Assembly (NCBI RefSeq): GCF_950097975.1 | Contig: NZ_CATNHF010000032.1 | Span: forward strand, 1-64,000 | Direction: 5' to 3' | DNA from: Microbacterium sp. T2.11-28 | GTDB lineage: Bacteria; Actinomycetota; Actinomycetes; Actinomycetales; Microbacteriaceae | DNA: 64,000 bases | Shown: positions 1-64,000 of the stretch, in pieces | Layout: each line of letters begins with the position of its first letter | Numbering within the stretch: the first letter of the stretch is position 1 | Translations under genes and position numbers: made by a program | The notes under the pieces: generated by a model | Databases searched by the model: none | What the model was told of the DNA's origin: nothing | What the model saw: only the letters and a program-made list of their open reading frames with translations

Positions 1-258
1 CGGGGTGTGACGCTTCCTGCTGTTCGTCATGATCTGACCAGTCTCCCTGCCCGCGACCGCGGACAACAGGACGACTCTCATAACGACTGGACCTACGAAA
101 CGGGGTCAGCCCAAACCCATCGGTGGGCAGCGGCGCACCTGCTCGGGGAGCCTTGGTTCTCCGTGCAGATCCTCGGCCGCTGAACGCCCGCCACATGAGG
201 TTCGCCGAGAGCTACAGCTGCTCGGGAACGTCCGTCAACCGGTCGCTGCCCGATTAGG
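1..258. other. no recognisable gene
   Basis: I see no reading frame on either strand with a plausible start, ribosome-binding site and protein-like composition. The stretch ends at the first copy of a direct repeat (259-275) that recurs upstream of the next gene. Confidence 0.5.
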
Positions 259-275
259 GGGATCCCTATCCGGGC
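259..275. repeat. direct repeat copy 1, flanking the AlbA_2 gene
   Basis: This 17-bp sequence, GGGATCCCTATCCGGGC, recurs with one mismatch at 1699-1715. In both places ACCGGTC lies shortly upstream (238-244 and 1685-1691). The two copies sit on either side of the 324-1655 gene, about 1.44 kb apart in direct orientation. Confidence 0.6.
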
Positions 276-323
276 ATTGTCCGCTGGCGGGGCATTGCGG
301 GCGCAGCCGACCGCGACAGCGGG

Positions 324-1655
324 CTACACCGCGCCCTCGTCCGCCTGAGCATCATCATCGCCAAGCAGGCTCGCGAGCGGCCCGCGCCAGTCGTAGTGCG
401 CCACAGGAACGACGAGAGTCCCCTCACGAAGGTCGTGAACATCGCCCGCAGTGAGCTGCCATCTCGCGGTCAGTTGCTCGGGAGACTCGTCCTCAACGAA
501 GAGGACCAGCACGATGTCGTCCTCCTCCGTCATCCGGGCCTCCTTGGAGCGCAAGAGGTTCAGCGATAGTGACAGCTTCGCAGGAGAGGTCTGCGAGATC
601 TGGAGGAGGCCATCGGTGTCGCGAGCCGCGAACGGGGCGATGTGCGTGTCCCTCAGGATGTACGCCAGACTGTCTCGACCCCACTCTGGCGGGCGATCCG
701 GAAACAGTTCGGCCCGGTCGTCGCGGTCCGGATCCTCCCAATCGAGAGCGCGCACCGGCTCATCGAACTCGATGTCGACACGGACGTCGCGGAGGGATCT
801 CATTTCCGGGTTCTTCACGCGAAGGCGAATCCCGACGGCGATTCGCGCCGCGAGGTCGTGGAGTCCGGATGCTGGATCCGCCATTGCAGCCGTGCTCCAA
901 CGTTCGACTTGACGTCGGAAGTCGGTCTCGGAGCGCTGCTCCATCAGGCCCTGGGTTGCGAGGATCCCGAAGGGACCCCCTCCGCGGTCTGATCCGATTC
1001 CACGCAAATAGTCGTCCTTCGCGTCCTCGACCCAGCTCACGACTCGCTTCGGATCGAACTGGACACCCATTACCGATCCTTCGATGTCGACCGTGATGTC
1101 GGGCAATTTGGGAGCCTCCCCGGACGCCATCAGTCTCGCGAGCATGGACTGGACTTCCACCCCCTTGGCTTTCTCCGTGTTGCCATCCCCGCGAAGGTAG
1201 ATGTCTCCGTTGAACAACCCCTCACCGTCTGCCAGACACGGCCAGATCCGCGCTGTCGGTGGGTCTGCAATGATCGCGATCACGTCATGCTCATCGTCGA
1301 CGCGTATGCGCTCGAAGTCCCACCCCGGTCCGTCGGCACCGGTGAACTTACTGACCTCCCGCTCGAGATCCTTCGCCTCGAACGCGGCGATCCCCGAGAT
1401 CGCGCCGGCGCTGACACCGAGAAGCATGACGGCGTGTCCGCCGAACCGCTTTGCCGCCTTCGCGGGGTCGCGGTTTGCGGCGCCCAGAACGAACTTCGCG
1501 ACTTTATGACGACCACGCTTGCCGTTCAGGTCGACGTCCGACTTCATCTCGAGGAAGTACCTCTCCTGACGGTCGTCGGAGGAAGCAGCCCACTCAACCA
1601 GTGCCGACCACCCCCGCGCGCCGGTGGGAAGACGGCTGAGGTCGATCTCGGTCAT
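324..1655 (-). CDS. AlbA_2/Schlafen-like ATP-binding domain protein (443 aa)
   Basis: The N-terminal part (residues about 30-150) resembles the AlbA_2 (Schlafen AAA_4) fold. It has a YFLEMKSD segment, then an HKVAKFVLGAANR helix and a GGHAVMLLGVS strand, the usual arrangement of this nucleotide-binding and often nuclease-linked domain. The remaining 290 residues are not recognised. I chose the ATG at 1655 because the open frame further upstream (to 2033) is basic, proline-rich and not protein-like. In bacteria such proteins occur as transcription factors, nucleases or parts of anti-phage systems. Neighbours on the same strand (DUF4062, orphan proteins, a nuclease pair) suggest a conflict or defence role, which is inference. 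The 17-bp direct repeats flank this single gene. Confidence 0.75.
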   Translation of the reverse strand: MTEIDLSRLPTGARGWSALVEWAASSDDRQERYFLEMKSDVDLNGKRGRHKVAKFVLGAANRDPAKAAKRFGGHAVMLLGVSAGAISGIAAFEAKDLEREVSKFTGADGPGWDFERIRVDDEHDVIAIIADPPTARIWPCLADGEGLFNGDIYLRGDGNTEKAKGVEVQSMLARLMASGEAPKLPDITVDIEGSVMGVQFDPKRVVSWVEDAKDDYLRGIGSDRGGGPFGILATQGLMEQRSETDFRRQVERWSTAAMADPASGLHDLAARIAVGIRLRVKNPEMRSLRDVRVDIEFDEPVRALDWEDPDRDDRAELFPDRPPEWGRDSLAYILRDTHIAPFAARDTDGLLQISQTSPAKLSLSLNLLRSKEARMTEEDDIVLVLFVEDESPEQLTARWQLTAGDVHDLREGTLVVPVAHYDWRGPLASLLGDDDAQADEGAV

Positions 1656-1698
1656 AGCTCGATCGAACCATAAGACTCGGATACACCGGTCAACTGGT

Positions 1699-1715
1699 GG
1701 GATCCCTAACCGGGC
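1699..1715. repeat. direct repeat copy 2, flanking the AlbA_2 gene
   Basis: Second copy of the 17-bp repeat, GGGATCCCTAACCGGGC, 16 of 17 identical to the copy at 259-275 and about 45 bp upstream of the AlbA_2 gene start. It contains the palindrome GGGATCCC, so it could be a regulatory site or a recombination or insertion footprint. Confidence 0.6.
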
Positions 1716-1946
1716 GACGCACGTAGGTGGCGCTCTCGCGAGCGGTGCCGATGCGATGTCGCTCCTACGCCAGGCTGCCCTGACGTGACGCGAATGTCGG
1801 GGGACCGGTGCAGGATTTGCTCGGGAGGTCACGATGGCAAAGATGCAGTCCGCTGTTCGCGTTGGATTTGTGACGCATGTATCAGACGTCTGCCGCGGCG
1901 CCTCTCGTAGTCCGCGGCCGATCGCGGCTGCCTGAATGGAGGGGTC

Positions 1947-2204
1947 GTGCCGGAGCACTACGTGAAGGTCACCTACGAATGCCGCAACGGCTTCACCTGG
2001 GATCTCATCGCCACGGTGACACAGCAGGTGCATGTACGACTACGCGCGGCTCCGCCGACCGGCGTGGCCGGTGCCGCCGGACGTCCGGCGGGGGCATGCG
2101 ACCCGCCGTCTGCGGTAAGGCTGACCGAATTGGTGACGGCGGAACTGCACAGCAGCCGCCATCCAGAGCACATCCGTCGCGGATCGGTTCTCATCCGCGA
2201 GTAG
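1947..2204 (+). CDS. small hypothetical protein (85 aa)
   Basis: A GTG start at 1947 follows a good ribosome-binding sequence (GGAGGGG about 5-10 bases upstream). The frame encodes 85 residues beginning PEHYVKVTYECRNGF. It ends 3 bp before the end of the convergent DUF4062 gene at 2208. I do not recognise a family. The first 35 residues look like a beta-rich domain start, while the rest is less convincing, so the gene could be a truncated remnant. Confidence 0.4.
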   Translation: MPEHYVKVTYECRNGFTWDLIATVTQQVHVRLRAAPPTGVAGAAGRPAGACDPPSAVRLTELVTAELHSSRHPEHIRRGSVLIRE

Positions 2205-2207
2205 CAG

Positions 2208-3302
2208 CTATCGCAGCCGGCTGAGGAGCGTGTCCACGGTCGTCACGGCGACTTCGTGCGCCGCAGAGCCCAACGCGGCGGTCGGAATCGATTCGTCAGG
2301 GAGGAGCTGGATGGCCTCCTCGCGACTCGGAATCGACATCGACGAGCGCGATGCGCTGGGCACCGGACCCACCGTGACGCGCGGTGCGCCAGTGACGCGA
2401 AGCGCGACCGCGCAGCGGGCGGTGGAGACGTACTCCATCCGGTCGGTGAGGCGGAGGGCCCGGGTGACGTTCTGCACTGCATCGTCGCGGTCAAGAAAGG
2501 AGCCCATCTGGTCCGCCGGCAGGACGAATGTCACCGCGAACTGACCGGACTTATCGATGGATGCGGCGTCGAAGCGGGACGGTCGCACGCTGTTCCATCC
2601 AGCCCGCGGGCCGTCGTCGCTGGAGGAAAGCCTGAACGTATCCACGCCGTCGTGCTCCGTGAGCCCAGACAGCTGTGAGATAACGTTCTCCGAGCGGAGC
2701 ATCGCTGCCAAACGCTGCGCAGCCTGCCGGAACACCCGGTCCGTGGTGGGAGTGTCGGCGACCGGGAGGACCCGCACTTCAAACCTCGGGTCCCGCGATC
2801 TGATGTCACGGTCCGACACCCAGCCAGGCTGGACGAGAGTTCCCAGCGGTGCGAAGTCGAGAGCGGCAGGTCGGTTCTGCGCGTCGCGGATGGCTTCGAC
2901 GACACCCTGCTGCAGTTCTGTGGTTGTGGTGAACGTCTTCCAGAACCGCCCGCTGCCGTACTCACCGACCTCCTGGGCAAACTCTTCCTGGTCCGCGTCG
3001 AAGGCCACGCCGCTCTTGCGGAACACGTAGATCTGAAGCCCGGCCTGCCGGGCGGCGCGCCACTCATCGTTCGTGGCGGACTGACCCGTCTCCGGGAACC
3101 GATACCCGTAATGCGGGCCCAGCAGCAGGATATAGACGTCGCTGTCGGCGACGGCCGCAACGCACGCTTCGCGCGACGGCACCTTCTGGGCCGAGAAATC
3201 CTCGAACCGCACCGGGGTGTGCTCGAGCGCTCGAATGAGTCCGGGAAGCGCCTCACGCTCATCCTCCAGGCCGGCGCGGACACTGCTGATGAAGACTCTC
3301 AC
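2208..3302 (-). CDS. DUF4062 domain protein (364 aa)
   Basis: The start MRVFISSVRAGLEDERE is the hallmark of DUF4062, a Rossmann-like TIR/SLOG-related domain usually at the N-terminus of NTPase or conflict-system proteins. Residues 1-105 cover the domain, with the conserved DVYILLLGPHYGYR strand-turn and the NDEWRAARQ helix. The C-terminal 220 residues (residues about 150-364) have no recognised effector. They contain a segment with paired strands and an ALRLTDRMEYVSTA motif that may be a sensor or ligand-binding part. DUF4062 proteins are frequent in defence islands, and this gene lies among other such candidates. The function of this copy is unknown. Confidence 0.8.
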   Translation of the reverse strand: MRVFISSVRAGLEDEREALPGLIRALEHTPVRFEDFSAQKVPSREACVAAVADSDVYILLLGPHYGYRFPETGQSATNDEWRAARQAGLQIYVFRKSGVAFDADQEEFAQEVGEYGSGRFWKTFTTTTELQQGVVEAIRDAQNRPAALDFAPLGTLVQPGWVSDRDIRSRDPRFEVRVLPVADTPTTDRVFRQAAQRLAAMLRSENVISQLSGLTEHDGVDTFRLSSSDDGPRAGWNSVRPSRFDAASIDKSGQFAVTFVLPADQMGSFLDRDDAVQNVTRALRLTDRMEYVSTARCAVALRVTGAPRVTVGPVPSASRSSMSIPSREEAIQLLPDESIPTAALGSAAHEVAVTTVDTLLSRLR

Positions 3303-3472
3303 CGCGACTCCTCTCTACAGCAGCCCGCCAGATCCGGGCCTCTGAGCCAAGGCTAGGCGCTGCCGCCGACGTGCCGTGGGACCATCCACATACGGACATT
3401 GCACCAACAAGGCGCCGAAGCGTCGCCGCAGGGGCGGGAAAGATCGGTCACCAACGTCGGCCGTGAGCGAGC

Positions 3473-4051
3473 TCACCAGGACTGTTCGATTGACATGACA
3501 ACTTCCGTGCAGATCGTGCGGAGCGCACTGGGCACGGGGTCAGTCGAGTCGGGGTAAGGGTTGCCCGCGCTGTTGATTCGAAGTGGCCGGAGCCCGCCCT
3601 TGCGGGTGATTGACTCGTAGTCCGCCGGCAGGACGGGGTCGACGTGCGCGCCGCCGTCGAAGTTGGCGGTCCGCAACACGAACCACGATCGATCGATCGA
3701 CGCTCTATTGAACTCGAGCATCCGCCCCCGCCACCACTGCGAGAAGGTGCACTCGAATTGGGGCATGCCTGGAATGTGCCGGTAGCCCGGTTCATTCGGT
3801 CCTTCGACCCATGGCGGGCCGACAAAGGTGTCTTCGAGCAACGGCACGGCTGATAGCCAGGTGATGCGATCGCGCATCTTCAGCTGACTGAGCAAGCTCT
3901 GAGATGCGGCAGTGTCGTGGACGAGTGTTCGAACGGCAACTGCGATCCTCTTCGATTCGGAGGTGGTGCCGGCGTCGAAGCTGATGGCCGAAGCCCGCAG
4001 CCAGGCGATCTGCTCCCCAAGTCGTTGATCGAGTTCGCGCCTGCTTCGCAC
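3473..4051 (-). CDS. conserved hypothetical protein (192 aa)
   Basis: This soluble protein starts with GTG at 4051; no strong ribosome-binding site is visible. It has an N-terminal helical part followed by a conserved-looking core: a WW pair in FSQWWRGRMLEF, then WFVLRTANFDGGAHVDP and a final helix ICTEVVMSIE. The DGGAHVD motif occurs in small proteins of mobile elements whose function I do not know. No membrane segment, signal peptide or catalytic motif is evident. It is transcribed with the genes on either side, about 170 bp after the 496-aa gene, so it may belong to the same cluster. Confidence 0.6.
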   Translation of the reverse strand: MRSRRELDQRLGEQIAWLRASAISFDAGTTSESKRIAVAVRTLVHDTAASQSLLSQLKMRDRITWLSAVPLLEDTFVGPPWVEGPNEPGYRHIPGMPQFECTFSQWWRGRMLEFNRASIDRSWFVLRTANFDGGAHVDPVLPADYESITRKGGLRPLRINSAGNPYPDSTDPVPSALRTICTEVVMSIEQSW

Positions 4052-4219
4052 AGGAGAACGCTAGTGGAGTGGTGGCAGACCCGTTGCCATCGCCATCCGT
4101 ACACTGCGCGGTAGCGGCACCCAGACCGGCAGTGGCCTCAGTGCCTTTTGTCCACGACTGCTGGCGCGCGATCCGGCAGGCGGGCTTTCTGCAGGGACCC
4201 CTCCGCCTGCTGGCAACGG

Positions 4220-5710
4220 TCACGCCGAGGGCAAGCCCCATTCGTCCAGGTTCGGATCGTCAACGAGTTCCTCGACTTCTTCCTCATCCGCTTCTTCGAG
4301 TGCGGACATGTCGAGAGGCGTCTGGCCGTCGTCCTTCTCATAGGCAAGGAACTCCACCAGCGCCTCCCGGTGTTCTACGGGCAGGTCATAGACGAGTGGG
4401 ATCGTGGTGCCCAGCAGATCGGCCATCAGAATGTTGCTCCGAGTCACGCCCGTACCCGTCCGCTCCGCCAGGTCCACATTCACTCGACCAGACCTCGTGG
4501 ATACGATGGACTGCGCGACTTCCCCCGCGCCCTCGAAGGTGGCCGACAGACCGCGCAGGCGCTCGGTGCTGATGGCGCCCTCATCGATCTTCGCGCTGAT
4601 GTGTTCGGGACCGGAGTGGACGCTGACCTCCACCAGGTCGAAGCCCTCTGAGCGCTCGATAAACCGCTCGACGGACACGGCTTGAGCCGCGTCCTTCTCT
4701 ACGTCGTCGAGGTCCTTCTTTGCCCCGCCGAGGATCGCGAAGAGGCTGGGAGCCTCAAAGCTAATGTGGCGTCCACGACGTGCCCAGCGGAACAGCTCAC
4801 CCTCGACCGGGGAGTCGAGCCCGAGGGGGTCGCTCTTCACCACTGCTGCCCGCGCCGCGATCACATCCAGGTTCGCCCTCACGAGCCGCTGAATGTTGTC
4901 GGCATCGGTGTCGAAGTCCAGCGTCTCCAGATCTGTCAGGCGCAGACCACGCCCCACTCGCTTCCAGAACCCCTCGTCGTCGGTGCGCATGTACTTGACG
5001 AGGTAGCGCAGGGACTCAGGGTTGAGACGACCCGAGGTATCCGCACCGCCGGGGAACTGAGTGAGCGATCCTTCGCTTCCGACCCAGACTGCCTGTAGTA
5101 CACGGTTCATGCGCCACGCCTGTGGTCCTCCGAGGCGATCTTCAATCGCGGTCACGGCCTCGGCAGTCTGCTCGAACTCGACCTGTGCCGCCGCGTCAAA
5201 GCCGCGCGCCACCACGTCCGCGAGGTCTACGGCTTGATCCGCCACGAACGTCCCGCGACCGCCCTGCGCGAGCGCATTGCTTAGCATGTTGGCGGTCGAA
5301 TCGGACTGCTTGCGGTCGATGAGGCGTTGCAGCGCGGATGGCTCCGTGAACATGGCATTGGTGTCCGCGATCACCTCATCAATCGCCGGTTTGGCTTCGA
5401 CCGACTCCGGGCTGGTGAGGCCAAAGATGAGCGGATCGGTGGAGTCGATGAGGGCCACGTCGTCCACGAGGGCGTCGAGATCGTAAGTCAGGCGCAGATA
5501 GACCCGGCGGCTGGTCTCGTCCGGCCACGTCATCACGAAGTCGGGCGCGAACGTGTGGTTGAAGTAGTTGGTGGACCGGATTTTCGCGGTCGCATCGAGT
5601 GCGGACAGCTCCTTCGCCACCGCGTCCTTGACTCGGAAGATCGACTCGCGCGGGGATGGGTCGAAGAGACCGTCGAGGATCTGGGCGGCGAAGCCGGACA
5701 CGTCAGGCAT
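4220..5710 (-). CDS. unknown 496-aa protein, coupled to a nuclease-like gene
   Basis: The ATG at 5710 shares one base with the stop of the upstream nuclease-like gene (TGATG), so translation is probably coupled. The protein is soluble and mostly alpha/beta. It has no Walker motif, no Cys or His metal cluster and no membrane segment. The last 35 residues form a strongly acidic tail rich in EE and DD pairs. A central TAEAVTAIEDRLGG helix and a late segment with NVDLAERTGTG could carry binding functions, but I do not recognise a family. The fixed two-gene arrangement with a PD-(D/E)XK-like partner suggests a sensor or specificity subunit, or an inhibitor, of a two-component defence system (inference). 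Confidence 0.65.
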   Translation of the reverse strand: MPDVSGFAAQILDGLFDPSPRESIFRVKDAVAKELSALDATAKIRSTNYFNHTFAPDFVMTWPDETSRRVYLRLTYDLDALVDDVALIDSTDPLIFGLTSPESVEAKPAIDEVIADTNAMFTEPSALQRLIDRKQSDSTANMLSNALAQGGRGTFVADQAVDLADVVARGFDAAAQVEFEQTAEAVTAIEDRLGGPQAWRMNRVLQAVWVGSEGSLTQFPGGADTSGRLNPESLRYLVKYMRTDDEGFWKRVGRGLRLTDLETLDFDTDADNIQRLVRANLDVIAARAAVVKSDPLGLDSPVEGELFRWARRGRHISFEAPSLFAILGGAKKDLDDVEKDAAQAVSVERFIERSEGFDLVEVSVHSGPEHISAKIDEGAISTERLRGLSATFEGAGEVAQSIVSTRSGRVNVDLAERTGTGVTRSNILMADLLGTTIPLVYDLPVEHREALVEFLAYEKDDGQTPLDMSALEEADEEEVEELVDDPNLDEWGLPSA

Positions 5711-6315
5711 CAGTCTCCCTTCCTCGCCTCGTAGTCTTCAATGACCCCGCGATGCTCCTTCGAGATCACCAGGTTTTCCTGCTTCTCGGACAGGACGATC
5801 AGCCACAGTCTGCTCGCCACCGCCGACACCGCGTCGGCGTCGATCAGGGCTTCGGCCTTGTCCTTCTCCTTGACGCCGAACACCCGCTCGCGGTGCACAA
5901 TGACATGCTCGCGCACGTACTCCGCGCTCATGAGTTCGGGCCACTTGGTGATCGAATGCGGGCTCCACGCCAACCACATGAAGTTGTCGCACATCCCCGG
6001 CTTGTCGAGATAGGCAACGTAGCACTGCGCGAGGAACTGGGAGTAGTGGGTCGCGAGGTCGCTCGGGGCGTCGTAGTTCTTGGACTCCGCGAAGAACATC
6101 TGGCCGTCGTACTCGCCGTACCGGAGGAGCCCGCCGAGGTCGAAGGAGAAGTTCTGACCGCCATGAGGCCACGCGAAACGGAGCTTCGTCACGGCGGGCG
6201 GGTCGGGGTTCACCCACTGGGCGTTCACGCGGGTGGTCGATTCGAGCCACCGCTTCGCGCGGCGTGCGCCGTCCGCGCCTTTGGCCTGGGCCGTCTCCCC
6301 TTCGATCCGGGTCAT
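5710..6315 (-). CDS. PD-(D/E)XK-like nuclease domain protein (201 aa)
   Basis: The fold signature is visible: an N-terminal helix (GADGARRAKRWLE), a strand ending in FSFDLGG with Asp59, then a strand with the E77-S-K79 triad in MFFAESKNY. This is the D-x(n)-ExK active-site spacing of restriction-endonuclease-like nucleases. A C-terminal region with KEKDKAEALIDADA and WLIVLSEKQE completes a small domain. The ATG at 6315 precedes the 496-aa gene, with a 1-nt overlap at the end. It probably cuts nucleic acid as part of a two-gene system. Specificity cannot be told from sequence, and a nickase or structural role is possible. Confidence 0.6.
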   Translation of the reverse strand: MTRIEGETAQAKGADGARRAKRWLESTTRVNAQWVNPDPPAVTKLRFAWPHGGQNFSFDLGGLLRYGEYDGQMFFAESKNYDAPSDLATHYSQFLAQCYVAYLDKPGMCDNFMWLAWSPHSITKWPELMSAEYVREHVIVHRERVFGVKEKDKAEALIDADAVSAVASRLWLIVLSEKQENLVISKEHRGVIEDYEARKGD

Positions 6316-6424
6316 GATCCGTACATTAGCGAATCCTCACATTGCTCCCGCACATTGCGACGTGACAGCCGCCGCCGGGATGTGCATTCCGCTTTCGAAC
6401 ACAGCGCCCCGATAACCTGCGACC

Positions 6425-6922
6425 ATGACCTTCGGCGACACCCTCCTGGCAACCCTCATCGGTGCGCTGGTCGGCGCCGTCGTGGGTGCGTTCGCGGCCT
6501 GGCTGTTCTCGCTTGACCTCCGACGCCGCGAGACCGAGGACAGCGATCGGACTCGGCTCGACCTGGCCGTGGCCGACGTGGTGCGCCTCCTCGGGCAAGT
6601 CGGCGGCGCAGGCGAGGCATTCATGTTCGCCCTCCAGCTCGGAAACCCCGCCGTGCCCGCTCCGCCTCCGCACCTGGCGCGTCAGCAACTACTCTCTGCA
6701 ACGCTCGCGGCGCGTATGGCGGCAGGTGATGACGAGGGGCCACTCCTCGCGGTCTACGAGCTCGTCACTCGGAAGGACGACAGGACGGCGAACCGCACCG
6801 CCATCGACTACGAGCACGCGGCGCACCTCCTTGTGCAGTGGCGGCAAGGCAAGGTCTCGACAGCCGACGCTCATGCACAGATCGCCGCCGGGTCGCTCCC
6901 TCCCGTTTCCCCTGAGGGCTGA
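6425..6922 (+). CDS. small membrane-anchored hypothetical protein (165 aa)
   Basis: The protein has one N-terminal membrane segment (residues about 8-30, rich in Gly, Ala, Val and Leu) followed by a cytoplasmic helical domain starting RRRETEDSDRTRLDLAVADV. There is no signal-peptidase site, so it should stay anchored. It is divergent from the nuclease-like pair, about 110 bp away, and read toward the relaxase gene. No family is recognised. In defence clusters such one-helix proteins sometimes act as membrane effectors, but nothing in the sequence proves that. Confidence 0.6.
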   Translation: MTFGDTLLATLIGALVGAVVGAFAAWLFSLDLRRRETEDSDRTRLDLAVADVVRLLGQVGGAGEAFMFALQLGNPAVPAPPPHLARQQLLSATLAARMAAGDDEGPLLAVYELVTRKDDRTANRTAIDYEHAAHLLVQWRQGKVSTADAHAQIAAGSLPPVSPEG

Positions 6923-7249
6923 GAAGCCAGCGCGCGGCATCCCGTGGGTCTTCCTTCACCTCGTGAGGGGCCGGGATCACCTCGCGCAACTTGAAGCCCA
7001 AGTGCGCGATTGCCGGTCCATGTGCGTGCGGTTCGCTCCGGCTCAGCCCGTCGACCGCCCGTGCCGAAGCAGCGTCTCAGATGCCTAGCCCGATGAAATG
7101 GACGGAGTCCTCCCTTATCCGTACATGTCCCGCCGACCTGCAGCGCGCCGCCAGGTCGTCAGCTGCACAGGGCCAGAGGATGGTGATGCACGCAGGCACT
7201 TTCTGTGTGAGCACTTACGCGTTAGACATATTGCGCGTAGCGTGGGAGC
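6923..7249. other. 327-bp gap upstream of the relaxase, possible oriT region
   Basis: No convincing gene is present. The part next to the relaxase start is relatively AT-rich and holds a short inverted repeat (7216-7239). MobF-type relaxases usually act on an oriT close to their own gene, so this gap is the most likely place for it in the window (inference). Confidence 0.35.
7216..7239. other. inverted repeat, candidate nic/oriT element
   Basis: TACGCG at 7216-7221 and its complement CGCGTA at 7234-7239 are separated by an AT-rich 12-nt loop and lie 10 bp before the relaxase GTG. The size fits a relaxase recognition hairpin, but the arms are only 6 bp, so a promoter or chance palindrome is also possible. 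Confidence 0.25.
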
Positions 7250-9994
7250 GTGCGCGGAGGTCTCGAGCGATGGAAGCGGGGCGTTGAGTCCCACGGGGTT
7301 CGGCAGGCGATCGCGTACGCGTTCGACGCGACGTGCGACGCGCACTGGTCGCCGTCGCGTGGAGCGGCCGCGGCGGCTGAATACGGCTCGATCGTTGAGG
7401 GCGTCGCTCGGTTCGTGGCGACTGACCTCGGCATTGCAGCCGATCGGCTCGACGCTGACGCGTTGCGGCTATGGATCGATGGCTGCGATCCATCGACGGG
7501 GGAGCGGCGCGGCTTCGAGCTGATGAGCCCGGACGCCGACCTGTTGCTCGACGGCACGATCAACGCACCGAAGTCGTACAGCATCGCTGCTCTGCTTCAC
7601 CCTGAGATTGCGCGGGAGCTCGAGGCGCTTCAGGATCGCCTGCGTGATCGCATCATCGCCACCTGGCTCCGCGAGCTGAATGCGCGCCGTGGCGCTGGCG
7701 GCCATATCAGAGAGAGCCTCGCCCGAATCGAGGTAGTCGAACTTCAGCACCGTCGATCGCGTGCCTTGGATCCCCACATCCACCGCCACTTGTGGCTGAA
7801 CGTGAAGGTGCAGGGGCGCGACGGCCGTTGGTCGAACGTGGATTCCAGAGTCGCCATGAGGCTTCACACCCTGATCAATGCGGAGGGTGATCTTGCCGCT
7901 CGGACGGACCCGCAATGGACGGCCACTTTGGCGCGTCACGGCTTCTCACTCGACGCCGACGGTGAGATCTCCGAGCTTTCTCACGTCGTTCGCCCCCTGT
8001 CTCGCCGGTCCAATCAGATCGAGGCGAACCGTGCTCGCTTCATCGCGGAGTGGCGTGCGGCGCATGCGGGACAAGTGCCGAGTCCGGACGTGCTCCATCA
8101 GATCGATCGGCGCGCGTGGGCGACGAGCCGTCCCGGGAAACCCATGGCGATCTCAGAATCTGATTGGGAGGAGCTGGTCCGTGCAGAGATAGCAGCCCTC
8201 GATGATCGTGTACTTGTCGCGCGATCACCGATCGCGCGAATCGCCACGGACCTCGACTGTCTGGATCTGGACCTGCTTGCACAGAAGGCGGTCGTGGACG
8301 CCGATGCGCGCTCCACGTCGTGCGGCGGGCGGTTTAGCATGCTCGACGTGCGCGCGGGGGCGACCCGCGCGGTCGCATCCTCTGGCGTTGTCGCGACCCG
8401 TGATCGTCTCCAACCGCTCATCGACGCAGTCGCCGATCGCGCGCTGGATTGCACCGTTGACCTACTGGCCGCGGATCCCCACCGACCGCCGCACATCAAG
8501 GCCCTGATGGCAACCGCAACGGTCACGCTGAAGACGTGCCTGGAGGAACAATACCGCCGCCTAACATGGCGCGGGGCTCCGTGTGACTCACGCACAATCT
8601 TCTTAGCGCTGCGGTCAGTCGTGGGCCACGGCAACAAGGTGGATGCGACGCAGGTCGAGGCAGCCGCAGCTATTGCCGGAACGGATCGCCTCGTTGCCGT
8701 GATCGGTCCGGCCGGCGCCGGGAAGACGTCCGTGCTTCGATTGACAAACGCCGCGCTGCGGGCGGACGGGCGCCGGATGATCGTGGTCGCACCAACTCGG
8801 AAGGCGGCCGGCGTCGCGAGTCGCGAACTCGGCGCGACTACATCCAGCCTGCACGCTCTCCTACATGACCACGGTTGGCGGTGGGGTCGCGACGACGCCG
8901 GGGCGGAGAACTGGCGGCGCCTCGAGGCCGGCGAGCCCGACCCGGACACCGGCGTCCCGTACCCCGGACCGACACAATTCAGGATTCGACCAACAGACCG
9001 GATTGTCATTGACGAAGCAGGGATGGTCGACCTCCACACCGCCATAGCCATCACCGAACTCGCCTCATCGACGGGAGCGTCCCTAGCGATGATGGGCGAT
9101 CCCCTGCAGGCTCGACCCGTCGGACACAGCGGCGCGATGTCGATGCTCACCCATCGAGCAACAGCCGTAGTCGAACTGACCACCATCCACCGATTTGAAG
9201 ACCCGGACTACGCGCCACTCACTCTCCGCATGCGCGAGCCCCAATCACGAGATGACGCTGAGGCGGTCGCCGCTCAGCTGGACCGACGCGGACACCTGCA
9301 CCACGCTCCGCACCTTGATGCCGCCCGCGACCTCATGGCCGAGCAGTATTTCGCCAGCGTGGACCGGGGTGATCGCGTCGCGCTGGTCGTCGCAACCAAC
9401 GACGATGCTGACGCCCTCAATGAAGCCATCCAGCAACGGCGACTCGACGCTGGCGAACTGAACGAACACGACCTCGCGATTGGACAACAGCAGCAACGGC
9501 TCCTGGTAGGTGACCGTGTCCAGACGCGTCGCAACGATCGTCGCAATGAAGTCGACAACCGTGCGCTCTGGGTCATCCGCGCCGTCCACCGCGCTGGTGT
9601 TGACCTCGTGAGTGAGGTCGACGCGGGAGTGATTCGAACCGTCTCACACAACTATGCGGCTGAACATCTCCATCTCGCATACGCGACCACCATCCACGGC
9701 ATCCAGGGCGAGACCGTCGACGTATCCATCGTCGGGCCGGGCGTCGATGCTCCGGGCCTCTACGTCGGAATGACGCGAGGGCGGCGCCACAACGCCGCCG
9801 TCGTTATCGCATCGGAGGTGGAGGCTTGCTCAGAACTCGCGACCACGATGACGAGAGGGCGTATCGAGATGACCATCGGAGACGCCGTTCGCGCAGCCCG
9901 AAATGAACTCGTTCGATCAGCGCGACCGGTACCCACACCGCAGCCCGGCGGATACGACTCCACCATCGACGAGAGAGCTCAGATGGGGCGATGA
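7250..9994 (+). CDS. MobF-type conjugative relaxase with RecD-like helicase (914 aa)
   Basis: This enzyme would nick oriT, stay covalently bound to the transferred strand and unwind it. The relaxase domain (about 1-300) has the metal-binding histidine triad in DPHIHRHLW (H176, H178, H180) and the NAPKSYSIAALLHPE segment typical of actinobacterial TraA/TrwC proteins. Candidate catalytic tyrosines lie near the N-terminus (Y23, Y45). The C-terminal half is an SF1B helicase with Walker A GPAGAGKT (486-493), Walker B VIDEAGM (about 586-592) and a late TIHGIQGETVD motif followed by MTRGR. The start is GTG at 7250 with a purine-rich site just upstream. The N-terminus is slightly shorter than in many homologues, so an upstream start cannot be excluded. 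Its stop overlaps an ATG by 4 nt. Confidence 0.9.
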   Translation: MRGGLERWKRGVESHGVRQAIAYAFDATCDAHWSPSRGAAAAAEYGSIVEGVARFVATDLGIAADRLDADALRLWIDGCDPSTGERRGFELMSPDADLLLDGTINAPKSYSIAALLHPEIARELEALQDRLRDRIIATWLRELNARRGAGGHIRESLARIEVVELQHRRSRALDPHIHRHLWLNVKVQGRDGRWSNVDSRVAMRLHTLINAEGDLAARTDPQWTATLARHGFSLDADGEISELSHVVRPLSRRSNQIEANRARFIAEWRAAHAGQVPSPDVLHQIDRRAWATSRPGKPMAISESDWEELVRAEIAALDDRVLVARSPIARIATDLDCLDLDLLAQKAVVDADARSTSCGGRFSMLDVRAGATRAVASSGVVATRDRLQPLIDAVADRALDCTVDLLAADPHRPPHIKALMATATVTLKTCLEEQYRRLTWRGAPCDSRTIFLALRSVVGHGNKVDATQVEAAAAIAGTDRLVAVIGPAGAGKTSVLRLTNAALRADGRRMIVVAPTRKAAGVASRELGATTSSLHALLHDHGWRWGRDDAGAENWRRLEAGEPDPDTGVPYPGPTQFRIRPTDRIVIDEAGMVDLHTAIAITELASSTGASLAMMGDPLQARPVGHSGAMSMLTHRATAVVELTTIHRFEDPDYAPLTLRMREPQSRDDAEAVAAQLDRRGHLHHAPHLDAARDLMAEQYFASVDRGDRVALVVATNDDADALNEAIQQRRLDAGELNEHDLAIGQQQQRLLVGDRVQTRRNDRRNEVDNRALWVIRAVHRAGVDLVSEVDAGVIRTVSHNYAAEHLHLAYATTIHGIQGETVDVSIVGPGVDAPGLYVGMTRGRRHNAAVVIASEVEACSELATTMTRGRIEMTIGDAVRAARNELVRSARPVPTPQPGGYDSTIDERAQMGR

Positions 9995-10167
9995 GCACGC
10001 GACCGCTGGTAACGGTGGTTCACGTCGTCGGCCGCTCGAGGCGAGGCAGAACCGCAGATGACGTCGACGTCCCCCGGTGCAAACATTGCTTAGTGGTAGC
10101 AGGGGGCGGCACCGACGTGGCATCATGTCGCCAGGTACGCCAGCACGTGCGTCGGGGAGGACGTCCC

Positions 10168-10641
10168 ATGCGAAAGCTGCTCATCACCGCGGGCGCGGCT
10201 ATTGTTGCAGGTTTCATTGTTGGCGCACTGGCCGTGAACGCCATCACGGCGTCGCCGGAAGCCGAGCGCCCCGTAGCCCACCAGGAAGTTCACGCCGCAG
10301 ACGCACCCGTGCCACGCGCATATGAAACTCCCACACCCGCGCGTGGCGTTCAGCCGGGCACCCGCGGCACAAACGAAGCGGGTCTGACATACGGGTACGA
10401 CGCCGGCCCGAGCGAGCCGCTCCCAGACCTCGTCGAAGCGATCGCCACCAACGGGCAGATCGGCTACTACTACGCGAACGATCTCGCCAAGGTACTTCAG
10501 CCACCGGCCGACCTCGATCCCAACGCCGCGGCTGATCAGTCGCCGGAGGCGGTGACAATTCCCGTCTACCTCACCGATGGCGTCACGCAGATCGGCGAGT
10601 ATCCAATTCTACCCGCGACGGTCGAGGCCATCGATGAGTGA
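10168..10641 (+). CDS. membrane-anchored or secreted hypothetical protein (157 aa)
   Basis: I start this gene at ATG 10168, after GGGGAGG (10154-10160), because this places a clear signal anchor (MRKLLITAGAAIVAGFIVG) at the N-terminus. An in-frame ATG at 9991 overlaps the relaxase stop but would add 59 poorly composed residues. The mature part is Pro/Ala-rich and acidic, with a short region GYYYANDLAKVLQP. It runs 8 nt into the next gene. It is probably an accessory of transfer. A surface role in mating or entry exclusion is conceivable, but no family is recognised. Confidence 0.65.
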   Translation: MRKLLITAGAAIVAGFIVGALAVNAITASPEAERPVAHQEVHAADAPVPRAYETPTPARGVQPGTRGTNEAGLTYGYDAGPSEPLPDLVEAIATNGQIGYYYANDLAKVLQPPADLDPNAAADQSPEAVTIPVYLTDGVTQIGEYPILPATVEAIDE

Positions 10642-11098
10642 GTCCATCCCGCCCGCCGCGCGCTCATCTATTCGTGCCCGCCTTCTTGTAGCAGGGTGTC
10701 TCCTTGGCGGCTTCCTGGTCGGCATCCCCGTCGGTGCCGCCGTGGCGACCACTTACTCGAGCTGGGTGACCTTCGGTAGCGGATATCACGTCCGTGCGTA
10801 CACCGTTGACTCGAGCGGCACGCCGATCGGCGGCTCCCAAGTCGAGAAGGCCAACGGCAGCGCCTCGCCGACGGGGTACCTCGGGGGTGCCGCGACGCTT
10901 CAGCGCAGTACGGCATCGTGCGCGACGGTCGGGATGACTTACAACACTAGGTCTCTGGTCAGACTCATCGTGAAAGTCGAGTACGACTGCGGGGCGGGCA
11001 ACTATCGGACGAGCGCCGTGGGCAGCGCGTACAACCCAAGCACGGGCAACTACTGGACCACCTCTACCCCCACCACTCCCTACCAATACGTCCCCTAG
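10634..11098 (+). CDS. secreted or anchored small protein (154 aa)
   Basis: The ATG at 10634 overlaps the previous stop by 8 nt, showing a three-gene relaxase operon. Residues about 14-38 form a hydrophobic signal or anchor (RARLLVAGCLLGGFLVGIPVG). The exported part is Ser/Thr/Gly/Tyr-rich, with a few cysteines that could pair in the periplasm-like space, and looks beta-rich. The composition resembles lactococcin-like or exported beta-sandwich proteins of actinobacterial plasmids, but I do not assign a family. Confidence 0.6.
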   Translation: MSESIPPAARSSIRARLLVAGCLLGGFLVGIPVGAAVATTYSSWVTFGSGYHVRAYTVDSSGTPIGGSQVEKANGSASPTGYLGGAATLQRSTASCATVGMTYNTRSLVRLIVKVEYDCGAGNYRTSAVGSAYNPSTGNYWTTSTPTTPYQYVP

Positions 11099-11315
11099 CT
11101 GACGGCCCGAGCCGCGCTTGCGTCGCATGCCGCCATGTGTTTACGGCGGTCGCGCCGATCACATGGATGCGCGGCGGGGACCCGATCCGATGACATCGGC
11201 GTCAGTGACGGGGCTCGCAAGTCGGATCCATTAGGGACTCGTACGGGGCCGCGGAAGGCGTCACTCACGGCCTCCGCGGTGCCTCGTCGAGGGGTAAGAA
11301 GCGTGCATGCTCGTG

Positions 11316-11353
11316 AGAAGCGGACGGGAGTACGATGGCTCCCGCCCGCTTCT
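11316..11353. terminator. strong hairpin between converging operons
   Basis: AGAAGCGGACGGGAG and CTCCCGCCCGCTTCT form a 15-bp stem with one mismatch and an 8-nt loop. It lies between the relaxase operon and the ssb end of the transfer operon, so it can end transcription from both sides. The T-tract is weak, as is common in actinobacteria. Confidence 0.7.
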
Positions 11354-11365
11354 TGTTGGTTCAGG

Positions 11366-11815
11366 TCAGCGTGCAACTGCGGTGTCGGCGTGCAAGGCCG
11401 GTGCTGTTGACGGCCCCGTAGCGTGTGCTGCGGGGCCGTTAGCTTTTGGGCTGCGGGCGACGTCGAGGTCGACGAACTTCAGGGATGCTCCCACGTTGTC
11501 GGCGACGATGTCGCGTGTCTCCCTGGTCTGGCCTGAGTCCTTGTCGGTGTAGGTGCCGAAGCGGAGGTCTCCGGCGACGAGGACGTTGTCGCCTTTGCGG
11601 AGGCTGCGGGCGACGTGGTTGGCCTGTTGGTTGAAGACGACGACGCGGTGGAAGACGGTGCCGGCGTCTTCCCATGTGCCGTTGGTCTCGTTGAGGCGGC
11701 GGTCGTTGACGGCGACGGTGAAGCGGGCGTATTCGCTGCCGTTGCCTTCGGCGAAGCCGTGTTCGGGGTCTCCGGTGAGGTTGCCTTCGATGGTGACCGG
11801 GATTTTGGTGGTCAT
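11366..11815 (-). CDS. ssb: single-stranded DNA-binding protein
   Basis: The OB-fold is recognisable over residues 1-118: TIEGNLTGDPE, then EYARFTVAVNDR, the FHRVVVFNQQANHVARSLRKGDNVLVAG core and a FGTYTDKDSGQTRE strand pair. It coats single-stranded DNA during transfer or replication. The C-terminal tail ends HADTAVAR and lacks the acidic DDDIPF-like tip with which chromosomal SSB recruits repair proteins. This is the last gene of the minus-strand transfer operon; its ATG overlaps the previous stop by 4 nt. It is followed by the terminator hairpin. It is most likely a transfer-dedicated SSB that protects incoming plasmid strands. Confidence 0.9.
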   Translation of the reverse strand: MTTKIPVTIEGNLTGDPEHGFAEGNGSEYARFTVAVNDRRLNETNGTWEDAGTVFHRVVVFNQQANHVARSLRKGDNVLVAGDLRFGTYTDKDSGQTRETRDIVADNVGASLKFVDLDVARSPKANGPAAHATGPSTAPALHADTAVAR

Positions 11816-12357
11816 GGTGTTTCCTTTCGTGGTGAGTCACCCGGTTGGGTGTCTCGGTGGGCGTGTGACCGGGTGGTCCACGCGGTCCAGGCGTCTTCGT
11901 CGGTAACTCCGTCCCAAGTGCGGGGCGTGAGGTCGTGGTGCCCGTTGTTGCAGCCGCCGCCGTAGGCGCGGGTGAGGCGGGGGAGGGCTTGGGTGAGGCG
12001 TTCGTGCCAGGAGATGGGCCCGTAGCCGGTGTCGGCGTCGTCGTAGGAGACGGTGTGGGCGGTGTGGAGGGCGGAGAGCTCTTCGACGAGTTGTCCGTGT
12101 TGCCACCAGCAGGTGGGGATGGTGGAGACGGGGATGTTGTAGCGGGTGGTGAACCATTCGACGAACGCGCGGAGGGACCGCCAGGCGGCGGGGGCGTCTT
12201 CGGGTTCGAGGGTGCGCCAGTTGATGACGGCGGCGCCGAGGGTAAGGGAGGATCCGCGGCGGTTGCGGAAGTCGTACGCGCCGATGCCAACGAGGTCGTC
12301 GTCGAGGAGCGCGTCCGGGTCGTCGACGTTGTCGGGGTCGGGGTAGTAGTTGCTCAT
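11812..12357 (-). CDS. DUF4913-like protein of transfer operon (181 aa)
   Basis: The core (residues about 45-140) reads WRTLEPEDAPAAWRSLRAFV, then IPTCWWQHGQLVEELSALHTAH and a GPISWHERLTQALPRL helix. This matches the pattern of DUF4913-type proteins found in actinobacterial plasmids and integrative elements: Trp, Cys, His and paired helices near the ssb or coupling-protein genes. Biochemistry is unknown. The N-terminus is acidic with DD pairs, and the C-terminus is polar. It overlaps both neighbours by 4 nt, so it is made with the coupling protein and SSB. Confidence 0.65.
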   Translation of the reverse strand: MSNYYPDPDNVDDPDALLDDDLVGIGAYDFRNRRGSSLTLGAAVINWRTLEPEDAPAAWRSLRAFVEWFTTRYNIPVSTIPTCWWQHGQLVEELSALHTAHTVSYDDADTGYGPISWHERLTQALPRLTRAYGGGCNNGHHDLTPRTWDGVTDEDAWTAWTTRSHAHRDTQPGDSPRKETP

Positions 12358-12734
12358 GCGGACTCCTGGAGTTTGGGGCGGAGGCGGCTGAGGGCGATGT
12401 GGGTGGCGTCGCGGCGTGTGCGGTTGCGGGAGAGGAGTTGGTCGCGGTCGATGAGCCGGTGGAGCAGGTCGTGACAGTAGGGGTGGAGGGGGAGGAGGTC
12501 TTCGTGAAGTTCGAAGGCGTGCATGATGCCGCCGGTGGAGGACATGCCCCGGTAGTCGAGGTGGTGCAGCTCGAGCTCAGCGCGTGAGGCGTTCCGTCCG
12601 CAGCCGGCGCAGGTGAGTGATCCGAGAGTGACAGCGTGGTCGAACCAGCGTGCTCTTCGGGCGTACCAGGCGCGGGAGTGGAGGTATATGGCGTGGTACA
12701 GCGGCACCGCGCTGGGTCGGCGTCGGTTGCTCAT
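12354..12734 (-). CDS. HNH-like zinc protein (126 aa)
   Basis: The sequence shows a CAGC knuckle, an ELHHLDYRG motif and HPYCHDLLHRLI. This is the C-x2-C ... HH ... H ... C-x-x-x-H layout of HNH-type ββα-metal nucleases or related zinc ribbons. The start ATG (12734) overlaps the stop of the coupling-protein gene by 4 nt. I exclude the 135 basic residues upstream in the same frame because they lie inside that gene. It could nick DNA or serve only as a structural zinc protein of the transfer machinery. Loss of the usual Asn cannot be judged without an alignment. Confidence 0.6.
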   Translation of the reverse strand: MSNRRRPSAVPLYHAIYLHSRAWYARRARWFDHAVTLGSLTCAGCGRNASRAELELHHLDYRGMSSTGGIMHAFELHEDLLPLHPYCHDLLHRLIDRDQLLSRNRTRRDATHIALSRLRPKLQESA

Positions 12735-14557
12735 GGCTCGGTCACCTCCTCCGCTTCCTCGGGATGTGTGACCTCGGGCGGGCGTGTGGGCCGGTGGGCG
12801 GCCTCGAAGACGGCCTGCTGCTCCGTTTCGGTGGCGTGTTTGCCCGCGGTGATGTGGCGGGCGTCGCGGCGTTCGTCCCAGCCGGCGAGATCGAGGAGCA
12901 CGCCACGGCGGTTGCGGTAGGCGAGCAATCCGAGCGTTTGCGGCATCCGTCGGATCTCGTCCACCGACATGAGGGGGCGCCGGTCGACTTGTTCCGACGT
13001 TTGATGCCCGTGGCTGGTCGTGGACCAGGAGCGTTGGGTGCGGCGCGTGTCGCGTTCGCCGAGGAGGGTTTCGATGTCGCGGAGGTGGTCGACGTGGGAC
13101 GCGCCACCGAGAAGGACTTTCGCGGTCGCGGCGGCCCAAATGGTGTCGGCTTCGGCACGGGACCAGGCTGTCTCCGCTTGAGAGAGGGCTTGGAGGACGA
13201 CGAAGGTGCAGATGCCTCGGCCGCCGCCGTCAGCCATGATGCGGGGGAGGTTCGCCCACCGGAACATGTTGACGATCTCGTCCAGGATGAGCCCGAGTGG
13301 AAGATGCAGTCGTGACCCGACGGACGCGAGCGCACGGGTGCGGGCGACTTCCACGACGTCGTCGAGCACCGCTGACAGCCAGCCGCCCATCGCGGCAGCG
13401 CCGGAGGATGAGCCGAGGAGGTAGAGGGTGTTGGGGGCGTCGAGGAATTCGCGGGGGTCGAAGGTGGGGTCGCCGGGGTGGGGTTGGAAGGTGTCGCGGA
13501 TTTGGGGGACGGCGAGGGGTGCGACGGCGCCTTGGACGCCGAACCAGATGGAGGAGACGAGTTTCTGGTCGCCGGCGATGGTGGCTTCGAGGCTGTCGCC
13601 CCAGCCGGGTGCGCCATCGGTGCGGAGGATGTCGACGGCGGTGCGAGCGAGAGCGGGGGAGGAGCCCCAGTCGTAGATGTCGGTGACGTTCCTGCCGCCG
13701 ACGGCGGCCGCGTGGAGGAGCCTCCCGAGGACGATTCCGGATGCTTGGGCCCATTCGGCGTTGGTGGCGGAGGAGCCGAGGGCGGTGCCGGTGATGATGG
13801 CGGTGCCGCGTTGGGTGGCGACGAGGGGGTCGTCGCATCCGGCGACGGGGTCGATCCGGAGCGGGTCGCGCATGCCCGAGAGGCCTTGCGGGTCGAGGAC
13901 ATGGACCTGTCCGCGGCGCTTGCGCATCTGGAGAGTGGCCGTGAGGTTGTCGTTGGTGGTCGAGGTGGTGATGAGCGGGCCTGACCAGTCGAGGATCGCG
14001 GAGATCAGCACCCGGTACCCCTTCCCGGACCGGGGTGGGCCTTCGAGGGCGACGGAGTCTTCGATGCTGACGTACACGTCCATGCCGCGGGACGCGCCAA
14101 CCCGCCACCCGACATCGGTCGCCGCCGGCCTGTCGAGATCGGGGCGCAGCTGCGGGGCTCGGCGGAGAACGGCCTTCGACGAGAGGTGCTGACGGATCTC
14201 GGAAGGTGTCGCGAACCCGGGGCGGAGCTTCAGGTCCGCGAGGAACGCCCGGTCGGATTGCCGGTATCGCTGCCACCACAGCAACACGGCGACCGCGGCG
14301 GCCACAATGAGGGCGACGGCGAGGAGATCGGCGATGCGGATCTGCCACACCGGCACTTCGCATCCGTCCGGCGCCGTGTAAACGGTGGGATCTCCGATGA
14401 GGGCGAGCCACAGCCCGGAGAAGAGGGAATCGGGTTTCGCGGGTGCTCCACAGGTCAGGCGGGTGATCCCGTCGGCGACGCCGGCGAATGCGACCGCGAT
14501 CATCACCAGCGCCGCGAAGGCAACGGCGAGGCTCTTCCCGATCGTTCCCTCGTTCAC
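12731..14557 (-). CDS. type IV coupling protein, VirD4/TraG-like ATPase (608 aa)
   Basis: This protein links the relaxosome to the secretion channel. It has two N-terminal membrane regions (about 10-30 and 75-95) with a short external loop. A cytoplasmic RecA-like ATPase domain follows, with Walker A GPPRSGKG (173-180) and Walker B GLILDEIVN. A late EADTIWAAATAKVLLGG segment and a C-terminal RRGVLLDLAGWDERR block resemble TraG proteins of actinobacteria. I start at GTG 14557, 10 nt after the previous stop; the longer frame to 14824 would overlap the ParA-like gene and is Ser/Arg-rich. The end overlaps the HNH-like gene by 4 nt. Confidence 0.88.
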   Translation of the reverse strand: MNEGTIGKSLAVAFAALVMIAVAFAGVADGITRLTCGAPAKPDSLFSGLWLALIGDPTVYTAPDGCEVPVWQIRIADLLAVALIVAAAVAVLLWWQRYRQSDRAFLADLKLRPGFATPSEIRQHLSSKAVLRRAPQLRPDLDRPAATDVGWRVGASRGMDVYVSIEDSVALEGPPRSGKGYRVLISAILDWSGPLITTSTTNDNLTATLQMRKRRGQVHVLDPQGLSGMRDPLRIDPVAGCDDPLVATQRGTAIITGTALGSSATNAEWAQASGIVLGRLLHAAAVGGRNVTDIYDWGSSPALARTAVDILRTDGAPGWGDSLEATIAGDQKLVSSIWFGVQGAVAPLAVPQIRDTFQPHPGDPTFDPREFLDAPNTLYLLGSSSGAAAMGGWLSAVLDDVVEVARTRALASVGSRLHLPLGLILDEIVNMFRWANLPRIMADGGGRGICTFVVLQALSQAETAWSRAEADTIWAAATAKVLLGGASHVDHLRDIETLLGERDTRRTQRSWSTTSHGHQTSEQVDRRPLMSVDEIRRMPQTLGLLAYRNRRGVLLDLAGWDERRDARHITAGKHATETEQQAVFEAAHRPTRPPEVTHPEEAEEVTEP

Positions 14558-14567
14558 GGCCAGATCC

Positions 14568-15839
14568 CTACTCGAGCCCGTCGGAGACGGCCGCCGCTGC
14601 AGCCACCCACGCATGCCGGGTCGCGGGGCGGAGCGTGTCGAACCGGAGCGGCCCGGCCTTGAGTGCCGCGTCGTAAGGGATGAGCCGGACCTCGCGGACG
14701 AGCGGGTCGAACGCGTCAGCGATGCGCCGGGCGACGGCCCACCGGCCCGGTTCGGACTGGGTAACGACGACGACCGCGCTACCGGCGAGCTGCCGAGATC
14801 GGTCGTCGCGGGTGCGGAGGGCATCGAGGAGGAGCCGGGCGGATTCGGCGGACTCCGGGGCTGTGAGGGTGGGGATCACGAGCGCCCCGGCGGAGTCGAT
14901 CATCCGCAGCCACCGGTCGGCGGATTCGTCGTTGCCGGAGTCGAAGATCACGAGCCGGTAGTACCGGGCCGCGACCCGCATCAGGCGGTCGAAGTCCTCC
15001 GCGGTGAGCCGCTGGTCGACGGCGAGCAGCTCCGGGTTGGAGCGGAGCACGTCGTACCGGTCGGCGCCCTGATGGTGCACGTACCGGGTGATGTCGGCCA
15101 CGCCTGCGTCTGCGGCGAGGAGGGTGTCGGTGGCGGGGAGGAGGTCGCGGATGGTGGTGTCGTAGAGGCCTTGTTCGGTGCGCCAACCGAGGGTGCCGCG
15201 GGTGTCGTTGTTGTCCCACGCGAGCACGTTCCCGCCGCCGTGTCGTCCGTAGACGGCGGCGAGCATCGCGGTGGTGAGCGTCTTCCCCACGCCTCCTTTC
15301 CCGTTGGCGATTGCGATGGTTCGGCATCCTGCCCAATGCCGTGACACGGCCCCCACCTGCCGGTCCCGTTCCAGCTGGCGCGGTGTTGGAGGGAGTGTGA
15401 GACCGAGCCTGGCAAGCAATCCCGTGCCACGGGATACCGCAGTCGGGTCGATGAAGGACGCGCGGGGTGTCTCGCTTCGCGTCTCTGCCGCCGCGGGGGT
15501 CTCCTCTGTCTCAGTTCCCTCCTCGGTGACGGTCGGCGGGGAGTCGACGGGCGGTTCGGGGGTGGTGCGGTCGGCGCGGAGGGGTGGGTGTTCGGCGTCG
15601 GGGTAGGCGGCAAGGGTGCCGTCGGCGCCGACGAGGAGGTGGTGGTCGCCGCGGTCGCCGCTGGTGATGAGTTCCAGGGTGGTTCCGGCGTCGCGGGCTT
15701 CGGTGGTTGCGCGGCGGACGACGGCGTGGCGGATGTCTTCTGTCCCGGTCGTCGTGACCGGTTCGGTGTGTCCGGCGCGGTCGGTGAAGACGGCGACGGG
15801 TCCGGTGACGGTGGCGTAGATGCGGGCGGTTGGGGTCAT
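14568..15839 (-). CDS. ParA/MinD-like ATPase of transfer operon (423 aa)
   Basis: After a variable N-terminal region (1-170, with acidic EETPAAAE repeats) comes a deviant Walker A motif, NGKGGVGKT (179-187), and a RYYRLVIFDSGND Walker B-like strand. This is the P-loop of the ParA/MinD superfamily. The protein probably positions the transfer machinery or assists its secretion, as SCO5717-like ATPases do next to VirB4-like genes in actinobacteria (family knowledge; role here inferred). It overlaps the VirB4-like gene by 4 nt. A partition role is less likely because no ParB is adjacent. Confidence 0.8.
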   Translation of the reverse strand: MTPTARIYATVTGPVAVFTDRAGHTEPVTTTGTEDIRHAVVRRATTEARDAGTTLELITSGDRGDHHLLVGADGTLAAYPDAEHPPLRADRTTPEPPVDSPPTVTEEGTETEETPAAAETRSETPRASFIDPTAVSRGTGLLARLGLTLPPTPRQLERDRQVGAVSRHWAGCRTIAIANGKGGVGKTLTTAMLAAVYGRHGGGNVLAWDNNDTRGTLGWRTEQGLYDTTIRDLLPATDTLLAADAGVADITRYVHHQGADRYDVLRSNPELLAVDQRLTAEDFDRLMRVAARYYRLVIFDSGNDESADRWLRMIDSAGALVIPTLTAPESAESARLLLDALRTRDDRSRQLAGSAVVVVTQSEPGRWAVARRIADAFDPLVREVRLIPYDAALKAGPLRFDTLRPATRHAWVAAAAAVSDGLE

Positions 15840-17437
15840 GAGTGCTCCTCAGCGGCGGGGGCGGTCAGCCACCCTTCGAGGTCGGCGACGACCGGGGTGG
15901 CGGTGGGCCAGAGTTCGTCGAGCCCTCCGGATAGGGCCGGGGTAGGGGTCGGGTCGTAGTCGGCGGGGTGAACGGCGTCGTCGGTGGCGAACAGGTCTTC
16001 TTCCCAGGCGGTGGAGGTGGCGAAGCAGTCGACGAGGTAGGAGTACTGGCCGACGTAGGCGATGAACTCCCCTTTCCGCAGTTGCCGGGCCATTTCGACG
16101 TGCGCGGGTGGGAGGTGGAGGCGGTCGCGGAGGGAGGCGTGTTCTTGGTGGTTGACGCGGAAGATGAACTTGTTCTCGATGTCGCCGATCACCGAGTACG
16201 CGAGGGATCGTTCGAGGGAGCCGGCTTCGCCGACGGCGTCGAGGTCGCCCATCTTGTGGAGGATCACGATGTTGCTGATCCCGTAATGTCGGGACAGTTT
16301 CAACCACTGCTGGAACATCTGCAGCGACGCGAGGGACGTCATGTCGCGCCAGCCCTCTTCACGGACGACGTATCGGGTGCGGTGCGCGTTCCGGTCGCTG
16401 ATGACGGCTTGGATCCAGGCGGTGGAGCACACCTGGGCGAGCTGTGCGGCGAGTTCCCCGCGGGCGAACAGTTCGCTGGTGTCGGTGACGACGATCGGGG
16501 CGTCCTGGTCGAACTCGACCGTGGAATCGTCCTCGAACAACCCAGACAGGTCGCCTTCCACGAAGCGGCGCAGCACGAACCGGGGTTGGACGGCGCCTTC
16601 GTGGGCGCGGAGCTCGGAGTGGGTTTCGGAGGCGATGGTGCCGAGTTGGTTGTAGACGCCGCGGAGGGTGGGGTGGTCGCCGGTGAGGGTGATGCACCGG
16701 TCGAGGGCGTCGTGGATCGCGGCGTGTTCTACGGCGGTGAGTCGGGTGCCGCCGAGTGCCATTTCGACGAGGGAGATGAGGGTGGCGATGCGGCGTTGCT
16801 TCGCCATCTGCTCGTGTTGCTCATCCGACGTGTCCGAGCGCCGCGGTCCCCTCGCCAGCGGGTTGAGGCGGGCGCCGGTACCGCCGCCCAAACGGATCAC
16901 TTTCCCGCCGGGGATCGCTTCGGCGACCGCCACCCATTCTCCCTTGGGGTCCGATGGGACGACGACCTGATGCCCGAACGCGATCGATCGGGTCACGAGC
17001 GTCTTGACGGTCCCGGATTTTCCCGACCGGTATGCGCCGAGCACGAGGATGTTGGTGGAGAAGGTGCCGCGGTCGCTCGCGTCGACGTACGCCTCCCAGG
17101 GGGAGAAGTGCCACAGCGCGTCCGCGTTCAGATCGACACCCAGCACGGGCCCGCGGTGACCGAGGCCGGCATCTGCGGCGAACGGGTAAATCCCCGCGAT
17201 GTGCTGAGACGTCGCCTGGTGGGCCGGCACCCAAGCCGGACTCACATTCCAATACCCACCGGTGACGATGCCGGGTCCGAACGGACCGCGAACGGCTGCC
17301 TCCGGGAGTGTCCGGTCACGACGGGATGACCGTGCGGGCCGGGCGTCCCGGTCAGCTGCGGCCAGCTCGCGGCGCAGCGCCCGGCGGTCCCGGCGGGACG
17401 CGTCGCCTGGTTCGAAGGAGACGGTGCGGCGAGTCAC
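15836..17437 (-). CDS. VirB4/TraC-like transfer ATPase (533 aa)
   Basis: The protein powers the secretion channel. Walker A is GAYRSGKS (134-141), and Walker B is probably the IVVTDTSEL strand. A YVVREEGWRDM motif and an LSRHYGISNIVILHKMGDL helix match VirB4/TraC C-terminal domains. It lacks the usual N-terminal VirB4 domain, which is supplied by the adjacent SCO6880 protein. I start at GTG 17437 because it forms a GTGA overlap with the previous stop. The longer frame to 17728 would run into that gene. It overlaps the ParA-like gene by 4 nt. Confidence 0.85.
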   Translation of the reverse strand: MTRRTVSFEPGDASRRDRRALRRELAAADRDARPARSSRRDRTLPEAAVRGPFGPGIVTGGYWNVSPAWVPAHQATSQHIAGIYPFAADAGLGHRGPVLGVDLNADALWHFSPWEAYVDASDRGTFSTNILVLGAYRSGKSGTVKTLVTRSIAFGHQVVVPSDPKGEWVAVAEAIPGGKVIRLGGGTGARLNPLARGPRRSDTSDEQHEQMAKQRRIATLISLVEMALGGTRLTAVEHAAIHDALDRCITLTGDHPTLRGVYNQLGTIASETHSELRAHEGAVQPRFVLRRFVEGDLSGLFEDDSTVEFDQDAPIVVTDTSELFARGELAAQLAQVCSTAWIQAVISDRNAHRTRYVVREEGWRDMTSLASLQMFQQWLKLSRHYGISNIVILHKMGDLDAVGEAGSLERSLAYSVIGDIENKFIFRVNHQEHASLRDRLHLPPAHVEMARQLRKGEFIAYVGQYSYLVDCFATSTAWEEDLFATDDAVHPADYDPTPTPALSGGLDELWPTATPVVADLEGWLTAPAAEEHS

Positions 17438-18924
17438 TTCATCCCCAACCCAAGGGGCAGCGCGTTCACCATGAGCGCCTCGGCCTGCTGGCAGTACAGC
17501 GTCTGCGCTTCCATGCCGGCACGGGAGAGCGCGTTCCGCATCCCGGCGATCGCCTGATCGAGCTCCTCTTCCGATGGGGCGGTGATGGTGAGGTATCCGC
17601 CGTACCGGAACTCGCCATGACCGGACACGATCTCCTGCTCCTGCCGCTCGAGCGCGTCCCAGTCCGCGGCATCCGCAGCAGACCCGTCCGCGCCCCGCTT
17701 GGCGCGCAGCTGCTCGTTTCCCCGCCACACCTTCTTCTCATCACGGATCCGCTTCAGCGCCTTCGACACCGGCACCGGTGTCAAGACCAGGGTGAAGATG
17801 TGCGTCACGGCTTCCCCGGTGACGGGATGCCGGGCGAACACCACCGGCGACAGAAACCCGACCGGGGCGTCCGACCGGGGCCACTCGTGGATCCACATCG
17901 TGGTGTGCACTCCGGAATCAGTCCGGACGACACCGTTGCGACCCTTCGGCTCCTCCAAGTGCATCGGCCCGATCGCGACCGGATCCACGCCGCTCTGTTC
18001 GTCGGGGCGGTTCTGGACGGTGGCGGCGAAGTCGGGGTCGAACGCAACCCGCACCAGCGCGGCGATGTCTCGCGGGGTCAGCCAACGGCGGACCGTGATC
18101 TTCGCGGCTTGGAGAGCGTCGGCGAGGTTCGCGGCTTCGATCGCCGCGAGCGACAGGATGGCATCCTTCCCGCCACCAAGGGACTTCAGCTGCGCTCCCA
18201 TCGCGACCAGGTCGAGAGTGAAGGTGAGGTAATTGCGGTGCGCGACGGCGAACCGCTCAGACCCGTCCATCACCTCCCGATAGTTCGCGGCCACCGGCGA
18301 CTCCGGGTCGATGCGGTGGAGCTCGGCGACGGTGTCGTAGTGGTCGCGGGCCGCACGGATCGTCGACGGGAGCGTGCGCTCCTGCAGCGCCACCCGCTTG
18401 ATTCCCGACCGTTGGGTGAAGGATGCGAGTACTCGCTCCCACTGCTGCGCGAGATCCCACCGGGCGGGAAGGTCCTGCATCAGGAACCCCTGCACCTCGA
18501 GCTCCGCTGTGACCGACACCGTCCGGTCAGCGGGGGAGTAGACAGCGGCGATGCCATCCACTTGCCACAGCTGCACTGATGCGCGCACCCCGGGGAGGTT
18601 CAGCGTTCCCTCCAGCCGGGGCGCCTCGGGCCGGAATGTCTGCTCCGTCGCACCGGTCCCGTGACGGATCTGCTTCATCACCCACAGGCCGATCATCCGC
18701 GGCGTCGAGACACCCCGGATCGACGTCACCGCCGCCACACCCAACGCCAGATAGAGAGGGGCCGCGTACAGCAATCCCACGGGCCCGAAGCGATTGATAG
18801 CCATCCACAGCACGATCCCCGCGGCGGCGAGGGTGGCGACCTGCCACCCATCCAGGCCCAGCACCAGTCCCTGCCCGGATCTGCGTGGAAGCCGCACCGG
18901 CCGGGCGAACTCCTGAGCACTCAT
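17434..18924 (-). CDS. SCO6880-family transfer protein (496 aa)
   Basis: This protein is of the SCO6880 type, a PrgI-like membrane segment joined to a VirB4 N-terminal-like domain. Two membrane helices lie at about 27-65 (WQVATLAAAGIVLWM and LLYAAPLYLALGVAAV). The rest is cytoplasmic, with GTLNLPGVRASVQLW, a helical middle, and a C-terminal GGYLTITAPSEEELDQAI segment. Together with the next gene it forms the split VirB3/VirB4 ATPase of actinobacterial T4SS. The ATG at 18924 overlaps the previous stop by 4 nt, and the end overlaps the ATPase gene. Confidence 0.85.
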   Translation of the reverse strand: MSAQEFARPVRLPRRSGQGLVLGLDGWQVATLAAAGIVLWMAINRFGPVGLLYAAPLYLALGVAAVTSIRGVSTPRMIGLWVMKQIRHGTGATEQTFRPEAPRLEGTLNLPGVRASVQLWQVDGIAAVYSPADRTVSVTAELEVQGFLMQDLPARWDLAQQWERVLASFTQRSGIKRVALQERTLPSTIRAARDHYDTVAELHRIDPESPVAANYREVMDGSERFAVAHRNYLTFTLDLVAMGAQLKSLGGGKDAILSLAAIEAANLADALQAAKITVRRWLTPRDIAALVRVAFDPDFAATVQNRPDEQSGVDPVAIGPMHLEEPKGRNGVVRTDSGVHTTMWIHEWPRSDAPVGFLSPVVFARHPVTGEAVTHIFTLVLTPVPVSKALKRIRDEKKVWRGNEQLRAKRGADGSAADAADWDALERQEQEIVSGHGEFRYGGYLTITAPSEEELDQAIAGMRNALSRAGMEAQTLYCQQAEALMVNALPLGLGMK

Positions 18925-20360
18925 GACACGCTCCCTTCTTTACGAGGCGGCACGGACGTCTGTGGGGACGGCGATGGCGTCGGGCGAGCGGACGCCCGGC
19001 CGCCGGGCGTCGCAGCGCTGGCGGGTCGAGCTGCGCCGGCAGTGCGGCCGCTCCGACTGGGGCTCATTACGCTTCCACCAATGCGACTGCGTGAGCCGGC
19101 CGTGGAAGATGTGGATGTCGAGGGTCCGCCAGAGCTAATGCCCGCGGGTGAGCCACCGAGTCGCGTTGGGATGCTGGTCACCGTGCGCCCCGCAGTCCGC
19201 GCGGCACCGGCCGCACGGGACCCGAGGTTGGAGCCGAGGGAGTCGGCGGCGACCGCGCCGACGAAGCTGAACAGGCCGAACACCGCGAATGGGGCGAAGG
19301 AGACCATGACCAGCCCGACGAGCAGCGGCCAGGCCTGCGGGTTCCAGATGCTGTCCATCGCAGAAAGCCCGTTCACGATCAGCGTCACGAACGCGATCGT
19401 GAGCGGTGCAGTGAGCAATAGCACGATGAGTGCGGAGAAGTAGCGGACGACCCACTGGGGTCCGATGCCGCGGACGGGGTAGATCATCCATGCAAGGGGG
19501 CCGATCATGATCAGGGCGGCGAGAGCGATGTTCCGGAACGTGAACACCAGCATCAGCAGGAGCAATCCGATCATCAGGAGCGCGTGGATGAGGAACCCGA
19601 AGAAGTAGTTCGCTTCGCCGCCGGCCCACATCACCTGCTGCAAGGTGCGGAACAATCCCCACGCGCCATCGCGACTCAGGATGTACCAGGTGAGGTCGTC
19701 GATCGCGTTAAGCACATGCCCGGTCGCCCACAGCGACAGCACCGACGCAGGGAACGCGAGGAAAGAGCGCAGAAGCGCCCCCACCAGCTCGCGTCGCTCC
19801 CCGCTGATGGCGGCCGCTGTGACCGACCACATCATCGCCACCAGGAGCACGATCAGCACTGCCCACGCCCAGAACGACCACTCACCCGTCGCGGCATCCC
19901 AGAGCAAGGTGCTCGTATCGAACTTCATGTTTTCCGCGACACTGAACATCATCGCCATCGTCGCGAGCGCCATCCCCCGTCCCGCGTTCTCGAACGTCAC
20001 GCACACCACATCGCCGAGACTGCACCCGTACCCGACCATCACCTCTTTACCCCCGGCGGCTTGAATCGCCGACGCATGCCCCTCGTAGGTTGTGCAGATC
20101 GCGACGCGCTCGCCCGCCATCAGCACGCCCAGGTAACACTTCTGCGGTTTGATTTCGGAGGCGTTGTCCGGAACGCATGACACTTGCGCCGCGGACACAT
20201 TGCAGGTCACCGGGTGCGCTGGAGATGACCATGGCTCTCCCGTCACATCTGTCGGGGTAGCAGCGGCCGATGCCGAAGTTGCTGATGCCGGTGCGCCGGC
20301 GCCGACAATGGTCAACATCCCGACGAAGATGCCGACGAGGATGACTCGACAGAGGGCCAT
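18921..20360 (-). CDS. TrbL/VirB6-like membrane protein (479 aa)
   Basis: An N-terminal signal sequence (MALCRVILVGIFVGMLTIVG) is followed by an extracellular Cys-containing loop, about six membrane helices (residues about 140-390) and a Ser/Thr/Arg-rich tail with many GG and AG repeats. Loops include PVRGIGPQWVVRY and a PQAWPLLVGLVMVSF helix. This is the layout of polytopic TrbL/VirB6 channel proteins. I start at ATG 20360, which shares one base with the previous stop. It sits between the small membrane protein and the SCO6880 gene, as in other actinobacterial transfer operons. Confidence 0.75.
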   Translation of the reverse strand: MALCRVILVGIFVGMLTIVGAGAPASATSASAAATPTDVTGEPWSSPAHPVTCNVSAAQVSCVPDNASEIKPQKCYLGVLMAGERVAICTTYEGHASAIQAAGGKEVMVGYGCSLGDVVCVTFENAGRGMALATMAMMFSVAENMKFDTSTLLWDAATGEWSFWAWAVLIVLLVAMMWSVTAAAISGERRELVGALLRSFLAFPASVLSLWATGHVLNAIDDLTWYILSRDGAWGLFRTLQQVMWAGGEANYFFGFLIHALLMIGLLLLMLVFTFRNIALAALIMIGPLAWMIYPVRGIGPQWVVRYFSALIVLLLTAPLTIAFVTLIVNGLSAMDSIWNPQAWPLLVGLVMVSFAPFAVFGLFSFVGAVAADSLGSNLGSRAAGAARTAGRTVTSIPTRLGGSPAGISSGGPSTSTSSTAGSRSRIGGSVMSPSRSGRTAGAARPASAATPGGRASARPTPSPSPQTSVPPRKEGSVS

Positions 20361-20656
20361 CAGAACCCGAAGTCGAATCCGACGAAGAAGCCCATGATGG
20401 CGGATGCTGAGCCGAGCACTGCGGCAGCGATGAAGATCCACATGATGTTCTCGCCGGCCCACGTGCGGACCCTGTCGGACGCCAGTCCGCGGAAGGCGAG
20501 CGCGGCTCCCGCGATCATCAGCAGGATCAGCACGACGACAAGCAACGTCGCCAGCACGTAGGACGCGAGGACCTGAAGGCCCTCCAGCCATGGGGCACCG
20601 TAGTCAGGTTGGATGTCCGGCACCTCGACGTCGAATGGGTGTAGGAGAGATTGCAT
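20360..20656 (-). CDS. small two-helix membrane protein, VirB2/TrbC-like (98 aa)
   Basis: The protein has a short N-terminus, then two hydrophobic helices (about 31-52 and 70-92) joined by a GLASDRVRTWAGEN loop, and ends FVGFDFGF. Size and topology fit pilin-like VirB2/TrbC proteins of Gram-positive type IV systems, though such proteins are too variable for certainty. GAAGGAG-like Shine-Dalgarno sequence precedes the ATG at 20656. The frame could extend to 21091, but that part lies inside the M23 peptidase gene. It overlaps the TrbL-like gene by 1 nt (TGATG). Confidence 0.65.
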   Translation of the reverse strand: MQSLLHPFDVEVPDIQPDYGAPWLEGLQVLASYVLATLLVVVLILLMIAGAALAFRGLASDRVRTWAGENIMWIFIAAAVLGSASAIMGFFVGFDFGF

Positions 20657-20676
20657 GGAGAGCTCCTTCGTGTAGG

Positions 20677-21294
20677 TCAACGGAGGGGGAGGCCGAGGGC
20701 AGTCATGAACGGCTCGGGGTCGATGGCGACGCCATCGAGCTGCACTTCGAAATGCAGGTGGCATCCCGTGCTCTTGCCGGTGCTGCCTTCGAGACCGAGC
20801 GGAAACCCGACGTCGACGTCGTCCCCGACAGCGACGATCAGGGAGTGCCATTGCATGTGCCCGTACAAGGTGACGATTCCGTCGCCATGATCGATGCGGA
20901 CAGTGTTGCCCCACCCGGGCATCGGCCCCGCATCGATCACTCGCCCCGCGGCTGCGGCGAACACAGTCTGCCCACATCCGCTGGCGAGATCGATGCCTTC
21001 GTGGTCGGAGGGGCAATACGCGCACCCCTTCACCGGGTGCCAGCCGAACCCCCGACCCGTCGTCCATCCAGGCGCTAACGGTTCGCCCCACACGCCCGAG
21101 GTCCTCGGGATCCCGCCGGGCCCGGCGCCCCCTGCAGTTGTCACGGCATCGCCCGCGACTGCAAGTGGTATTAGCCAGAGCGGTGACAACAGCATTAGCG
21201 CGAGCGTTATCAATGCGCCTACAAGCCCGACCACGACCCTGCGGCCAGTCCTCGATCGTGCGAGGGCTGCGGCGGCGGTGACCGGGGCGCCCAC
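20677..21294 (-). CDS. M23-family peptidase of the transfer operon (205 aa)
   Basis: A membrane anchor (about 18-45) is followed by an exported LytM domain with the zinc ligands of M23 peptidases: H and D in DHEGIDLASG, and the C-terminal CHLHFEV (HxH). The enzyme cuts peptidoglycan cross-bridges and would open the cell wall for the transfer channel. The GTG at 21294 lies one base after the previous stop. The in-frame start at 21357 would overlap that gene. It is followed 20 bp later by the pilin-like gene. Confidence 0.88.
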   Translation of the reverse strand: MGAPVTAAAALARSRTGRRVVVGLVGALITLALMLLSPLWLIPLAVAGDAVTTAGGAGPGGIPRTSGVWGEPLAPGWTTGRGFGWHPVKGCAYCPSDHEGIDLASGCGQTVFAAAAGRVIDAGPMPGWGNTVRIDHGDGIVTLYGHMQWHSLIVAVGDDVDVGFPLGLEGSTGKSTGCHLHFEVQLDGVAIDPEPFMTALGLPLR

Positions 21295-21295
21295 G

Positions 21296-22045
21296 TCAGG
21301 GCTCCAATGGCTCCGGGAAGAAGCGCACCACCTTGCAGTCCCCAGCCTGCTGCGCACTGTCCGGGGTCGGGACAGAGCCCGCGCCGCACAACACCTGCAC
21401 GCTCACGCGCACGGTGTCCTCATACGACAGCTCCCCATCGCTGCCATCCGTCCGCGTGATCATCAACACCACATCAGCGGTACCGATCGACATATCTCCC
21501 GACTCGTCGTCGGGAACCACCTGAAAGTCGATCGGCCCATTCACCGTGGCGACCACCCGGCCCGCTTCGGAGTCCAACGACTCCCATTCCGACTCCGGCA
21601 AGACAACGGACTGCCGCAACTCGAGCCGGGCGGACTCGAGCTCGGCTGTCTGATCGGCGGTGGCATATCGGGTGTCCGGGGTGAACCATGAGTCCAGGAA
21701 CGAAAGCCATTGGTCGCGCACCGCGAGCTGAGTATCGAACGTGGACGCGGCCGACAACGCCGCGCGGACGTAGACATCCCCGTCGCGGGTGATGGGTTCT
21801 GCCACCCAGCCAAGTTCGCGGACCGAGGCGTCCACGGAATCGCCCGCGGATGGCTCGGTGGTCGATGAGGAACCCGGAGTGTTCTGGGTGCTCGTGGGGG
21901 GAGCCGACGGAATGTTTGGGGTAGGCGTCTGAGTAGCGCCCGAACTCATGCCAATCACAATCGCGACCACAGCGATCAGGAGGACAGCGCCGCCCAAAGC
22001 GGCCCACACAAGCCCGAGGTTGCGGCGCGAAGGCGACATCTTCAT
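21296..22045 (-). CDS. membrane-anchored VirB8/TcpC-like candidate (249 aa)
   Basis: One membrane helix (about 12-33) is followed by a Pro/Ser/Thr spacer and an extracellular alpha/beta domain. That domain has RAALSAASTFDTQLAVRDQW and DVVLMITRTDG strands and two cysteines near the C-terminus. The short cytoplasmic tail, single helix, and NTF2-like-looking exported domain resemble VirB8/TcpC channel components, and the position at the head of the operon fits. The assignment rests on topology, not on a motif. Starts with ATG at 22045. Confidence 0.6.
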   Translation of the reverse strand: MKMSPSRRNLGLVWAALGGAVLLIAVVAIVIGMSSGATQTPTPNIPSAPPTSTQNTPGSSSTTEPSAGDSVDASVRELGWVAEPITRDGDVYVRAALSAASTFDTQLAVRDQWLSFLDSWFTPDTRYATADQTAELESARLELRQSVVLPESEWESLDSEAGRVVATVNGPIDFQVVPDDESGDMSIGTADVVLMITRTDGSDGELSYEDTVRVSVQVLCGAGSVPTPDSAQQAGDCKVVRFFPEPLEP

Positions 22046-22251
22046 CTCGGCGCCTCCTCGTCACGAGCGTGCACGTCGACCAGGCGGACCGAAACAGAGG
22101 AGCGTGTCGACGACGCGTACTTGCTGGCCGACGGTACCCGTGCCGCGCGGACGGCGTCTGTAGGGCACTTGGGGGACAAGCTCCTCACCACCTTCCACGC
22201 ACTAGGTGTCGCCTTAGACGTCACCTTAGGAGAACGCGCTTTAGTCGTCAA
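22042..22251 (-). CDS. possible small basic protein at operon head (69 aa)
   Basis: The frame starts at TTG 22251, ends 4 nt into the next gene (TGA within ATGA), and encodes a Ser/Lys/Arg-rich peptide. The overlap copies the pattern of the operon, but the start is weak and the composition is not clearly protein-like. The opposite strand has an equally long open frame, so the coding strand is uncertain. Confidence 0.25.
   Translation of the reverse strand: MTTKARSPKVTSKATPSAWKVVRSLSPKCPTDAVRAARVPSASKYASSTRSSVSVRLVDVHARDEEAPR
22202..22229. promoter_or_regulatory. near-palindrome upstream of winged-helix regulator
   Basis: CTAGGTG and CACCTTAG form an imperfect inverted repeat centred near 22216, and CCTTAG recurs. 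It lies in the divergent region between the transfer operon and the regulator at 22260, a natural place for the regulator's operator. There is no direct evidence of binding. Confidence 0.3.
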
Positions 22252-22259
22252 GTGGCGCG

Positions 22260-22592
22260 ATGGATAATGATCAGGTGCCTCGATACGCTGAACCCGCCAA
22301 CGGAGGTTGGGGGCAGGACCCGGTGGCTTCGCTCGGCAACTCGGTCAAGCTGTCTATCATCCGCCTACTGCGGGAACATCCAGGGTCCACGTCAGTGCAG
22401 TTGACCGAAGCACTACAACTCGGTCGCACCACGGTGGTCGAGCACCTAGCTCAACTCGAGGACGCGGGCTTGCTGCAGGCGGTGCCACCGCGAGGAGCGC
22501 GTCGGCGAGGAGAGGTCGTCACCTACCGAGTACAGAACGCGCGGGTGACCGAGCTATACCTCCAACTTGGACAGGCGATGGGGGAGGTCTGA
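22260..22592 (+). CDS. ArsR-like winged-helix regulator (110 aa)
   Basis: A winged-helix domain spans residues about 24-92: LGNSVKLSIIRLLREHPG (first helix), SVQLTEALQLGRTTVVEHLAQLEDAGLL (helix-turn-helix) and a basic wing RGARRRGEVVTYRV. There are no cysteines, so a metal-sensing role of the classic ArsR/SmtB type is unlikely. The gene is divergent from the transfer operon, and its ATG lies in a region with repeated TTAG-containing sequences. It probably controls conjugation (inference). Confidence 0.8.
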   Translation: MDNDQVPRYAEPANGGWGQDPVASLGNSVKLSIIRLLREHPGSTSVQLTEALQLGRTTVVEHLAQLEDAGLLQAVPPRGARRRGEVVTYRVQNARVTELYLQLGQAMGEV

Positions 22593-22723
22593 GGCCCGAT
22601 AGCCAATCAGAACGTCGCGGGTGGCACGCCGTGGAAATATCGATGTGAGGCGTCCAGCTTGATTCGAGGACCCGGATGTGTGAGTAGGGAGATTGCCGCC
22701 CTCGCAGCGATCCTGTCCTGTCC

Positions 22724-23040
22724 TCAGGACTGGGGGATGAGGACCATCGAGTGGTTCGCGAAGAACGCGGTGCCACCCGCCCCGTGTCGTTGCATCGTGT
22801 GCGCGATCGCTTCTGCGTCACCCTGGTCGGAAGCAACGCGCAGGAGAGCGTTGCCCTTCTGAAGTGCTTCTGCGTAAGCGGCGAGCTCGTTCTCTGCTGA
22901 ACCTAGGTGCTGCAGGTTTCGGACTCGACGTCCTTTTTGTCATGCCCAGTTCCGTACAGATCGAAGATTCGAACGCCTTCCGGCCCCGCAAGCACATCCG
23001 CTTGCTGGATGTGAAACGGCGCACCCCCGAGCTCATCGCA
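22724..23040 (-). pseudogene. frameshifted stress-protein-like gene fragment
   Basis: Two frames join to give one protein-like sequence. The first reads ADVLAGPEGVRIFDLYGTG until a TAG at 22903-22905. The second, from about 22939, continues LGSAENELAAYAEALQKGN and ends HSMVLIPQS at 22724. A frameshift lies between 22903 and 22939. The 5' end abuts the transposase remnant near 23040, so the start is lost. The helix-strand pattern resembles small general-stress proteins, but I cannot name a family. Confidence 0.55.
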
Positions 23041-23041
23041 T

Positions 23042-23152
23042 GCGGCATACGCGACCTGGCTCGACCACTACACCCTAGACAGGCACCACCTCGGCATCGG
23101 AGGCAAGACCCCCATCGACCGAATCAACAACGGTCGAGGTCAGTACATCTAG
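23042..23152 (+). pseudogene. C-terminal remnant of an IS481-family transposase
   Basis: The frame encodes about 36 residues: WLDHYTLDRHHLGIGGKTPI, then DRINN, ending GQYI and TAG. This is the last segment of the DDE integrase core of IS481 transposases. Everything before it is missing, and the sequence joins the frameshifted gene on its left. No terminal inverted repeat could be identified by eye. Confidence 0.75.
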
Positions 23153-23425
23153 AGCGGGAACCTACAACGACGACGGACCTGCTCGGACGCCGTCCTTCTG
23201 CGCGACGGACCGCCAGGGTGAAGGTTCTCGATAGGAGCTGCAATTTCCACCGGCGGCGGGCGGACGGGCTATTCGTTTTGTCCGATGGGTCGTGTGTACC
23301 GGCATCTCGGGCTGTTCGTTGCGGCCACGTCGCCGGCATGTCCGACCAGCTTGACGACTACATCACCCGGCCAGGGCTGGGACGTCGGTTTGATGGGTGG
23401 TGGCGGGGCGCCACCAGGCGGGCGC
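23153..23425. other. no recognisable gene
   Basis: This 273-bp stretch between the IS481 remnant and the EamA gene has no good start and no protein-like frame. It is probably degraded sequence from insertion events. Confidence 0.4.
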
Positions 23426-24334
23426 TCAACCTTCAAGCCGACGGGACGCGCGGTCAGCGTGTCTGCCGGGGATGGTGAGGAGGGCGACGGAGCCGATCAC
23501 GATGGCGGTGCCGGTCCAGCCGAGCACGCTCTGGGTCTCCTGCAAGAGCCCGACGGACAGGACGATCCCGAAGACGGGCACGAGAATCGTCCATGTTGTG
23601 AGGATGTCGAGCCGGGACCGTTGCGTCTCCGCGTACCAGGCGACGGTGGTCGCGGCGGTGCCGGCCAGGGACATCCACAGCAGGGAGAGCACGAATCCCG
23701 GCGTCCATTCAATGACCGGCGGACCTTCGACGATCGCGGCGGCGACGAGGAGGATCCCGCCGCCGAGCAGCAGCTGCACGGTGGCGACGAGGAACGGGTC
23801 GGCGCGCACGGCGCGGCTGATGAGGGTGCCGGCGGTGACGGCGGCGGCGGCGGTGAGGGACAGCCATGCCCCGGTCCCGGCGCCGGCGGGCAGCACGATG
23901 AGCAGGAGTCCGGCGAGCCCGGTGAGCATCGCGGCCACCGATCGCAGGGAGGGACGTTCGCGGTAGAGCCACCAGGCGGGCAGCAGGATGAGGACGGGCT
24001 GGACGTTGGCCAGCACGGACGCGACGCCCGTTGTCAGGCCGATGGTGCCGCCGAACATGGCGGCGTAGGCGATGGCGACGTTCACGACGCCGAGCACGCC
24101 GATCAGCGTCCAACTGCGTACCTCGCGGGGGACGGGCGCGCGGCGGATGACAGTGAGGATCAGCAGAGCGGCACCGGCGACGAGGGCGCGCAGTGCTGCG
24201 AGCCACAGCAGCGGCGCATCTTGCAGCCCGACGCTGATCGCGACGAAGCAGGACCCCCACGCGAAGGTGATCCACAGCATCCGCCACGGGCTCGGCGCCC
24301 GCCGTCCGGTGCCGGCCGCGGTGGGGGTGCTCAT
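23426..24334 (-). CDS. EamA/DMT-family transporter (302 aa)
   Basis: Ten membrane helices are arranged in two repeats of five. The first EamA repeat starts WITFAWGSCFVAISVGLQDAP and the second around LSLTAAAAVTAGTLI, with the usual small-residue-rich helices and short loops. Such proteins export metabolites or other small molecules; the substrate is unknown here. The ATG at 24334 overlaps the stop of the DUF2933 gene by 4 nt. It is the last gene of the minus-strand block that begins at 27551 in the copper island. Confidence 0.88.
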   Translation of the reverse strand: MSTPTAAGTGRRAPSPWRMLWITFAWGSCFVAISVGLQDAPLLWLAALRALVAGAALLILTVIRRAPVPREVRSWTLIGVLGVVNVAIAYAAMFGGTIGLTTGVASVLANVQPVLILLPAWWLYRERPSLRSVAAMLTGLAGLLLIVLPAGAGTGAWLSLTAAAAVTAGTLISRAVRADPFLVATVQLLLGGGILLVAAAIVEGPPVIEWTPGFVLSLLWMSLAGTAATTVAWYAETQRSRLDILTTWTILVPVFGIVLSVGLLQETQSVLGWTGTAIVIGSVALLTIPGRHADRASRRLEG

Positions 24335-24588
24335 GCGTCGTCGTCGGGGGGCGGGTTCGTGTGGTCGTGACGGGTCTGTTCACGGTGTCGTCCGTGGCCT
24401 CCGTGTCCGCGGTGGCTGAACAGGTGCAGTAGGGCGATCACGATGATGCCGGCGTAGGGGGCGGCCGCGGCGAGGTGGGTCCAGTGGTCGATGACCAGGT
24501 AGATGACGATCCCGGCGACGGCAAGCGCGATGATCCCCCAGATCCACACGCGTCCAGGGCGGGGCGGTCCGGCGTGCGGGGTGGTCAT
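24331..24588 (-). CDS. DUF2933-like membrane protein (85 aa)
   Basis: The protein has one or two membrane helices (about 14-34 and 42-56), the latter ending LLHLFSHRGHGGHGRHRE. This hydrophobic segment followed by a His-rich tail is typical of DUF2933, found in metal-resistance clusters. The tail could bind copper. I start at ATG 24588; the frame could extend to 25110, but that part is the GAPDH remnant. It overlaps neighbours by 4 nt. Confidence 0.7.
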   Translation of the reverse strand: MTTPHAGPPRPGRVWIWGIIALAVAGIVIYLVIDHWTHLAAAAPYAGIIVIALLHLFSHRGHGGHGRHREQTRHDHTNPPPDDDA

Positions 24589-25270
24589 GACCGCTCCGCG
24601 GCGAGGAAGTCGTGTCTCATGCCGAGGGTGTTGTCGGTGAGACGGATGGAGGCGGCGGAGTCGGTGACGGTGCCGGTGAGGGCACGGATCGCGTCGATGG
24701 TTTCGGGGACGACGATCGCCTCGTTGCACACCTGGTAGGTGAGGTATGCCTCGTCGCCGTCGACGGTGACGAGGTCTTCCCAGACCGCGACTTCCCACAT
24801 GTCCCCGCGGGGTCGGCCGAAGTCGCGCATCAGCTCGACCGTGGAGTTGAGGGCGACGAGCCCGTCGGACATGCGGATGAACGCGATGCGGGGGGCGGCG
24901 CGCAACGCGTCGAGGATCGGGTCGCGTGAGGCGCGGCGGGTCAGCTGCAGGGTCCAGTAGTGGTTGTGGGTATGCGTGCGCGCGCCCTTCGCGGCGATCG
25001 TGACCACGTCCAGGCCGGGAATCACGGTGCGCGCGTCCGCACCCTGGTGGGAGGGAATGACCGGTTCGGGAACCATCGTGTTCATGATGCCGCCCAGGTG
25101 CGATTCCCATGGGTCGGGGTGAGGCGGGCGGCGGATCTGATGCGCCAGTCGGTGATGATGTCCGCGACGCCAGTCAACTGCATGTCGGGTCGGGCGTGGA
25201 CGGCGTCGGCGACCCTCTTGCCGATCACGCCGTATCCGTTGACGCCGACTTTGATCCTGTCCCATCTCCC
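24585..25270 (-). pseudogene. type II glyceraldehyde-3-phosphate dehydrogenase, middle deleted
   Basis: The N-terminal piece (from about 25255) has the NAD-binding start IKVGVNGYGVIGKRVADAV. The C-terminal piece (from about 25115 to 24585) reads DPWESHLGGIMNTMVPEP, then IPSHQGADARTVIPGLDVVT and an IVVPETIDAIRAL helix. Both match archaeal-type (type II) GAPDH. About 120-130 residues between them, including the catalytic Cys region, are missing. The two pieces are out of frame near 25115. No in-frame start codon precedes the N-terminal piece. The gene cannot give an active enzyme. Type II GAPDH oxidises glyceraldehyde-3-phosphate in carbon metabolism. Confidence 0.85.
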
Positions 25271-25308
25271 TTTCCCCTTTTCATGGTGTTCTCGAGGCCG
25301 CGCACGGG

Positions 25309-26964
25309 TTAGTGGCGGGGCCGGCGGCGCCGCAGAGTCCATAGCAGGTAGCCGCCGAGCGCGCCGATCGTGCCGGTCCCGGCGCCGATCAGGACGCCTT
25401 CCCGGGAGCGCCATTTCGTGTTCCCGCCGACGAGGGTGCCGATCCCGCCGATCAGCGCGGCGGCGATCATTCCCGCGACGACACGGTTGCCGACGCGTTC
25501 GGCGCGCCCGACGAGAGGTTCCAGCTCCGTCGCGCGCAGGTGCACCTCGAACCCGCCGTCTTCGAGGAGATGCCGGAGCCGGCTCAGGGTGGCGGGCAGC
25601 TCGGTGAGCAGTGCTCCGGTGTCGGCTCCCGCGCGCGCCCATCGCCGGGCCAGAGCCGGCAGGGACAGCTGGGCGCGGGTGAGCTGCTCAGCGTAGGGCT
25701 GCAGGGCGTCGAGCATCTGGAAGTCCGGATCCAGCCGCGCCGCGGTCCCTTCGGCCATCATCAGCACTTTGAACAGCAGCGCCGTCTCCTGCGGAAGGTG
25801 CAGCTGGTGCTGCCGCAGGATGCCGAGCAGCTGCTGGAGCATGGTTGCGAGGCTGATCTCCGACAGCGAACGGCCCCGGTAGCGGGCCGTGAACGCGGTG
25901 ATCGCCTGCCGCAGCCCTGCCCGGTCGACGACGTCGGCGGTCCGGGAGAGTTCTATCAGGGCGGTGGTGAGGGCGTCCGGGTCGTCGCGGGTGAAGGCGA
26001 GCACGATGCCGGCGAGGCCGTCCGTGGTCTGTTCGGTGAGCTCCCCGACCATCCCGAAGTCGATCAGCGCGAGCGCGCCGTCGGGCTGCACGAACATGTT
26101 CCCGGGATGGGGGTCGGCATGGAAGAACCGGTTGTCGAACACCATCGTGAGCACGATGTCGGCACCCAGCCGCGCGAGTGCGACCCGGTCGATGCCGGCG
26201 GCGTCCAGGCCCTCCAGGTCGTCGATCCGCACCCCGCTCATCCGCTCCAGGGTCAGCACGCGCGAGGTCGTGGTCTCCCCGTGCACGCGGGGAATCCGCA
26301 CCCGCGCCGCGTGGGCGAACTCCTGCGCGAACCGTTCGGCGTTGCGGGCCTCCTGCAGGTAGTCCAGCTCGGCACGCAGCGTGCGGGAGAACTCCTCCAC
26401 CAGCCCGGGCAGGTCGTACTGCCGGATGGCATCCCAGCGCCGGTCGGCGCGGTCGGCGAGGTTGCGGAGAATGTCCAGGTCTTCGTGCACCTGCGCGACC
26501 ACGCCGGGCCGGCGCACCTTCACGACGACCTCGGTGCCGTCGTGAAGAGTTGCCGCGTACGCCTGCCCGATGGACGCCGCCGCCAGCGGCATCGGGTCGA
26601 ACTGGGCAAACACGTGCTCTGGGTCGGCGCCGAGCTCTTCACGGAGCACGTCCCGAATGCCCTCCCACGGTGCCGCGGCGACGTCGTCCTGCAGTTTGGC
26701 GAACTCGGCGACCCATGCCGCGGGGAGCAGATCGTGCCGGGTGGAGAGGATCTGGCCCAGTTTCACGAACGTCGGCCCGAGCTCCTCCAACGCGACCCGC
26801 ACATGCTCCGGGTTCGTGTAGGGGTCCTCCTGCCGGGCGTGTCCGAGGGCGCCGCGGTGGAACGGCACCAAGCCGCCCAGGCCCAGCACGCCGGCCAGGA
26901 CGCCGAGTCCGTGCCGGCGCAGCACGGCCCCGATCTGCCGGTACCGGCTACCCCCCGCGCCCAT
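25309..26964 (-). CDS. ABC1/UbiB-family atypical kinase (551 aa)
   Basis: The conserved UbiB motifs are present: the GQ-containing FVKLGQILSTRHDLLP, the Ala-rich loop PLAAASIGQAYAA, the VVVKVRRPG lysine, then HADPHPGN and the metal-binding DFGMVG. The last 50 residues contain two membrane helices (VVAGMIAAALIGGIGTL and LIGAGTGTIGALGGYLLW). These proteins help quinone or lipid metabolism or membrane-linked redox functions. Here the substrate is unknown. The ATG at 26964 shares one base with the stop of the preceding AAA_28 gene. A link with copper through quinones or respiratory chain function is inference. Confidence 0.88.
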   Translation of the reverse strand: MGAGGSRYRQIGAVLRRHGLGVLAGVLGLGGLVPFHRGALGHARQEDPYTNPEHVRVALEELGPTFVKLGQILSTRHDLLPAAWVAEFAKLQDDVAAAPWEGIRDVLREELGADPEHVFAQFDPMPLAAASIGQAYAATLHDGTEVVVKVRRPGVVAQVHEDLDILRNLADRADRRWDAIRQYDLPGLVEEFSRTLRAELDYLQEARNAERFAQEFAHAARVRIPRVHGETTTSRVLTLERMSGVRIDDLEGLDAAGIDRVALARLGADIVLTMVFDNRFFHADPHPGNMFVQPDGALALIDFGMVGELTEQTTDGLAGIVLAFTRDDPDALTTALIELSRTADVVDRAGLRQAITAFTARYRGRSLSEISLATMLQQLLGILRQHQLHLPQETALLFKVLMMAEGTAARLDPDFQMLDALQPYAEQLTRAQLSLPALARRWARAGADTGALLTELPATLSRLRHLLEDGGFEVHLRATELEPLVGRAERVGNRVVAGMIAAALIGGIGTLVGGNTKWRSREGVLIGAGTGTIGALGGYLLWTLRRRRPRH

Positions 26965-27551
26965 CAGCTCACGCCCCTCTCAGCTGGCCTGTCGGCCGAT
27001 GCTCGTTCCAGGATGAGTTCGACGCGCACGTCCGGGGCGAGCGCGGGGACGGTGACGACGGGGAAACCCAGCTCCTCATACACCTGCCCGAGCAGGTCGT
27101 GGATGCGCCGCTGCGCGGCGGGGTCCTCGGTGCGCGCGTAGTCGGGCGCCAGCGGGAGCAGGTCCAGCAGGAACACCGTCGCGTACCGGGTGGCGGCCAG
27201 CGCGCCCAGCAGGGCGGTGTCGGGCTCGAGGTTGAGGAAGCGGTAATAGGCGAGCGAGTCCGGCAGGGCACGGTCCAGGAACACCGTCTGTTGCGGGTCG
27301 AGGGAGTGCTCCTGCTCGATCTGCATGTCTACGACCGCGCGCTGGAACTCGCTCTGCCGTGCCCGCACCTCCGCAGTGCTGCGCCCGGTGATCCGTTGCA
27401 GGTCGATGTAGTGCCGGGCGTGCTCGATCGTGGTCGTGTATCCGCGGTCGCGCAGCAGGTTGACCGTGGTGGTCTTGCCCGAGCTGGGACCGCCCGTCAC
27501 GACGTGCCAACGGGTGGGCTGTGCGGGCCGCGGCTCCTGGATGCCGGTCAT
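26964..27551 (-). CDS. AAA_28-like P-loop ATPase (195 aa)
   Basis: Walker A is GGPSSGKTT near the N-terminus. A FLDRALPDSLAYYRFL segment and TVFLLDLLPL strand are typical of AAA_28 NTPases, which resemble nucleotide or small-molecule kinases. Function is unknown. ATG 27551 lies 19 bp from the CsoR-type operator (27570-27586), which also faces csoR, so both directions may be copper-regulated. It is the first gene of the minus-strand block with UbiB, DUF2933 and EamA. Confidence 0.75.
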   Translation of the reverse strand: MTGIQEPRPAQPTRWHVVTGGPSSGKTTTVNLLRDRGYTTTIEHARHYIDLQRITGRSTAEVRARQSEFQRAVVDMQIEQEHSLDPQQTVFLDRALPDSLAYYRFLNLEPDTALLGALAATRYATVFLLDLLPLAPDYARTEDPAAQRRIHDLLGQVYEELGFPVVTVPALAPDVRVELILERASADRPAERGVS

Positions 27552-27569
27552 GACCTCACCCTACACCCG

Positions 27570-27586
27570 GTACCCCTACAGGGTAT
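27570..27586. promoter_or_regulatory. CsoR-type operator 1, csoR promoter
   Basis: GTACCC-N5-GGGTAT palindrome, 17 bp, 25 bp before csoR. Its right half leads directly into TATGGT, a possible -10 box. Three other sites of the same form occur at 36137, 46607 and 46684. CsoR proteins bind such G/C-tract palindromes with TA steps (family knowledge). Confidence 0.75.
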
Positions 27587-27611
27587 GGTAGATTGTAGGT
27601 GGAGGTACGAG

Positions 27612-27896
27612 ATGGCACACGGGTATGTGGACAACAAGCCGGCGCTGCTGGCGCGGCTGAGCCGCGCGGAGGGGCAGGTCCGCGGGATCGCGCGGATGAT
27701 CGACGAGGACGTCTACTGCATCGACGTGCTGACCCAGGTGTCGGCGGCGACGAAGGCGCTGGAGTCCGTCGCGCTGGCGCTGCTGGAAGACCACCTCGCG
27801 CATTGCGTCGCGCAGGCGACCGCCGAAGGCGGCCCGGTCGCGGAGGAGAAGCTGCGTGAGGCGAACGCCGCGATCGCGCGCCTCGTGCGCTCCTAA
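27612..27896 (+). CDS. csoR: copper-sensing repressor CsoR
   Basis: This 94-residue DUF156 protein has the copper ligands in exact place: Cys36 (VYCIDVL), His61 and Cys65 (HLAHC). CsoR is an all-helical repressor that leaves DNA when it binds Cu(I). The GGAGG site at 27601-27605 fixes the ATG at 27612. It is followed by a metallochaperone and copA, and preceded by the 17-bp operator, so it should repress its own operon. Nickel- or sulfur-sensing relatives differ in these ligands, so copper is the likely signal. Confidence 0.93.
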   Translation: MAHGYVDNKPALLARLSRAEGQVRGIARMIDEDVYCIDVLTQVSAATKALESVALALLEDHLAHCVAQATAEGGPVAEEKLREANAAIARLVRS

Positions 27897-27941
27897 CCTC
27901 GCCCCACTCACATCGTTCAACGCTCTTGAAGGGAGCACATC

Positions 27942-28292
27942 ATGACCGGACAGGGATTCCAGGACCTCGGACTGCAGGCGACGAGCACCGACGCGGGGTG
28001 CGCGTGTTGCAGCCCCACCTCACACGGCGCGGCAGCCACCGACACCACCGCAGTCCCGGCGACGGGTGACGTTGTGTCGGCGCAGTTCCTGGTGGAGGGG
28101 ATGACCTGCTCGCACTGCGTGCGCAGCGTGACCGAGGAGGTCTCCGCGATCGACGGTGTCTCCGACGTCGCCGTCGATCTGCGCGCCGGTGGCGTGTCCA
28201 CGGTGACGGTGTCCAGCGCGACGCCGGTGGATGCGGCGCGGGTGCGGGAGGCGGTGGAGGAGGCCGGCTACAGCCTCGCCTCAGTGTCATGA
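27942..28292 (+). CDS. copper chaperone with HMA domain (116 aa)
   Basis: The C-terminal HMA domain (about 47-116) has the metal loop GMTCSHC and ends GYSLASVS. The N-terminal 45 residues carry an additional GCACCSP cluster, unlike the standard 68-residue CopZ. The added cysteines could act as a second Cu(I) site or a redox switch. It precedes copA with a 4-nt overlap and would deliver Cu(I) to it. GGGAGC about 10 bp upstream supports the ATG at 27942. Confidence 0.85.
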
Positions 28293-30580
28293 CCACGACG
28301 ACGACGGATGTTGATCTCGACATCACCGGGATGACCTGCGCGTCGTGCGCGACCAGGGTGGAGCGGAAGCTGAATAGACTGCCGGGGGTGGCGGCGACGG
28401 TCAATTTCGCCACCGAGAAAGCCCGCGTGCACGCCGAGTCCCCGGTGCCGCTGGAGGAGCTGATCTCGGCGGTCGAGCAGGCCGGGTACGGGGCCTCCGT
28501 CCCCGCCCCACCGGCCACCGAAGCCCCCGATGAACAGGCCACGGTGCCGCGGGATACGGAGTTGGTGTCGTTGCGGCAGCGGCTGATCGTCTCGACGGTC
28601 CTGGCGGTGCCGGTGGCGGTGTTGTCGATGATCCCGGTGCTGCAGTTCACCTACTGGCAGTGGCTGACCCTGACCCTTGCGGCGCCGGTGGTGGTGTGGG
28701 GAGCGTGGCCGTTCCACCGTGCCGCGGCGATCAACGCCCGCCACGGTGCGGCGACGATGGACACCCTGATCAGCCTGGGCGTGCTGGCCGCGTTCGGCTG
28801 GTCCCTGTATGCAATGTTCTTCGGCGGCGCCGGCATGCCCGGGATGCGGATGAGCGTCACCTTCGTCGGCACCCCGCAGTCCGGCGGTCACGAGGTGTAT
28901 CTGGAGGTCGCCGCCCTGGTGACGGTGTTCATCCTCCTCGGCCGCTACCTGGAGACGCGCGCGAAGCGGCAATCCGGGGAAGCTCTGCGCGCCCTGCTGG
29001 AGCTGGGCGCGAAAGATGCCGTCGTCCTCCGCACAGGTAGCGAACAGCGCGTCCCCGTCGCCCAGCTGGTGCCCGGCGACATCGTGGTGGTGCGGCCCGG
29101 GGAGAAGATCCCCGCCGACGGTGTCGTCACCGAGGGTGTCTCCGCGGTGGACGAGTCGATGCTGACCGGCGAGTCCGTACCCGTCGAAGTCGCCCCCGGC
29201 TCGAAGGTGGTCGGCGCGACCGTGAACACCGGCGGCCGGCTGCTGGTAGAGCTCACCCGGGTCGGCGCGGACACGGAGCTGGCCCGGATGGCCAGGCTGG
29301 TGGAGGAGGCGCAGACCGGGAAGGCGCAGGTGCAGCGCCTCGCCGACCGGGTCTCCGCGATCTTCGTCCCCATCGTCATCGCCCTCGCCATCGTCGCGTT
29401 CACGGTATGGCTGCTGGTCGGCGCCTCCCCGGAGGTCGCGTTCACCGCCGCGGTGACGACGCTGATCATCGCGTGCCCGTGCGCGCTCGGGCTGGCGACC
29501 CCGACCGCGCTGCTGGTCGGCACCGGTCGGGGCGCGCAGCTGGGCATCCTGATCCGCGGCCCGCAGGTGCTGGAGCAGACCCGCCGCATCGACACCGTGG
29601 TGCTGGACAAGACCGGCACCATCACCGCCGGCACCATGACCGTCACCGCCACCCACCCCGCCGCAGGGACCGACGAGACGGAGCTGGTGCAGGTCGCCGG
29701 GGCGCTCGAGCACGGCTCCGAGCACCCCATCGGCCGCGCCATCACCAACGCGGCCAGCGGCCCGCTCGCGGCAGTGGAATCGTTCCAAGCCGAGGCCGGG
29801 CAGGGCGTGCAGGGCATCGTCGACGGCCGGATGGTCGCCGCGGGCCGCGCCTCCTGGATCACCACCCAGTGGTCCCTCCCCATCCCCTCAGGCCTCGCCG
29901 ACACCATCGCGGCGGACGAGGCTGCGGGGGCGACGGTCACGGTGGTGGCGTGGGACGGGCAGGTGCGCGGGGCGATCAGCGTCGCCGACACCATCAAACC
30001 CACCAGCCGTGAGGCGGTCGCACGGCTCCGGGAGCTCGGGTTGACCCCGATCCTGCTCACCGGCGACAACCCCGGCGCCGCCCGCGCGATCGCCAACCAG
30101 GCCGGGATCGAGGACGTCCGCGCCGGGGTCACCCCGCAGGGCAAGCTCGACACCATCCGCGACCTGCAGGCCGCGGGCCGGGTGGTCGCGATGGTCGGCG
30201 ACGGCGTCAACGACGCCGCAGCCCTCGCCGCCGCCGACCTCGGGATCGCGATGGGCACTGGCACCGACGCGGCCATCACCGCCGCGGACCTGACCATCGT
30301 CTCCGGCGACCTGATGCTGGTCCCGGACGCGATCCGGCTGGCCCGCCGCACCCTGGGCACGATCAAGGGGAACCTGTTCTGGGCGTTCGCGTACAACGTC
30401 GCCGCGATCCCGGTCGCGATGCTCGCCCTGCTCAACCCCATCCTCGCCGCCGCGGCAATGGCGTTCAGCAGCGTGTTCGTCGTCACCAACAGCCTCCGCC
30501 TGCGCCGCTTCCGCCCCCTGCCCACCCCAACCCGTGCCGGCGCCCCCGCCACCCGAGAGCCCGCGCCCGTCCAGGCCTAA
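28289..30580 (+). CDS. copA: Cu(I)-exporting P-type ATPase, CopA-like
   Basis: The 763-residue P1B ATPase has an N-terminal HMA domain with GMTCASC (14-20), eight membrane helices, actuator TGES (293-296), the ion-binding CPC (396-398), the phosphorylated DKTGT (440-444), SEHP (477-480) and GDGVNDAAA. The CPC triad marks Cu(I) selectivity. The His/Met-rich loop between helices ([12 protein letters not shown]) is short. ATG 28289 overlaps the chaperone stop by 4 nt. It is the main copper pump of this island. Confidence 0.93.
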
Positions 30581-30605
30581 CCATCGCTCGAGAAGGAGAC
30601 ACACC

Positions 30606-30905
30606 ATGTCCCACGACCACGACCACGACCACTCCGGGCACGACCACACGCACGGGCACGACCATGGAGGACACGAGCATGGTGCGCACGAGCATGGTGC
30701 GCACGAGCATCACCATCACGAGCCGCCGGCGGGGGCGACGAACCTGGTGACCTGTCCGGTGATGCCCGGCAACCAGGTCGACCCGGCCTGGGCCGAGCAG
30801 CGCGGCCTGTTCCGCGACTACCAGGGCAGCCGGTACTGGTTCTGCTGCGCCGAGTGCGGGCCGCTGTTCGACGCCGACCCGGCCCGCTACGCGCACGCCG
30901 CCTGA
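30606..30905 (+). CDS. YHS-domain protein with His-rich N-terminus (99 aa)
   Basis: Residues 1-40 are almost only His, Asp, Glu and Gly. The rest is a YHS domain with the metal-binding TCPVMPGN, YWFCCAECG and a DPARY ending. The domain binds metal and occurs fused to or next to copper ATPases. The His-rich part would buffer copper or nickel. A site GAAGGAG precedes the ATG at 30606. It follows copA by 25 bp in the same operon. Confidence 0.85.
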   Translation: MSHDHDHDHSGHDHTHGHDHGGHEHGAHEHGAHEHHHHEPPAGATNLVTCPVMPGNQVDPAWAEQRGLFRDYQGSRYWFCCAECGPLFDADPARYAHAA

Positions 30906-30935
30906 CCGGCCAGATAACCCGGTCGGAGATAGAGG

Positions 30936-31553
30936 GTGGACACGGCGGTCGGGCTGGTGCAGGCGTACCTGCGGGTCAACGGCTACTTCACCGTCGCCGA
31001 ATACCCCGTGCTGGACGCCACCGGTCCCGGCGGTCCCCGCACCATCACCGACCTGGACATACTCGCCGTACGGCTGCACCGCGCACCGGGAGCGTCCGGG
31101 ACCGTCGACGCACCGCTGGACCCGGCCCTGGGTGCCGGGGGCGGAGCGGACATGATCGTCGGCGAGGTCAAGGAAGGCCGCCCGCACCCCAACCCGGCGA
31201 TGCGGGACCCGGCCGTGCTGGAAGCCGCGTTCACCCGGTTCGGGTGCTGCGCCCCGACCGATGCCGCCCGGCTGGTCGCCGAACTGCTGGAAACGGGACG
31301 GACGGTGGCGCCGGAAGGGCACACGATCCGCACGGTCGTGTTCGGCAACCCCACCTCCCCGCCCGGGGCGGGGGCGCCGTGGCACACCGTCCCGTTCGCC
31401 CGGGTGCTGCGCTACCTCGAAGACCACCTGAGCGCGCACTGGGGCATCCTCGGCCGCACCCAGATCAAGGACGACACCCTCGCCCTGCTGGCCCTGCGGG
31501 AGAAGGCCCACCGCGCCGCGACCGGCGCCTCCCGCCAAGGCACGGACCGGTAG
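30936..31553 (+). CDS. PD-(D/E)XK-like protein in the copA operon (205 aa)
   Basis: The sequence has the active-site pattern of restriction-endonuclease-like proteins: Asp41 in TDLDILAVRL and E77-V-K79 in DMIVGEVKEG, with a preceding helix VGLVQAYLRVNGYF. No DNA-binding domain or partner is visible. It starts with GTG at 30936, 30 bp after the YHS gene. Such small proteins occur in actinobacterial metal islands, but their work is unknown. A nuclease acting on damaged DNA or on competing elements is one idea; structural roles are possible. Confidence 0.5.
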   Translation: MDTAVGLVQAYLRVNGYFTVAEYPVLDATGPGGPRTITDLDILAVRLHRAPGASGTVDAPLDPALGAGGGADMIVGEVKEGRPHPNPAMRDPAVLEAAFTRFGCCAPTDAARLVAELLETGRTVAPEGHTIRTVVFGNPTSPPGAGAPWHTVPFARVLRYLEDHLSAHWGILGRTQIKDDTLALLALREKAHRAATGASRQGTDR

Positions 31554-31561
31554 GGCGGGTC

Positions 31562-32402
31562 ATGGCGGGGGAGCGTGTGCACACGCAGGGGGAGCCGGTG
31601 TGGGTGCGCACCCGTGACGGGCGCGCCCTTTATGCGATGGTGCTGCCGGGTCCCGCCGGGGGCCCCCGGGGTGCCGACGGTGGTGTTCGAGGCGGGATCG
31701 GCGGCGACCCGCTCCACCTGGGCGTCGGTGCAGACCCGGGTCGCCGCGTTCACGCGGGCCGTGGTGTATGACCGGGCAGGGCTGGGTCGGTCCGCCCCGG
31801 ATAGTGCAGGGCGCACCCTGGACCGGATGGCCGACGACCTGAACGATCTGCTGGACGGCCTCGAGCCGAGCAGCGGGTTCGTGCAGGTGGGGCATTCCGC
31901 GGGCGGCCCGATGGTGCTGGTGGATCCGACCGACGAGGCAGCGACCCAGCAGTTCGGTGTGCCGTCCCGGGTCGGGGAGAAGATCGTGATCGCCGTGGAG
32001 TGGGTGCTGGCACGGGTGGGGTTGCTGGAGCGGTTCTTCCGGTTCCTCGGGGAGGGGATACCCGAGGATGTGCGGGCGGATCTTGACCGTGAGGCGTTCC
32101 GGCCCGCGGTGGTTATCACCCAGGGTCGGCATGCGCGCACGTTCCTCACCGAGCTGCACGCCTGGCGCGGCGACCCGCCGGTGCTGCCCGATGTCCCGGT
32201 CACCGTCATCTCCGGCAGTCTCGCGGACGGGATGCCGCGACGGGTCCGGGATACCGCGACCGCCGCCGGGCGGTATCGGGCCGCACGGTCCCGGCAGGGC
32301 CGGCACGTGGTCGCTGCCCGCTCCGGCCACTACATCCCCGCCATAGAAGCGGAACTGATCGCTGCGGAGATCCGCCGCCTCGTCCTCCCGCCCGTCGGAT
32401 AG
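31562..32402 (+). pseudogene. alpha/beta hydrolase, frameshift plus internal deletion
   Basis: The N-terminal frame (ATG 31562) reads EPVWVRTRDGRALYAMVLPG. An extra G in the GGGGG run at 31658-31662 throws it out of frame. The continuing frame reads APGVPTVVFEAGSAATRST and YDRAGLGRS, with the nucleophile motif GHSAGGP, ending at 32402. Directly after GGPMV comes LVDPTDEA, so about 20 residues that normally separate these motifs are missing. The catalytic fold is probably destroyed. It follows the nuclease-like gene by 8 bp. Confidence 0.75.
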
Positions 32403-32431
32403 CCCCGGGTTGTCGGACCGGGCATGCCTGG

Positions 32432-34039
32432 TCAGGCCACGGCAGGGGTGCGTCGCCGCCGGGCGATCGCACCGGTGAGGGCGAGACCACCCAGCCCACC
32501 CCACAGGGTGACAGTGGAGACACCTTGTCCGATGAGGACGGCGGGGGTGAGCCCGGTGCGCAGGTCGGTGTCGGCGATCATCGCCCCGGCCTGTCCGGCG
32601 GGCAGACCGGTGAGGGTGCTGCCGTCGGGGCGGATGATCTGGCTGGTGCCGACGGTGGAGACGTTCACCACAGTGCGGCCGGTCTCCACCGCGCGGATCC
32701 GGGCGACCGCGAGCTGCTGCAGGTTCTCGTCCGTGCCGCGGAAGTCGGCATTGTTGGTCTGGAACACCAGCAGCTCCGCACCGGCGGTGACGCTCTCGGC
32801 GATGACCTCGTCGTAGATCACGTCGAAGCAGATCGCCAACCCCACCGGCACACCGCCGACGGTGACCAGCGGCACGTCCGTGCCGTGCGCGTAGTCGCGT
32901 TGCAGCAGCCCGACCAGGTCGGGGGCGAGCAGGGTGTAGAACGCCCGGTCGGGCACGTACTCGCCGAACGGCACCGGGTGGCGTTTCGCGTGCGTCTGCG
33001 TCTGCTCCCGCCGCGGCGTGGCACCGGTGGTGGCCGGGTCCCACAGGAACGACGTGTTGTAGATGTTGCCACCCGACGTGGTGGCCGCGTTCGCCAGCAG
33101 CGGGGCCCCTGCCCGGGTGCTGATGCCGGTGAGGTACTCCGCCAGCCACGGGGTCTGGAACGGGTCAGCATCCAGCCCTTCCGGCCACACCACCACATCC
33201 ACATCCGCGTCGAGCACCGGGCCGGTCGCGTCTCCCTGCGCCCGGGCGATCGCCCCCACGGTGCGCTGGTCGAAGTACCCGGACGGGCCGTTGCCTTGCA
33301 CCGCCCCGACCCGCATCGTCCCGGCCGGTGTCGTGGGAAACGCCGGGACCAAAACCAGCATCAGGGCGGTGACGGCGGGTACGGCGGCGGGCAGCGGGCG
33401 ACGCCACAGGCCGGTCCGGATCGTTTCGATCGCGGCGGCGACGGTGAAGACCATCAGGAAGGTGAGCCCGCTCACTCCGACCCAGGACACCGTCTGCACG
33501 AGGGGGCTGTCGGCTTGGGTGATCCCGAGCCGCGCCCACGGCAGCCCACCGTACGGCCAGGCGCCCAGCAGCACCTCCCGGCCCGTCCATAACGCGGCCA
33601 GCAGGCCCGGCAGCAGGAGCAGGCGTCCGACCGGGCCGGGGGCGGCGCGCGGCATCCACCGGTACGCGAGCGTCAGCGGGATGATTCCGACCGCGGTCAG
33701 GGTCCCTTCCACCACGGTCAGTGCCGCCCACGGCACCGGCCCGAGATACCGGGTCGTCCAGGACACCAGCAGCCCGAAGAACAGCAACCCGAACACCGCC
33801 CCGACCGCGACTGCCCCCCACACGCTCCGGCCGATCAGGGCGAGAAGCAGCAGCCCGGTCGCGGCGAACGCGGCTGGCCAGAATCCCATCTCCGGGTAGG
33901 CGAGATCCATCAGCACCGCCGCGGCCGCCGCGACCGGCAACGCCACCGCCAACGGCATCACCGCCCGGGCACGGCGATTCGGCGGGGTGGGTTGGGGGTG
34001 CCCGTGCGGGTCCTGGAGGGGCGTCGGCGTGGCGGTCAT
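32432..34039 (-). CDS. lnt: apolipoprotein N-acyltransferase
   Basis: Lnt adds the third acyl chain to lipoproteins in the membrane. About six N-terminal membrane helices (25-220) are followed by a nitrilase-like domain with the catalytic triad: Glu in VVWPEGLD, Lys in AKRHPVPFGEY and Cys in GLAICFDVIYD. A final helix anchors the C-terminus. The frame ends 29 bp from the pseudogene on the other strand. ATG 34039 overlaps the next gene by 4 nt. It probably serves the lipoproteins encoded in this island. Confidence 0.9.
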   Translation of the reverse strand: MTATPTPLQDPHGHPQPTPPNRRARAVMPLAVALPVAAAAAVLMDLAYPEMGFWPAAFAATGLLLLALIGRSVWGAVAVGAVFGLLFFGLLVSWTTRYLGPVPWAALTVVEGTLTAVGIIPLTLAYRWMPRAAPGPVGRLLLLPGLLAALWTGREVLLGAWPYGGLPWARLGITQADSPLVQTVSWVGVSGLTFLMVFTVAAAIETIRTGLWRRPLPAAVPAVTALMLVLVPAFPTTPAGTMRVGAVQGNGPSGYFDQRTVGAIARAQGDATGPVLDADVDVVVWPEGLDADPFQTPWLAEYLTGISTRAGAPLLANAATTSGGNIYNTSFLWDPATTGATPRREQTQTHAKRHPVPFGEYVPDRAFYTLLAPDLVGLLQRDYAHGTDVPLVTVGGVPVGLAICFDVIYDEVIAESVTAGAELLVFQTNNADFRGTDENLQQLAVARIRAVETGRTVVNVSTVGTSQIIRPDGSTLTGLPAGQAGAMIADTDLRTGLTPAVLIGQGVSTVTLWGGLGGLALTGAIARRRRTPAVA

Positions 34040-35055
34040 GGCCGGTCCGCGATGGTGCGGGCGATCACGGCGGCGTCCCGGGACACCCCGGCGAGGGTGT
34101 CCGCTCCGGGGCGGCTGTGGGCGGGGATCCCGGCGACGAACAAGCCCGGCAGTCCGGTCATCGCCGGTCGGGACCGGGCTGCTGTCGCCTCGGCGGGGAG
34201 CCAGTCGTCACCGGGGTCGTATCCGGTGGCGAGGATCACCGAGTCCGGGGCGAGGGTGCTGCCATCGGCGAACGTGACATGCCCGTTGTTCGCACCGGTC
34301 ACCGCCGGGGCGACCGCCACGCCCGCGTGACGCAGCGCATGGTAGCTGTCGCCGAACACCGGCTGCACGGCGGGTGGGCGGCCCAGCCAGGACGAGCCTG
34401 CCCGGGCGTGGACGGGGAAGGTAGGGGCGGGTCGGTGCGGCCGTCGGGTGCGGACCGCGAGGGTGACCTTGTGGGAGGCGGACAGCTCTCGCGCCAGCTG
34501 CACCCCGCTGTTGCCGCCGCCGACGATCAGCACCCGCCCGGTGGGCACCTGCCGGGGGAACTGGTAGTGGGCGCTGTGCAGCACCACCCCGGGCACCCGC
34601 AGCTCTGACGCCCACGCGGGGATGCGGGGGTGGGTGGCGGCGCCGGTCGCGCACACCACGTTGCGGGTCTGCACGTCGCCCTCCGCGGTCTGCAGCTGCA
34701 GCACCGACCCGTGACCGCGGCGTTCCACCCCGACCACACGCAACCCCCAGAACGGGTCCACCCCCAGGGTGTGCTGCACCTGGTCCAGGTAGTTCGCGAT
34801 CTCATCGGCCCGGGGATGCTCGTGCGGGTCCAGCGGCAGCGGCCGGAGCGGAAGCGTGCTGTGGCGGGCGTCGGACAGCAGCCGCATCGAATGCCACCGG
34901 GACGCCCAACTGCGTTGCCGGTCCGTGGCGGCGTCGACGACCACGAACTCCTGCTGCGGCCGCAACCCCAACCCGATCAGCGCGGCGGCCACCGCGAGCC
35001 CGGCCTGCCCGGCCCCGACGATGATCGCCCGCCGATGCGTCAACCCCGACCGCAT
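34036..35055 (-). CDS. flavin-dependent monooxygenase-like oxidoreductase (339 aa)
   Basis: The N-terminal FAD site is AIIVGAGQAGLAVAAALIG, and a second Rossmann motif, VLIVGGGNSGVQLARELSA, binds NAD(P)H. An ATGYDPGDDWLP motif marks the CzcO/Baeyer-Villiger-like family. The likely start is ATG 35055, which follows a purine-rich GAGGGGGTGGTG stretch; nearby GTG codons are alternatives. The C-terminus overlaps lnt by 4 nt. It may act in metal-ion or thiol metabolism; the substrate is not known. Confidence 0.8.
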   Translation of the reverse strand: MRSGLTHRRAIIVGAGQAGLAVAAALIGLGLRPQQEFVVVDAATDRQRSWASRWHSMRLLSDARHSTLPLRPLPLDPHEHPRADEIANYLDQVQHTLGVDPFWGLRVVGVERRGHGSVLQLQTAEGDVQTRNVVCATGAATHPRIPAWASELRVPGVVLHSAHYQFPRQVPTGRVLIVGGGNSGVQLARELSASHKVTLAVRTRRPHRPAPTFPVHARAGSSWLGRPPAVQPVFGDSYHALRHAGVAVAPAVTGANNGHVTFADGSTLAPDSVILATGYDPGDDWLPAEATAARSRPAMTGLPGLFVAGIPAHSRPGADTLAGVSRDAAVIARTIADRP

Positions 35056-35293
35056 CACCACCCCCTCCCCGCACAAGAGGGCCGGGGCGGGAACGGACGG
35101 AGGATGATCGCGCCGGCGCCGCGGCGGGACGGGGCCGGACGGGGCCGAGCGGGGCCGGGTGGGCGGCGGTGACCGGCCGCAGCCGTCGGCACCGGACCGG
35201 CGACGGGGGCCGCCGTGATACGGGTCGTCAAGACATTCTCCAAACCTAGAAATCGGCATCACACAGCGCCCGCACACGGGCGGGCGGGAAGAC

Positions 35294-35313
35294 GCCGCCC
35301 ATGGGTGGGCGGC
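35294..35313. terminator. hairpin after the gene at 35324
   Basis: GCCGCCCA TGGG TGGGCGGC is a perfect 8-bp stem with a 4-nt loop, 11 bp downstream of the minus-strand stop at 35324. It is a likely terminator. No T-tract follows. Confidence 0.45.
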
Positions 35314-35323
35314 ATGCCGGATC

Positions 35324-35770
35324 TCAGGTTCGGGAAATCGACAACAGCAGCAGTGAGGGCGCGGCCGGACGCCGCGACACGGGCACCGGCACCAGCAGCG
35401 GCGCGCGCACCGGACGGGATACCCGCAGTATCCGCAGCCGGCTCTGTAACCGCAACCCCGTCACGGCCGCCAGTACCAGCAGCGTGCACACCACCCCGAT
35501 CAGGCACCCCCACGCCCCGGACGCATCGACGGACACCCCCGCAGAGGACGACGCCGTCCGGCCCTCCACCGGTGCCCCCGAGTCCGGGGTAGAGCCGGTC
35601 GCGACGGGGGAGCCCGCACTGGTGTCGGCGTGCGCGTCAGCCGTGGTGTGGGAGGTGGTCCAGCCGCCGATGATGAGCACAAGTGCCAGGCCCAGGATGG
35701 TCAGCAGCCGCCCCGACCACCACCCCGCCGCGATGACCCGGTCGGGCCGGGATCGGGGGTCGCGGGGCAT
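35324..35770 (-). CDS. small membrane protein with C-terminal LSISRT motif (148 aa)
   Basis: Two membrane helices (about 22-39 and 87-108) surround a Ser/Thr-rich outer loop. The last residues are PSLLLLSISRT. The same ending closes the DUF6153-like proteins at 46151 and 46795, but this one lacks their N-terminal MHxL segment. It is read away from the oxidase gene at 36195 and ends 11 bp before a hairpin. Its role is unknown; with its relatives it may sense or handle copper. Confidence 0.65.
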   Translation of the reverse strand: MPRDPRSRPDRVIAAGWWSGRLLTILGLALVLIIGGWTTSHTTADAHADTSAGSPVATGSTPDSGAPVEGRTASSSAGVSVDASGAWGCLIGVVCTLLVLAAVTGLRLQSRLRILRVSRPVRAPLLVPVPVSRRPAAPSLLLLSISRT

Positions 35771-36136
35771 AGTCCCTCACTGTACCAATCCGACCTTTGC
35801 GTCTCCCGGATCCCGCCCGGCCGCAGGCCCTCCACGCCTTCGCCGACAGAGCAGCCACATCGCGTCCACCGGCACGTCGTTCTCGATTATCGGCGAACGA
35901 CGTCCGTCTCCTGAGCGGAAGGATCAGTGCCCTCGGGGTGCCGTGGTGTCGGTGAAGGCGGGCAGCAGGATCGCCGTGACGCCGTCGGGGTCGAGTCTGC
36001 CGGTGCGGACTTCTTCGGCGGCGCCGTTGAGGACGGCACGGGTCGCTGAACTCCGCCGCGATCGTCTCGGCTGCGTCAGGTTCGCCCCACCGGGCACGTG
36101 CACCCGTCGCCACCGGAGGCGGCACCGGTTGAAAGA
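35771..36136. other. intergenic region with possible decayed gene fragment
   Basis: No complete gene is present between 35770 and the operator at 36137. On the minus strand between about 36090 and 35924 two overlapping frames read AETIAAEFSD and AVLNGAAEEVRTGRLDP, ending in a TGA at 35924. They look like the frameshifted C-terminus of a small soluble protein of unknown family. Confidence 0.35.
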
Positions 36137-36153
36137 ATACCCGGAGGGGGTAT
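36137..36153. promoter_or_regulatory. CsoR-type operator 2, oxidase-fusion promoter
   Basis: ATACCC-N5-GGGTAT palindrome at 36137-36153; TATAAG overlaps its right end and fits a -10 box. It lies 41 bp before the ATG of the DUF4396-multicopper oxidase gene. Confidence 0.75.
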
Positions 36154-36194
36154 AAGGTGCGGGGAAGTGGTGTGCGAGGGAGAGGCGGGCGAGG

Positions 36195-38111
36195 ATGATT
36201 CAACCGATCGACTATTTCCTGGTCGCCTGGTTCGTGCTGGTCGCGATCAGCACCGTCTGGGTCGGGGTGGACCAGTTCCGTCACAACCCGGAACCGGCGG
36301 TGATGAAGTGGGGCTTTATCCTGGTCACCCTCTACTTGGGGCCGATCGGGGCGCTGCTGTATGTGCTCGCGGACAAGGAGCCGCGACCGGGAGAGCATGA
36401 GGAGTTCACCCGGCCGCTGTGGAAGCAGGGCATCGGCTCGACCATTCACTGCGTCGCGGGCGATGCCACCGGCATCGTCGTCGCCGCCGTCGTCGTCGCG
36501 TCGCTGGGCCTGCCCATGTGGCTGGATCTGATCATCGAGTACGCCGCCGGGTTCGCGTTCGGGTTGTTCGTGTTCCAGGCCCTGTTCATGAAGAACATGA
36601 TGGGCGGCAGCTACTGGCAGAACGTGCGCCGCTCGTTCCTGCCCGAGTTCATCAGCATGAACCTGATGATGGCGGGCATGGCGCCGGTGATGTCGCTGCT
36701 GATGATGGGCCGCGACATGCGGGCCATGCTGCCCACCGAGCTGCTGTTCTGGGCAGTGATGAGCTTCGGGATCGCGGTCGGGTTCGTGCTCGCCTACCCC
36801 GTGAACGTGTGGATGGTGAAGAAGGGCCTTAAACACGGCCTGATGACCGTCCGCCCCCAGCCCGCCACCCACCCCCAGGAGCATGACGCGCACGCGCAAC
36901 ACAGCCCGCGGCCGCCGGAGGCGCACGCCGGCCACGACCAGGCGGCGGGCCGCGCGACGTCGCCGGGGCCGGGGCATGAGGCACACCAGCCTTCCGGCGC
37001 CGGCCGGGTGACCGTGCCGCAGCTGACCGTGGTCGGCGCGTTCTCCGCGATCGCGCTCGTGGTCGGGATGGTCGCCCCCGCGAACGCCGTCAACATGACT
37101 CTTAGCGCGCACGACGTCGGTGGGCTGATCATGCCGCCCGGGATGATCATGACCCGTGACACCCCCGCCGAGGCGATGCGGGACATGGCTGCCGTCGACC
37201 CGCGGGCCGCGACCGCCGCGTACGACGTGGACACCCGCGGTGATGAGGTGCTGGAACCTGCCCGCATCGAGGACGGGGTGAGGGTGTTCGAGCTGACCGT
37301 GTCGCAGATCCGCTGGGAGATCCTCCCCGGCGTCACCGTCGACGCGTACGCGTACAACGGGCAGATCCCGGGGCCTCGGCTGCAGGTCACGCAGGGCGAC
37401 CGGATCCGCATCGACGTCACCAACGAGCTCGACGAGTCCACGACCGTGCACTGGCACGGCCTGGACGTGCCCAACGAGATGGACGGGCCCGCCGGGATCA
37501 CCCAGGATCCCATCCAGCCCGGCGACACCTACCGGTACGAGTACACGGTGAAGCAGTGGGGCACGTTCTTCTACCACTCCCACGATCACGCCGACCGGCA
37601 GCAGGCCCTCGGCTTGTACGGGGCGCTGATCATCGACCCCGCCGACCCTGGCCTGCAGCCGCCCGCCGATCACGAGTACACGATCCAGCTGCAGGAGTGG
37701 CTGTCCCGGGAGGGACTGACCTATCCGGCGATGCCGATGGAAGGGGGCATGCCGAACTACTTCACCATCAACGGGAAGGCGTACCCGGCCACCGAGACCA
37801 TCGACATGAAGGTGGGCGAGACCCTCCGGGTGCGCTTCATCGGCTCGAACACCAACGACATTCACCCGATGCACATCCACGGCGGCCCGTTCACCGTCGT
37901 CGCCCGCGACGGGGCGGCTCTCACCACGGCGCAGCAGTTCCAGGCCGACACGATCAACGTCGGGCCGGGACAACGCTACGACGTGCTCTGGAACGCGCTC
38001 GAGCCCGGCCAGTGGCTCATCCACTGCCACATCAACCACCACACCACCAACAACAACGTCGAAACCGACGGCGCCGGCGGCCTGACCATGATCATCAACG
38101 TCACCGAGTAA
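36195..38111 (+). CDS. DUF4396-multicopper oxidase fusion (638 aa)
   Basis: Residues 1-220 form a DUF4396 domain: about six membrane helices, including HCVAGDATGIVVAAVVVASL and MMAGMAPVMSLLMMG. A His-rich linker (about 225-265: HPQEHDAHAQH) precedes a cytosol-to-outside helix (280-298). Residues 360-638 are a cupredoxin multicopper oxidase with HWHG (419-422), HSHDH (461-465), HPMHIHG (557-563) and HCHINHH (610-616). The axial Met or Leu normally found five residues after the last His is not obvious. It would oxidise Cu(I) outside the membrane. A CsoR operator precedes it. Confidence 0.88.
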   Translation: MIQPIDYFLVAWFVLVAISTVWVGVDQFRHNPEPAVMKWGFILVTLYLGPIGALLYVLADKEPRPGEHEEFTRPLWKQGIGSTIHCVAGDATGIVVAAVVVASLGLPMWLDLIIEYAAGFAFGLFVFQALFMKNMMGGSYWQNVRRSFLPEFISMNLMMAGMAPVMSLLMMGRDMRAMLPTELLFWAVMSFGIAVGFVLAYPVNVWMVKKGLKHGLMTVRPQPATHPQEHDAHAQHSPRPPEAHAGHDQAAGRATSPGPGHEAHQPSGAGRVTVPQLTVVGAFSAIALVVGMVAPANAVNMTLSAHDVGGLIMPPGMIMTRDTPAEAMRDMAAVDPRAATAAYDVDTRGDEVLEPARIEDGVRVFELTVSQIRWEILPGVTVDAYAYNGQIPGPRLQVTQGDRIRIDVTNELDESTTVHWHGLDVPNEMDGPAGITQDPIQPGDTYRYEYTVKQWGTFFYHSHDHADRQQALGLYGALIIDPADPGLQPPADHEYTIQLQEWLSREGLTYPAMPMEGGMPNYFTINGKAYPATETIDMKVGETLRVRFIGSNTNDIHPMHIHGGPFTVVARDGAALTTAQQFQADTINVGPGQRYDVLWNALEPGQWLIHCHINHHTTNNNVETDGAGGLTMIINVTE

Positions 38112-38291
38112 CCCCACGAACCAAAGAACCGCCGCCGTCATCGCCGTTGCCGGGTCGAGTCACGTCCGCGCCCTCCGGCAGCACAGCAGGCCGATGCCAG
38201 GGGTGCCCAGTTCATCGTGCCCGACCGTTTCGGTTGCCGGGGGCCGAGGTCGCCCGCCCGCCCGCAACGGGGCGCGGTGACCTCGCCGTGG

Positions 38292-39803
38292 TCAGGTGGT
38301 CGCGGGAGGGAGGACGCGTCGGCGGCGGGCGACGGTGACGGCCGCGGCGACCGTGAGCGCCGCCGAGACGGCGAGGAGCACGGCGGCGAGGAGGATCTGC
38401 CCCGGTGGCGGGGTGGCGGCGGTGACGGGCTGGTAGAGGTTGCGCTGCTGGCTTTGCGGGCCGGTGAGTTGCTGATCGACGGGCACCCACACCTCGAGGG
38501 TGCGTTCGCCGGTGGCGAACTGGGCGTACACGAACCACAGCCCCGGTGACGGCAGCGCCAGTTCCCCGGTGAAGGTGCCGGGAGGCGGGGTGCCGGGGTG
38601 CGCGCGCAGCGGCGCGGTGAGGTCCTCTCCCGCGCGGCGGGCGACCAGCCGGGTCGGGGTGAGGTCGGTGTCGTCGGTGAGGCGGATGCCGGTGATGGTG
38701 ACGGTCAGCTGCCCGGTGCCGTCGCCGGTGACGGTCATCTGTGCGGTGCCGTAGGCGGTGCCCTGGCCGGGGTCGTGCGCCTGCGCGGGTGGGGGCGGGG
38801 CGAGGGCGACCAGCAGAAGGGTGAGGGCCGCGGCCGCGGCCCCGGATCGGAGGCGAGTCCCCGGCCGCACGGTGAGGGCGATCATGCTGACGATGATCAC
38901 CGTGGTGGTGCCGACGGCGGACCAGGCGACGGGGGTGGGTGGGACGCTGCTGATCCCGGTCCCGGAGGCCAGCAGTTGCAGGGTGGTCACGGCGAGGGCG
39001 GCCACCGGCCACCGCCACCGGGGGACGGGCAGGGCCAGCAGGAAGAGCCCGGCCACGGCGACCGGCAGGTCGGGGGCGAGCCACCCAGAGGTGGTGAGCA
39101 GCACCCACAGCACCACCCGGAACACCAGGTACCCGGCGACGACGAGGACGATGTGGGTGCGGCCGGGGACCAGGGTGGTGATCACCCATGCCGCGCCGAG
39201 GGTGGTCGCCAGCAGCAGCGGCAGGGACAGGGTCTCGGTGAACTGGGGCACGTCGGTGTCGTATTCCATCACGATGATCAGCGCCGCCCCGAGCACGCCT
39301 GCGGCCAGGGCGATCCGCGGCGGGGCGGGCACGAGCCGGTCGGTGCCGGTGAGCAGGCCGATCAGCACGCACAGGGTGCCGATCACCGACAGCAGGTGCG
39401 GGGGCGACCAGAGCACCGCGTCACGCCCGAACGCGGTGTGCCAGAACGCGTCGGCGGGGGCGGCCGCCGCGGTCGCGACCGCCGCAGCGACCGCGAGGGC
39501 GAACCCGGGCGTGCGGAACACGGCGGTCACGGAGCGTGTCGCGGCCAGCCGCCGCCACCCCCAGCCGGCGATCACGACCCCGACGGTGAGGATCGACGCA
39601 TACAGCAGCAGGTGGGGAGGGATGAAGGTGCTGTCCCGGCCGAGGGTGGTGTGCCAGGAGTCGTCCCAATACGCCGACCCAACCCCGGCGGCTGCGGCGG
39701 CTGCGGCGACCCAGACGCCCCCGGCCCCCAGCGCCGGGGAACCGCGGGCCGGGTCCGGCTCGGACGGGAGGGGGGCGCGGTCACGGGTGCCGTGTGGTCG
39801 CAT
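38292..39803 (-). CDS. polytopic membrane protein with repeated WHT-GRD-PPHLL motif (503 aa)
   Basis: About nine membrane helices occupy residues 28-370. The motif W-H-T, G-R-D, then P-P-H-L-L occurs twice (50-66 and 121-138) before two helices, suggesting an internal duplication with metal- or ligand-binding histidines. The C-terminal 120 residues are an exported beta-sandwich-like domain (QLTVTITGIRLT and LPSPGLWFVYAQFA), similar in layout to YtkA/CopC-like domains, and end with a helix. ATG 39803 follows AAAGGAC. It is convergent with the oxidase fusion and 90 bp upstream of ccdA. Confidence 0.7.
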   Translation of the reverse strand: MRPHGTRDRAPLPSEPDPARGSPALGAGGVWVAAAAAAAGVGSAYWDDSWHTTLGRDSTFIPPHLLLYASILTVGVVIAGWGWRRLAATRSVTAVFRTPGFALAVAAAVATAAAAPADAFWHTAFGRDAVLWSPPHLLSVIGTLCVLIGLLTGTDRLVPAPPRIALAAGVLGAALIIVMEYDTDVPQFTETLSLPLLLATTLGAAWVITTLVPGRTHIVLVVAGYLVFRVVLWVLLTTSGWLAPDLPVAVAGLFLLALPVPRWRWPVAALAVTTLQLLASGTGISSVPPTPVAWSAVGTTTVIIVSMIALTVRPGTRLRSGAAAAALTLLLVALAPPPPAQAHDPGQGTAYGTAQMTVTGDGTGQLTVTITGIRLTDDTDLTPTRLVARRAGEDLTAPLRAHPGTPPPGTFTGELALPSPGLWFVYAQFATGERTLEVWVPVDQQLTGPQSQQRNLYQPVTAATPPPGQILLAAVLLAVSAALTVAAAVTVARRRRVLPPATT

Positions 39804-39892
39804 GGTCTGTCCTTTCAGTGATGCGGCAGGGAGCCGGTCCGCCCCTGCCAGGCGGCTAACGCCATGGCGCCGCTCCCGGCGGCAGCGGGGTG

Positions 39893-40621
39893 TTAGAGGG
39901 GGAGCACGGTGGCTCCGATGAGGTTCTGGATGCTGGAGATGAGGAGTGTCCAGGCTCCGCTGATCATCGCGATGCCGGTGGCGATCATGAGGATCCCGCC
40001 GGTGATGTTGATGGTGCGGATGTGGCGGCGCAGGAACGTGATGCTTCCGGTGGCCCAGTTCAGGCCGGCCGCGGCGGCGATGAAGGGCAACCCCAGGCCC
40101 AGGCAGTAGGTGACGGCGAGGAGGGCGCCGCGGGCGGGGTTGCCGGTGGTGAGGCTGAGCGCGGAGATCGCGGCGAGGGTGGGGCCCAGGCACGGGGTCC
40201 AGCCGAGCCCGAACGCGATGCCGAGCAGGGGAGCTCCGGCCAGCCCGCTGGGTGGGTGGATGGCGGGTTTCGCGGTGCGTTGGAGAAGCCGGAACACGCC
40301 GAGGAACACGAGCCCCATCAGCAGGACCACGATCCCGAGGATGCGGGTGAGGAGATCTTGCCAGCGGATGAGCCAGCCACCCAGGGCGCCGAACGCGGCC
40401 CCGTAGCCGATGAACAGGACGGAGAAGCCGAGGGTGAACAGCCCGGTCCCGGCCAGCGCCCGCCACCGGGAGACCCCCGCGGTGGTGGTGGTGCCGGTGA
40501 GGTAGCCGAGGTAGCCGGGCACGAGGGGGAGCACGCAGGGGGAGGCGAAGGACACCAGCCCGGCGAGGAGGGCGAGGGGGAGGGCGGCCCAGATGCTGCC
40601 GGCGGTGATGATCTCCCCCAT
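39893..40621 (-). CDS. ccdA: cytochrome c biogenesis thiol transporter CcdA
   Basis: CcdA carries reducing power across the membrane. The two paired cysteines lie in SFASPCVLPLVPGYLG (helix 1) and GLGWTPCLGPTLAA (helix 4), with six membrane helices in all. It probably reduces the adjacent TlpA-like lipoprotein and thereby apocytochrome c or other exported thiol proteins. ATG 40621 shares one base with the previous stop. The longer frame to 41155 belongs to the neighbouring gene's shadow. Confidence 0.9.
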   Translation of the reverse strand: MGEIITAGSIWAALPLALLAGLVSFASPCVLPLVPGYLGYLTGTTTTAGVSRWRALAGTGLFTLGFSVLFIGYGAAFGALGGWLIRWQDLLTRILGIVVLLMGLVFLGVFRLLQRTAKPAIHPPSGLAGAPLLGIAFGLGWTPCLGPTLAAISALSLTTGNPARGALLAVTYCLGLGLPFIAAAAGLNWATGSITFLRRHIRTINITGGILMIATGIAMISGAWTLLISSIQNLIGATVLPL

Positions 40622-41250
40622 CAGGGGCTCGTCTCGGCGAGGACGGTGTCGATGAGGGAGGCGAGGGTGGTGCGGGTAGGAAGCTGCCCGATGATGCGGG
40701 CGGCCATCCGGCCGGTGCGGTCCAGGACGATGGTGGTGGGCACGGCGCCGGGGGCGGCTTTCCCGGCGAACGCGGCTTGCACGGTGCTGGTGGTGGCGTC
40801 CAGGATCGACGGGTAGGTGATGCCGAATTGGTTCTCGAACGCGGCGGCGGTGTCGGCGGTGTCGCGCACGTTGACGCCGATGAACACGACACCGTCGGGC
40901 TGGTAGGTCTGGGCGAGGGCTTCCAGGTCGGGCGCTTCGGCACGGCAGGGCGGGCAGGCGGCGTACCAGAAGTTCACCACGACGACCGAACCCTCCCACG
41001 CGGTGGAATCCGCCTGCTCCCCGGTGTCGGTGGTGCCGGTGAAGGTGACCGGGTCGTCGCGCTGATCGGCGGGGATCTCCCGCACGGTCTCGTCCGCGGA
41101 CAGATACCCCGGGGACGGGGAGGAGGACAACAGGCCGGGCGTCTGGGCGGTGCACCCGACCAGAAGCAGGGTGAGCGCGCCGAACGCGGCGACCGCGGCG
41201 GCGGTGACCGTGCGGCGGGGTGGGCGGGTCAGGGCGGTGGGGGTGCGCAT
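40621..41250 (-). CDS. TlpA/ResA-like thioredoxin lipoprotein (209 aa)
   Basis: A lipoprotein signal (ALTLLLVGCTAQ, Cys33) is followed by a thioredoxin fold with the redox pair CPPC (99-102) in FWYAACPPCRAEAP and a cis-Pro segment GAVPTTIVLDR. Such proteins reduce apocytochrome c cysteines or other exported thiols, taking electrons from CcdA. The stop overlaps ccdA by one base. The longer name ResA would fit, but copper-related substrates are also possible. Confidence 0.9.
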   Translation of the reverse strand: MRTPTALTRPPRRTVTAAAVAAFGALTLLLVGCTAQTPGLLSSSPSPGYLSADETVREIPADQRDDPVTFTGTTDTGEQADSTAWEGSVVVVNFWYAACPPCRAEAPDLEALAQTYQPDGVVFIGVNVRDTADTAAAFENQFGITYPSILDATTSTVQAAFAGKAAPGAVPTTIVLDRTGRMAARIIGQLPTRTTLASLIDTVLAETSP

Positions 41251-41271
41251 GCGGGGAATCGCTCCGGCCGG

Positions 41272-41547
41272 TCAGGTGTTCGTGTTCTTGGTGGTGGGGC
41301 GGCGGCGGCCGGCGAGGATGGCACCGGTGATCAGCAGCAGCGCCCCGGTCGGGTACCCGGCGACCAGGTCGAGCCAGCCGGGGGGCTGGCCGGGGCCGAA
41401 TACTTCCAGGTGCGCGAGCCAGTGGATGATCGCGACGATCGCGCCGGCGGCCATCAGGGCCTGGCCGACCCGGACGAGCAGGCGGTGTCGCCGCCAGGCA
41501 CGTTGCGGGTCCTCAGCCGGGGCGGGGCGGGGGGTGGTGCGGGTCAT
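41272..41547 (-). CDS. small two-helix membrane protein (91 aa)
   Basis: Two membrane helices (about 28-46 and 62-80) are followed by a basic tail ending KNTNT. No family is recognised. A purine-rich AAAGGACC sequence precedes the ATG at 41547. It lies between ccsB (26 bp upstream) and the TlpA-like gene (21 bp downstream), so it is part of the cytochrome c maturation operon and may be an auxiliary factor. Confidence 0.6.
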   Translation of the reverse strand: MTRTTPRPAPAEDPQRAWRRHRLLVRVGQALMAAGAIVAIIHWLAHLEVFGPGQPPGWLDLVAGYPTGALLLITGAILAGRRRPTTKNTNT

Positions 41548-41573
41548 GAGCGGGTCCTTTCGCAGGGGGCGGG

Positions 41574-42569
41574 TCACAGTCCGGAGTAGGAGTGCAGGCC
41601 GGTGAAGAAGACGTTGACGACGCCGAAGTTGAACAGCACGGCGGCGAAGCCGACGATGCACAGCCAGGCCGCGCGGGTGCCGGCCCAGCCGCGGGTGGCG
41701 GTGGCGTGCAGGTATCCGGCGTAAAGCACCCAGATGATGAACGTCCACACCTCTTTCACGTCCCACCCCCAGAACCTGCCCCAGGCGCGGCCGGCCCAGA
41801 TCGCCCCGGCGATCAGGGTGAAGGTCCACAGGATGAACCCGACGATCGTCAGCCGGTATGCGAGCCGGTCCAGATCCTCCGGCCCGGGCAGACTGTCACG
41901 CAGCCGGGTGAGCCGGGAGGGGCGACCCCGGCGGCGGGTGGTGAGCAGGTAGGTGAGGGAGACGAGGAACGCGAGCCCGAAGAACGCGGTCGCCAGCAGC
42001 GCGACCAGCACGTGGATGACCAGCCACCCGGATTGCAGGGCGGGCATCAGGGGGACGACGGGGACGTAGAAGCTGACCGTCGCGACGCCGAGCAGCAGCA
42101 CGGTCAGCCCGAGCACGGCGCTGCCCAGGTACGCCAACCGCACCCGCAGCGACACGGCCAGGAAAGTGGCGATGATCAGCGCGGTGCCGGTGAGGGAGAA
42201 CTCGAACATGTTCGCCCACGGCACCCGGTCCGCGGCGACCCCGCGCAGCACCACCCCGGCAAGATGGAACACCCAGCCCAGCACGGTCAACGCGAACCCG
42301 ACCCGCGCCGCCTTCCCCGCACCCCGTCCGCCACCCGGGACAGCGGCGGCGGGTGTGGTGGCGGGGGCGGGGGTGGGGGGTGTGCCTGCCAGGTTCGGGT
42401 CGGTGGTGCGGGTGGCGCCGGCGGTGACCGGCACCCGGGCGGTGACCGGGACGGCAGGGGTGCTGGCGCGGCGGGCGAGGTGAAGGGTGTAGGCGACGAA
42501 CGCGGCGGCGTAGATCGCGATCGCGGAGTACACCAGCAGCAGGGACAGGGCGTCAAGGAACGGGGTCAT
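41574..42569 (-). CDS. ccsB: cytochrome c synthase subunit CcsB/CcsA-like
   Basis: This 331-residue protein belongs to the heme-handling family with the WWD signature: WGRFWGWDVKEVWTFIIW. About seven membrane helices and a conserved His pair carry heme to the outside. It works with ResB in system II cytochrome c maturation. An Ala/Pro/Thr-rich linker (about 40-75) joins the first helix to the rest. ATG 42569 overlaps the resB stop by 17 nt. Confidence 0.9.
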   Translation of the reverse strand: MTPFLDALSLLLVYSAIAIYAAAFVAYTLHLARRASTPAVPVTARVPVTAGATRTTDPNLAGTPPTPAPATTPAAAVPGGGRGAGKAARVGFALTVLGWVFHLAGVVLRGVAADRVPWANMFEFSLTGTALIIATFLAVSLRVRLAYLGSAVLGLTVLLLGVATVSFYVPVVPLMPALQSGWLVIHVLVALLATAFFGLAFLVSLTYLLTTRRRGRPSRLTRLRDSLPGPEDLDRLAYRLTIVGFILWTFTLIAGAIWAGRAWGRFWGWDVKEVWTFIIWVLYAGYLHATATRGWAGTRAAWLCIVGFAAVLFNFGVVNVFFTGLHSYSGL

Positions 42570-44199
42570 CAGAGCCTCCTCGAGGGGGTGTGGGGGTCGG
42601 GGTGAGGCGGGTGGCGAGGGTGTCGACGGTGGGTTGCAGGCGGGGGTCGTCGCCGCGGGCGAGCCCGGCGACCTCCAGCACCGTGCCGCCGCGGCGGCCG
42701 GTGGTTGTGCGGACCCAGAGGCGGCGGCGGGGCACGAACAGGGACAGGGCCAGCCCGGCCATCGCGGCGACCGCGGCGATCAGGGTGGGGGTCTGGGTGG
42801 GGTCGGCGGCGATCTCCAGCGACGCGAACCGGGGGATCGGGCCGAGCTCGATCGTGCCCAGCCCGTCCGGCAGCGGAACCGGGGTGCCGGGGACCAGCTG
42901 CAGGGCGGGGGTGGGGGTGCCGCGCCCGGCGATCTGGGTGAGGGTGCTGGTATCCAGTGCGTACACCGACACCGGGACCCCGGTGTTCAGGCCCAGGTCG
43001 CCGACGTACACGTTGAAGGTGACGACCGGGTCCAGCAGGTCCGGGTAGCTGGACGCGAACGCCCCAGAGGCGGTGGTCGCGCGGGTGGGGTACAGCATCC
43101 CGACCAGGCCGACCTGCTCGGCCAGCCCGTCGGGAACCTTCACGATCCCCAGGCTGGTCAAATTCGCGTCCTGCGGCAGGAACGGGACCGTGTCACTGAA
43201 CACGATCTTCCCGGCCGGGTTTCGGACGGTGAGGCTGGGGGCGTACCCGTTGCCGAGCAGGTAGATGTCGGTGCCGGCCACCGGCAGCGGCTCGTTGACC
43301 CGGATGCTGGAGGCCTGCCGGGTGCCGCCTGTGGTGGTGGTGACCTGCGCGTCGAAGCTCTTCGGCATGCCGAGCGCGTTGACGTTGTCCAGGACGTAGT
43401 CGACGCGGAACCGGTCCAGGGTGAGGGAGAACGTCGGGATCTGCGTGTCGGTGATGAACCGGCCGGCGGTGAACGAGTCGTACGCGATCCGGGTGGACGC
43501 GAACGTCTGCCCCTCCACCAGCACCCGCTGCCCGGTGAACCGGAACCCGCCGCCGACGCCGACCACGACCAGCACCGCCAGCAGCGCCACGTGGAACAGC
43601 AGGTTCCCGGTCTCCCGCAGGTAGCCGCGTTCGGCTGCGACCGAGTCCCGTCCGTCGTCGCCGCGGACCCGGCGGGTGCGGTACCGCTGCCGACGCAGCG
43701 CCTTCTCGGCCGCGTCCAGGACCGCACCGGGGGGCGTGTCGGGGAGGAGGCGGCGGGTGTGGGCGGGCAGGCGGGACAGGTTGCGGGGGGTGGCCGGGGG
43801 CGGGGCGAGCAGCGCGGTCAGGTGGTGGCGGATGCGGGGGATGACGCAGCCGATCAGCGACGCGAACAGCAGCAGGTAGATTGCGGAGAACCACACCGAC
43901 CCGAACACGTCGTGCAGCTGCAGCAGGTCCACCGCCCACATCCAGCCCGGGTTGGTCTTGTCGAACTGGATCACCCCGTTCGGGTCGGAGGAGCGTTGTG
44001 GGACCAACGACCCGGGGATCGCGGCCACCGCGAGCAGCAGCAACAACACCAGGGCGGTGCGCATGCTGGTCAGCTGCCGCCACGCCCACCGCGCCCACCC
44101 CGAAACGCTCAGGCGCGGATTCGTGGGCTCGTCCACCGGCCGGTCGACGTGATCGGCGGGCAGCTGCGGGGCCTGCTCACTGCGGATCGACACGCGCAT
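42553..44199 (-). CDS. resB: ResB-like cytochrome c biogenesis protein (548 aa)
   Basis: ResB has three N-terminal membrane helices (about 45-65, 90-120, 195-215), a large exported domain and a final helix (475-495) followed by a cytoplasmic tail. The sequence TSMRTALVLLLLLAVAAIPGSLVPQR and the RYTRRVRGDD-like loop fit the ResB family. It binds apocytochrome and, with CcsB, attaches heme. It overlaps lgt by 23 nt and ccsB by 17 nt. No c-type cytochrome (CxxCH) was found in this window. Confidence 0.88.
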   Translation of the reverse strand: MRVSIRSEQAPQLPADHVDRPVDEPTNPRLSVSGWARWAWRQLTSMRTALVLLLLLAVAAIPGSLVPQRSSDPNGVIQFDKTNPGWMWAVDLLQLHDVFGSVWFSAIYLLLFASLIGCVIPRIRHHLTALLAPPPATPRNLSRLPAHTRRLLPDTPPGAVLDAAEKALRRQRYRTRRVRGDDGRDSVAAERGYLRETGNLLFHVALLAVLVVVGVGGGFRFTGQRVLVEGQTFASTRIAYDSFTAGRFITDTQIPTFSLTLDRFRVDYVLDNVNALGMPKSFDAQVTTTTGGTRQASSIRVNEPLPVAGTDIYLLGNGYAPSLTVRNPAGKIVFSDTVPFLPQDANLTSLGIVKVPDGLAEQVGLVGMLYPTRATTASGAFASSYPDLLDPVVTFNVYVGDLGLNTGVPVSVYALDTSTLTQIAGRGTPTPALQLVPGTPVPLPDGLGTIELGPIPRFASLEIAADPTQTPTLIAAVAAMAGLALSLFVPRRRLWVRTTTGRRGGTVLEVAGLARGDDPRLQPTVDTLATRLTPTPTPPRGGSDDPVP

Positions 44200-45067
44200 C
44201 CTCCCTCTCCCGGACGGGTGTGCGGCGGCGGGCGCGCCAGGAGGCGTGGGCGAGCAGCCCGACCCCCAGTGCGGCGGCCACCAGGGCGGTGAGCACGTTC
44301 GCTTTCAGCCCGCCGGCGAGCAGCTCGGTGGGATCCAGCCGGATGGACTCCAGCGCCGCCCGCCCTGCCCCGTACCACAGCAGGTACACGCCCAGACTCC
44401 GCCCGGCGCCCAACGTAATCCGGCCGTGCCGGCGGCGGTGATGCTCGAGCAGCACGATCACGGCGGCACCGGCCAGGTTCCACAGCAGCTCGTACAGGAA
44501 CAGCGGATGAAACAGGGTCCCCGCCGGGGTCCCCGGCGGGATCGCGGGAGCTGAGGGGTCGATCTGCAACCCCCACGGCAAGGTGGTGGGTGGGCCGAAC
44601 AGTTCCTGGTTGAAGTAGTTCCCCAGCCGCCCCACCGCCTGGGCGACCAGCATCCCCGGGGCGAGCGCGTCCAGGGACAGCAGCACCGGGATCCCGGCGC
44701 GACGGGTGGCGATCACGATCCCGACCAGCCCGCCCAGGATCGCGCCGAAGATCGCGATCCCGCCCTCCCAGATGTAGAGCACCCGCCACAGGTCCGCGCC
44801 AGGGAAGAAGTAGTCGCCCGGATGGGTGAGCACATGGTAGATCCGGGCGCCGAGGATCCCGAACGGCACCGCCCACATCGCCACATCCACCACGACCCCG
44901 GCCGGATGCCCGACCGCCCGCAGCCGACGGCCGGTGATCAGCACCGCCAGCACGATCCCGGCCAGGATCGCCAGCGCGTAGAACCGGATCTGGAACGGCC
45001 CGACCTGCACGAAGCTGATCCCCGGGCTCGGGATCAGCGCCGGAGCCACAATGAGGAGTGCGTCCAT
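44177..45067 (-). CDS. lgt: prolipoprotein diacylglyceryl transferase
   Basis: Lgt attaches diacylglycerol to the lipobox cysteine. The signature GRLGNYFNQELFG is intact, and seven membrane helices and a final Arg-rich tail (296 aa in all) match the family. I start at ATG 45067, which shares one base with the M23 gene stop. The longer frame to 45478 lies in that gene. It overlaps resB by 23 nt. With lnt, it forms the island's own lipoprotein pathway. Confidence 0.92.
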   Translation of the reverse strand: MDALLIVAPALIPSPGISFVQVGPFQIRFYALAILAGIVLAVLITGRRLRAVGHPAGVVVDVAMWAVPFGILGARIYHVLTHPGDYFFPGADLWRVLYIWEGGIAIFGAILGGLVGIVIATRRAGIPVLLSLDALAPGMLVAQAVGRLGNYFNQELFGPPTTLPWGLQIDPSAPAIPPGTPAGTLFHPLFLYELLWNLAGAAVIVLLEHHRRRHGRITLGAGRSLGVYLLWYGAGRAALESIRLDPTELLAGGLKANVLTALVAAALGVGLLAHASWRARRRTPVREREDARVDPQ

Positions 45068-45909
45068 CAGGGCCTCACCCTCGCCGGGAGCCACGCCAGC
45101 GGGTCCACCGCTTCGCCTCCGGTGCGGATCTCGAAGTGCAGGTGCGCACCGGTGCTGCGTCCACTGTTCCCGACCCGGCCGACCAGTTGCCCCACCCGCA
45201 CGGTCTGTCCCGGGGTCAGGGCGAGGGACCCTTCCCGCATGTGCGCGTAGACGCTCTCCACGACTTGCCCATCGATCTCGTGTCGGATCACCACGTACAC
45301 CCCGTACGCGCCGCCCTGCTCCGTCGCGGTGGTGACCACCCCGTCGGCGATCGCCTGGATCGGGGTGCCGATCCCGGGGGTCATGTCCAGTCCGGCATGG
45401 AAATTTGAGCAGGACGGGCACGGCCGGGTGCGATAGCCGAACGTGCTGCTGATCGGCACTCCCACGGTGAACGGCCACTGCACCGCCGACGCCGGGTCGT
45501 TGGTGAACGTGTCCGCGGTGTGCGCGTACGACTCGGTCCCGACGGGGGCGGTCACCGCCACCGTGTAGTCCCCGCGCACCATCACCGTCTCGGTGACGGT
45601 GTCGGGGGTGGTGAACGACTGGGCGCGCACCGGGGTGCGGGTCGCCTCGACGGCGAACACCGGCTCCGGCGTCAACGTGATAAGCAACGGCAGCGCGGCG
45701 AGGGGAGCGTCCGTGAACATCACGGTGCCGGCGAGCATCCGATGGTGGGTGAGCGTGCTGCGAGGCGCGTGTCGAGGTGTCCGGGCGTTACGGGTAGGCC
45801 GACGGCGTCGATCGCCTCGCGTCGGCACGGGTGGGGAAGAGAGGGCGGCTCTCGCAGCGCGGCGCGTATCGATACCGGTCGTCGGGGGAGAAAGGGCGGG
45901 TTCGGGCAT
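45067..45909 (-). CDS. M23-family peptidase (280 aa)
   Basis: A basic N-terminus precedes an exported linker and a C-terminal LytM domain with the zinc ligands: His and Asp in FHAGLDMTPG and HLHFEI. It is preceded by a PSCSN stretch. The enzyme would cut peptidoglycan cross-links to remodel the wall for envelope assembly. The signal is atypical: a run of about 60 basic, Pro-rich residues before a hydrophobic stretch (LAALPLLITLTPEPVFA) at about 72-88. ATG 45909 has an AGGAAAG site. It is coupled to lgt. Confidence 0.85.
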   Translation of the reverse strand: MPEPALSPPTTGIDTRRAARAALSSPPVPTRGDRRRRPTRNARTPRHAPRSTLTHHRMLAGTVMFTDAPLAALPLLITLTPEPVFAVEATRTPVRAQSFTTPDTVTETVMVRGDYTVAVTAPVGTESYAHTADTFTNDPASAVQWPFTVGVPISSTFGYRTRPCPSCSNFHAGLDMTPGIGTPIQAIADGVVTTATEQGGAYGVYVVIRHEIDGQVVESVYAHMREGSLALTPGQTVRVGQLVGRVGNSGRSTGAHLHFEIRTGGEAVDPLAWLPARVRP

Positions 45910-46150
45910 ACAAGACTTTCCTGGAGGAGGGGGACGATGAAGGTGAGCACGGTCGCCGCCGCCGTCACACGGTCCAACCAGGAGGTGCGGCCGGGAAGTG
46001 TGCCGCTTCGGCGGCGATAATCCTGAATCGGGTCACACACGGTGCTGCAGGCGGGGCGCGCTTCGGGGCGCACATCGTGGCCGTCGGCGGCATCACGCAG
46101 ACGGGACGCGCCAGCGGTGGCTTAGAGGGCGGGCGCGAGCTGAGCGTTGA

Positions 46151-46576
46151 TCAGGTGCGACTGATCGACAAAACGATCAGGGAGGGCCGCAGAAGAGCCG
46201 ACCTGGACGTGCACGAGGCCGACCTGCCGGGGAGGGATCGCAGCCACGCCGGCAGCGACATCCATCCGTCCCGGGCGGGTAACACCAGGATGAGCAGGGT
46301 CAGCAACGCGAGCAGACACGTCACGGCAGCTACAGCATGAGACGTCCCGCAGACCGTCTCATCGCACGAGGGTGTCACCACCCCGCTGACCAGGATGTCG
46401 GCGGCGGTGTCGGGAGCCGCAACGGCGGCGGCGACGACAGCGCCCGCCTGGTCCTCTTCCAGACTCAGCGAGTGCATCGCGAGCAGCCCCGCGATGATCG
46501 CGGTCACCGCGGCCAGGTAGAACCACAGGGCGCGCCGGGACCCGAGTGCCCGCCGTCGCGCCACCAACTGATTCAC
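46151..46576 (-). CDS. DUF6153-like membrane protein, CsoR-controlled (141 aa)
   Basis: Two membrane helices are present: ALWFYLAAVTAIIAGLLAMHSL (about 18-39, with the MHSL ending typical of DUF6153) and CLLALLTLLILVLPA (about 86-100). The loop has two cysteines, and the protein ends PSLIVLSISRT. Start is GTG 46576 with AAGGAG upstream. The CsoR-type operator at 46607 overlaps its promoter, so it should be copper-inducible. Function is unknown; the conserved ending may be a sorting or anchoring signal. Confidence 0.7.
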   Translation of the reverse strand: MNQLVARRRALGSRRALWFYLAAVTAIIAGLLAMHSLSLEEDQAGAVVAAAVAAPDTAADILVSGVVTPSCDETVCGTSHAVAAVTCLLALLTLLILVLPARDGWMSLPAWLRSLPGRSASCTSRSALLRPSLIVLSISRT

Positions 46577-46606
46577 CGTCGACGCTCCTTCCTCAATGTC
46601 GCCAGC

Positions 46607-46623
46607 ATACCCCTGGCGGGTAG
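46607..46623. promoter_or_regulatory. CsoR-type operator 3, minus-strand DUF6153 promoter
   Basis: ATACCC-N5-GGGTAG on the plus strand; on the minus strand it reads CTACCC-N5-GGGTAT followed by GCT, giving TATGCT as a possible -10. It lies 30 bp before the GTG at 46576. Confidence 0.7.
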
Positions 46624-46683
46624 CCGTCTCCGAGGCGGGTCTCATCGGCGGCCGCGGGCGACCGCGACACGTCCCCCCCCCGG

Positions 46684-46700
46684 ATACCCCGGATGGGTAT
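46684..46700. promoter_or_regulatory. CsoR-type operator 4, plus-strand DUF6153 promoter
   Basis: ATACCC-N5-GGGTAT, 17 bp, with TATATG or TATGCT as overlapping -10 boxes. It is 94 bp before the GTG at 46795, so the mRNA leader would be longer than at the other sites. Operators 3 and 4 face opposite directions between the two DUF6153-like genes. Confidence 0.72.
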
Positions 46701-46794
46701 ATGCTGGGTGGGAGGGCGCCTCGCCCCGTGCGTGGTGTTCTGACCGTGTCGCGGAGGCAGGGCACCGCTACCCTGGACGGGAAGGAGGTCGGTC

Positions 46795-47259
46795 GTGAAC
46801 GTGATTCGCTCGCACGCGCGTCTGAGCCCCGGGGTGCGACGGCTCCTGCTGGCCGCTCCGATCGCCCTGGCGATCATCACCGGGCTGCTGTCCATGCACA
46901 TCCTGACCGGTTCCCACCAGCCCGCCCTGGCATCAGAGACCAGCGCGATGAGCACGCACAGCCCGGTCGGGGCCACACGAGCCGCCGATACGTCGATGAC
47001 CACAGCTGCGGCGGAGGCCGCGGGGGGTCATTGTCAGGACGGGTGCGGCACCCCTGCGGGGGTGCCGGATCATTCGGTGCTGATGATGGTGTGCGTGCTG
47101 GCGCTGCTGGCCGCGGCGATCGTCCTGCTCGTCCCGACGTTCCGGGGCCTGTTCACCCGCGCGGTCGCGCGTGCCCGCTCCCAAACCCGGATGCTGCTGG
47201 CCGGGTTGCCGCACCCCCGCCCGCCCTCACTGCTTGTCCTGTCCATCAGTCGTACCTGA
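46795..47259 (+). CDS. DUF6153-like membrane protein, CsoR-controlled (154 aa)
   Basis: The protein has a first helix RRLLLAAPIALAIITGLLSMHIL (the SMHIL ending matches DUF6153), a His/Met/Cys loop with GGHCQDGCG, a second helix (HSVLMMVCVLALLAAAIVLL) and the ending PPSLLVLSISRT. It is divergent from the gene at 46151 and controlled by an operator of the same type. GTG 46795 follows GAAGGAGG. The HCxxxC loop could bind copper outside the membrane. Confidence 0.72.
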   Translation: MNVIRSHARLSPGVRRLLLAAPIALAIITGLLSMHILTGSHQPALASETSAMSTHSPVGATRAADTSMTTAAAEAAGGHCQDGCGTPAGVPDHSVLMMVCVLALLAAAIVLLVPTFRGLFTRAVARARSQTRMLLAGLPHPRPPSLLVLSISRT

Positions 47260-47358
47260 GTCCGTCTGCACCCCGGCGACCCCGCTGGGGATGCTGCACC
47301 GTGCCCTCCCGGGCAGTGAATCAGACCCTCACCGACTGACTAGATAAGGACACCCCTG

Positions 47359-47973
47359 ATGCGTTTTCGTACTCTCGCGCTGACCGCCGGCGCCCTGGCC
47401 ACCGTGCTCGTGCTCGCTGGCTGCGCCCCCACCGACGGCACCATGCCCGGCATGGACCACGGCCCTGGGGGGATGACCAGCACCGCCCCGTCCCCGTCCG
47501 CCGCCACGTTCAACGCCGCGGACGAGATGTTCGTGACCATGATGATCCCGCACCACCAGCAGGCCATCGAGATGGCCGATCAGATCCTCGCGAAAGACGG
47601 CATCGACGAGCGGGTGGTGGACCTCGCCGAGCAGATCAAGGCCGCACAGGACCCGGAGATCCAGACCATGAAGGGCTGGCTGGAGGAGTGGGGCGTCCCG
47701 TACGACGACTCCATGTCCGGAATGGATGGCATGGACATGGGCGGCGGGATGATGTCGGAGGACGACATGGCCGCTTTGGATGCCGCGACCGGGGTCGAGG
47801 CGACCCGCCTGTTCCTGAACGGCATGATCGCCCACCACGAGGGCGCCGTGACGATGGCGCAGTCGGTGCTCACCGACGGGCAGAACACGGACGTGGCCGC
47901 CCTCGCGCAGCAGATCATCGACGGGCAGACCGCCGAGATCACCACGATGCAGGACATCCTCGCCAGCCTCTGA
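47359..47973 (+). CDS. DUF305 copper-associated lipoprotein (204 aa)
   Basis: A lipoprotein signal ends at LAGC (Cys22). Two DUF305 motifs, HHQQAIEMA (65-73) and AHHEGAVTMA, and many Met residues (GMDGMDMGGGMM) suggest copper or other metal binding outside the membrane. DUF305 proteins are common next to copper oxidases. AAGGA precedes the ATG at 47359. It needs Lgt and Lnt, both encoded nearby. A strong hairpin follows it. Confidence 0.88.
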   Translation: MRFRTLALTAGALATVLVLAGCAPTDGTMPGMDHGPGGMTSTAPSPSAATFNAADEMFVTMMIPHHQQAIEMADQILAKDGIDERVVDLAEQIKAAQDPEIQTMKGWLEEWGVPYDDSMSGMDGMDMGGGMMSEDDMAALDAATGVEATRLFLNGMIAHHEGAVTMAQSVLTDGQNTDVAALAQQIIDGQTAEITTMQDILASL

Positions 47974-47983
47974 CCCGGTACCC

Positions 47984-48024
47984 CTCGGACGGGACCCGCG
48001 CTCCCGATGCCGGTCCCGTCCGAG
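47984..48024. terminator. strong hairpin after the DUF305 gene
   Basis: CTCGGACGGGACC and GGTCCCGTCCGAG form a perfect 13-bp stem with a 15-nt loop, 11 bp after the DUF305 stop. It should stop or attenuate transcription before the next lipoprotein gene. Confidence 0.75.
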
Positions 48025-48090
48025 TCCCCACCCTCGACCCCTGTGCGGTCACCGGTATCCGGCGTACCCGCACGGAAAGGCTCTCCGTTC

Positions 48091-48951
48091 ATGATCTCTC
48101 CCACCACCCGCAGACTGGCGATCACGGCCACCGTCACCGTCGCGCTGCTGCTCACGGGCTGCAGCACCACCCCTGCGGAGCCCGATGCCCCCGCGAGCAC
48201 CGCGGCCGGGTTCGGGCATGTGCACGGCATCGTCGACGCCGGTGACGGCACCGTGCTGCTGGGCACCCACACCGGCCTGTACACGCTGGGCGAGGACGGC
48301 ACCGTCACCGGCCCGGTCGGTGGCATCGACCTGGACGCGATGGGACTGACCGCTACCGGTGACACCCTCTACGCGTCCGGGCACCCCGGCCCGTCCACCC
48401 CGGCGGAGCTCGGCGCCCCCAACCTCGGCATCATCCGCAGCCTCGACGCCGGCGCCTCGTGGGAACCGGTCGCGTTCACCGGGGAAGAGGACTTCCACGT
48501 CCTCACCGTCACCGGCGACGGCACCCTGTACGGGATCGGATCCTCCCGCCCGCTGCTGCGCACCAGCAGCGACGGCGGGCAGAGTTGGGCGGACGGTGCC
48601 GAGCTGCCCGCCGTCGACCTGGCCGCCGCGACCGACGGCACCCTGTACGCCGCCACCCAGGACGGGCTGCAGCACAGCACCGACGGTGGCGCCACCTTCA
48701 CCCCGGCGCCGGACGCGCCACTGCTGTACCTGGTGGAGACCGACCCAACCGGTGGGGTGGTCGGAGTGGACACCGACGGGACGTTGCGACGCCTAGTCGG
48801 CACCGGCTGGGAGAACGTCGGCACCACCACGGGAACCGTCCAAGCCCTCGGGGTCACCGGGGACGGTGCGATCGTCCTGGTCGATGACCGCGGCGTGGTC
48901 TGGATCCGCGACACCACCGCCACCGTTCTCATCCCGGCGGCAACACCATGA
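48091..48951 (+). CDS. F510_1955-like sialidase-fold lipoprotein (286 aa)
   Basis: The lipobox is LLTGC (Cys24). The protein then has repeated beta-propeller blades with GDGTLYGIG and [10 protein letters not shown] (Asp-box-like) motifs and an early HVHG. This matches the F510_1955 group of secreted glycosylhydrolase/sialidase-like proteins, often next to copper genes. A carbohydrate role is unproven; it could be a metal-binding propeller. The ATG at 48091 has GGAAAGG upstream. Confidence 0.75.
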
Positions 48952-49009
48952 CCCCCGTCATTCGCACCTGGCGCGACCCGAGCGGCCGCGGATCGGAAGG
49001 AGACCGACC

Positions 49010-51463
49010 ATGACCCCCACACCGGCACCCCCCGCGTGGGCGCACCGCACCACTGATGCCACCGTCGAGCAGTTGGCGGCGGTGGATGCGTGGTGGCGGG
49101 CGGCGAACTATCTGAGCATCGGCCAGATCTACCTGCAGGGTAACCCGCTGCTGCGCCACCGCCTCAGCCGGGACGATATCAAGCCGCGGCTGCTGGGCCA
49201 TTGGGGCACCACCCCGGGCCTGAACTTCCTCTACGCCCACCTGAACCGTGCCATCCGCGACCGCGACCTGAACACCCTGTACGTGACCGGGCCCGGGCAC
49301 GGCGGACCCGGCATGGTCGCCAACGCCTACCTGGACGGCACCTACACCGAACGCTACCCGGGCATCGACCGCACCGAAGAGGGGCTGCGGGCGTTGTTCC
49401 GGCAGTTCTCCTTCCCCGGCGGGATCCCCTCGCACGCGTCCCCGGAGACGCCGGGGTCGATCAACGAGGGCGGCGAGCTCGGCTACTCCCTGGTGCACGC
49501 CTACGGGGCGGCGTTCGACAACCCCGACCTGCTGGTCGCCTGCGTGATCGGTGACGGGGAGGCAGAGACCGGGCCGTTGGCGACCGCGTGGCACGGCAAC
49601 AAGTTCCTCAACCCCGCCCACGACGGGGTGGTGCTGCCGATCCTGCATCTGAACGGGTACAAGATCGCCAACCCGACCGTGCTGTCCCGCATCCCCGAGG
49701 AAGAGCTGGTCGCGCTGCTGCGCGGCTACGGCCACGACCCCCACGTCGTCACGGTCGGCTTCGATGGGGAAACCCCGCGTGAGTCCCACGCGGCCTTCGC
49801 GGCAGTGCTGGATGCGGTACTGGATGAGATCGCGGACATCAAGGCCGCCGCGGCGGCGGGGACGTTGGAGGGGCGGCCGGCGTGGCCGGCGATCGTGCTG
49901 CGCAGCCCGAAGGGGTGGACCTGCCCGAAGATCATCGACGGTCTGCCGGTGGAGGGCACCTGGCGGGCCCATCAGGTGCCGCTCGCCGAGGTCCGCGACA
50001 ATCCGGAGCACCTGCGGATCCTCGAGGACTGGCTGGCGTCCTACCGTCCGCACGGGCTGTTCGACGTGATCGGCGCCCCGCGCCCGACCACGGTCGCGAT
50101 CGCCCCGGACGGGGATCGGCGGATGAGCGCGAACCCGGCCGGCAACGGCGGACAACTCACGATCCCGCTGCGGCTCCCGGACTTCCGCGAGCACGCCCAC
50201 CCCGTCGACCCCGCCGCGCGCGGGGCGTCGACCGGCGAAGCGACCCGGACGTTGGGGGATTGGCTGGCGGGGGTGATCCGGGACAATCCGGACAACTTCC
50301 GCATCTTCGGCCCGGACGAGACCGCCTCCAACCGACTCGCCCCACCCGTCTACTCGGCGACGGGCAAGCAGTGGAACGCGGCCGTGGAGCCCGTCGACGA
50401 GCACCTGGCCCCGACTGGGCGGGTGATGGAGGTGCTCAGCGAGCACCAGTGCCAGGGCTGGCTCGAGGGCTACGTCCTGACCGGCCGGCATGGGCTGTTC
50501 AACTGCTACGAGGCGTTCACCCACATCGTCGACTCGATGTTCAACCAGCACGCCAAATGGCTCGAAGCGGCCCGGGAGGTGTCGTGGCGGGACCCGATCC
50601 CGAGCTTCAACTACCTGCTCTCCAGCCACGTCTGGCGGCAGGACCACAACGGGTTCTCTCACCAGGACCCCGGGTTCATCGACCTCGCCCTGAACAAGAG
50701 CCCCGACATCGTCCGCGTCTACCTGCCGTTCGACGCGAACACGCTGCTGTCCACCTACGACCACTGCCTGCGCTCGGCCGGGTACATCAACGTCGTCGTC
50801 GCCGGGAAGCAGCCCGCCCCGCAGTGGCTGACGATGGACGAGGCGATCGAGCACTGCACCCGCGGGCTGGGCATCCTGCCGTGGGCGGGCACGGAAACCG
50901 AGGGCACGGAGCCGGATGTGGTGCTCGCCGCCGCCGGCGACGTCCCCACCCTCGAGACCCTCGCCGCCGCGGCGCTGCTGCGCGAGCACGTCTCCGACCT
51001 GAGAGTGCGGGTGGTGAACGTAGTCGACCTGACCCGGCTGCAATCCGAGGACCAGCACCCGCACGGGCTGCCGGACCGGGAGTTCGATGCGATCTTCACC
51101 CCCAACAAGCCGGTGATCTTCGCCTACCACGGCTACCCGTGGCTCATCCACCGGCTCACCTACAACCGCGCCGGACACCAGAACCTGCACGTGCACGGCT
51201 TCCAGGAGCGCGGCACCACCACGACCCCGTTCGACATGGTCATGCTCAACGACCTCGACCGGTACCGGCTCGCGATCGACGTCCTCGACCACGTCCCGGG
51301 TCTCGCCGCCCGCCACGCGGAGCTGCGGCAGGAACTGCAGGACGCCCGCCTGCATGCCCGCGCCCACACCCGTGAGCACGGCACCGACATCCCCGCCGTC
51401 GCCGACTGGCACTGGCCCCACCCCGACACCACCGACTCCACCATCGGGAAGGAACCGAAATGA
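49010..51463 (+). CDS. xfp: xylulose-5-phosphate/fructose-6-phosphate phosphoketolase
   Basis: The 817-residue thiamine diphosphate enzyme has GPGHGGPG, a long [16 protein letters not shown] segment, [11 protein letters not shown] (ThDP-binding) and NGYKIANPT motifs, all of family length. It splits xylulose-5-phosphate or fructose-6-phosphate to acetyl phosphate and bypasses GAPDH. GGAAGGAG precedes the ATG at 49010. It sits between copper-associated lipoproteins and the second copper ATPase, whose start overlaps its stop by 4 nt, so it is part of the copper operon. This is an unexpected metabolic gene in a metal island. Confidence 0.95.
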
Positions 51464-54042
51464 GCGACACCAGAACCGTGACCCTGCAGGTCAGCGGCAT
51501 GATCCGCGCGACCTCCAAGAACGTCACCGAAGCCCACCTGGGCCGACAACCCGGAGTGATCGCCGTCGACGCGAACCCGGTCTCACAGACCGCGACCGTC
51601 ACCTACGACCCCGAGACCACCTCGGTCGCCCACCTCCAGCAATGGGTCATCGACTGCGGGTACCACTGCGCCGGCCAGTCCGTCCCCGACCACATCTGCC
51701 CTCCCACCGGCGACTCACATGACCACGGCGCCCACGACCACGCCGGCCCCTCAGCCGACGGCGCACAAGAACCGCACGCGGGTCACGACGCGCACGAGGT
51801 CCACACGGATCCCACGGGTCACGCAAACCACGAGGGTCACGCAGGCCATCTCGACGACCCCGTCCACGACCACGCAGCTGGCCACGACCACACGCACGCA
51901 CCGTCGACGACGGCGGATGCCGGTGAGCACGCCGGTCACACCGCGGCCGCGGGTGGGCACGATCATGGTGCAGCGTCGGGGCACAGTGCGCAGGAAATGA
52001 TGGGCCACGGCGGGCACCACGGCGGGATGTCGATGGACGCGATGATCCGCGACATGCGCAACCGGTTCCTGGTCGCGCTGATCCTGTCGATCCCGATCAC
52101 CCTATGGTCTCCGATCGGGCGGGAGGTGATCGGATTCGAGGTGCCCGCCCCGTTCGGGCTACGTGATGACGTGTTCATGCTGATCCTGTCGCTGCCGGTG
52201 ATCTTCTACTCCGCGTGGATCTTCTTCGACGGCGCCTACCGGGCGCTGCGCGCGAAGACCCTCGACATGATGGTGCTCGTCGCGGTCGGAGTCGGCGCCG
52301 GCTGGCTGTACTCCCTCGCGGTCACCCTCACCGGCGGCGGTGAAGTGTTCTACGAAGCCGCCACCGTGCTTGCCACCTTCGTGCTGCTGGGGCATTGGGT
52401 GGAGATGCGCGCCCGCGGCGGCGCGAACGACGCCATCCGCACCCTCCTGGAGCTCGCACCCTCGCAGGCGGTCGTCATCCGTGACGGGCAGGAAGTCGAG
52501 ATCCCCACCAGCGAGGTCGTCCCGGGGGATCTGATGCTGGTGCGGCCGGGGGCGAAGATCCCCACCGACGGTGTCGTGGAATCCGGAGAGTCCGAGGTGG
52601 ACGAGTCGATGGTTACCGGCGAATCCATGCCGGTGGACAAAGCGCCCGGGTCGGAGGTGATCGGAGCGACCGTGAACACCGTCGGCACCCTCCGCGTCAC
52701 AGCCACCAAAGTCGGGTCGGACACGGCGTTGGCGCAGATCGTGAAGCTCGTGCAGGAGGCGCAGAACTCCAAAGCCCCCGGACAGCGCCTCGCCGACCGG
52801 GCAGCGTTCTGGCTGGTCCTGGTCGCCCTGATCGGCGGCACCCTCACCTTCCTGGTGTGGCTGCTCGCCGGCGCTGCGGTGCCGATGGCGATCCTATTCG
52901 CCATCACCGTCGTCGTCATCACCTGCCCCGACGCCCTCGGATTGGCGACGCCGACCGCGATCATGGTCGGCACCGGGCTCGGCGCGAAACGGGGCGTGTT
53001 GTTCAAGAACGCATCCGGGATCGAAACCGCCGCCCGCATCGACACGGTCGTGTTCGACAAGACCGGCACCCTCACCAAGGGGGAGCCGGAGGTCACCGAC
53101 TACATCCCCGTCGGCGGCGACGACCTCGAGACCCTCTCCCTCGCGGTCGCGTTGGAGCGGGAATCCGAGCATCCTCTGGCGAAAGCGATCGTGAATTACG
53201 CCGACGCCCGCGACATCCCCCGTCGCACCGCGACCGCGTTCCGAAACGTCACCGGGCAGGGCGCGATCGCCACCGTCGACGGTCGACAGGTCGTCCTCGG
53301 CAACCCGCGCCTTCTCACCGGGGAGGGGATCGACATCAGCGGGGTGCAGGCCGCTCAGCAGGACCTGGCTGGGTCCGGCCGCACCGCGATCCTGTTCGCC
53401 GTGGACGGGCAAGTCGCCGGGATCATCGGTCTCGCCGACGCACCCCGGGACACCGCAAAGACCGCGATCGACGCTCTCCACGAGCAGGGCGTCGAGGTCG
53501 CGATGCTCACCGGGGACAACAAGCCCACCGCCGACCGGATCGCCGCTCTCCTCGGCATCGACACCGTGATCGCGGATGTGCTCCCCGAGGACAAGTCCGC
53601 AAAGGTCGCCGAGCTGCAGAAGACGGGCAAGAAGGTCGCGATGGTCGGCGACGGCGTCAACGACGCCCCCGCCCTCGCCCAGGCCGACCTCGGCATCGCG
53701 ATCGGCGCCGGCACCGACGTCGCCATCGAGACCGCCGACGTGGTCCTGATGCGCTCGGACCCGCTCGATGTTGCGATCGCACTCAAGATCGGCAAGGGCA
53801 CACTGCGAAAGATGCGGCAGAACCTGGGCTGGGCCATCGGATACAACGCCGCCGCCCTCCCCATCGCCGCCGGCGTGTTCTACCCGGCGTTCGGGATCAT
53901 GCTGTCCCCGGAGATCGCCGCCCTGTCGATGTCCGGTTCCTCCGTGATCGTCGCCGTCAACGCCCTCCTCCTCAAGCGGCTCCGCCTGCCCGCCCAGGCG
54001 CCCGCTGCGACGACCATGCAGAAGGAGCCCGAACATGCCTGA
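51460..54042 (+). CDS. P1B-type ATPase with CPD motif and His-rich N-terminus (860 aa)
   Basis: The N-terminal HMA-like fold (1-70) has lost the metal cysteines: the loop reads SGMIRATSK where GMTCxxC is expected. A His-rich stretch (about 85-192) follows, with repeated HDH and HAGH. The catalytic core is intact: TGES, DKTGT (533-537) and GDGVNDAPA. The ion-binding triad is CPD (489-491), not CPC or CPH. It is most like CopB-type copper pumps, but CPD may change the metal or oxidation state. It overlaps xfp by 4 nt and the oxidase by 8 nt. Confidence 0.88.
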
Positions 54043-55564
54043 CCGTCCGCTCTCTCCCACACCGTCCTCACCGATGCTGCTGACCCGAAGAGGTGTGCTC
54101 GGACTCGGACTGGGCGCCGTCGCGGCAGCCGTGCTCGCCTCCTGCACCCCCGCGCCGCAATGGGTGACACCCACCGGCGCAGCGGTGTCCGGCACGGAGA
54201 AGAACCGCGGCGGCACCGGCCGAGTCACCACCGTCGACCTCACCGCCGCCCCCACCACGCTCGACCTGGCCGGTACCGCCGCCGCCACCTGGGCGTTCGG
54301 AGGTATCCCGGCCCCGGTAATCCGGCTCACCGCAGGCGACACGCTGAAAGCGACCGTCCGCAACCAGCTCGACGCGGACACCTCCGTGCACTGGCACGGA
54401 CTCGCCCTCCGCAACGACATGGATGGGGTCCCTCCGGTCACCCAAGCCCCCATCGCCCCGGGCGGACAGTTCGCATACGAGTTCGTCACCCCGCATCCGG
54501 GCACCTACTGGTTCCACCCCCACGTCGGCCCGCAACTGGACCACGGCCTCTACGGTGCGCTCATCATCGACGACCCGGACGAGAAGGTGACGTGGGACGA
54601 CGAATGGGTGCTGATCCTCGACGACTGGCTCGACGGCGTCACCGCCACCCCGGACCAGGTCCTCACCGACCTCTCGAAGGGCATGGGAGACATGGGCGGG
54701 ATGGGCGACATGTTCATGCGGATGGGGAACCTGCTGATGGGTGCCACCTCCGACCTGCTCGGCGGCGACGCCGGCGACGTCTACTACCCGCACTACCTCA
54801 TCAACGGCAAACCCAAAGCCGACCCCGCTCAGTTCACCGGCACCCCCGGGAGCCGGGTCAGGGTCCGGATCATCAACGCCGGCAGCGACACCGCCTTCCG
54901 GTTCGCGATCGGTGGTCACAGCCTGACCATCACCCACACCGACGGGTTCCCGGTTGTGCCCGCTGTGGTCGATAGCGTCCTGATCGGGATGGGAGAGCGC
55001 TACGACTTGCTCGTCCGCCTCAATGATGGGGCGTTCCCGATCGTTGCCCAGGCGGAAGGCAAGCAGGATCGGGCCCTGGCCGTTCTACGCACCGGCGCGG
55101 GGACGGCGCCGGTGAGCGGGACTACAATTCCCGAACTGAGCGCTGGCAGGGTTGGACTGGCAACGAACCTCACAGCCGCCGCACATGTCTCGTTGAGGGA
55201 CACAACCCCCGACCGGATCATTCACCTGGCCCTCACCGGCGGGATGCAGGCATATGACTGGGGGATCGACGGACGGCGGTTCGATGTGAGAGACCCGATG
55301 CGCGACGCCCATGCAATCAACGAAGGGGAACGCGTCCAGTTGCAGATTCTCAACGACACCAAAATGTGGCATCCCTTCCACTTGCACGGCCACACCTACC
55401 AGCACCCGGATGGAGGCCCACGAAAAGACACCTCGATCATTCTGCCCGGTCAGACCCTCAAAGTGGACTTCGAAGCTGACAACCCGGGCCTGTGGGTCGC
55501 TCACTGCCACAACATCTACCACGCTGAGTCCGGTATGACCGCGTTGGTCGGGTACCGGTCCTGA
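54035..55564 (+). CDS. TAT-type multicopper oxidase lipoprotein (509 aa)
   Basis: A twin-arginine signal ([11 protein letters not shown]) with LASC (Cys37) suggests export in folded form and lipidation. Four copper-ligand motifs are present: [17 protein letters not shown] and [12 protein letters not shown]; the final Met is the T1 axial ligand. A Met/Gly-rich loop ([16 protein letters not shown]) in the middle is typical of CueO/CopA-type copper oxidases. It oxidises Cu(I) and would guard the outer face. ATG 54035 overlaps the ATPase stop by 8 nt. From about 55,100 the GC content falls. Confidence 0.9.
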
Positions 55565-55685
55565 TCATTCCATGACTCCGGAAAGCCCGTAGGGCCACGA
55601 CGACTTAGGACGGCGCGTCACCAGCGTCACATTGCCGCCGCTGCGATGGCCGGACGACACTCCCAAGCAGATACAGGAAGCCACC

Positions 55686-56114
55686 ATGAACAAGACTGTT
55701 TTCAGAGTGGGATTGATCGCGACCGCCCTGGTTGTTGCAGCCCTCCTCTATGCGATCCTCGTCGCAATGGTCGAGTCGGAACGTCAACGCCATTCGCTCC
55801 CGGGATCAGGCGAGATAGGAGTCGACTCCGAGAATCGTGTCATGGTCGTGACCCGGCCCCTCACACAGGGGGATCTCTCTTCCGAGCCGGGCGCTATCGA
55901 CGCAAGAAAAGTGGGTGCCGACGTGCTTCCTAGTCGGTCGAATCTCCCGGGGGACCGCTGTCCCGAGGACCGCCGCTGGGGTATGGGCTCGCGAGGGCTG
56001 GCCGTCGTCGGGACCGGCTGGGATCGGATCACGCAGGTTGCTGGCCCACTCGATCGCCATCCACGCGTCGCTCGCGCGCTGCCGCTGAGTACTACGGACC
56101 GCACGCCACTGTGA
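55686..56114 (+). CDS. small membrane-anchored hypothetical protein (142 aa)
   Basis: ATG 55686 follows CAGGAAG. The first 40 residues form a signal anchor (VGLIATALVVAALLYAILVAMV). The rest is polar and Arg/Pro-rich and does not look like a folded domain, so this may be a frame degraded after the anchor. It lies between the oxidase and the two-component genes. Confidence 0.4.
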   Translation: MNKTVFRVGLIATALVVAALLYAILVAMVESERQRHSLPGSGEIGVDSENRVMVVTRPLTQGDLSSEPGAIDARKVGADVLPSRSNLPGDRCPEDRRWGMGSRGLAVVGTGWDRITQVAGPLDRHPRVARALPLSTTDRTPL

Positions 56115-56178
56115 TGCCTTCTTCGAGTCCGATCGCGGCGAATTCGATCCCGATCGTGTTGCGAAAGGGCACACAGTC

Positions 56179-56889
56179 ATGAGCAGCCACTTGCCAGATC
56201 GCCGCCGCGCGCTCGTCGTCGACGATGAAGAGGCGCTCGCGGACGTGCTCGCCGGATACCTGGAGCGCGAGGGGTTCGAGGTCGCGTCGGCGGCCGATGG
56301 GCCTTCGGCGGTGCGCTTGGCGCGCGAGCGGGATCCTGCTGTCGTGGTGTTGGATCTGGGCTTGCCTGGCCTGGACGGGGTGGAGGTCTGCCGGAGCATA
56401 CGCACCTTCTCGGACTGCTACATCCTCATGCTCACGGCCCGAGTCGACGAGGTCGACATGCTGATCGGGTTGTCGGTGGGAGCGGACGACTACATGACCA
56501 AGCCGTTCAGCCCGCGCGAGCTCGTCGCCCGCATCGGGGTCATGATGCGGCGTCCGCGCGCCGCGGCTGCGGAAGGGACTGCCCCGCTCGTTTCGTTTGG
56601 CGCGTTGGCGATCGACGTTCGAGGGCGCGAAGTGTCCCTGGGGGGACGCCCGGTGCCGCTGACGCGCATCGAGTTCGACGTGCTGGCGGCGTTGGCGCTG
56701 AACCCGGGTCAGGTGTTCACTCGCCAGGCGCTCATCAACGCGGTGTGGGGTGGCGAGTGGGTCGGCGATGACCACCTCGTGGATGTGCATGTTCTGCACA
56801 TCCGGCAGAAGCTCGGCGACACGGCCACCGAGCAGAAGTATGTCCGGACGGTCCGCGGGGTGGGATATCGGATGGGGCCGGGGCGATGA
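56179..56889 (+). CDS. OmpR-family response regulator (236 aa)
   Basis: The receiver domain (about 10-120) has the acidic pair DD (15-16), phosphorylated Asp59 in VVVLDLGLPG, a Thr in MLTARVDE and the Lys in MTKPFSP. The C-terminal winged helix (about 135-235) includes LTRIEFDVLAALALNPGQVF and the YVRTVRGVGYRMG ending. It pairs with the kinase that follows with a 4-nt overlap. Linked to copper genes, it resembles CopR-type regulators (inference). Confidence 0.92.
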   Translation: MSSHLPDRRRALVVDDEEALADVLAGYLEREGFEVASAADGPSAVRLARERDPAVVVLDLGLPGLDGVEVCRSIRTFSDCYILMLTARVDEVDMLIGLSVGADDYMTKPFSPRELVARIGVMMRRPRAAAAEGTAPLVSFGALAIDVRGREVSLGGRPVPLTRIEFDVLAALALNPGQVFTRQALINAVWGGEWVGDDHLVDVHVLHIRQKLGDTATEQKYVRTVRGVGYRMGPGR

Positions 56890-58028
56890 TCATCGCCGCC
56901 GGTGCGCCTGTGGTGCGCGGGATCGCCGCGCGTCTTGTCATCGCGATGACCTTGGTCGTCTTCGCAGGAGGGCTCACGGCGTTCCTCGTCGCGACTCTCG
57001 TCGGCCCGGCCCTGTTCCTCCAACACGTCACCGAGTCGGGAGGGGCCTCCCAAGACGCCATCGGCCACGCGGAGGAGGCCTTCCGATCCGCGAGCACGCT
57101 CGCGACGACCATCGCTCTGGGCTCCGCCACGGTGACATCCGTCGCCGCCAGTGTCTTCCTCGCGCGCCGCATCGGCGCGTCGTTGCGCACGATGGCCGAG
57201 GCGTCGACACGTCTCGCCGCCGGTCGCTTCGATACCCGTGTGACAGCGCCCGGGGTCGGTGCCGAGTTCGACCAGCTCGCGCGTGCTTTCAACGCTATGG
57301 CCGATCGTCTCGACCGAGACGAGCAGCTGCGCCGGCGGCTGACGGCGGACGTGGCCCATGAGCTGCGCACGCCGGTCGCCACCATAGCGGCCACCCTGGA
57401 CGCGCTGGACGACGACGTGCAGCAGCTCACTCCCGCGACCACCGCGGTGTTGCGGGCACAGGCGTCCCGTCTCACCCGGCTCTCCGCGGACCTCTCCGAC
57501 GTCAGCCGTGTCGACAGCGGTAACCTGCACCTGCACCGGCAACCCCTTGCACCCGGGGCGATCCTCTCGGCGGCGGCGGCAGCGGCCGCCGGCGCCTACG
57601 CCGCCGCCGGCGTGACCCTCGTCGTCGATGCGCCGCACCTGCCGGACCTGCCCGTGGACCTCGACCGGCTCGGGCAGGTGTTCGCGAATCTTCTCGACAA
57701 CGCGTTGCGGCATACCCCTGCTGGCGGCACCGTCCGCGTCAGCGCCGCGCCCACCCCGAGCGGGGTGCGCTTCGTCGTCGCCGATAACGGGGAAGGCATC
57801 GACCAGGCACACCTGCCGCACCTGTTCGAGCGGTTCTATCGGGTGGACGCTGCCAGGGACCGCGCGCACGGCGGGTCGGGGATCGGCCTCAGCATCACCC
57901 GCGCCCTCGTGCACGCGCACGGCGGAACCGTCACCGCCCACAGCGCGGGCGCGGGCCACGGCGCAGAATTCCTCATCGAACTGCCCCTCGATGGGGAGGA
58001 CGCCGCGCGGGGGGCGCACCTTCAGTGA
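56886..58028 (+). CDS. sensor histidine kinase (380 aa)
   Basis: Two membrane helices (about 16-40 and 72-93) enclose a short sensing loop, too small for a large ligand domain. HAMP follows (ARRIGASLRTMAEASTRLA), then the phosphorylated His158 in ADVAHELRTP and a HATPase domain with FANLLDNALRHTP and GGSGIGLSI. The ATG at 56886 overlaps the regulator stop. A copper signal is likely from the neighbourhood, but the small loop has no clear metal-binding cluster. Confidence 0.92.
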   Translation: MIIAAGAPVVRGIAARLVIAMTLVVFAGGLTAFLVATLVGPALFLQHVTESGGASQDAIGHAEEAFRSASTLATTIALGSATVTSVAASVFLARRIGASLRTMAEASTRLAAGRFDTRVTAPGVGAEFDQLARAFNAMADRLDRDEQLRRRLTADVAHELRTPVATIAATLDALDDDVQQLTPATTAVLRAQASRLTRLSADLSDVSRVDSGNLHLHRQPLAPGAILSAAAAAAAGAYAAAGVTLVVDAPHLPDLPVDLDRLGQVFANLLDNALRHTPAGGTVRVSAAPTPSGVRFVVADNGEGIDQAHLPHLFERFYRVDAARDRAHGGSGIGLSITRALVHAHGGTVTAHSAGAGHGAEFLIELPLDGEDAARGAHLQ

Positions 58029-58114
58029 TTCTTCATCAGACCACGGCGCGTCCTTGATCTGCGCCGCCCAGTCTGGAAGGACGGCAACCCCGCCGGTGAA
58101 TTGAGGAGGCGGTC

Positions 58115-58360
58115 GTGAGCGTGTGGTGCGGGCAGATGGATGTCGTCGGCTGGATCGCCATGGTCGCCGGGTGGGGGATCGTCATCGGAGTCGTCGTCTG
58201 GGCGGTGCAACGCATCTTCCCCGCCCCGCAGACACCGAGCGACGCGAAGTCCTTGCTGGACGCACGTCTAGCAAGCGGCGACATCGACCTTCCCACCTAC
58301 CAGTCCATCCGGGCCGCTGTGAACGATTCGGCGCCCGTCAACAATGAAGGAACACGATGA
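58115..58360 (+). CDS. SHOCT-domain membrane protein (81 aa)
   Basis: One membrane helix (about 9-34) is followed by a SHOCT domain with DAKSLLDARLASGDIDLPTY. Such short proteins occur with metal-resistance operons. GTG 58115 follows GAGGAGG. It overlaps the next gene by 4 nt. Confidence 0.75.
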   Translation: MSVWCGQMDVVGWIAMVAGWGIVIGVVVWAVQRIFPAPQTPSDAKSLLDARLASGDIDLPTYQSIRAAVNDSAPVNNEGTR

Positions 58361-58596
58361 AGAAGCACCTCATTCTCCTCGCCGGCGCCGCGACGATCAT
58401 CCTCGTCGGCCTGGTCGCGTTCGGCGTCGATCTCGCCCAGGCGCTGCCGTTTGCCCTGCTGCTCGCCTGCCCGCTCAGCATGATCGCCATGATGTACTTC
58501 ATGAACAGGCACGGCACGCACGGCCACGGAGAGCCGTCGACTTCGGCGCACGACCAGCATGCCCCGTCACGCGACAACCACGAGCGCCTTCCCTGA
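58357..58596 (+). CDS. DUF2933-like membrane protein (79 aa)
   Basis: Two membrane helices (about 5-24 and 29-49) carry the LACPLSMIAMMYFMN motif and a tail with HGTHGHGE. It resembles the protein at 24331 and the DUF2933 family near copper genes. The His-rich end could bind copper. ATG 58357 overlaps the SHOCT gene stop by 4 nt. It closes the operon at the terminator. Confidence 0.75.
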   Translation: MKKHLILLAGAATIILVGLVAFGVDLAQALPFALLLACPLSMIAMMYFMNRHGTHGHGEPSTSAHDQHAPSRDNHERLP

Positions 58597-58640
58597 TCCG
58601 GCTGAGGCACCCCGCCCAATCGGTGGGGCCCGTTTGACCC

Positions 58641-58681
58641 GCACCCTCACCTTCGCCGATGAACGGCGGGGGTGAGGGTGC
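58641..58681. terminator. strong hairpin after the two-component operon
   Basis: GCACCCTCACC ... GGTGAGGGTGC forms an 11-bp perfect stem that continues as CGCCG/CGGCG with wobble pairs, about 18 bp, around an ATGAA loop. A short CTTACT follows. It terminates the operon from 56179. Confidence 0.8.
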
Positions 58682-58814
58682 CTTACTGTCCACGGCGCTC
58701 TTCCCTCGCTGCCAGCCCGGGGGAGCAGACTGGGGGGACCCGGCAACGCCCTCTGCCCCGTCGCAGCGAGGTACCGGCGCTGCAGTGACGAGAATCCCGG
58801 CGGAGAACGGACTC

Positions 58815-59126
58815 ATGGACATCGAGCTCCTGCACATCGACGACTGTCCGAGCTGGGTCGACATGCGCCGTCGACTCGAGGCGGCCCTCCGTGCGACGGG
58901 CTTCGGCGACACCCCCATCCGGCTCCGAGTCGTCACGACCGGAGAGGAAGCCGCCCGCCTGCGGTTCGCCGGATCGCCGACGATCCTTCTCGACGGCGCG
59001 GACCTCTTCCCCGGCGGGGAACCAGCCTCGGACGTCGCGTGCCGGGTCTACGCGACCCCGACTGGGCTCGCCGGGCTGCCGACCACCGAGCAGCTCATAG
59101 ACGCGATCGCGTCTCGCGCACGGTGA
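58815..59126 (+). CDS. thioredoxin-fold protein with CxxW motif (103 aa)
   Basis: The fold is small and single-domain: ELLHIDDCPSWVDM, then a helix, an RLRVVTTGEEAARL strand and a cis-Pro-containing GSPTILLDG. It has only one cysteine in the active-site region (C-P-S-W), unlike ordinary thioredoxins. Similar proteins, often named alkylmercury lyase-like, occur near metal genes. It could bind a metal through a single thiol. ATG 58815 is preceded by a weak GGCGGAG site. It is convergent with the redox operon. Confidence 0.7.
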   Translation: MDIELLHIDDCPSWVDMRRRLEAALRATGFGDTPIRLRVVTTGEEAARLRFAGSPTILLDGADLFPGGEPASDVACRVYATPTGLAGLPTTEQLIDAIASRAR

Positions 59127-59204
59127 CTCGCGCACGGGGGCCTCCTCGCCAGAGCCCGGCCTTCGCCTCGCGGGTCTCGGTGGGTGTCGCGGTCGCGCAG
59201 GGGT

Positions 59205-59807
59205 CTATCCCAGCGCTTCCTGCACTTCGTGGAGGAGCTCCTCGGGGTCCAGCCACATCGAGGGGTAATCGCCGCGCCAGCGCTCGTTCCCCTCGGCGTC
59301 GATGAGCACGAACCCGTGACCGGGAAGACCGGCATGCATGCCTCTGCCGAGGACGTCGTAGGCCTCCGACACGGTCCCATCGTCGAGCAGGTACGGGGTT
59401 GTGACGCCGAACGCGTCCATGTCCGCCTGGATCTGCGCGGCCGGGTTCATAACGATGGGGAGGACGGTGATGTCCTTTTCGGCGAAGCCCGGGTTCTTCT
59501 CGATCGCGGCCATCTGTGCGGTGCAGGAACCGCATCCGGCGCCCTCATTGAAGTACAGCACCACCGTCTCGCCGCGGAGATCGCTCAGACTGACCGTGCT
59601 CCCATCGGTAGCGGGCAGCGTGAAGTCTGCGGCGGCTTCGACATCGACCGGGGCCGCCTCGGGGATGGCGGAGTAGATCCCGTACCCGACCAGGACGGCG
59701 CCGACGGTAACGGCCGAGGCGGTCACCCAGATCCGTGTCCGTGAGCGGGGGCTCTGCCGGCGGGTGCGGGCGGGGGCGCTGACCGTTTCGCGAGTCTTGC
59801 GGTTCAT
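59205..59807 (-). CDS. membrane-anchored peroxiredoxin/thioredoxin-like protein (200 aa)
   Basis: One membrane helix (about 27-46) anchors an exported AhpC/TSA-like domain with CGSC (92-95) in FNEGAGCGSCTAQM. The FTLPATDGSTVSLSDLRG start and HGFVLIDAEG segment fit redoxins. It probably receives electrons from the adjacent CcdA-like protein to reduce exported disulfides or peroxides. Starts with ATG 59807, overlapping the CcdA-like stop by 4 nt. Confidence 0.8.
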   Translation of the reverse strand: MNRKTRETVSAPARTRRQSPRSRTRIWVTASAVTVGAVLVGYGIYSAIPEAAPVDVEAAADFTLPATDGSTVSLSDLRGETVVLYFNEGAGCGSCTAQMAAIEKNPGFAEKDITVLPIVMNPAAQIQADMDAFGVTTPYLLDDGTVSEAYDVLGRGMHAGLPGHGFVLIDAEGNERWRGDYPSMWLDPEELLHEVQEALG

Positions 59808-60778
59808 GGGGTGCTCTCCGTGGGTCGGGGTGTGGGGTCAGCGACGGGGTCCGGTGCGTCGATAGCGCGTCCCGTGGTCTCGGGCGAGTCGCCTCCGTCG
59901 GGTGGGTCGGGGGGTGTGTCGTGGCCACGATCGCGGAGCGTCACGAGCACGAAGATGCCGACCAACCCGATCAGGGCGGCGCCCAGAACGGGGTCCGGGA
60001 TGGGCGCCGTCCACTGCAGGACGAACGCGAACAGATCGGTCAGCCACGCGGCGACCCCTGACTGCGACCCGCCGCCGGTCATATCGGTCGCACCGGCCTG
60101 CAGGATCACTGCGACGCCCATCGCAACGAATCCGGCCGCGACGATCAGGTTCACGGTGTTCGTCGCGAGGATCCGACGCCCCACCCGCAGGCGCACCGGC
60201 TTGGCGCGCAGCCACGACTGTCCGCCCTTGGGAAGCTTGTCCCATAGCAGCGCCATGAGGAACAGCGGGAGCACCATCCCGAACACATATGCAAGGCCGA
60301 GCACCGTGCCACCTGCCGGTGATCCGGACAGGGCGGACAGTGTCATCACCCCTGCGAGCACGGGCGCGCAGCAGCTCGACGCGATGCCGGAGAACACGCC
60401 GAGGCTGAAGAAGGTCGCCGTGTCGCTCCTCCCCGCGCTGGGGGCTCGCAGCATCCCGGGCATGGACCACATCCGGCCGGACAGGGCCAGGATCGCCAGC
60501 CCGATCATCAGAAGCCCGCCGGCCCAGTAGAGGACCGCGTGGTAGCGGGCGATGGCGCCGGCGATCAAGTTGGCGCCCACAGTGATCGGGACGAGAACAG
60601 CCGCGAGTCCGGCGGCGAAGACGAAAGTCAGCGGCAGCAGCTTCCAGCGTCGGTTCTTCACGGCGGCGGCGAGGTAGCTGGGGGCGAGGAAGACGATGCA
60701 GCAGGGCGCGAACAACGCGACGCCGCCGGCGAGAAAGGCGGCGAGGATCGACCCGGTCGCGAGGAGTTCACTGCCCAT
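59804..60778 (-). CDS. CcdA-like thiol-disulfide transporter with CC pairs (324 aa)
   Basis: Six to eight membrane helices carry two paired cysteines, APCCIVFLAPSYL and SSCCAPVLAGVM, instead of the single cysteines of ordinary CcdA. This doubles the usual electron-transfer cysteines and may bind metal. A charged C-terminal tail rich in Pro/Asp follows. It shares one base with the upstream glutaredoxin-like stop and overlaps the peroxiredoxin gene by 4 nt. Confidence 0.8.
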   Translation of the reverse strand: MGSELLATGSILAAFLAGGVALFAPCCIVFLAPSYLAAAVKNRRWKLLPLTFVFAAGLAAVLVPITVGANLIAGAIARYHAVLYWAGGLLMIGLAILALSGRMWSMPGMLRAPSAGRSDTATFFSLGVFSGIASSCCAPVLAGVMTLSALSGSPAGGTVLGLAYVFGMVLPLFLMALLWDKLPKGGQSWLRAKPVRLRVGRRILATNTVNLIVAAGFVAMGVAVILQAGATDMTGGGSQSGVAAWLTDLFAFVLQWTAPIPDPVLGAALIGLVGIFVLVTLRDRGHDTPPDPPDGGDSPETTGRAIDAPDPVADPTPRPTESTP

Positions 60779-61068
60779 CAGATACGAGCTCGCGGCACGC
60801 CGAGAACGCGCGCAAGGGGTCCGCGCGGCAGTCGTCCAGCGCTGAAGAACTCCCCCTCGAGCAGGATCAGAGGGAACATCGCCGGTCGATACTGAGCGAC
60901 AAGGGCAGCTCCCCGAGCTGATACGGCATCGACCACCTCAAGGTCGACAAGACCTTGAGCGCGGGCTCTCTCGAGCACGAGTTCGGCGTCAGCACAGTGT
61001 CCGCAGGCGGCGGAGGACACCAGCTGGACCTGCGGACGGCTGGGCACCACGGGAGATCGATCATTCAC
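60778..61068 (-). CDS. glutaredoxin/thioredoxin-like protein with CxxC (96 aa)
   Basis: A small thioredoxin-fold protein has SAACGHCADAELVLERA near the N-terminus (C-G-H-C), and an FPLILLEGEFFSAGRLPRG strand-Pro segment. Starts with GTG 61068; a weaker ribosome site is present. It is the first gene of a three-gene thiol operon with CcdA-like and peroxiredoxin proteins and may supply electrons. Confidence 0.75.
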   Translation of the reverse strand: MNDRSPVVPSRPQVQLVSSAACGHCADAELVLERARAQGLVDLEVVDAVSARGAALVAQYRPAMFPLILLEGEFFSAGRLPRGPLARVLGVPRARI

Positions 61069-61162
61069 AGTCCTAGGCTCGTCAGCGAGTGTGGAGATTG
61101 CGTTGGATTCTGATGAAGGCTCCGTGAAGAGCTTTGCTGAATCGTCTTCGACGTTGGGGCTT

Positions 61163-62073
61163 CTAGCCGAGAGGCGCGTGGGTGCGCGCACCCACGGATG
61201 CTGCAACGAATCCGACCGTCAACAACACGCCCACGGCGACGACGAGGCTGAGCGCGCCGAGCCATCCGGCTATGGGATAGGTGACGAGGAGACTTGCGTG
61301 GGACAGCGAGAACGGTGCTGTGCAGACGAGACTGCGGTTATCGTCCGTGGAAGCCGCGAGAAGTACTCGCGCTGACGGCGTTTGATCAGAGAGGTGCCGG
61401 CGCTGAGTATCGCTCACACGGCCAGCAAGAGCCACCACAGGGTCGTCGCGATCGCCGCGACTATCGTGAAGACGAGGCCACTCGCGAGACCGACGAGCAC
61501 GAGGACAGCTCCGCCGAGCATCGTGCGCGTAACTCCAACAGCGTCGACAATTTGAGCCGTGTCGAACGCAACGATCGATGAGCCGACTCCGTACGCGGCG
61601 TATGCGATGGCCAATGCGCCGTCGTCGAGAGCGAGGAAGCTCTTGATGTACACGACGCTGTTCACGAGGATGAGAGCGGAGCCGGTTGCGACAACGATGT
61701 CTATCAGCCTGAGGAAGCGGAGGCTGCCCGTGCGGGCGAGTACCCGCACTCCCTCCGTGGTTCGTTGCCAGAAGCTCAACACCCACGCTTTTCCGGCACG
61801 GGGCGGAATTGTCGTCGCAAACACGAGCGCTGCGGAGATGAGGAATCCGCCGACGGTCGCGGCGAAGAGGTGCGAGTAGGCGATGGCAATTCGCAGGGCA
61901 GCTGCGACGACCGCTTCGTCGCAGACGAGACGGGCCAGGAAGAGTGCCTTCGTATAGTCCCGTTCGCCCGTGAGAATGCTGGGGGTAGCCGACTGGGAAG
62001 AGGGGGTGAAGGTGGCCGACGAGGACTGCAGTAGGAAGATCAGTACATAGATCTGCCGCGTCTCAGTGACGAG
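61163..62073 (-). pseudogene. MFS transporter, frameshifted and lacking the N-terminus
   Basis: From about 62073 the frame reads TRQIYVLIFLLQSSSATFTP and FAATVGGFLISAALVF, with later SALILVNSVVYIKSFLAL, then stops at 61414 after TLWWLLLAV. A +1 frame continues with TPSARVLLAASTDDNRSLV and SLSHASLLVTYPIAGWLGA to 61163. Both halves match MFS permeases. About 100 N-terminal residues are absent. The gene is inactive. Confidence 0.75.
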
Positions 62074-62364
62074 GGTGGACCCAGCGCCGTGGCCGCTCGG
62101 ATTATGTCGGCGCCGATGACGACGGCCCGGGGGGCGACAGTACCTGCCTGGGATGCGGCATGCTGCGATCCGTCTGGGGCGTGGAGAGGCGGCGCGGCTC
62201 CGAACGCCGACAGAGAGCCATGCCGGTGCCGATGATGACTCCCATTCTCATTACCTCCACACGCCGCAATGGGAGGCTGGCCCGCGCGGCTTCGATGAGA
62301 GCATCAGAATCATCTCACCGCCGTTGCCGGCCTCGCATGCGTCTGGCTAGCGGTTGGCCAGATC
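62074..62364. other. no recognisable gene
   Basis: The 291-bp region has only short, basic frames on both strands with no ribosome-binding sites. It may hold the promoter of the M23 gene at 62365 and the lost start of the MFS gene. Confidence 0.4.
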
Positions 62365-63717
62365 ATGGAGCGACACACGTTGAATCACGAGCAGGGCCCT
62401 GAGGTCTGCGGCTGCGCCCCGAGCCGGCGCGAGCTGGCCGCGTTTAGCCGGGGCCGCACGGTCACGCGTCGCAGCGCCATCGGGTTCGGTGTCGTCGGCC
62501 TCGCAGCTGCCGGGCTCATCGCGTCCGGGCCGGCCTTCGCCGCCACCTATCCGTCGTGGGATGACGTCGAGAAGGCGAAGGCCAGCCTGGCGGCGAAGAG
62601 TCGCGAGGTCACCCGCATCGAAGGGCTTATCGCCTCCCTCGCCAATGACGTCGCCCTCAAGCAGGCGGAGGCCGAGCGGCTGAGCGCTGAGTACATCGCC
62701 GCGCAGGAGGCATTCGAAGAGGCCGCCGATCGCACAGTGTCGCTCCAGGGTCAGGCGGATTCCGAGCGAGCTCGTGCTGCCGAAGCAGCCGACAAGCTGG
62801 GCCGCCTCGCGGCGCAGCACTACCGATTGGGCGGCAATGACACGACGCTGGAGCTTTTCTTCTCGGGCTCGGCGGCAAACGCCGATGACCTGCTCGCACG
62901 GCTGGGCACAATGGACAAGCTCGTCGAGGCCAACCGTTCGGTCTACACGGATGCAGTGAGCGCCCGCGACAACGCGCAGAACCTGTCCAACCAGGCGGCC
63001 GTCGCCCGTGCCGAGCGCGACCGTCTCCAGCAGCAGACCGAGGCTAAGATGCTCCGCGCCCAGGACGCGGCGCAGAACGCGCAGTCGGCGCTCGACGCAC
63101 AGGACGCGAGAAGAGAAGTCCTCGAAGCTCAGCTCGCGGCGCTCAGAGACACCACAACCAAAACTGTTTCGAGATACAGGGCGGGAGTGGAGGCTCGTCG
63201 CAAGGCGCGCAAGGAGCGTTTGCGCCGTGAACGCGAGGAGGCTGAGCGCAGGGCGCGAGAGGAGCAGAGCAGTGGCTCGGAGCCAGGGGATGTGGCTGCA
63301 TCTGGCTGGACACGGCCCGCTTACGGGGGAGTCTCAAGGCACTTCGGGGCACGGGGCACCATCTGTGCCAACGGCTATTGCACATCAAGCGGGCACAGAG
63401 GTACGGACATGTACGCGGGTTGCGGTGCGCCAATCTTCGCCGCAGCAAGCGGTCGCGTCGTGTTCGCTGCGTATAACGGCGCGTGGGGGAACTTCGTCAA
63501 GATCGACCATGGCGGTGGTATTGCGAGCGCATATGCCCACATTAAACCGAGCGGTTTCGCGGTTAGATACGGCGAGGCGGTCAGGGCGGGCCAGGTCGTC
63601 GCGTACGCCGGCAACACGGGAGTATCGACGGGATGTCACGTCCACTTTGAGATCTACACAGGCGCGACGCGCATCAACCCTGTGCCGTTCATGCGGGCGC
63701 GAGGAGTCCATCTGTAG
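62365..63717 (+). CDS. coiled-coil M23-family peptidase, CwlO/EnvC-like (450 aa)
   Basis: An RR-containing signal (TVTRRSAIGFGVVGLAAAG) is followed by a long coiled coil (about 65-295, with KAKASLAAKSREVTRIEGLIA and RLRREREEAERR), and a C-terminal LytM domain with zinc ligands GHRGTDMYAG and CHVHFEI. It cleaves peptidoglycan; the coiled coil probably controls activity as in EnvC or CwlO. A RGTICANGYCTSSGHRG segment has a Cys pair close to the active site. GC content is lower in the second half than in the copper island. Confidence 0.88.
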   Translation: MERHTLNHEQGPEVCGCAPSRRELAAFSRGRTVTRRSAIGFGVVGLAAAGLIASGPAFAATYPSWDDVEKAKASLAAKSREVTRIEGLIASLANDVALKQAEAERLSAEYIAAQEAFEEAADRTVSLQGQADSERARAAEAADKLGRLAAQHYRLGGNDTTLELFFSGSAANADDLLARLGTMDKLVEANRSVYTDAVSARDNAQNLSNQAAVARAERDRLQQQTEAKMLRAQDAAQNAQSALDAQDARREVLEAQLAALRDTTTKTVSRYRAGVEARRKARKERLRREREEAERRAREEQSSGSEPGDVAASGWTRPAYGGVSRHFGARGTICANGYCTSSGHRGTDMYAGCGAPIFAAASGRVVFAAYNGAWGNFVKIDHGGGIASAYAHIKPSGFAVRYGEAVRAGQVVAYAGNTGVSTGCHVHFEIYTGATRINPVPFMRARGVHL

Positions 63718-63875
63718 CGGCCGACAACTCGCGCCGAACGGGGTTGTCACGCGACCGGGGCGGGATTGGCGACTTCCTCGGAAACTGCGCGGTCTGGAGG
63801 TGGTGTGTGCGCACCGCCTACGCGAGATTTGTCCGGCATCGCATCAACCCACTGCTGTTGGTCGGATAGGGCTGA
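63718..63875. other. no recognisable gene
   Basis: Short region between the M23 gene and a minus-strand remnant; no convincing reading frame. Confidence 0.4.
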
Positions 63876-63972
63876 TCAGTCCGGCGATCTTGTTCGCTTC
63901 CGCTTGGCCAGGCGCACTCGCTCCATCAAGTCGGAGTCATTGGACACGACGAAGGCATCGGCGGCACCTCCT
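63876..63972 (-). pseudogene. possible NYN/PIN-like domain C-terminal remnant
   Basis: The open frame encodes about 32 residues: ADAFVVSNDSDLMERVRLAK, ending RKRTRSPD. The VVSNDSDL motif is characteristic of NYN nucleases. A TAA lies directly upstream in frame (63973-63975), so the rest of the domain is missing, cut by a stop, or continues beyond a frameshift. Evidence is limited to one motif. Confidence 0.35.
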
Positions 63973-64000
63973 TAGGCCTCCCGAACAAGGTACGTTGCGA

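What the first reader, a model, noticed from the sequence alone, without database searches (positions are those of the whole stretch)
4220..6315. Uncharacterised two-gene unit: 496-aa protein plus PD-(D/E)XK-like nuclease
The two genes are coupled by a TGATG overlap. The nuclease-like protein shows D59 and E77-x-K79, while its partner has no known motif but an acidic tail. They lie among AlbA_2, DUF4062 and a DGGAHVD orphan, all types seen in conflict islands. This is the best candidate in the window for an undescribed defence system (inference).
Basis: partly seen in the sequence, partly recalled or inferred. Interest (0 to 1): 0.75.

Follow-up and report, generated by a model that had tools for sequence, protein, structure and literature searches.

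The report
Unnamed actinobacterial two-gene nuclease system
Two overlapping genes, one for a small DNA-cutting-type protein and one for a larger partner that seems built on a dead version of the same fold, travel as a unit between actinobacteria, often lie near known phage-defence genes, and are probably an unnamed defence system.

Summary
In detail: genes of 201 aa (5710-6315, minus) and 496 aa (4220-5710, minus) overlap as TGATG. Neither matches Pfam, PADLOC, PHROGs or NCBIfam beyond chance. The pair is a conserved unit of Actinomycetota: 47 fetched loci carry the small gene and 44 of them the large one at the same place (42 with both intact); the other three have only truncated small genes. 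The small protein is a PD-(D/E)XK nuclease by model and motif (E7, D59, E77, K79 in 49 of 49). New: the large protein's N-terminal domain models, with middling scores, as the same kind of fold but lacks the acid (Y/F at 71, R/K at 73, 47 of 47). Copies lie on plasmids, beside Tn7-like genes and near known defence genes; neighbours match more PADLOC families than control regions, a crude count. No methyltransferase of three families is within 10 kb in 25 of 28 genomes, and two genomes lack all three. Best reading: a methylase-independent two-subunit nuclease for defence, the large subunit recognising the target. Defence is inferred, not shown. 'AlbA_2' and a conserved acidic tail do not hold up.

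The parts
5710..6315 (-). Small gene, 201 aa: PD-(D/E)XK nuclease subunit (P0002)
   Evidence: Model pLDDT 86.3; VIA-align best rows AF1548 Z 10.3, LmuA Z 10.0 and 9.5; E7, D59, E77, K79 in 49 of 49
6295..6297 (-). Codon of E7, invariant acid in the first helix
   Evidence: 49 of 49; helix 4-26, but residues 1-8 have pLDDT under 50
6139..6141 (-). Codon of D59, motif acid
   Evidence: 49 of 49
6079..6087 (-). Codons of E77-x-K79
   Evidence: 49 of 49 at both positions; strand 73-79
5708..5712 (-). TGATG stop/start overlap of the two genes
   Evidence: Sequence. In 42 of 42 intact fetched loci the large gene's start lies -3 to +7 of the small gene's stop, start codons being chosen by me as nearest to that stop
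4220..5710 (-). Large gene, 496 aa: partner subunit (P0001)
   Evidence: Found, intact or broken, directly downstream of every full-length small gene seen; model pLDDT 87.6
5204..5710 (-). Large protein residues 1-169: PD-(D/E)XK-like domain with degenerate site (D57; Y71 and R73 where E-x-K is expected)
   Evidence: VIA-align N.BspD6I Z 7.3, rmsd 4.4, 163 aligned; HindIII Z 7.2; FokI Z 6.8; D57 47 of 47, Y/F71 47 of 47, R/K73 47 of 47. Placing 71 and 73 on the E-x-K strand is inferred from strand order 58-61, 67-73
4391..4861 (-). Large protein residues 284-440: alpha/beta region with weak likeness to RdgC
   Evidence: VIA-align RdgC Z 7.0 but rmsd 6.4 over 150; RdgC first row in BFVD, E 0.024. 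Weak

Best explanation
The pair is a two-subunit nuclease system carried by mobile DNA of Actinomycetota. The small protein is the cutting subunit (PD-(D/E)XK). [quoted passage not shown] The two are made from overlapping genes and, I infer, bind each other. The dead domain would hold DNA and dock the active domain, so that cutting happens only when the large subunit has found a target. Since no methylase travels with the pair, the target must be told from self by something other than a cognate methylation: modified phage bases, DNA ends or structures, or replication intermediates. Shown: gene pair, co-inheritance, motif conservation, fold models, mobility, known defence genes near several copies. 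Inferred: complex formation, DNA as target, anti-phage or anti-plasmid role.
For: Pairing: 47 fetched loci hold the small gene; 44 have the large one at the same place (42 both intact, L005 with the large gene split, L040 degenerate); the other three have small genes of 111-146 aa. Random genome samples: both genes in the same 2 of 396 phylum genomes and the same 2 of 299 family genomes, the window's own genome being one of the two each time. Active-site residues E7, D59, E77, K79: 49 of 49; degenerate site of the large one: 47 of 47. Models and matches. The large subunit diverges faster: mean identity 0.30 against 0.42, small more alike in 987 of 990 comparisons, as expected if it carries recognition. 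Mobility: five plasmids; patchy, 4 of 99 genomes of the genus, own genome included. L003 aligns with L029, L004 and L039 over 53-112 bases upstream plus the pair, ending within 2 bases of the last stop, so the unit is these two genes. Defence neighbours: 215 PADLOC families matched by 120 neighbours and 177 by 98, against 46 by 114 control proteins; 6 of 10 large neighbours tested singly match: type IIG/I-like R-M (L022), DrmA (L045), HamB/PDC-M23B-like helicase (L048), HsdR (L057), GajA/OLD-like (L004, L054); annotated type ISP R-M in L002. No methylase link.
Against: No activity data. Foldseek E-values are weak (best 0.0011 for the small, 0.12 for the large, whose next rows include unrelated clamp-loader and ribosomal chains), and Z near 7 for the large may be only a common arrangement. 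hhalign sees no sequence relation between small and large. The neighbour count is of families, and single proteins inflate it on both sides: 20 of the first 25 families are PD-T4-6 models matched by two proteins (two protein kinases, by Pfam), and 21 of the 46 control families come from one SNF2 protein. 4 of 10 singly tested neighbours had no PADLOC match, and many neighbours are transport, regulation or metabolic genes. The window's own neighbours do not match PADLOC. A base rate: of 24 units with only remote homology to defence proteins, six of them PD-(D/E)XK, one protected in PMC13092281 (passage).
Confidence: 0.5

Rival explanations
1. Abortive-infection effector and sensor: the small nuclease is an indiscriminate DNase and the large protein senses infection (a phage protein or signal) and unleashes it, killing the cell.
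For: Close folds of the small protein are effector nucleases of such systems: LmuA, HerA-associated DUF, Cap4, Card1. The large protein varies most outside residues 41-100.
Against: No nucleotide cyclase, SMC or ATPase partner belongs to the unit: homology ends at the pair in L003 against L029, L004, L039. The PADLOC 'Effector' and SAVED rows are neighbours, not the pair.
Confidence: 0.2
2. Housekeeping or element-borne DNA processing (repair, recombination or plasmid upkeep), not defence.
For: A repair endonuclease, EndoMS and AF1548 are among the near folds of the small protein; weak RdgC likeness of the large one; conjugation genes near the pair in the window, with relatives in L050 and L057.
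Against: Rare and patchy; two deep subfamilies both present in one genus; more defence-type neighbours than controls.
Confidence: 0.15
3. Classical type II restriction enzyme in two subunits, its methylase elsewhere or in the neighbouring R-M genes.
For: Fold likeness to N.BspD6I, its small subunit, FokI and HindIII; R-M genes adjoin the pair in L002, L022, L057.
Against: Among 28 pair-bearing genomes a PF02384, PF00145 or PF01555 gene lies within 10 kb in 3, and two genomes (G787, G798) have none of the three. Other methylase families were not searched, and completeness of these two is not told.
Confidence: 0.09
4. Toxin-antitoxin pair: the nuclease is the toxin and the large protein its antidote.
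For: Two overlapping genes on plasmids and mobile DNA.
Against: Two copies keep an intact small gene with all four active-site residues beside a broken large gene (L005; second copy of G792, L085), so the small protein is not obviously lethal alone; sequencing error is not excluded. The partner is 2.5 times the nuclease's size.
Confidence: 0.05

Closest known systems
R.BspD6I, heterodimeric type IIS restriction enzyme (Nt.BspD6I plus ss.BspD6I)
   Same: A small catalytic subunit and a larger subunit with a nuclease-fold domain; N.BspD6I is the best VIA-align row for the large protein, and the small subunit 2p14 matches both proteins at Z 6.9. The small subunit works only with active large subunit (PMC6261011, passages).
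   Different: There the large subunit is itself a nickase, with the matched domain at residues 380-602; here the domain is N-terminal and lacks the acid. No methylase is linked here. No sequence match to solved structures was found.
Lamassu LmuA, Cap4 and HerA-DUF effector nucleases
   Same: Among the nearest folds of the small protein in Foldseek and VIA-align.
   Different: The matched chains are 377-440 residues long, with further domains; that their systems add an SMC protein or a cyclase is recalled. Here the nuclease stands alone at 201 aa with a partner that has no Pfam match.
WonAB
   Same: Two-gene defence system whose second protein is a PD-(D/E)xK nuclease and where both genes are needed (PMC12137116, passages).
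   Different: WonA is an ABC ATPase; the large protein here has no Pfam NTPase match.
Inactive REase domains of BREX-related helicases
   Same: A degenerate nuclease-fold domain kept as a putative nucleotide or nucleic-acid sensor (PMC12839542, passages).
   Different: There it is fused to a helicase; here it heads a protein without helicase match, paired with a nuclease.

Membership tests
PD-(D/E)XK superfamily (small protein) | Core alpha-beta-beta-beta-alpha-beta fold | tested here: met
   Helix 4-26, strands 30-35, 55-57/60-64, 73-79, helix 87-104, strand 111-116, pLDDT 86.3; VIA-align Z 10.3 to AF1548, rmsd 2.6, 115 aligned
PD-(D/E)XK superfamily (small protein) | Acid plus (D/E)-x-K motif | tested here: met
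   D59, E77, K79 and E7 in 49 of 49
PD-(D/E)XK superfamily (small protein) | Metal-dependent nuclease activity | not testable with these tools
   Needs protein
PD-(D/E)XK superfamily (large protein, N-terminal domain) | Core fold | tested here: inconclusive
   Right strand and helix order, Z 7.3 to N.BspD6I, but Foldseek E 0.12
PD-(D/E)XK superfamily (large protein, N-terminal domain) | (D/E)-x-K catalytic motif | tested here: not met
   Y/F at 71 and R/K at 73 in 47 of 47; register inferred from strand order
Type II R-M, heterodimeric (BspD6I-like) | Linked cognate methyltransferase (three families searched: PF02384, PF00145, PF01555) | tested here: not met
   Within 10 kb in 3 of 28 genomes; none of the three families in 2 of 28. 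Other families not searched
Type II R-M, heterodimeric (BspD6I-like) | Catalytic site in both subunits | tested here: not met
   Large subunit site degenerate in 47 of 47
Lamassu | LmuA nuclease with SMC-type LmuB (recalled) | tested here: not met
   No PADLOC or Pfam match of either protein at E 10. LmuA fold likeness of the small protein is Z 10.0 and 9.5
CBASS with Cap4 | SAVED domain and nucleotide cyclase (recalled) | tested here: not met
   No Pfam or PADLOC match of either protein at E 10
Type IV (modification-dependent) restriction | Cleaves modified DNA only | not testable with these tools
   Needs assay
Type IV (modification-dependent) restriction | No cognate methyltransferase | tested here: inconclusive
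   None of three families within 10 kb in 25 of 28 genomes; other families not searched
Toxin-antitoxin | Effector lethal without partner | tested here: inconclusive
   Two copies with intact small and broken large gene

The most novel reading that the evidence does not exclude
A restriction system with neither methylase nor NTPase, in which a catalytically dead nuclease-fold subunit with an RdgC-like DNA-gripping end recognises invading DNA and licenses a separate small nuclease: a heteromeric restriction enzyme whose recognition subunit evolved from, or mimics, the enzyme itself.
Probability: 0.27. Interest if true: 0.75.

Novelty: new variant of a known kind. Interest (0 to 1): 0.55.

Why it matters
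The pair belongs to no family in the four libraries searched, spans eight named actinobacterial families in the fetched loci, and is a clean two-gene unit that can be cloned and tested at once. If it restricts phages or plasmids, it adds a way in which a dead nuclease fold serves as a sensor, and would be a barrier to gene transfer in Streptomyces and relatives.

Tried and rejected
Family searches of the pair found nothing (in one search both proteins were given without their first residue). Thirty members of each protein searched one by one gave only scattered weak Pfam rows (best NikA-like, E 5.7e-4, in 3 of 30 large members, not followed up). Sequence search of solved structures: only rows at E 0.34 or worse. 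Homology between small and large: none by hhalign. Genome-contig scan with the window's large protein alone: 28 pattern matches, no relative, although relatives exist, so that scan is insensitive. Phage records: no match at E 0.01 for either. IMG/VR gave three contigs, L058-L060, each with both genes; whether these contigs are viral I did not check. Promoter, terminator and RNA fold near the pair: nothing beyond shuffles. L007 was dropped as a pair: only a large-gene fragment matches there, near the end of a circular record whose join I did not examine. L005, L008, L040, L052 and L053 were dropped from the list of intact pairs. The tree of the large protein was not built (one search failed before it). 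A first idea that the large gene of G613 was decayed (note 2) was wrong: the two TAG lie at its end and the ORF is intact (corrected in note 3). A required R-M partner was rejected. Lamassu, CBASS and WonAB membership was rejected on partner type. Limits: PADLOC-DB is of 2023; newer defence model sets could not be tested; the two proteins could not be folded as a complex, nor domains alone.

Full report
What is there. On the minus strand of the window, a 201-aa ORF (5710-6315) is followed by a 496-aa ORF (4220-5710), the stop and start sharing TGATG. Neither protein has a match in Pfam, PADLOC-DB 2.0.0 or PHROGs at E 10; NCBIfam gives only chance rows (E 0.12 and 0.14, far under cut-off). The window is bases 1-64000 of a 129,280-base contig of an unnamed 3.4-Mb genome.

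Is it a real unit? tblastn against plasmid records found the large protein in 6 records and the small in 7. Five plasmids hold the two genes in the same order (in L005 the large gene is split). None of 50,697 phage records matches at E 0.01. A profile of the small protein found 37 loci in genome contigs, and genome searches added four. Scored with profiles, 47 loci carry the small gene and 44 of them the large gene at the same place: 42 with both intact, L005 with the large gene split, L040 degenerate. The three without it (L008, L052, L053) have small genes of 111-146 aa; L007 has only a large-gene fragment. Most of these loci were found through the small protein, so the large-only case is tested mainly. 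In the 42 intact loci the large gene's start lies -3 to +7 of the small gene's stop: 28 at -3, 7 at 0, 2 at +2, 4 at +3, 1 at +7. I chose start codons nearest that stop, so the exact offsets lean that way; the adjacency does not. Three IMG/VR contigs also hold both. Searches with the large protein as query agree with those by the small one: the same 2 of 396 phylum genomes and 2 of 299 family genomes, the window's genome being one of the two each time. In 22 genomes reached through loci, 21 have one match of the large gene and one has two.

The two proteins co-vary: pairwise distances over 45 pairs correlate at r = 0.94, best of 1000 permutations 0.21; shared descent alone can raise such a value. 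The small protein is the slower one, mean identity 0.42 against 0.30, more alike in 987 of 990 comparisons. The tree of the small protein has two deep subfamilies (100/100), and the window's genus has members in both. The window copy lies in a set of four with an Agromyces, a genus-mate and an IMG/VR contig (99/97), and the next row out is an Arthrobacter (98/90); Agromyces and Arthrobacter belong to different families. With patchy presence (4 of 99 genomes of the genus, own included) this fits transfer, though the tool warns that such counts do not prove it.

Mobile unit. In Streptomyces, L003 aligns with L029, L004 and L039 over the pair plus 53-112 bases upstream, ending within 2 bases of the large gene's stop; only pieces over 300 bases were listed, and L003 and L039 share one further, separate piece. 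So two genes make the unit. L003 shares 7.7 to 8.1 kb with L044, L032, L033 and L036; these blocks end within 5 bases of the stop in the first three and run 198 bases past it in L036. L003 and L005 share 4.1 kb that runs past the pair. The 8-kb block holds genes annotated in L003 as TnsA-like, Mu-type transposase and ATP-binding protein: the pair lies beside a Tn7-like element there.

Small protein. An AlphaFold2 model from 30 sequences (pLDDT 86.3) has the order of the PD-(D/E)XK core. VIA-align gives AF1548 Z 10.3 (rmsd 2.6, 115 aligned), LmuA Z 10.0 and 9.5 (rmsd 5.5 and 5.4), an XisH protein 9.3, an archaeal repair endonuclease 8.8, EndoMS 8.6 and a HerA-associated protein 8.6. Foldseek's first rows are Cap4 and LmuA, best E 0.0011. 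E7, D59, E77 and K79 are invariant in 49 of 49 members. The protein is very likely an active nuclease; activity is untested.

Large protein. The model (pLDDT 87.6) shows an N-terminal domain with helix 20-38, strands 43-46, 58-61, 67-73, helix 78-87, strand 94-97. VIA-align places residues 1-169 on N.BspD6I (Z 7.3, rmsd 4.4, 163 aligned), HindIII (7.2), the small BspD6I subunit (6.9) and FokI (6.8). Foldseek's first row is FokI, E 0.12, followed by unrelated chains and then YaeQ, EcoRV and VRR_NUC rows. These scores are middling and alone could mean a common arrangement; the strand order and the agreement among restriction enzymes make the reading likely. D57 is kept in 47 of 47, but on the strand where E-x-K should stand there is Y or F at 71 and R or K at 73 in 47 of 47; K28, T47, F50, N51, P56, W62, R68, G153, W249 and W309 are also invariant. 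I read this as a dead nuclease fold kept for another use. Residues 284-440 resemble RdgC weakly (Z 7.0, rmsd 6.4; first row in BFVD, E 0.024).

Neighbourhood. From 38 of the 42 intact loci (4 near-copies dropped: L033, L036, L037, L044) I took the 218 predicted proteins of at least 200 aa within 5 kb (gene calls by a codon script). At E 1e-10 they match 215 PADLOC families (120 proteins) and 177 (98 proteins). For control, 114 of 156 proteins from 20 regions at least 40 kb away on the same contigs match 46 families. This counts families, not proteins, and single proteins inflate it: 20 of the first 25 families are PD-T4-6 models matched by two proteins, and 21 of the 46 control families belong to one SNF2 protein. 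No significance is claimed. Ten large neighbours, chosen by me for size, were tested singly: 6 match PADLOC at E 1e-5 (type IIG/I-like R-M in L022, HamB/PDC-M23B-like helicase in L048, DrmA in L045, HsdR in L057, GajA/OLD-like in L004 and, more weakly, L054) and 4 do not (L017, L019, L051, L055). L002 has an annotated type ISP R-M gene 90 bases after the pair. Many other neighbours are transport, regulation or metabolic genes.

No linked methylase. In 28 genomes with the pair (22 reached through loci, five by genome search, and the window's own), PF02384 is present at E 1e-10 in 15, PF00145 in 16, PF01555 in 19; G787 and G798 have none of the three. Such a gene lies within 10 kb of the pair in 3 of 28 (G155, G793, G795), and just beyond in G801. 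Type ISP specificity domains occur in 8 of 28, none on the pair's contig. The genomes of L002 and L022, whose pairs adjoin R-M genes, are not among the 28. Other methylase families were not searched, and completeness of G787 and G798 is not told. A classical R-M enzyme is thus unlikely.

How it most likely works (inference from here). The large subunit recognises foreign DNA and, through its dead nuclease domain, positions the small nuclease, as the large subunit of R.BspD6I licenses its small one (PMC6261011, passages seen; BtsI is a second two-subunit case, PMC2909958, abstract). Lack of a methylase points to modified bases, ends or structures as the cue. An abortive-infection reading, with the small protein as a Cap4- or LmuA-like effector, is the main rival. 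Toxin-antitoxin is disfavoured by two copies with an intact small and a broken large gene. Inactive nuclease folds have been proposed as sensors in BREX-related systems (PMC12839542, passages), and a two-gene system with a PD-(D/E)xK protein, WonAB, is proven elsewhere (PMC12137116, passages). Actinobacteria are thought to be a source of novel systems (PMC10482375, abstract).

In print? A search of the paper library for six member accessions found no paper, and in the listings of topical searches I saw no description of this pair. PMC13092281 (passages) reports that 13 of 31 of its validated E. coli systems with known domains have PD-(D/E)XK nucleases; it also reports that of 24 units with remote homology but low score, six of them PD-(D/E)XK, one protected. 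Its main text has no mention of Streptomyces. The library lacks most subscription papers, so this is not proof of absence.

Noticed in passing
window 2208-3302, minus: DUF4062 protein (E 1.1e-21), also phrog_15411 and phrog_9489, function unknown.
   Followed up: no
window 3473-4051, minus: 192-aa 'DGGAHVD' protein matches phrog_7805 (E 9.7e-29), a family of unknown function; no Pfam match.
   Followed up: no
window 7250-9994, plus: TrwC relaxase with an AAA_30 helicase part; a 33% relative lies about 9 kb before the pair in L057, and four other window genes (11812-12357, 12731-14557, 15836-17230, 17434-18864) have 33-40% relatives around the pair in L050.
   Followed up: partly
L003, L032, L033, L036, L038, L044, L053: Tn7-like transposition genes lie about 2-6 kb upstream of the pair, or of its remnant in L053, in Streptomyces; in L032, L033 and L044 the block shared with L003 ends within 5 bases of the pair's last stop.
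   Followed up: partly
L085 (G792, second contig): A second copy of the pair in one genome, small gene intact, large gene with a premature stop.
   Followed up: partly
L057 3723-11776: The pair follows an apparent type I R-M operon on the same strand: N6_Mtase at 4233-5219, HsdR at 6605-9751, 22 bases before the small gene's chosen start.
   Followed up: no
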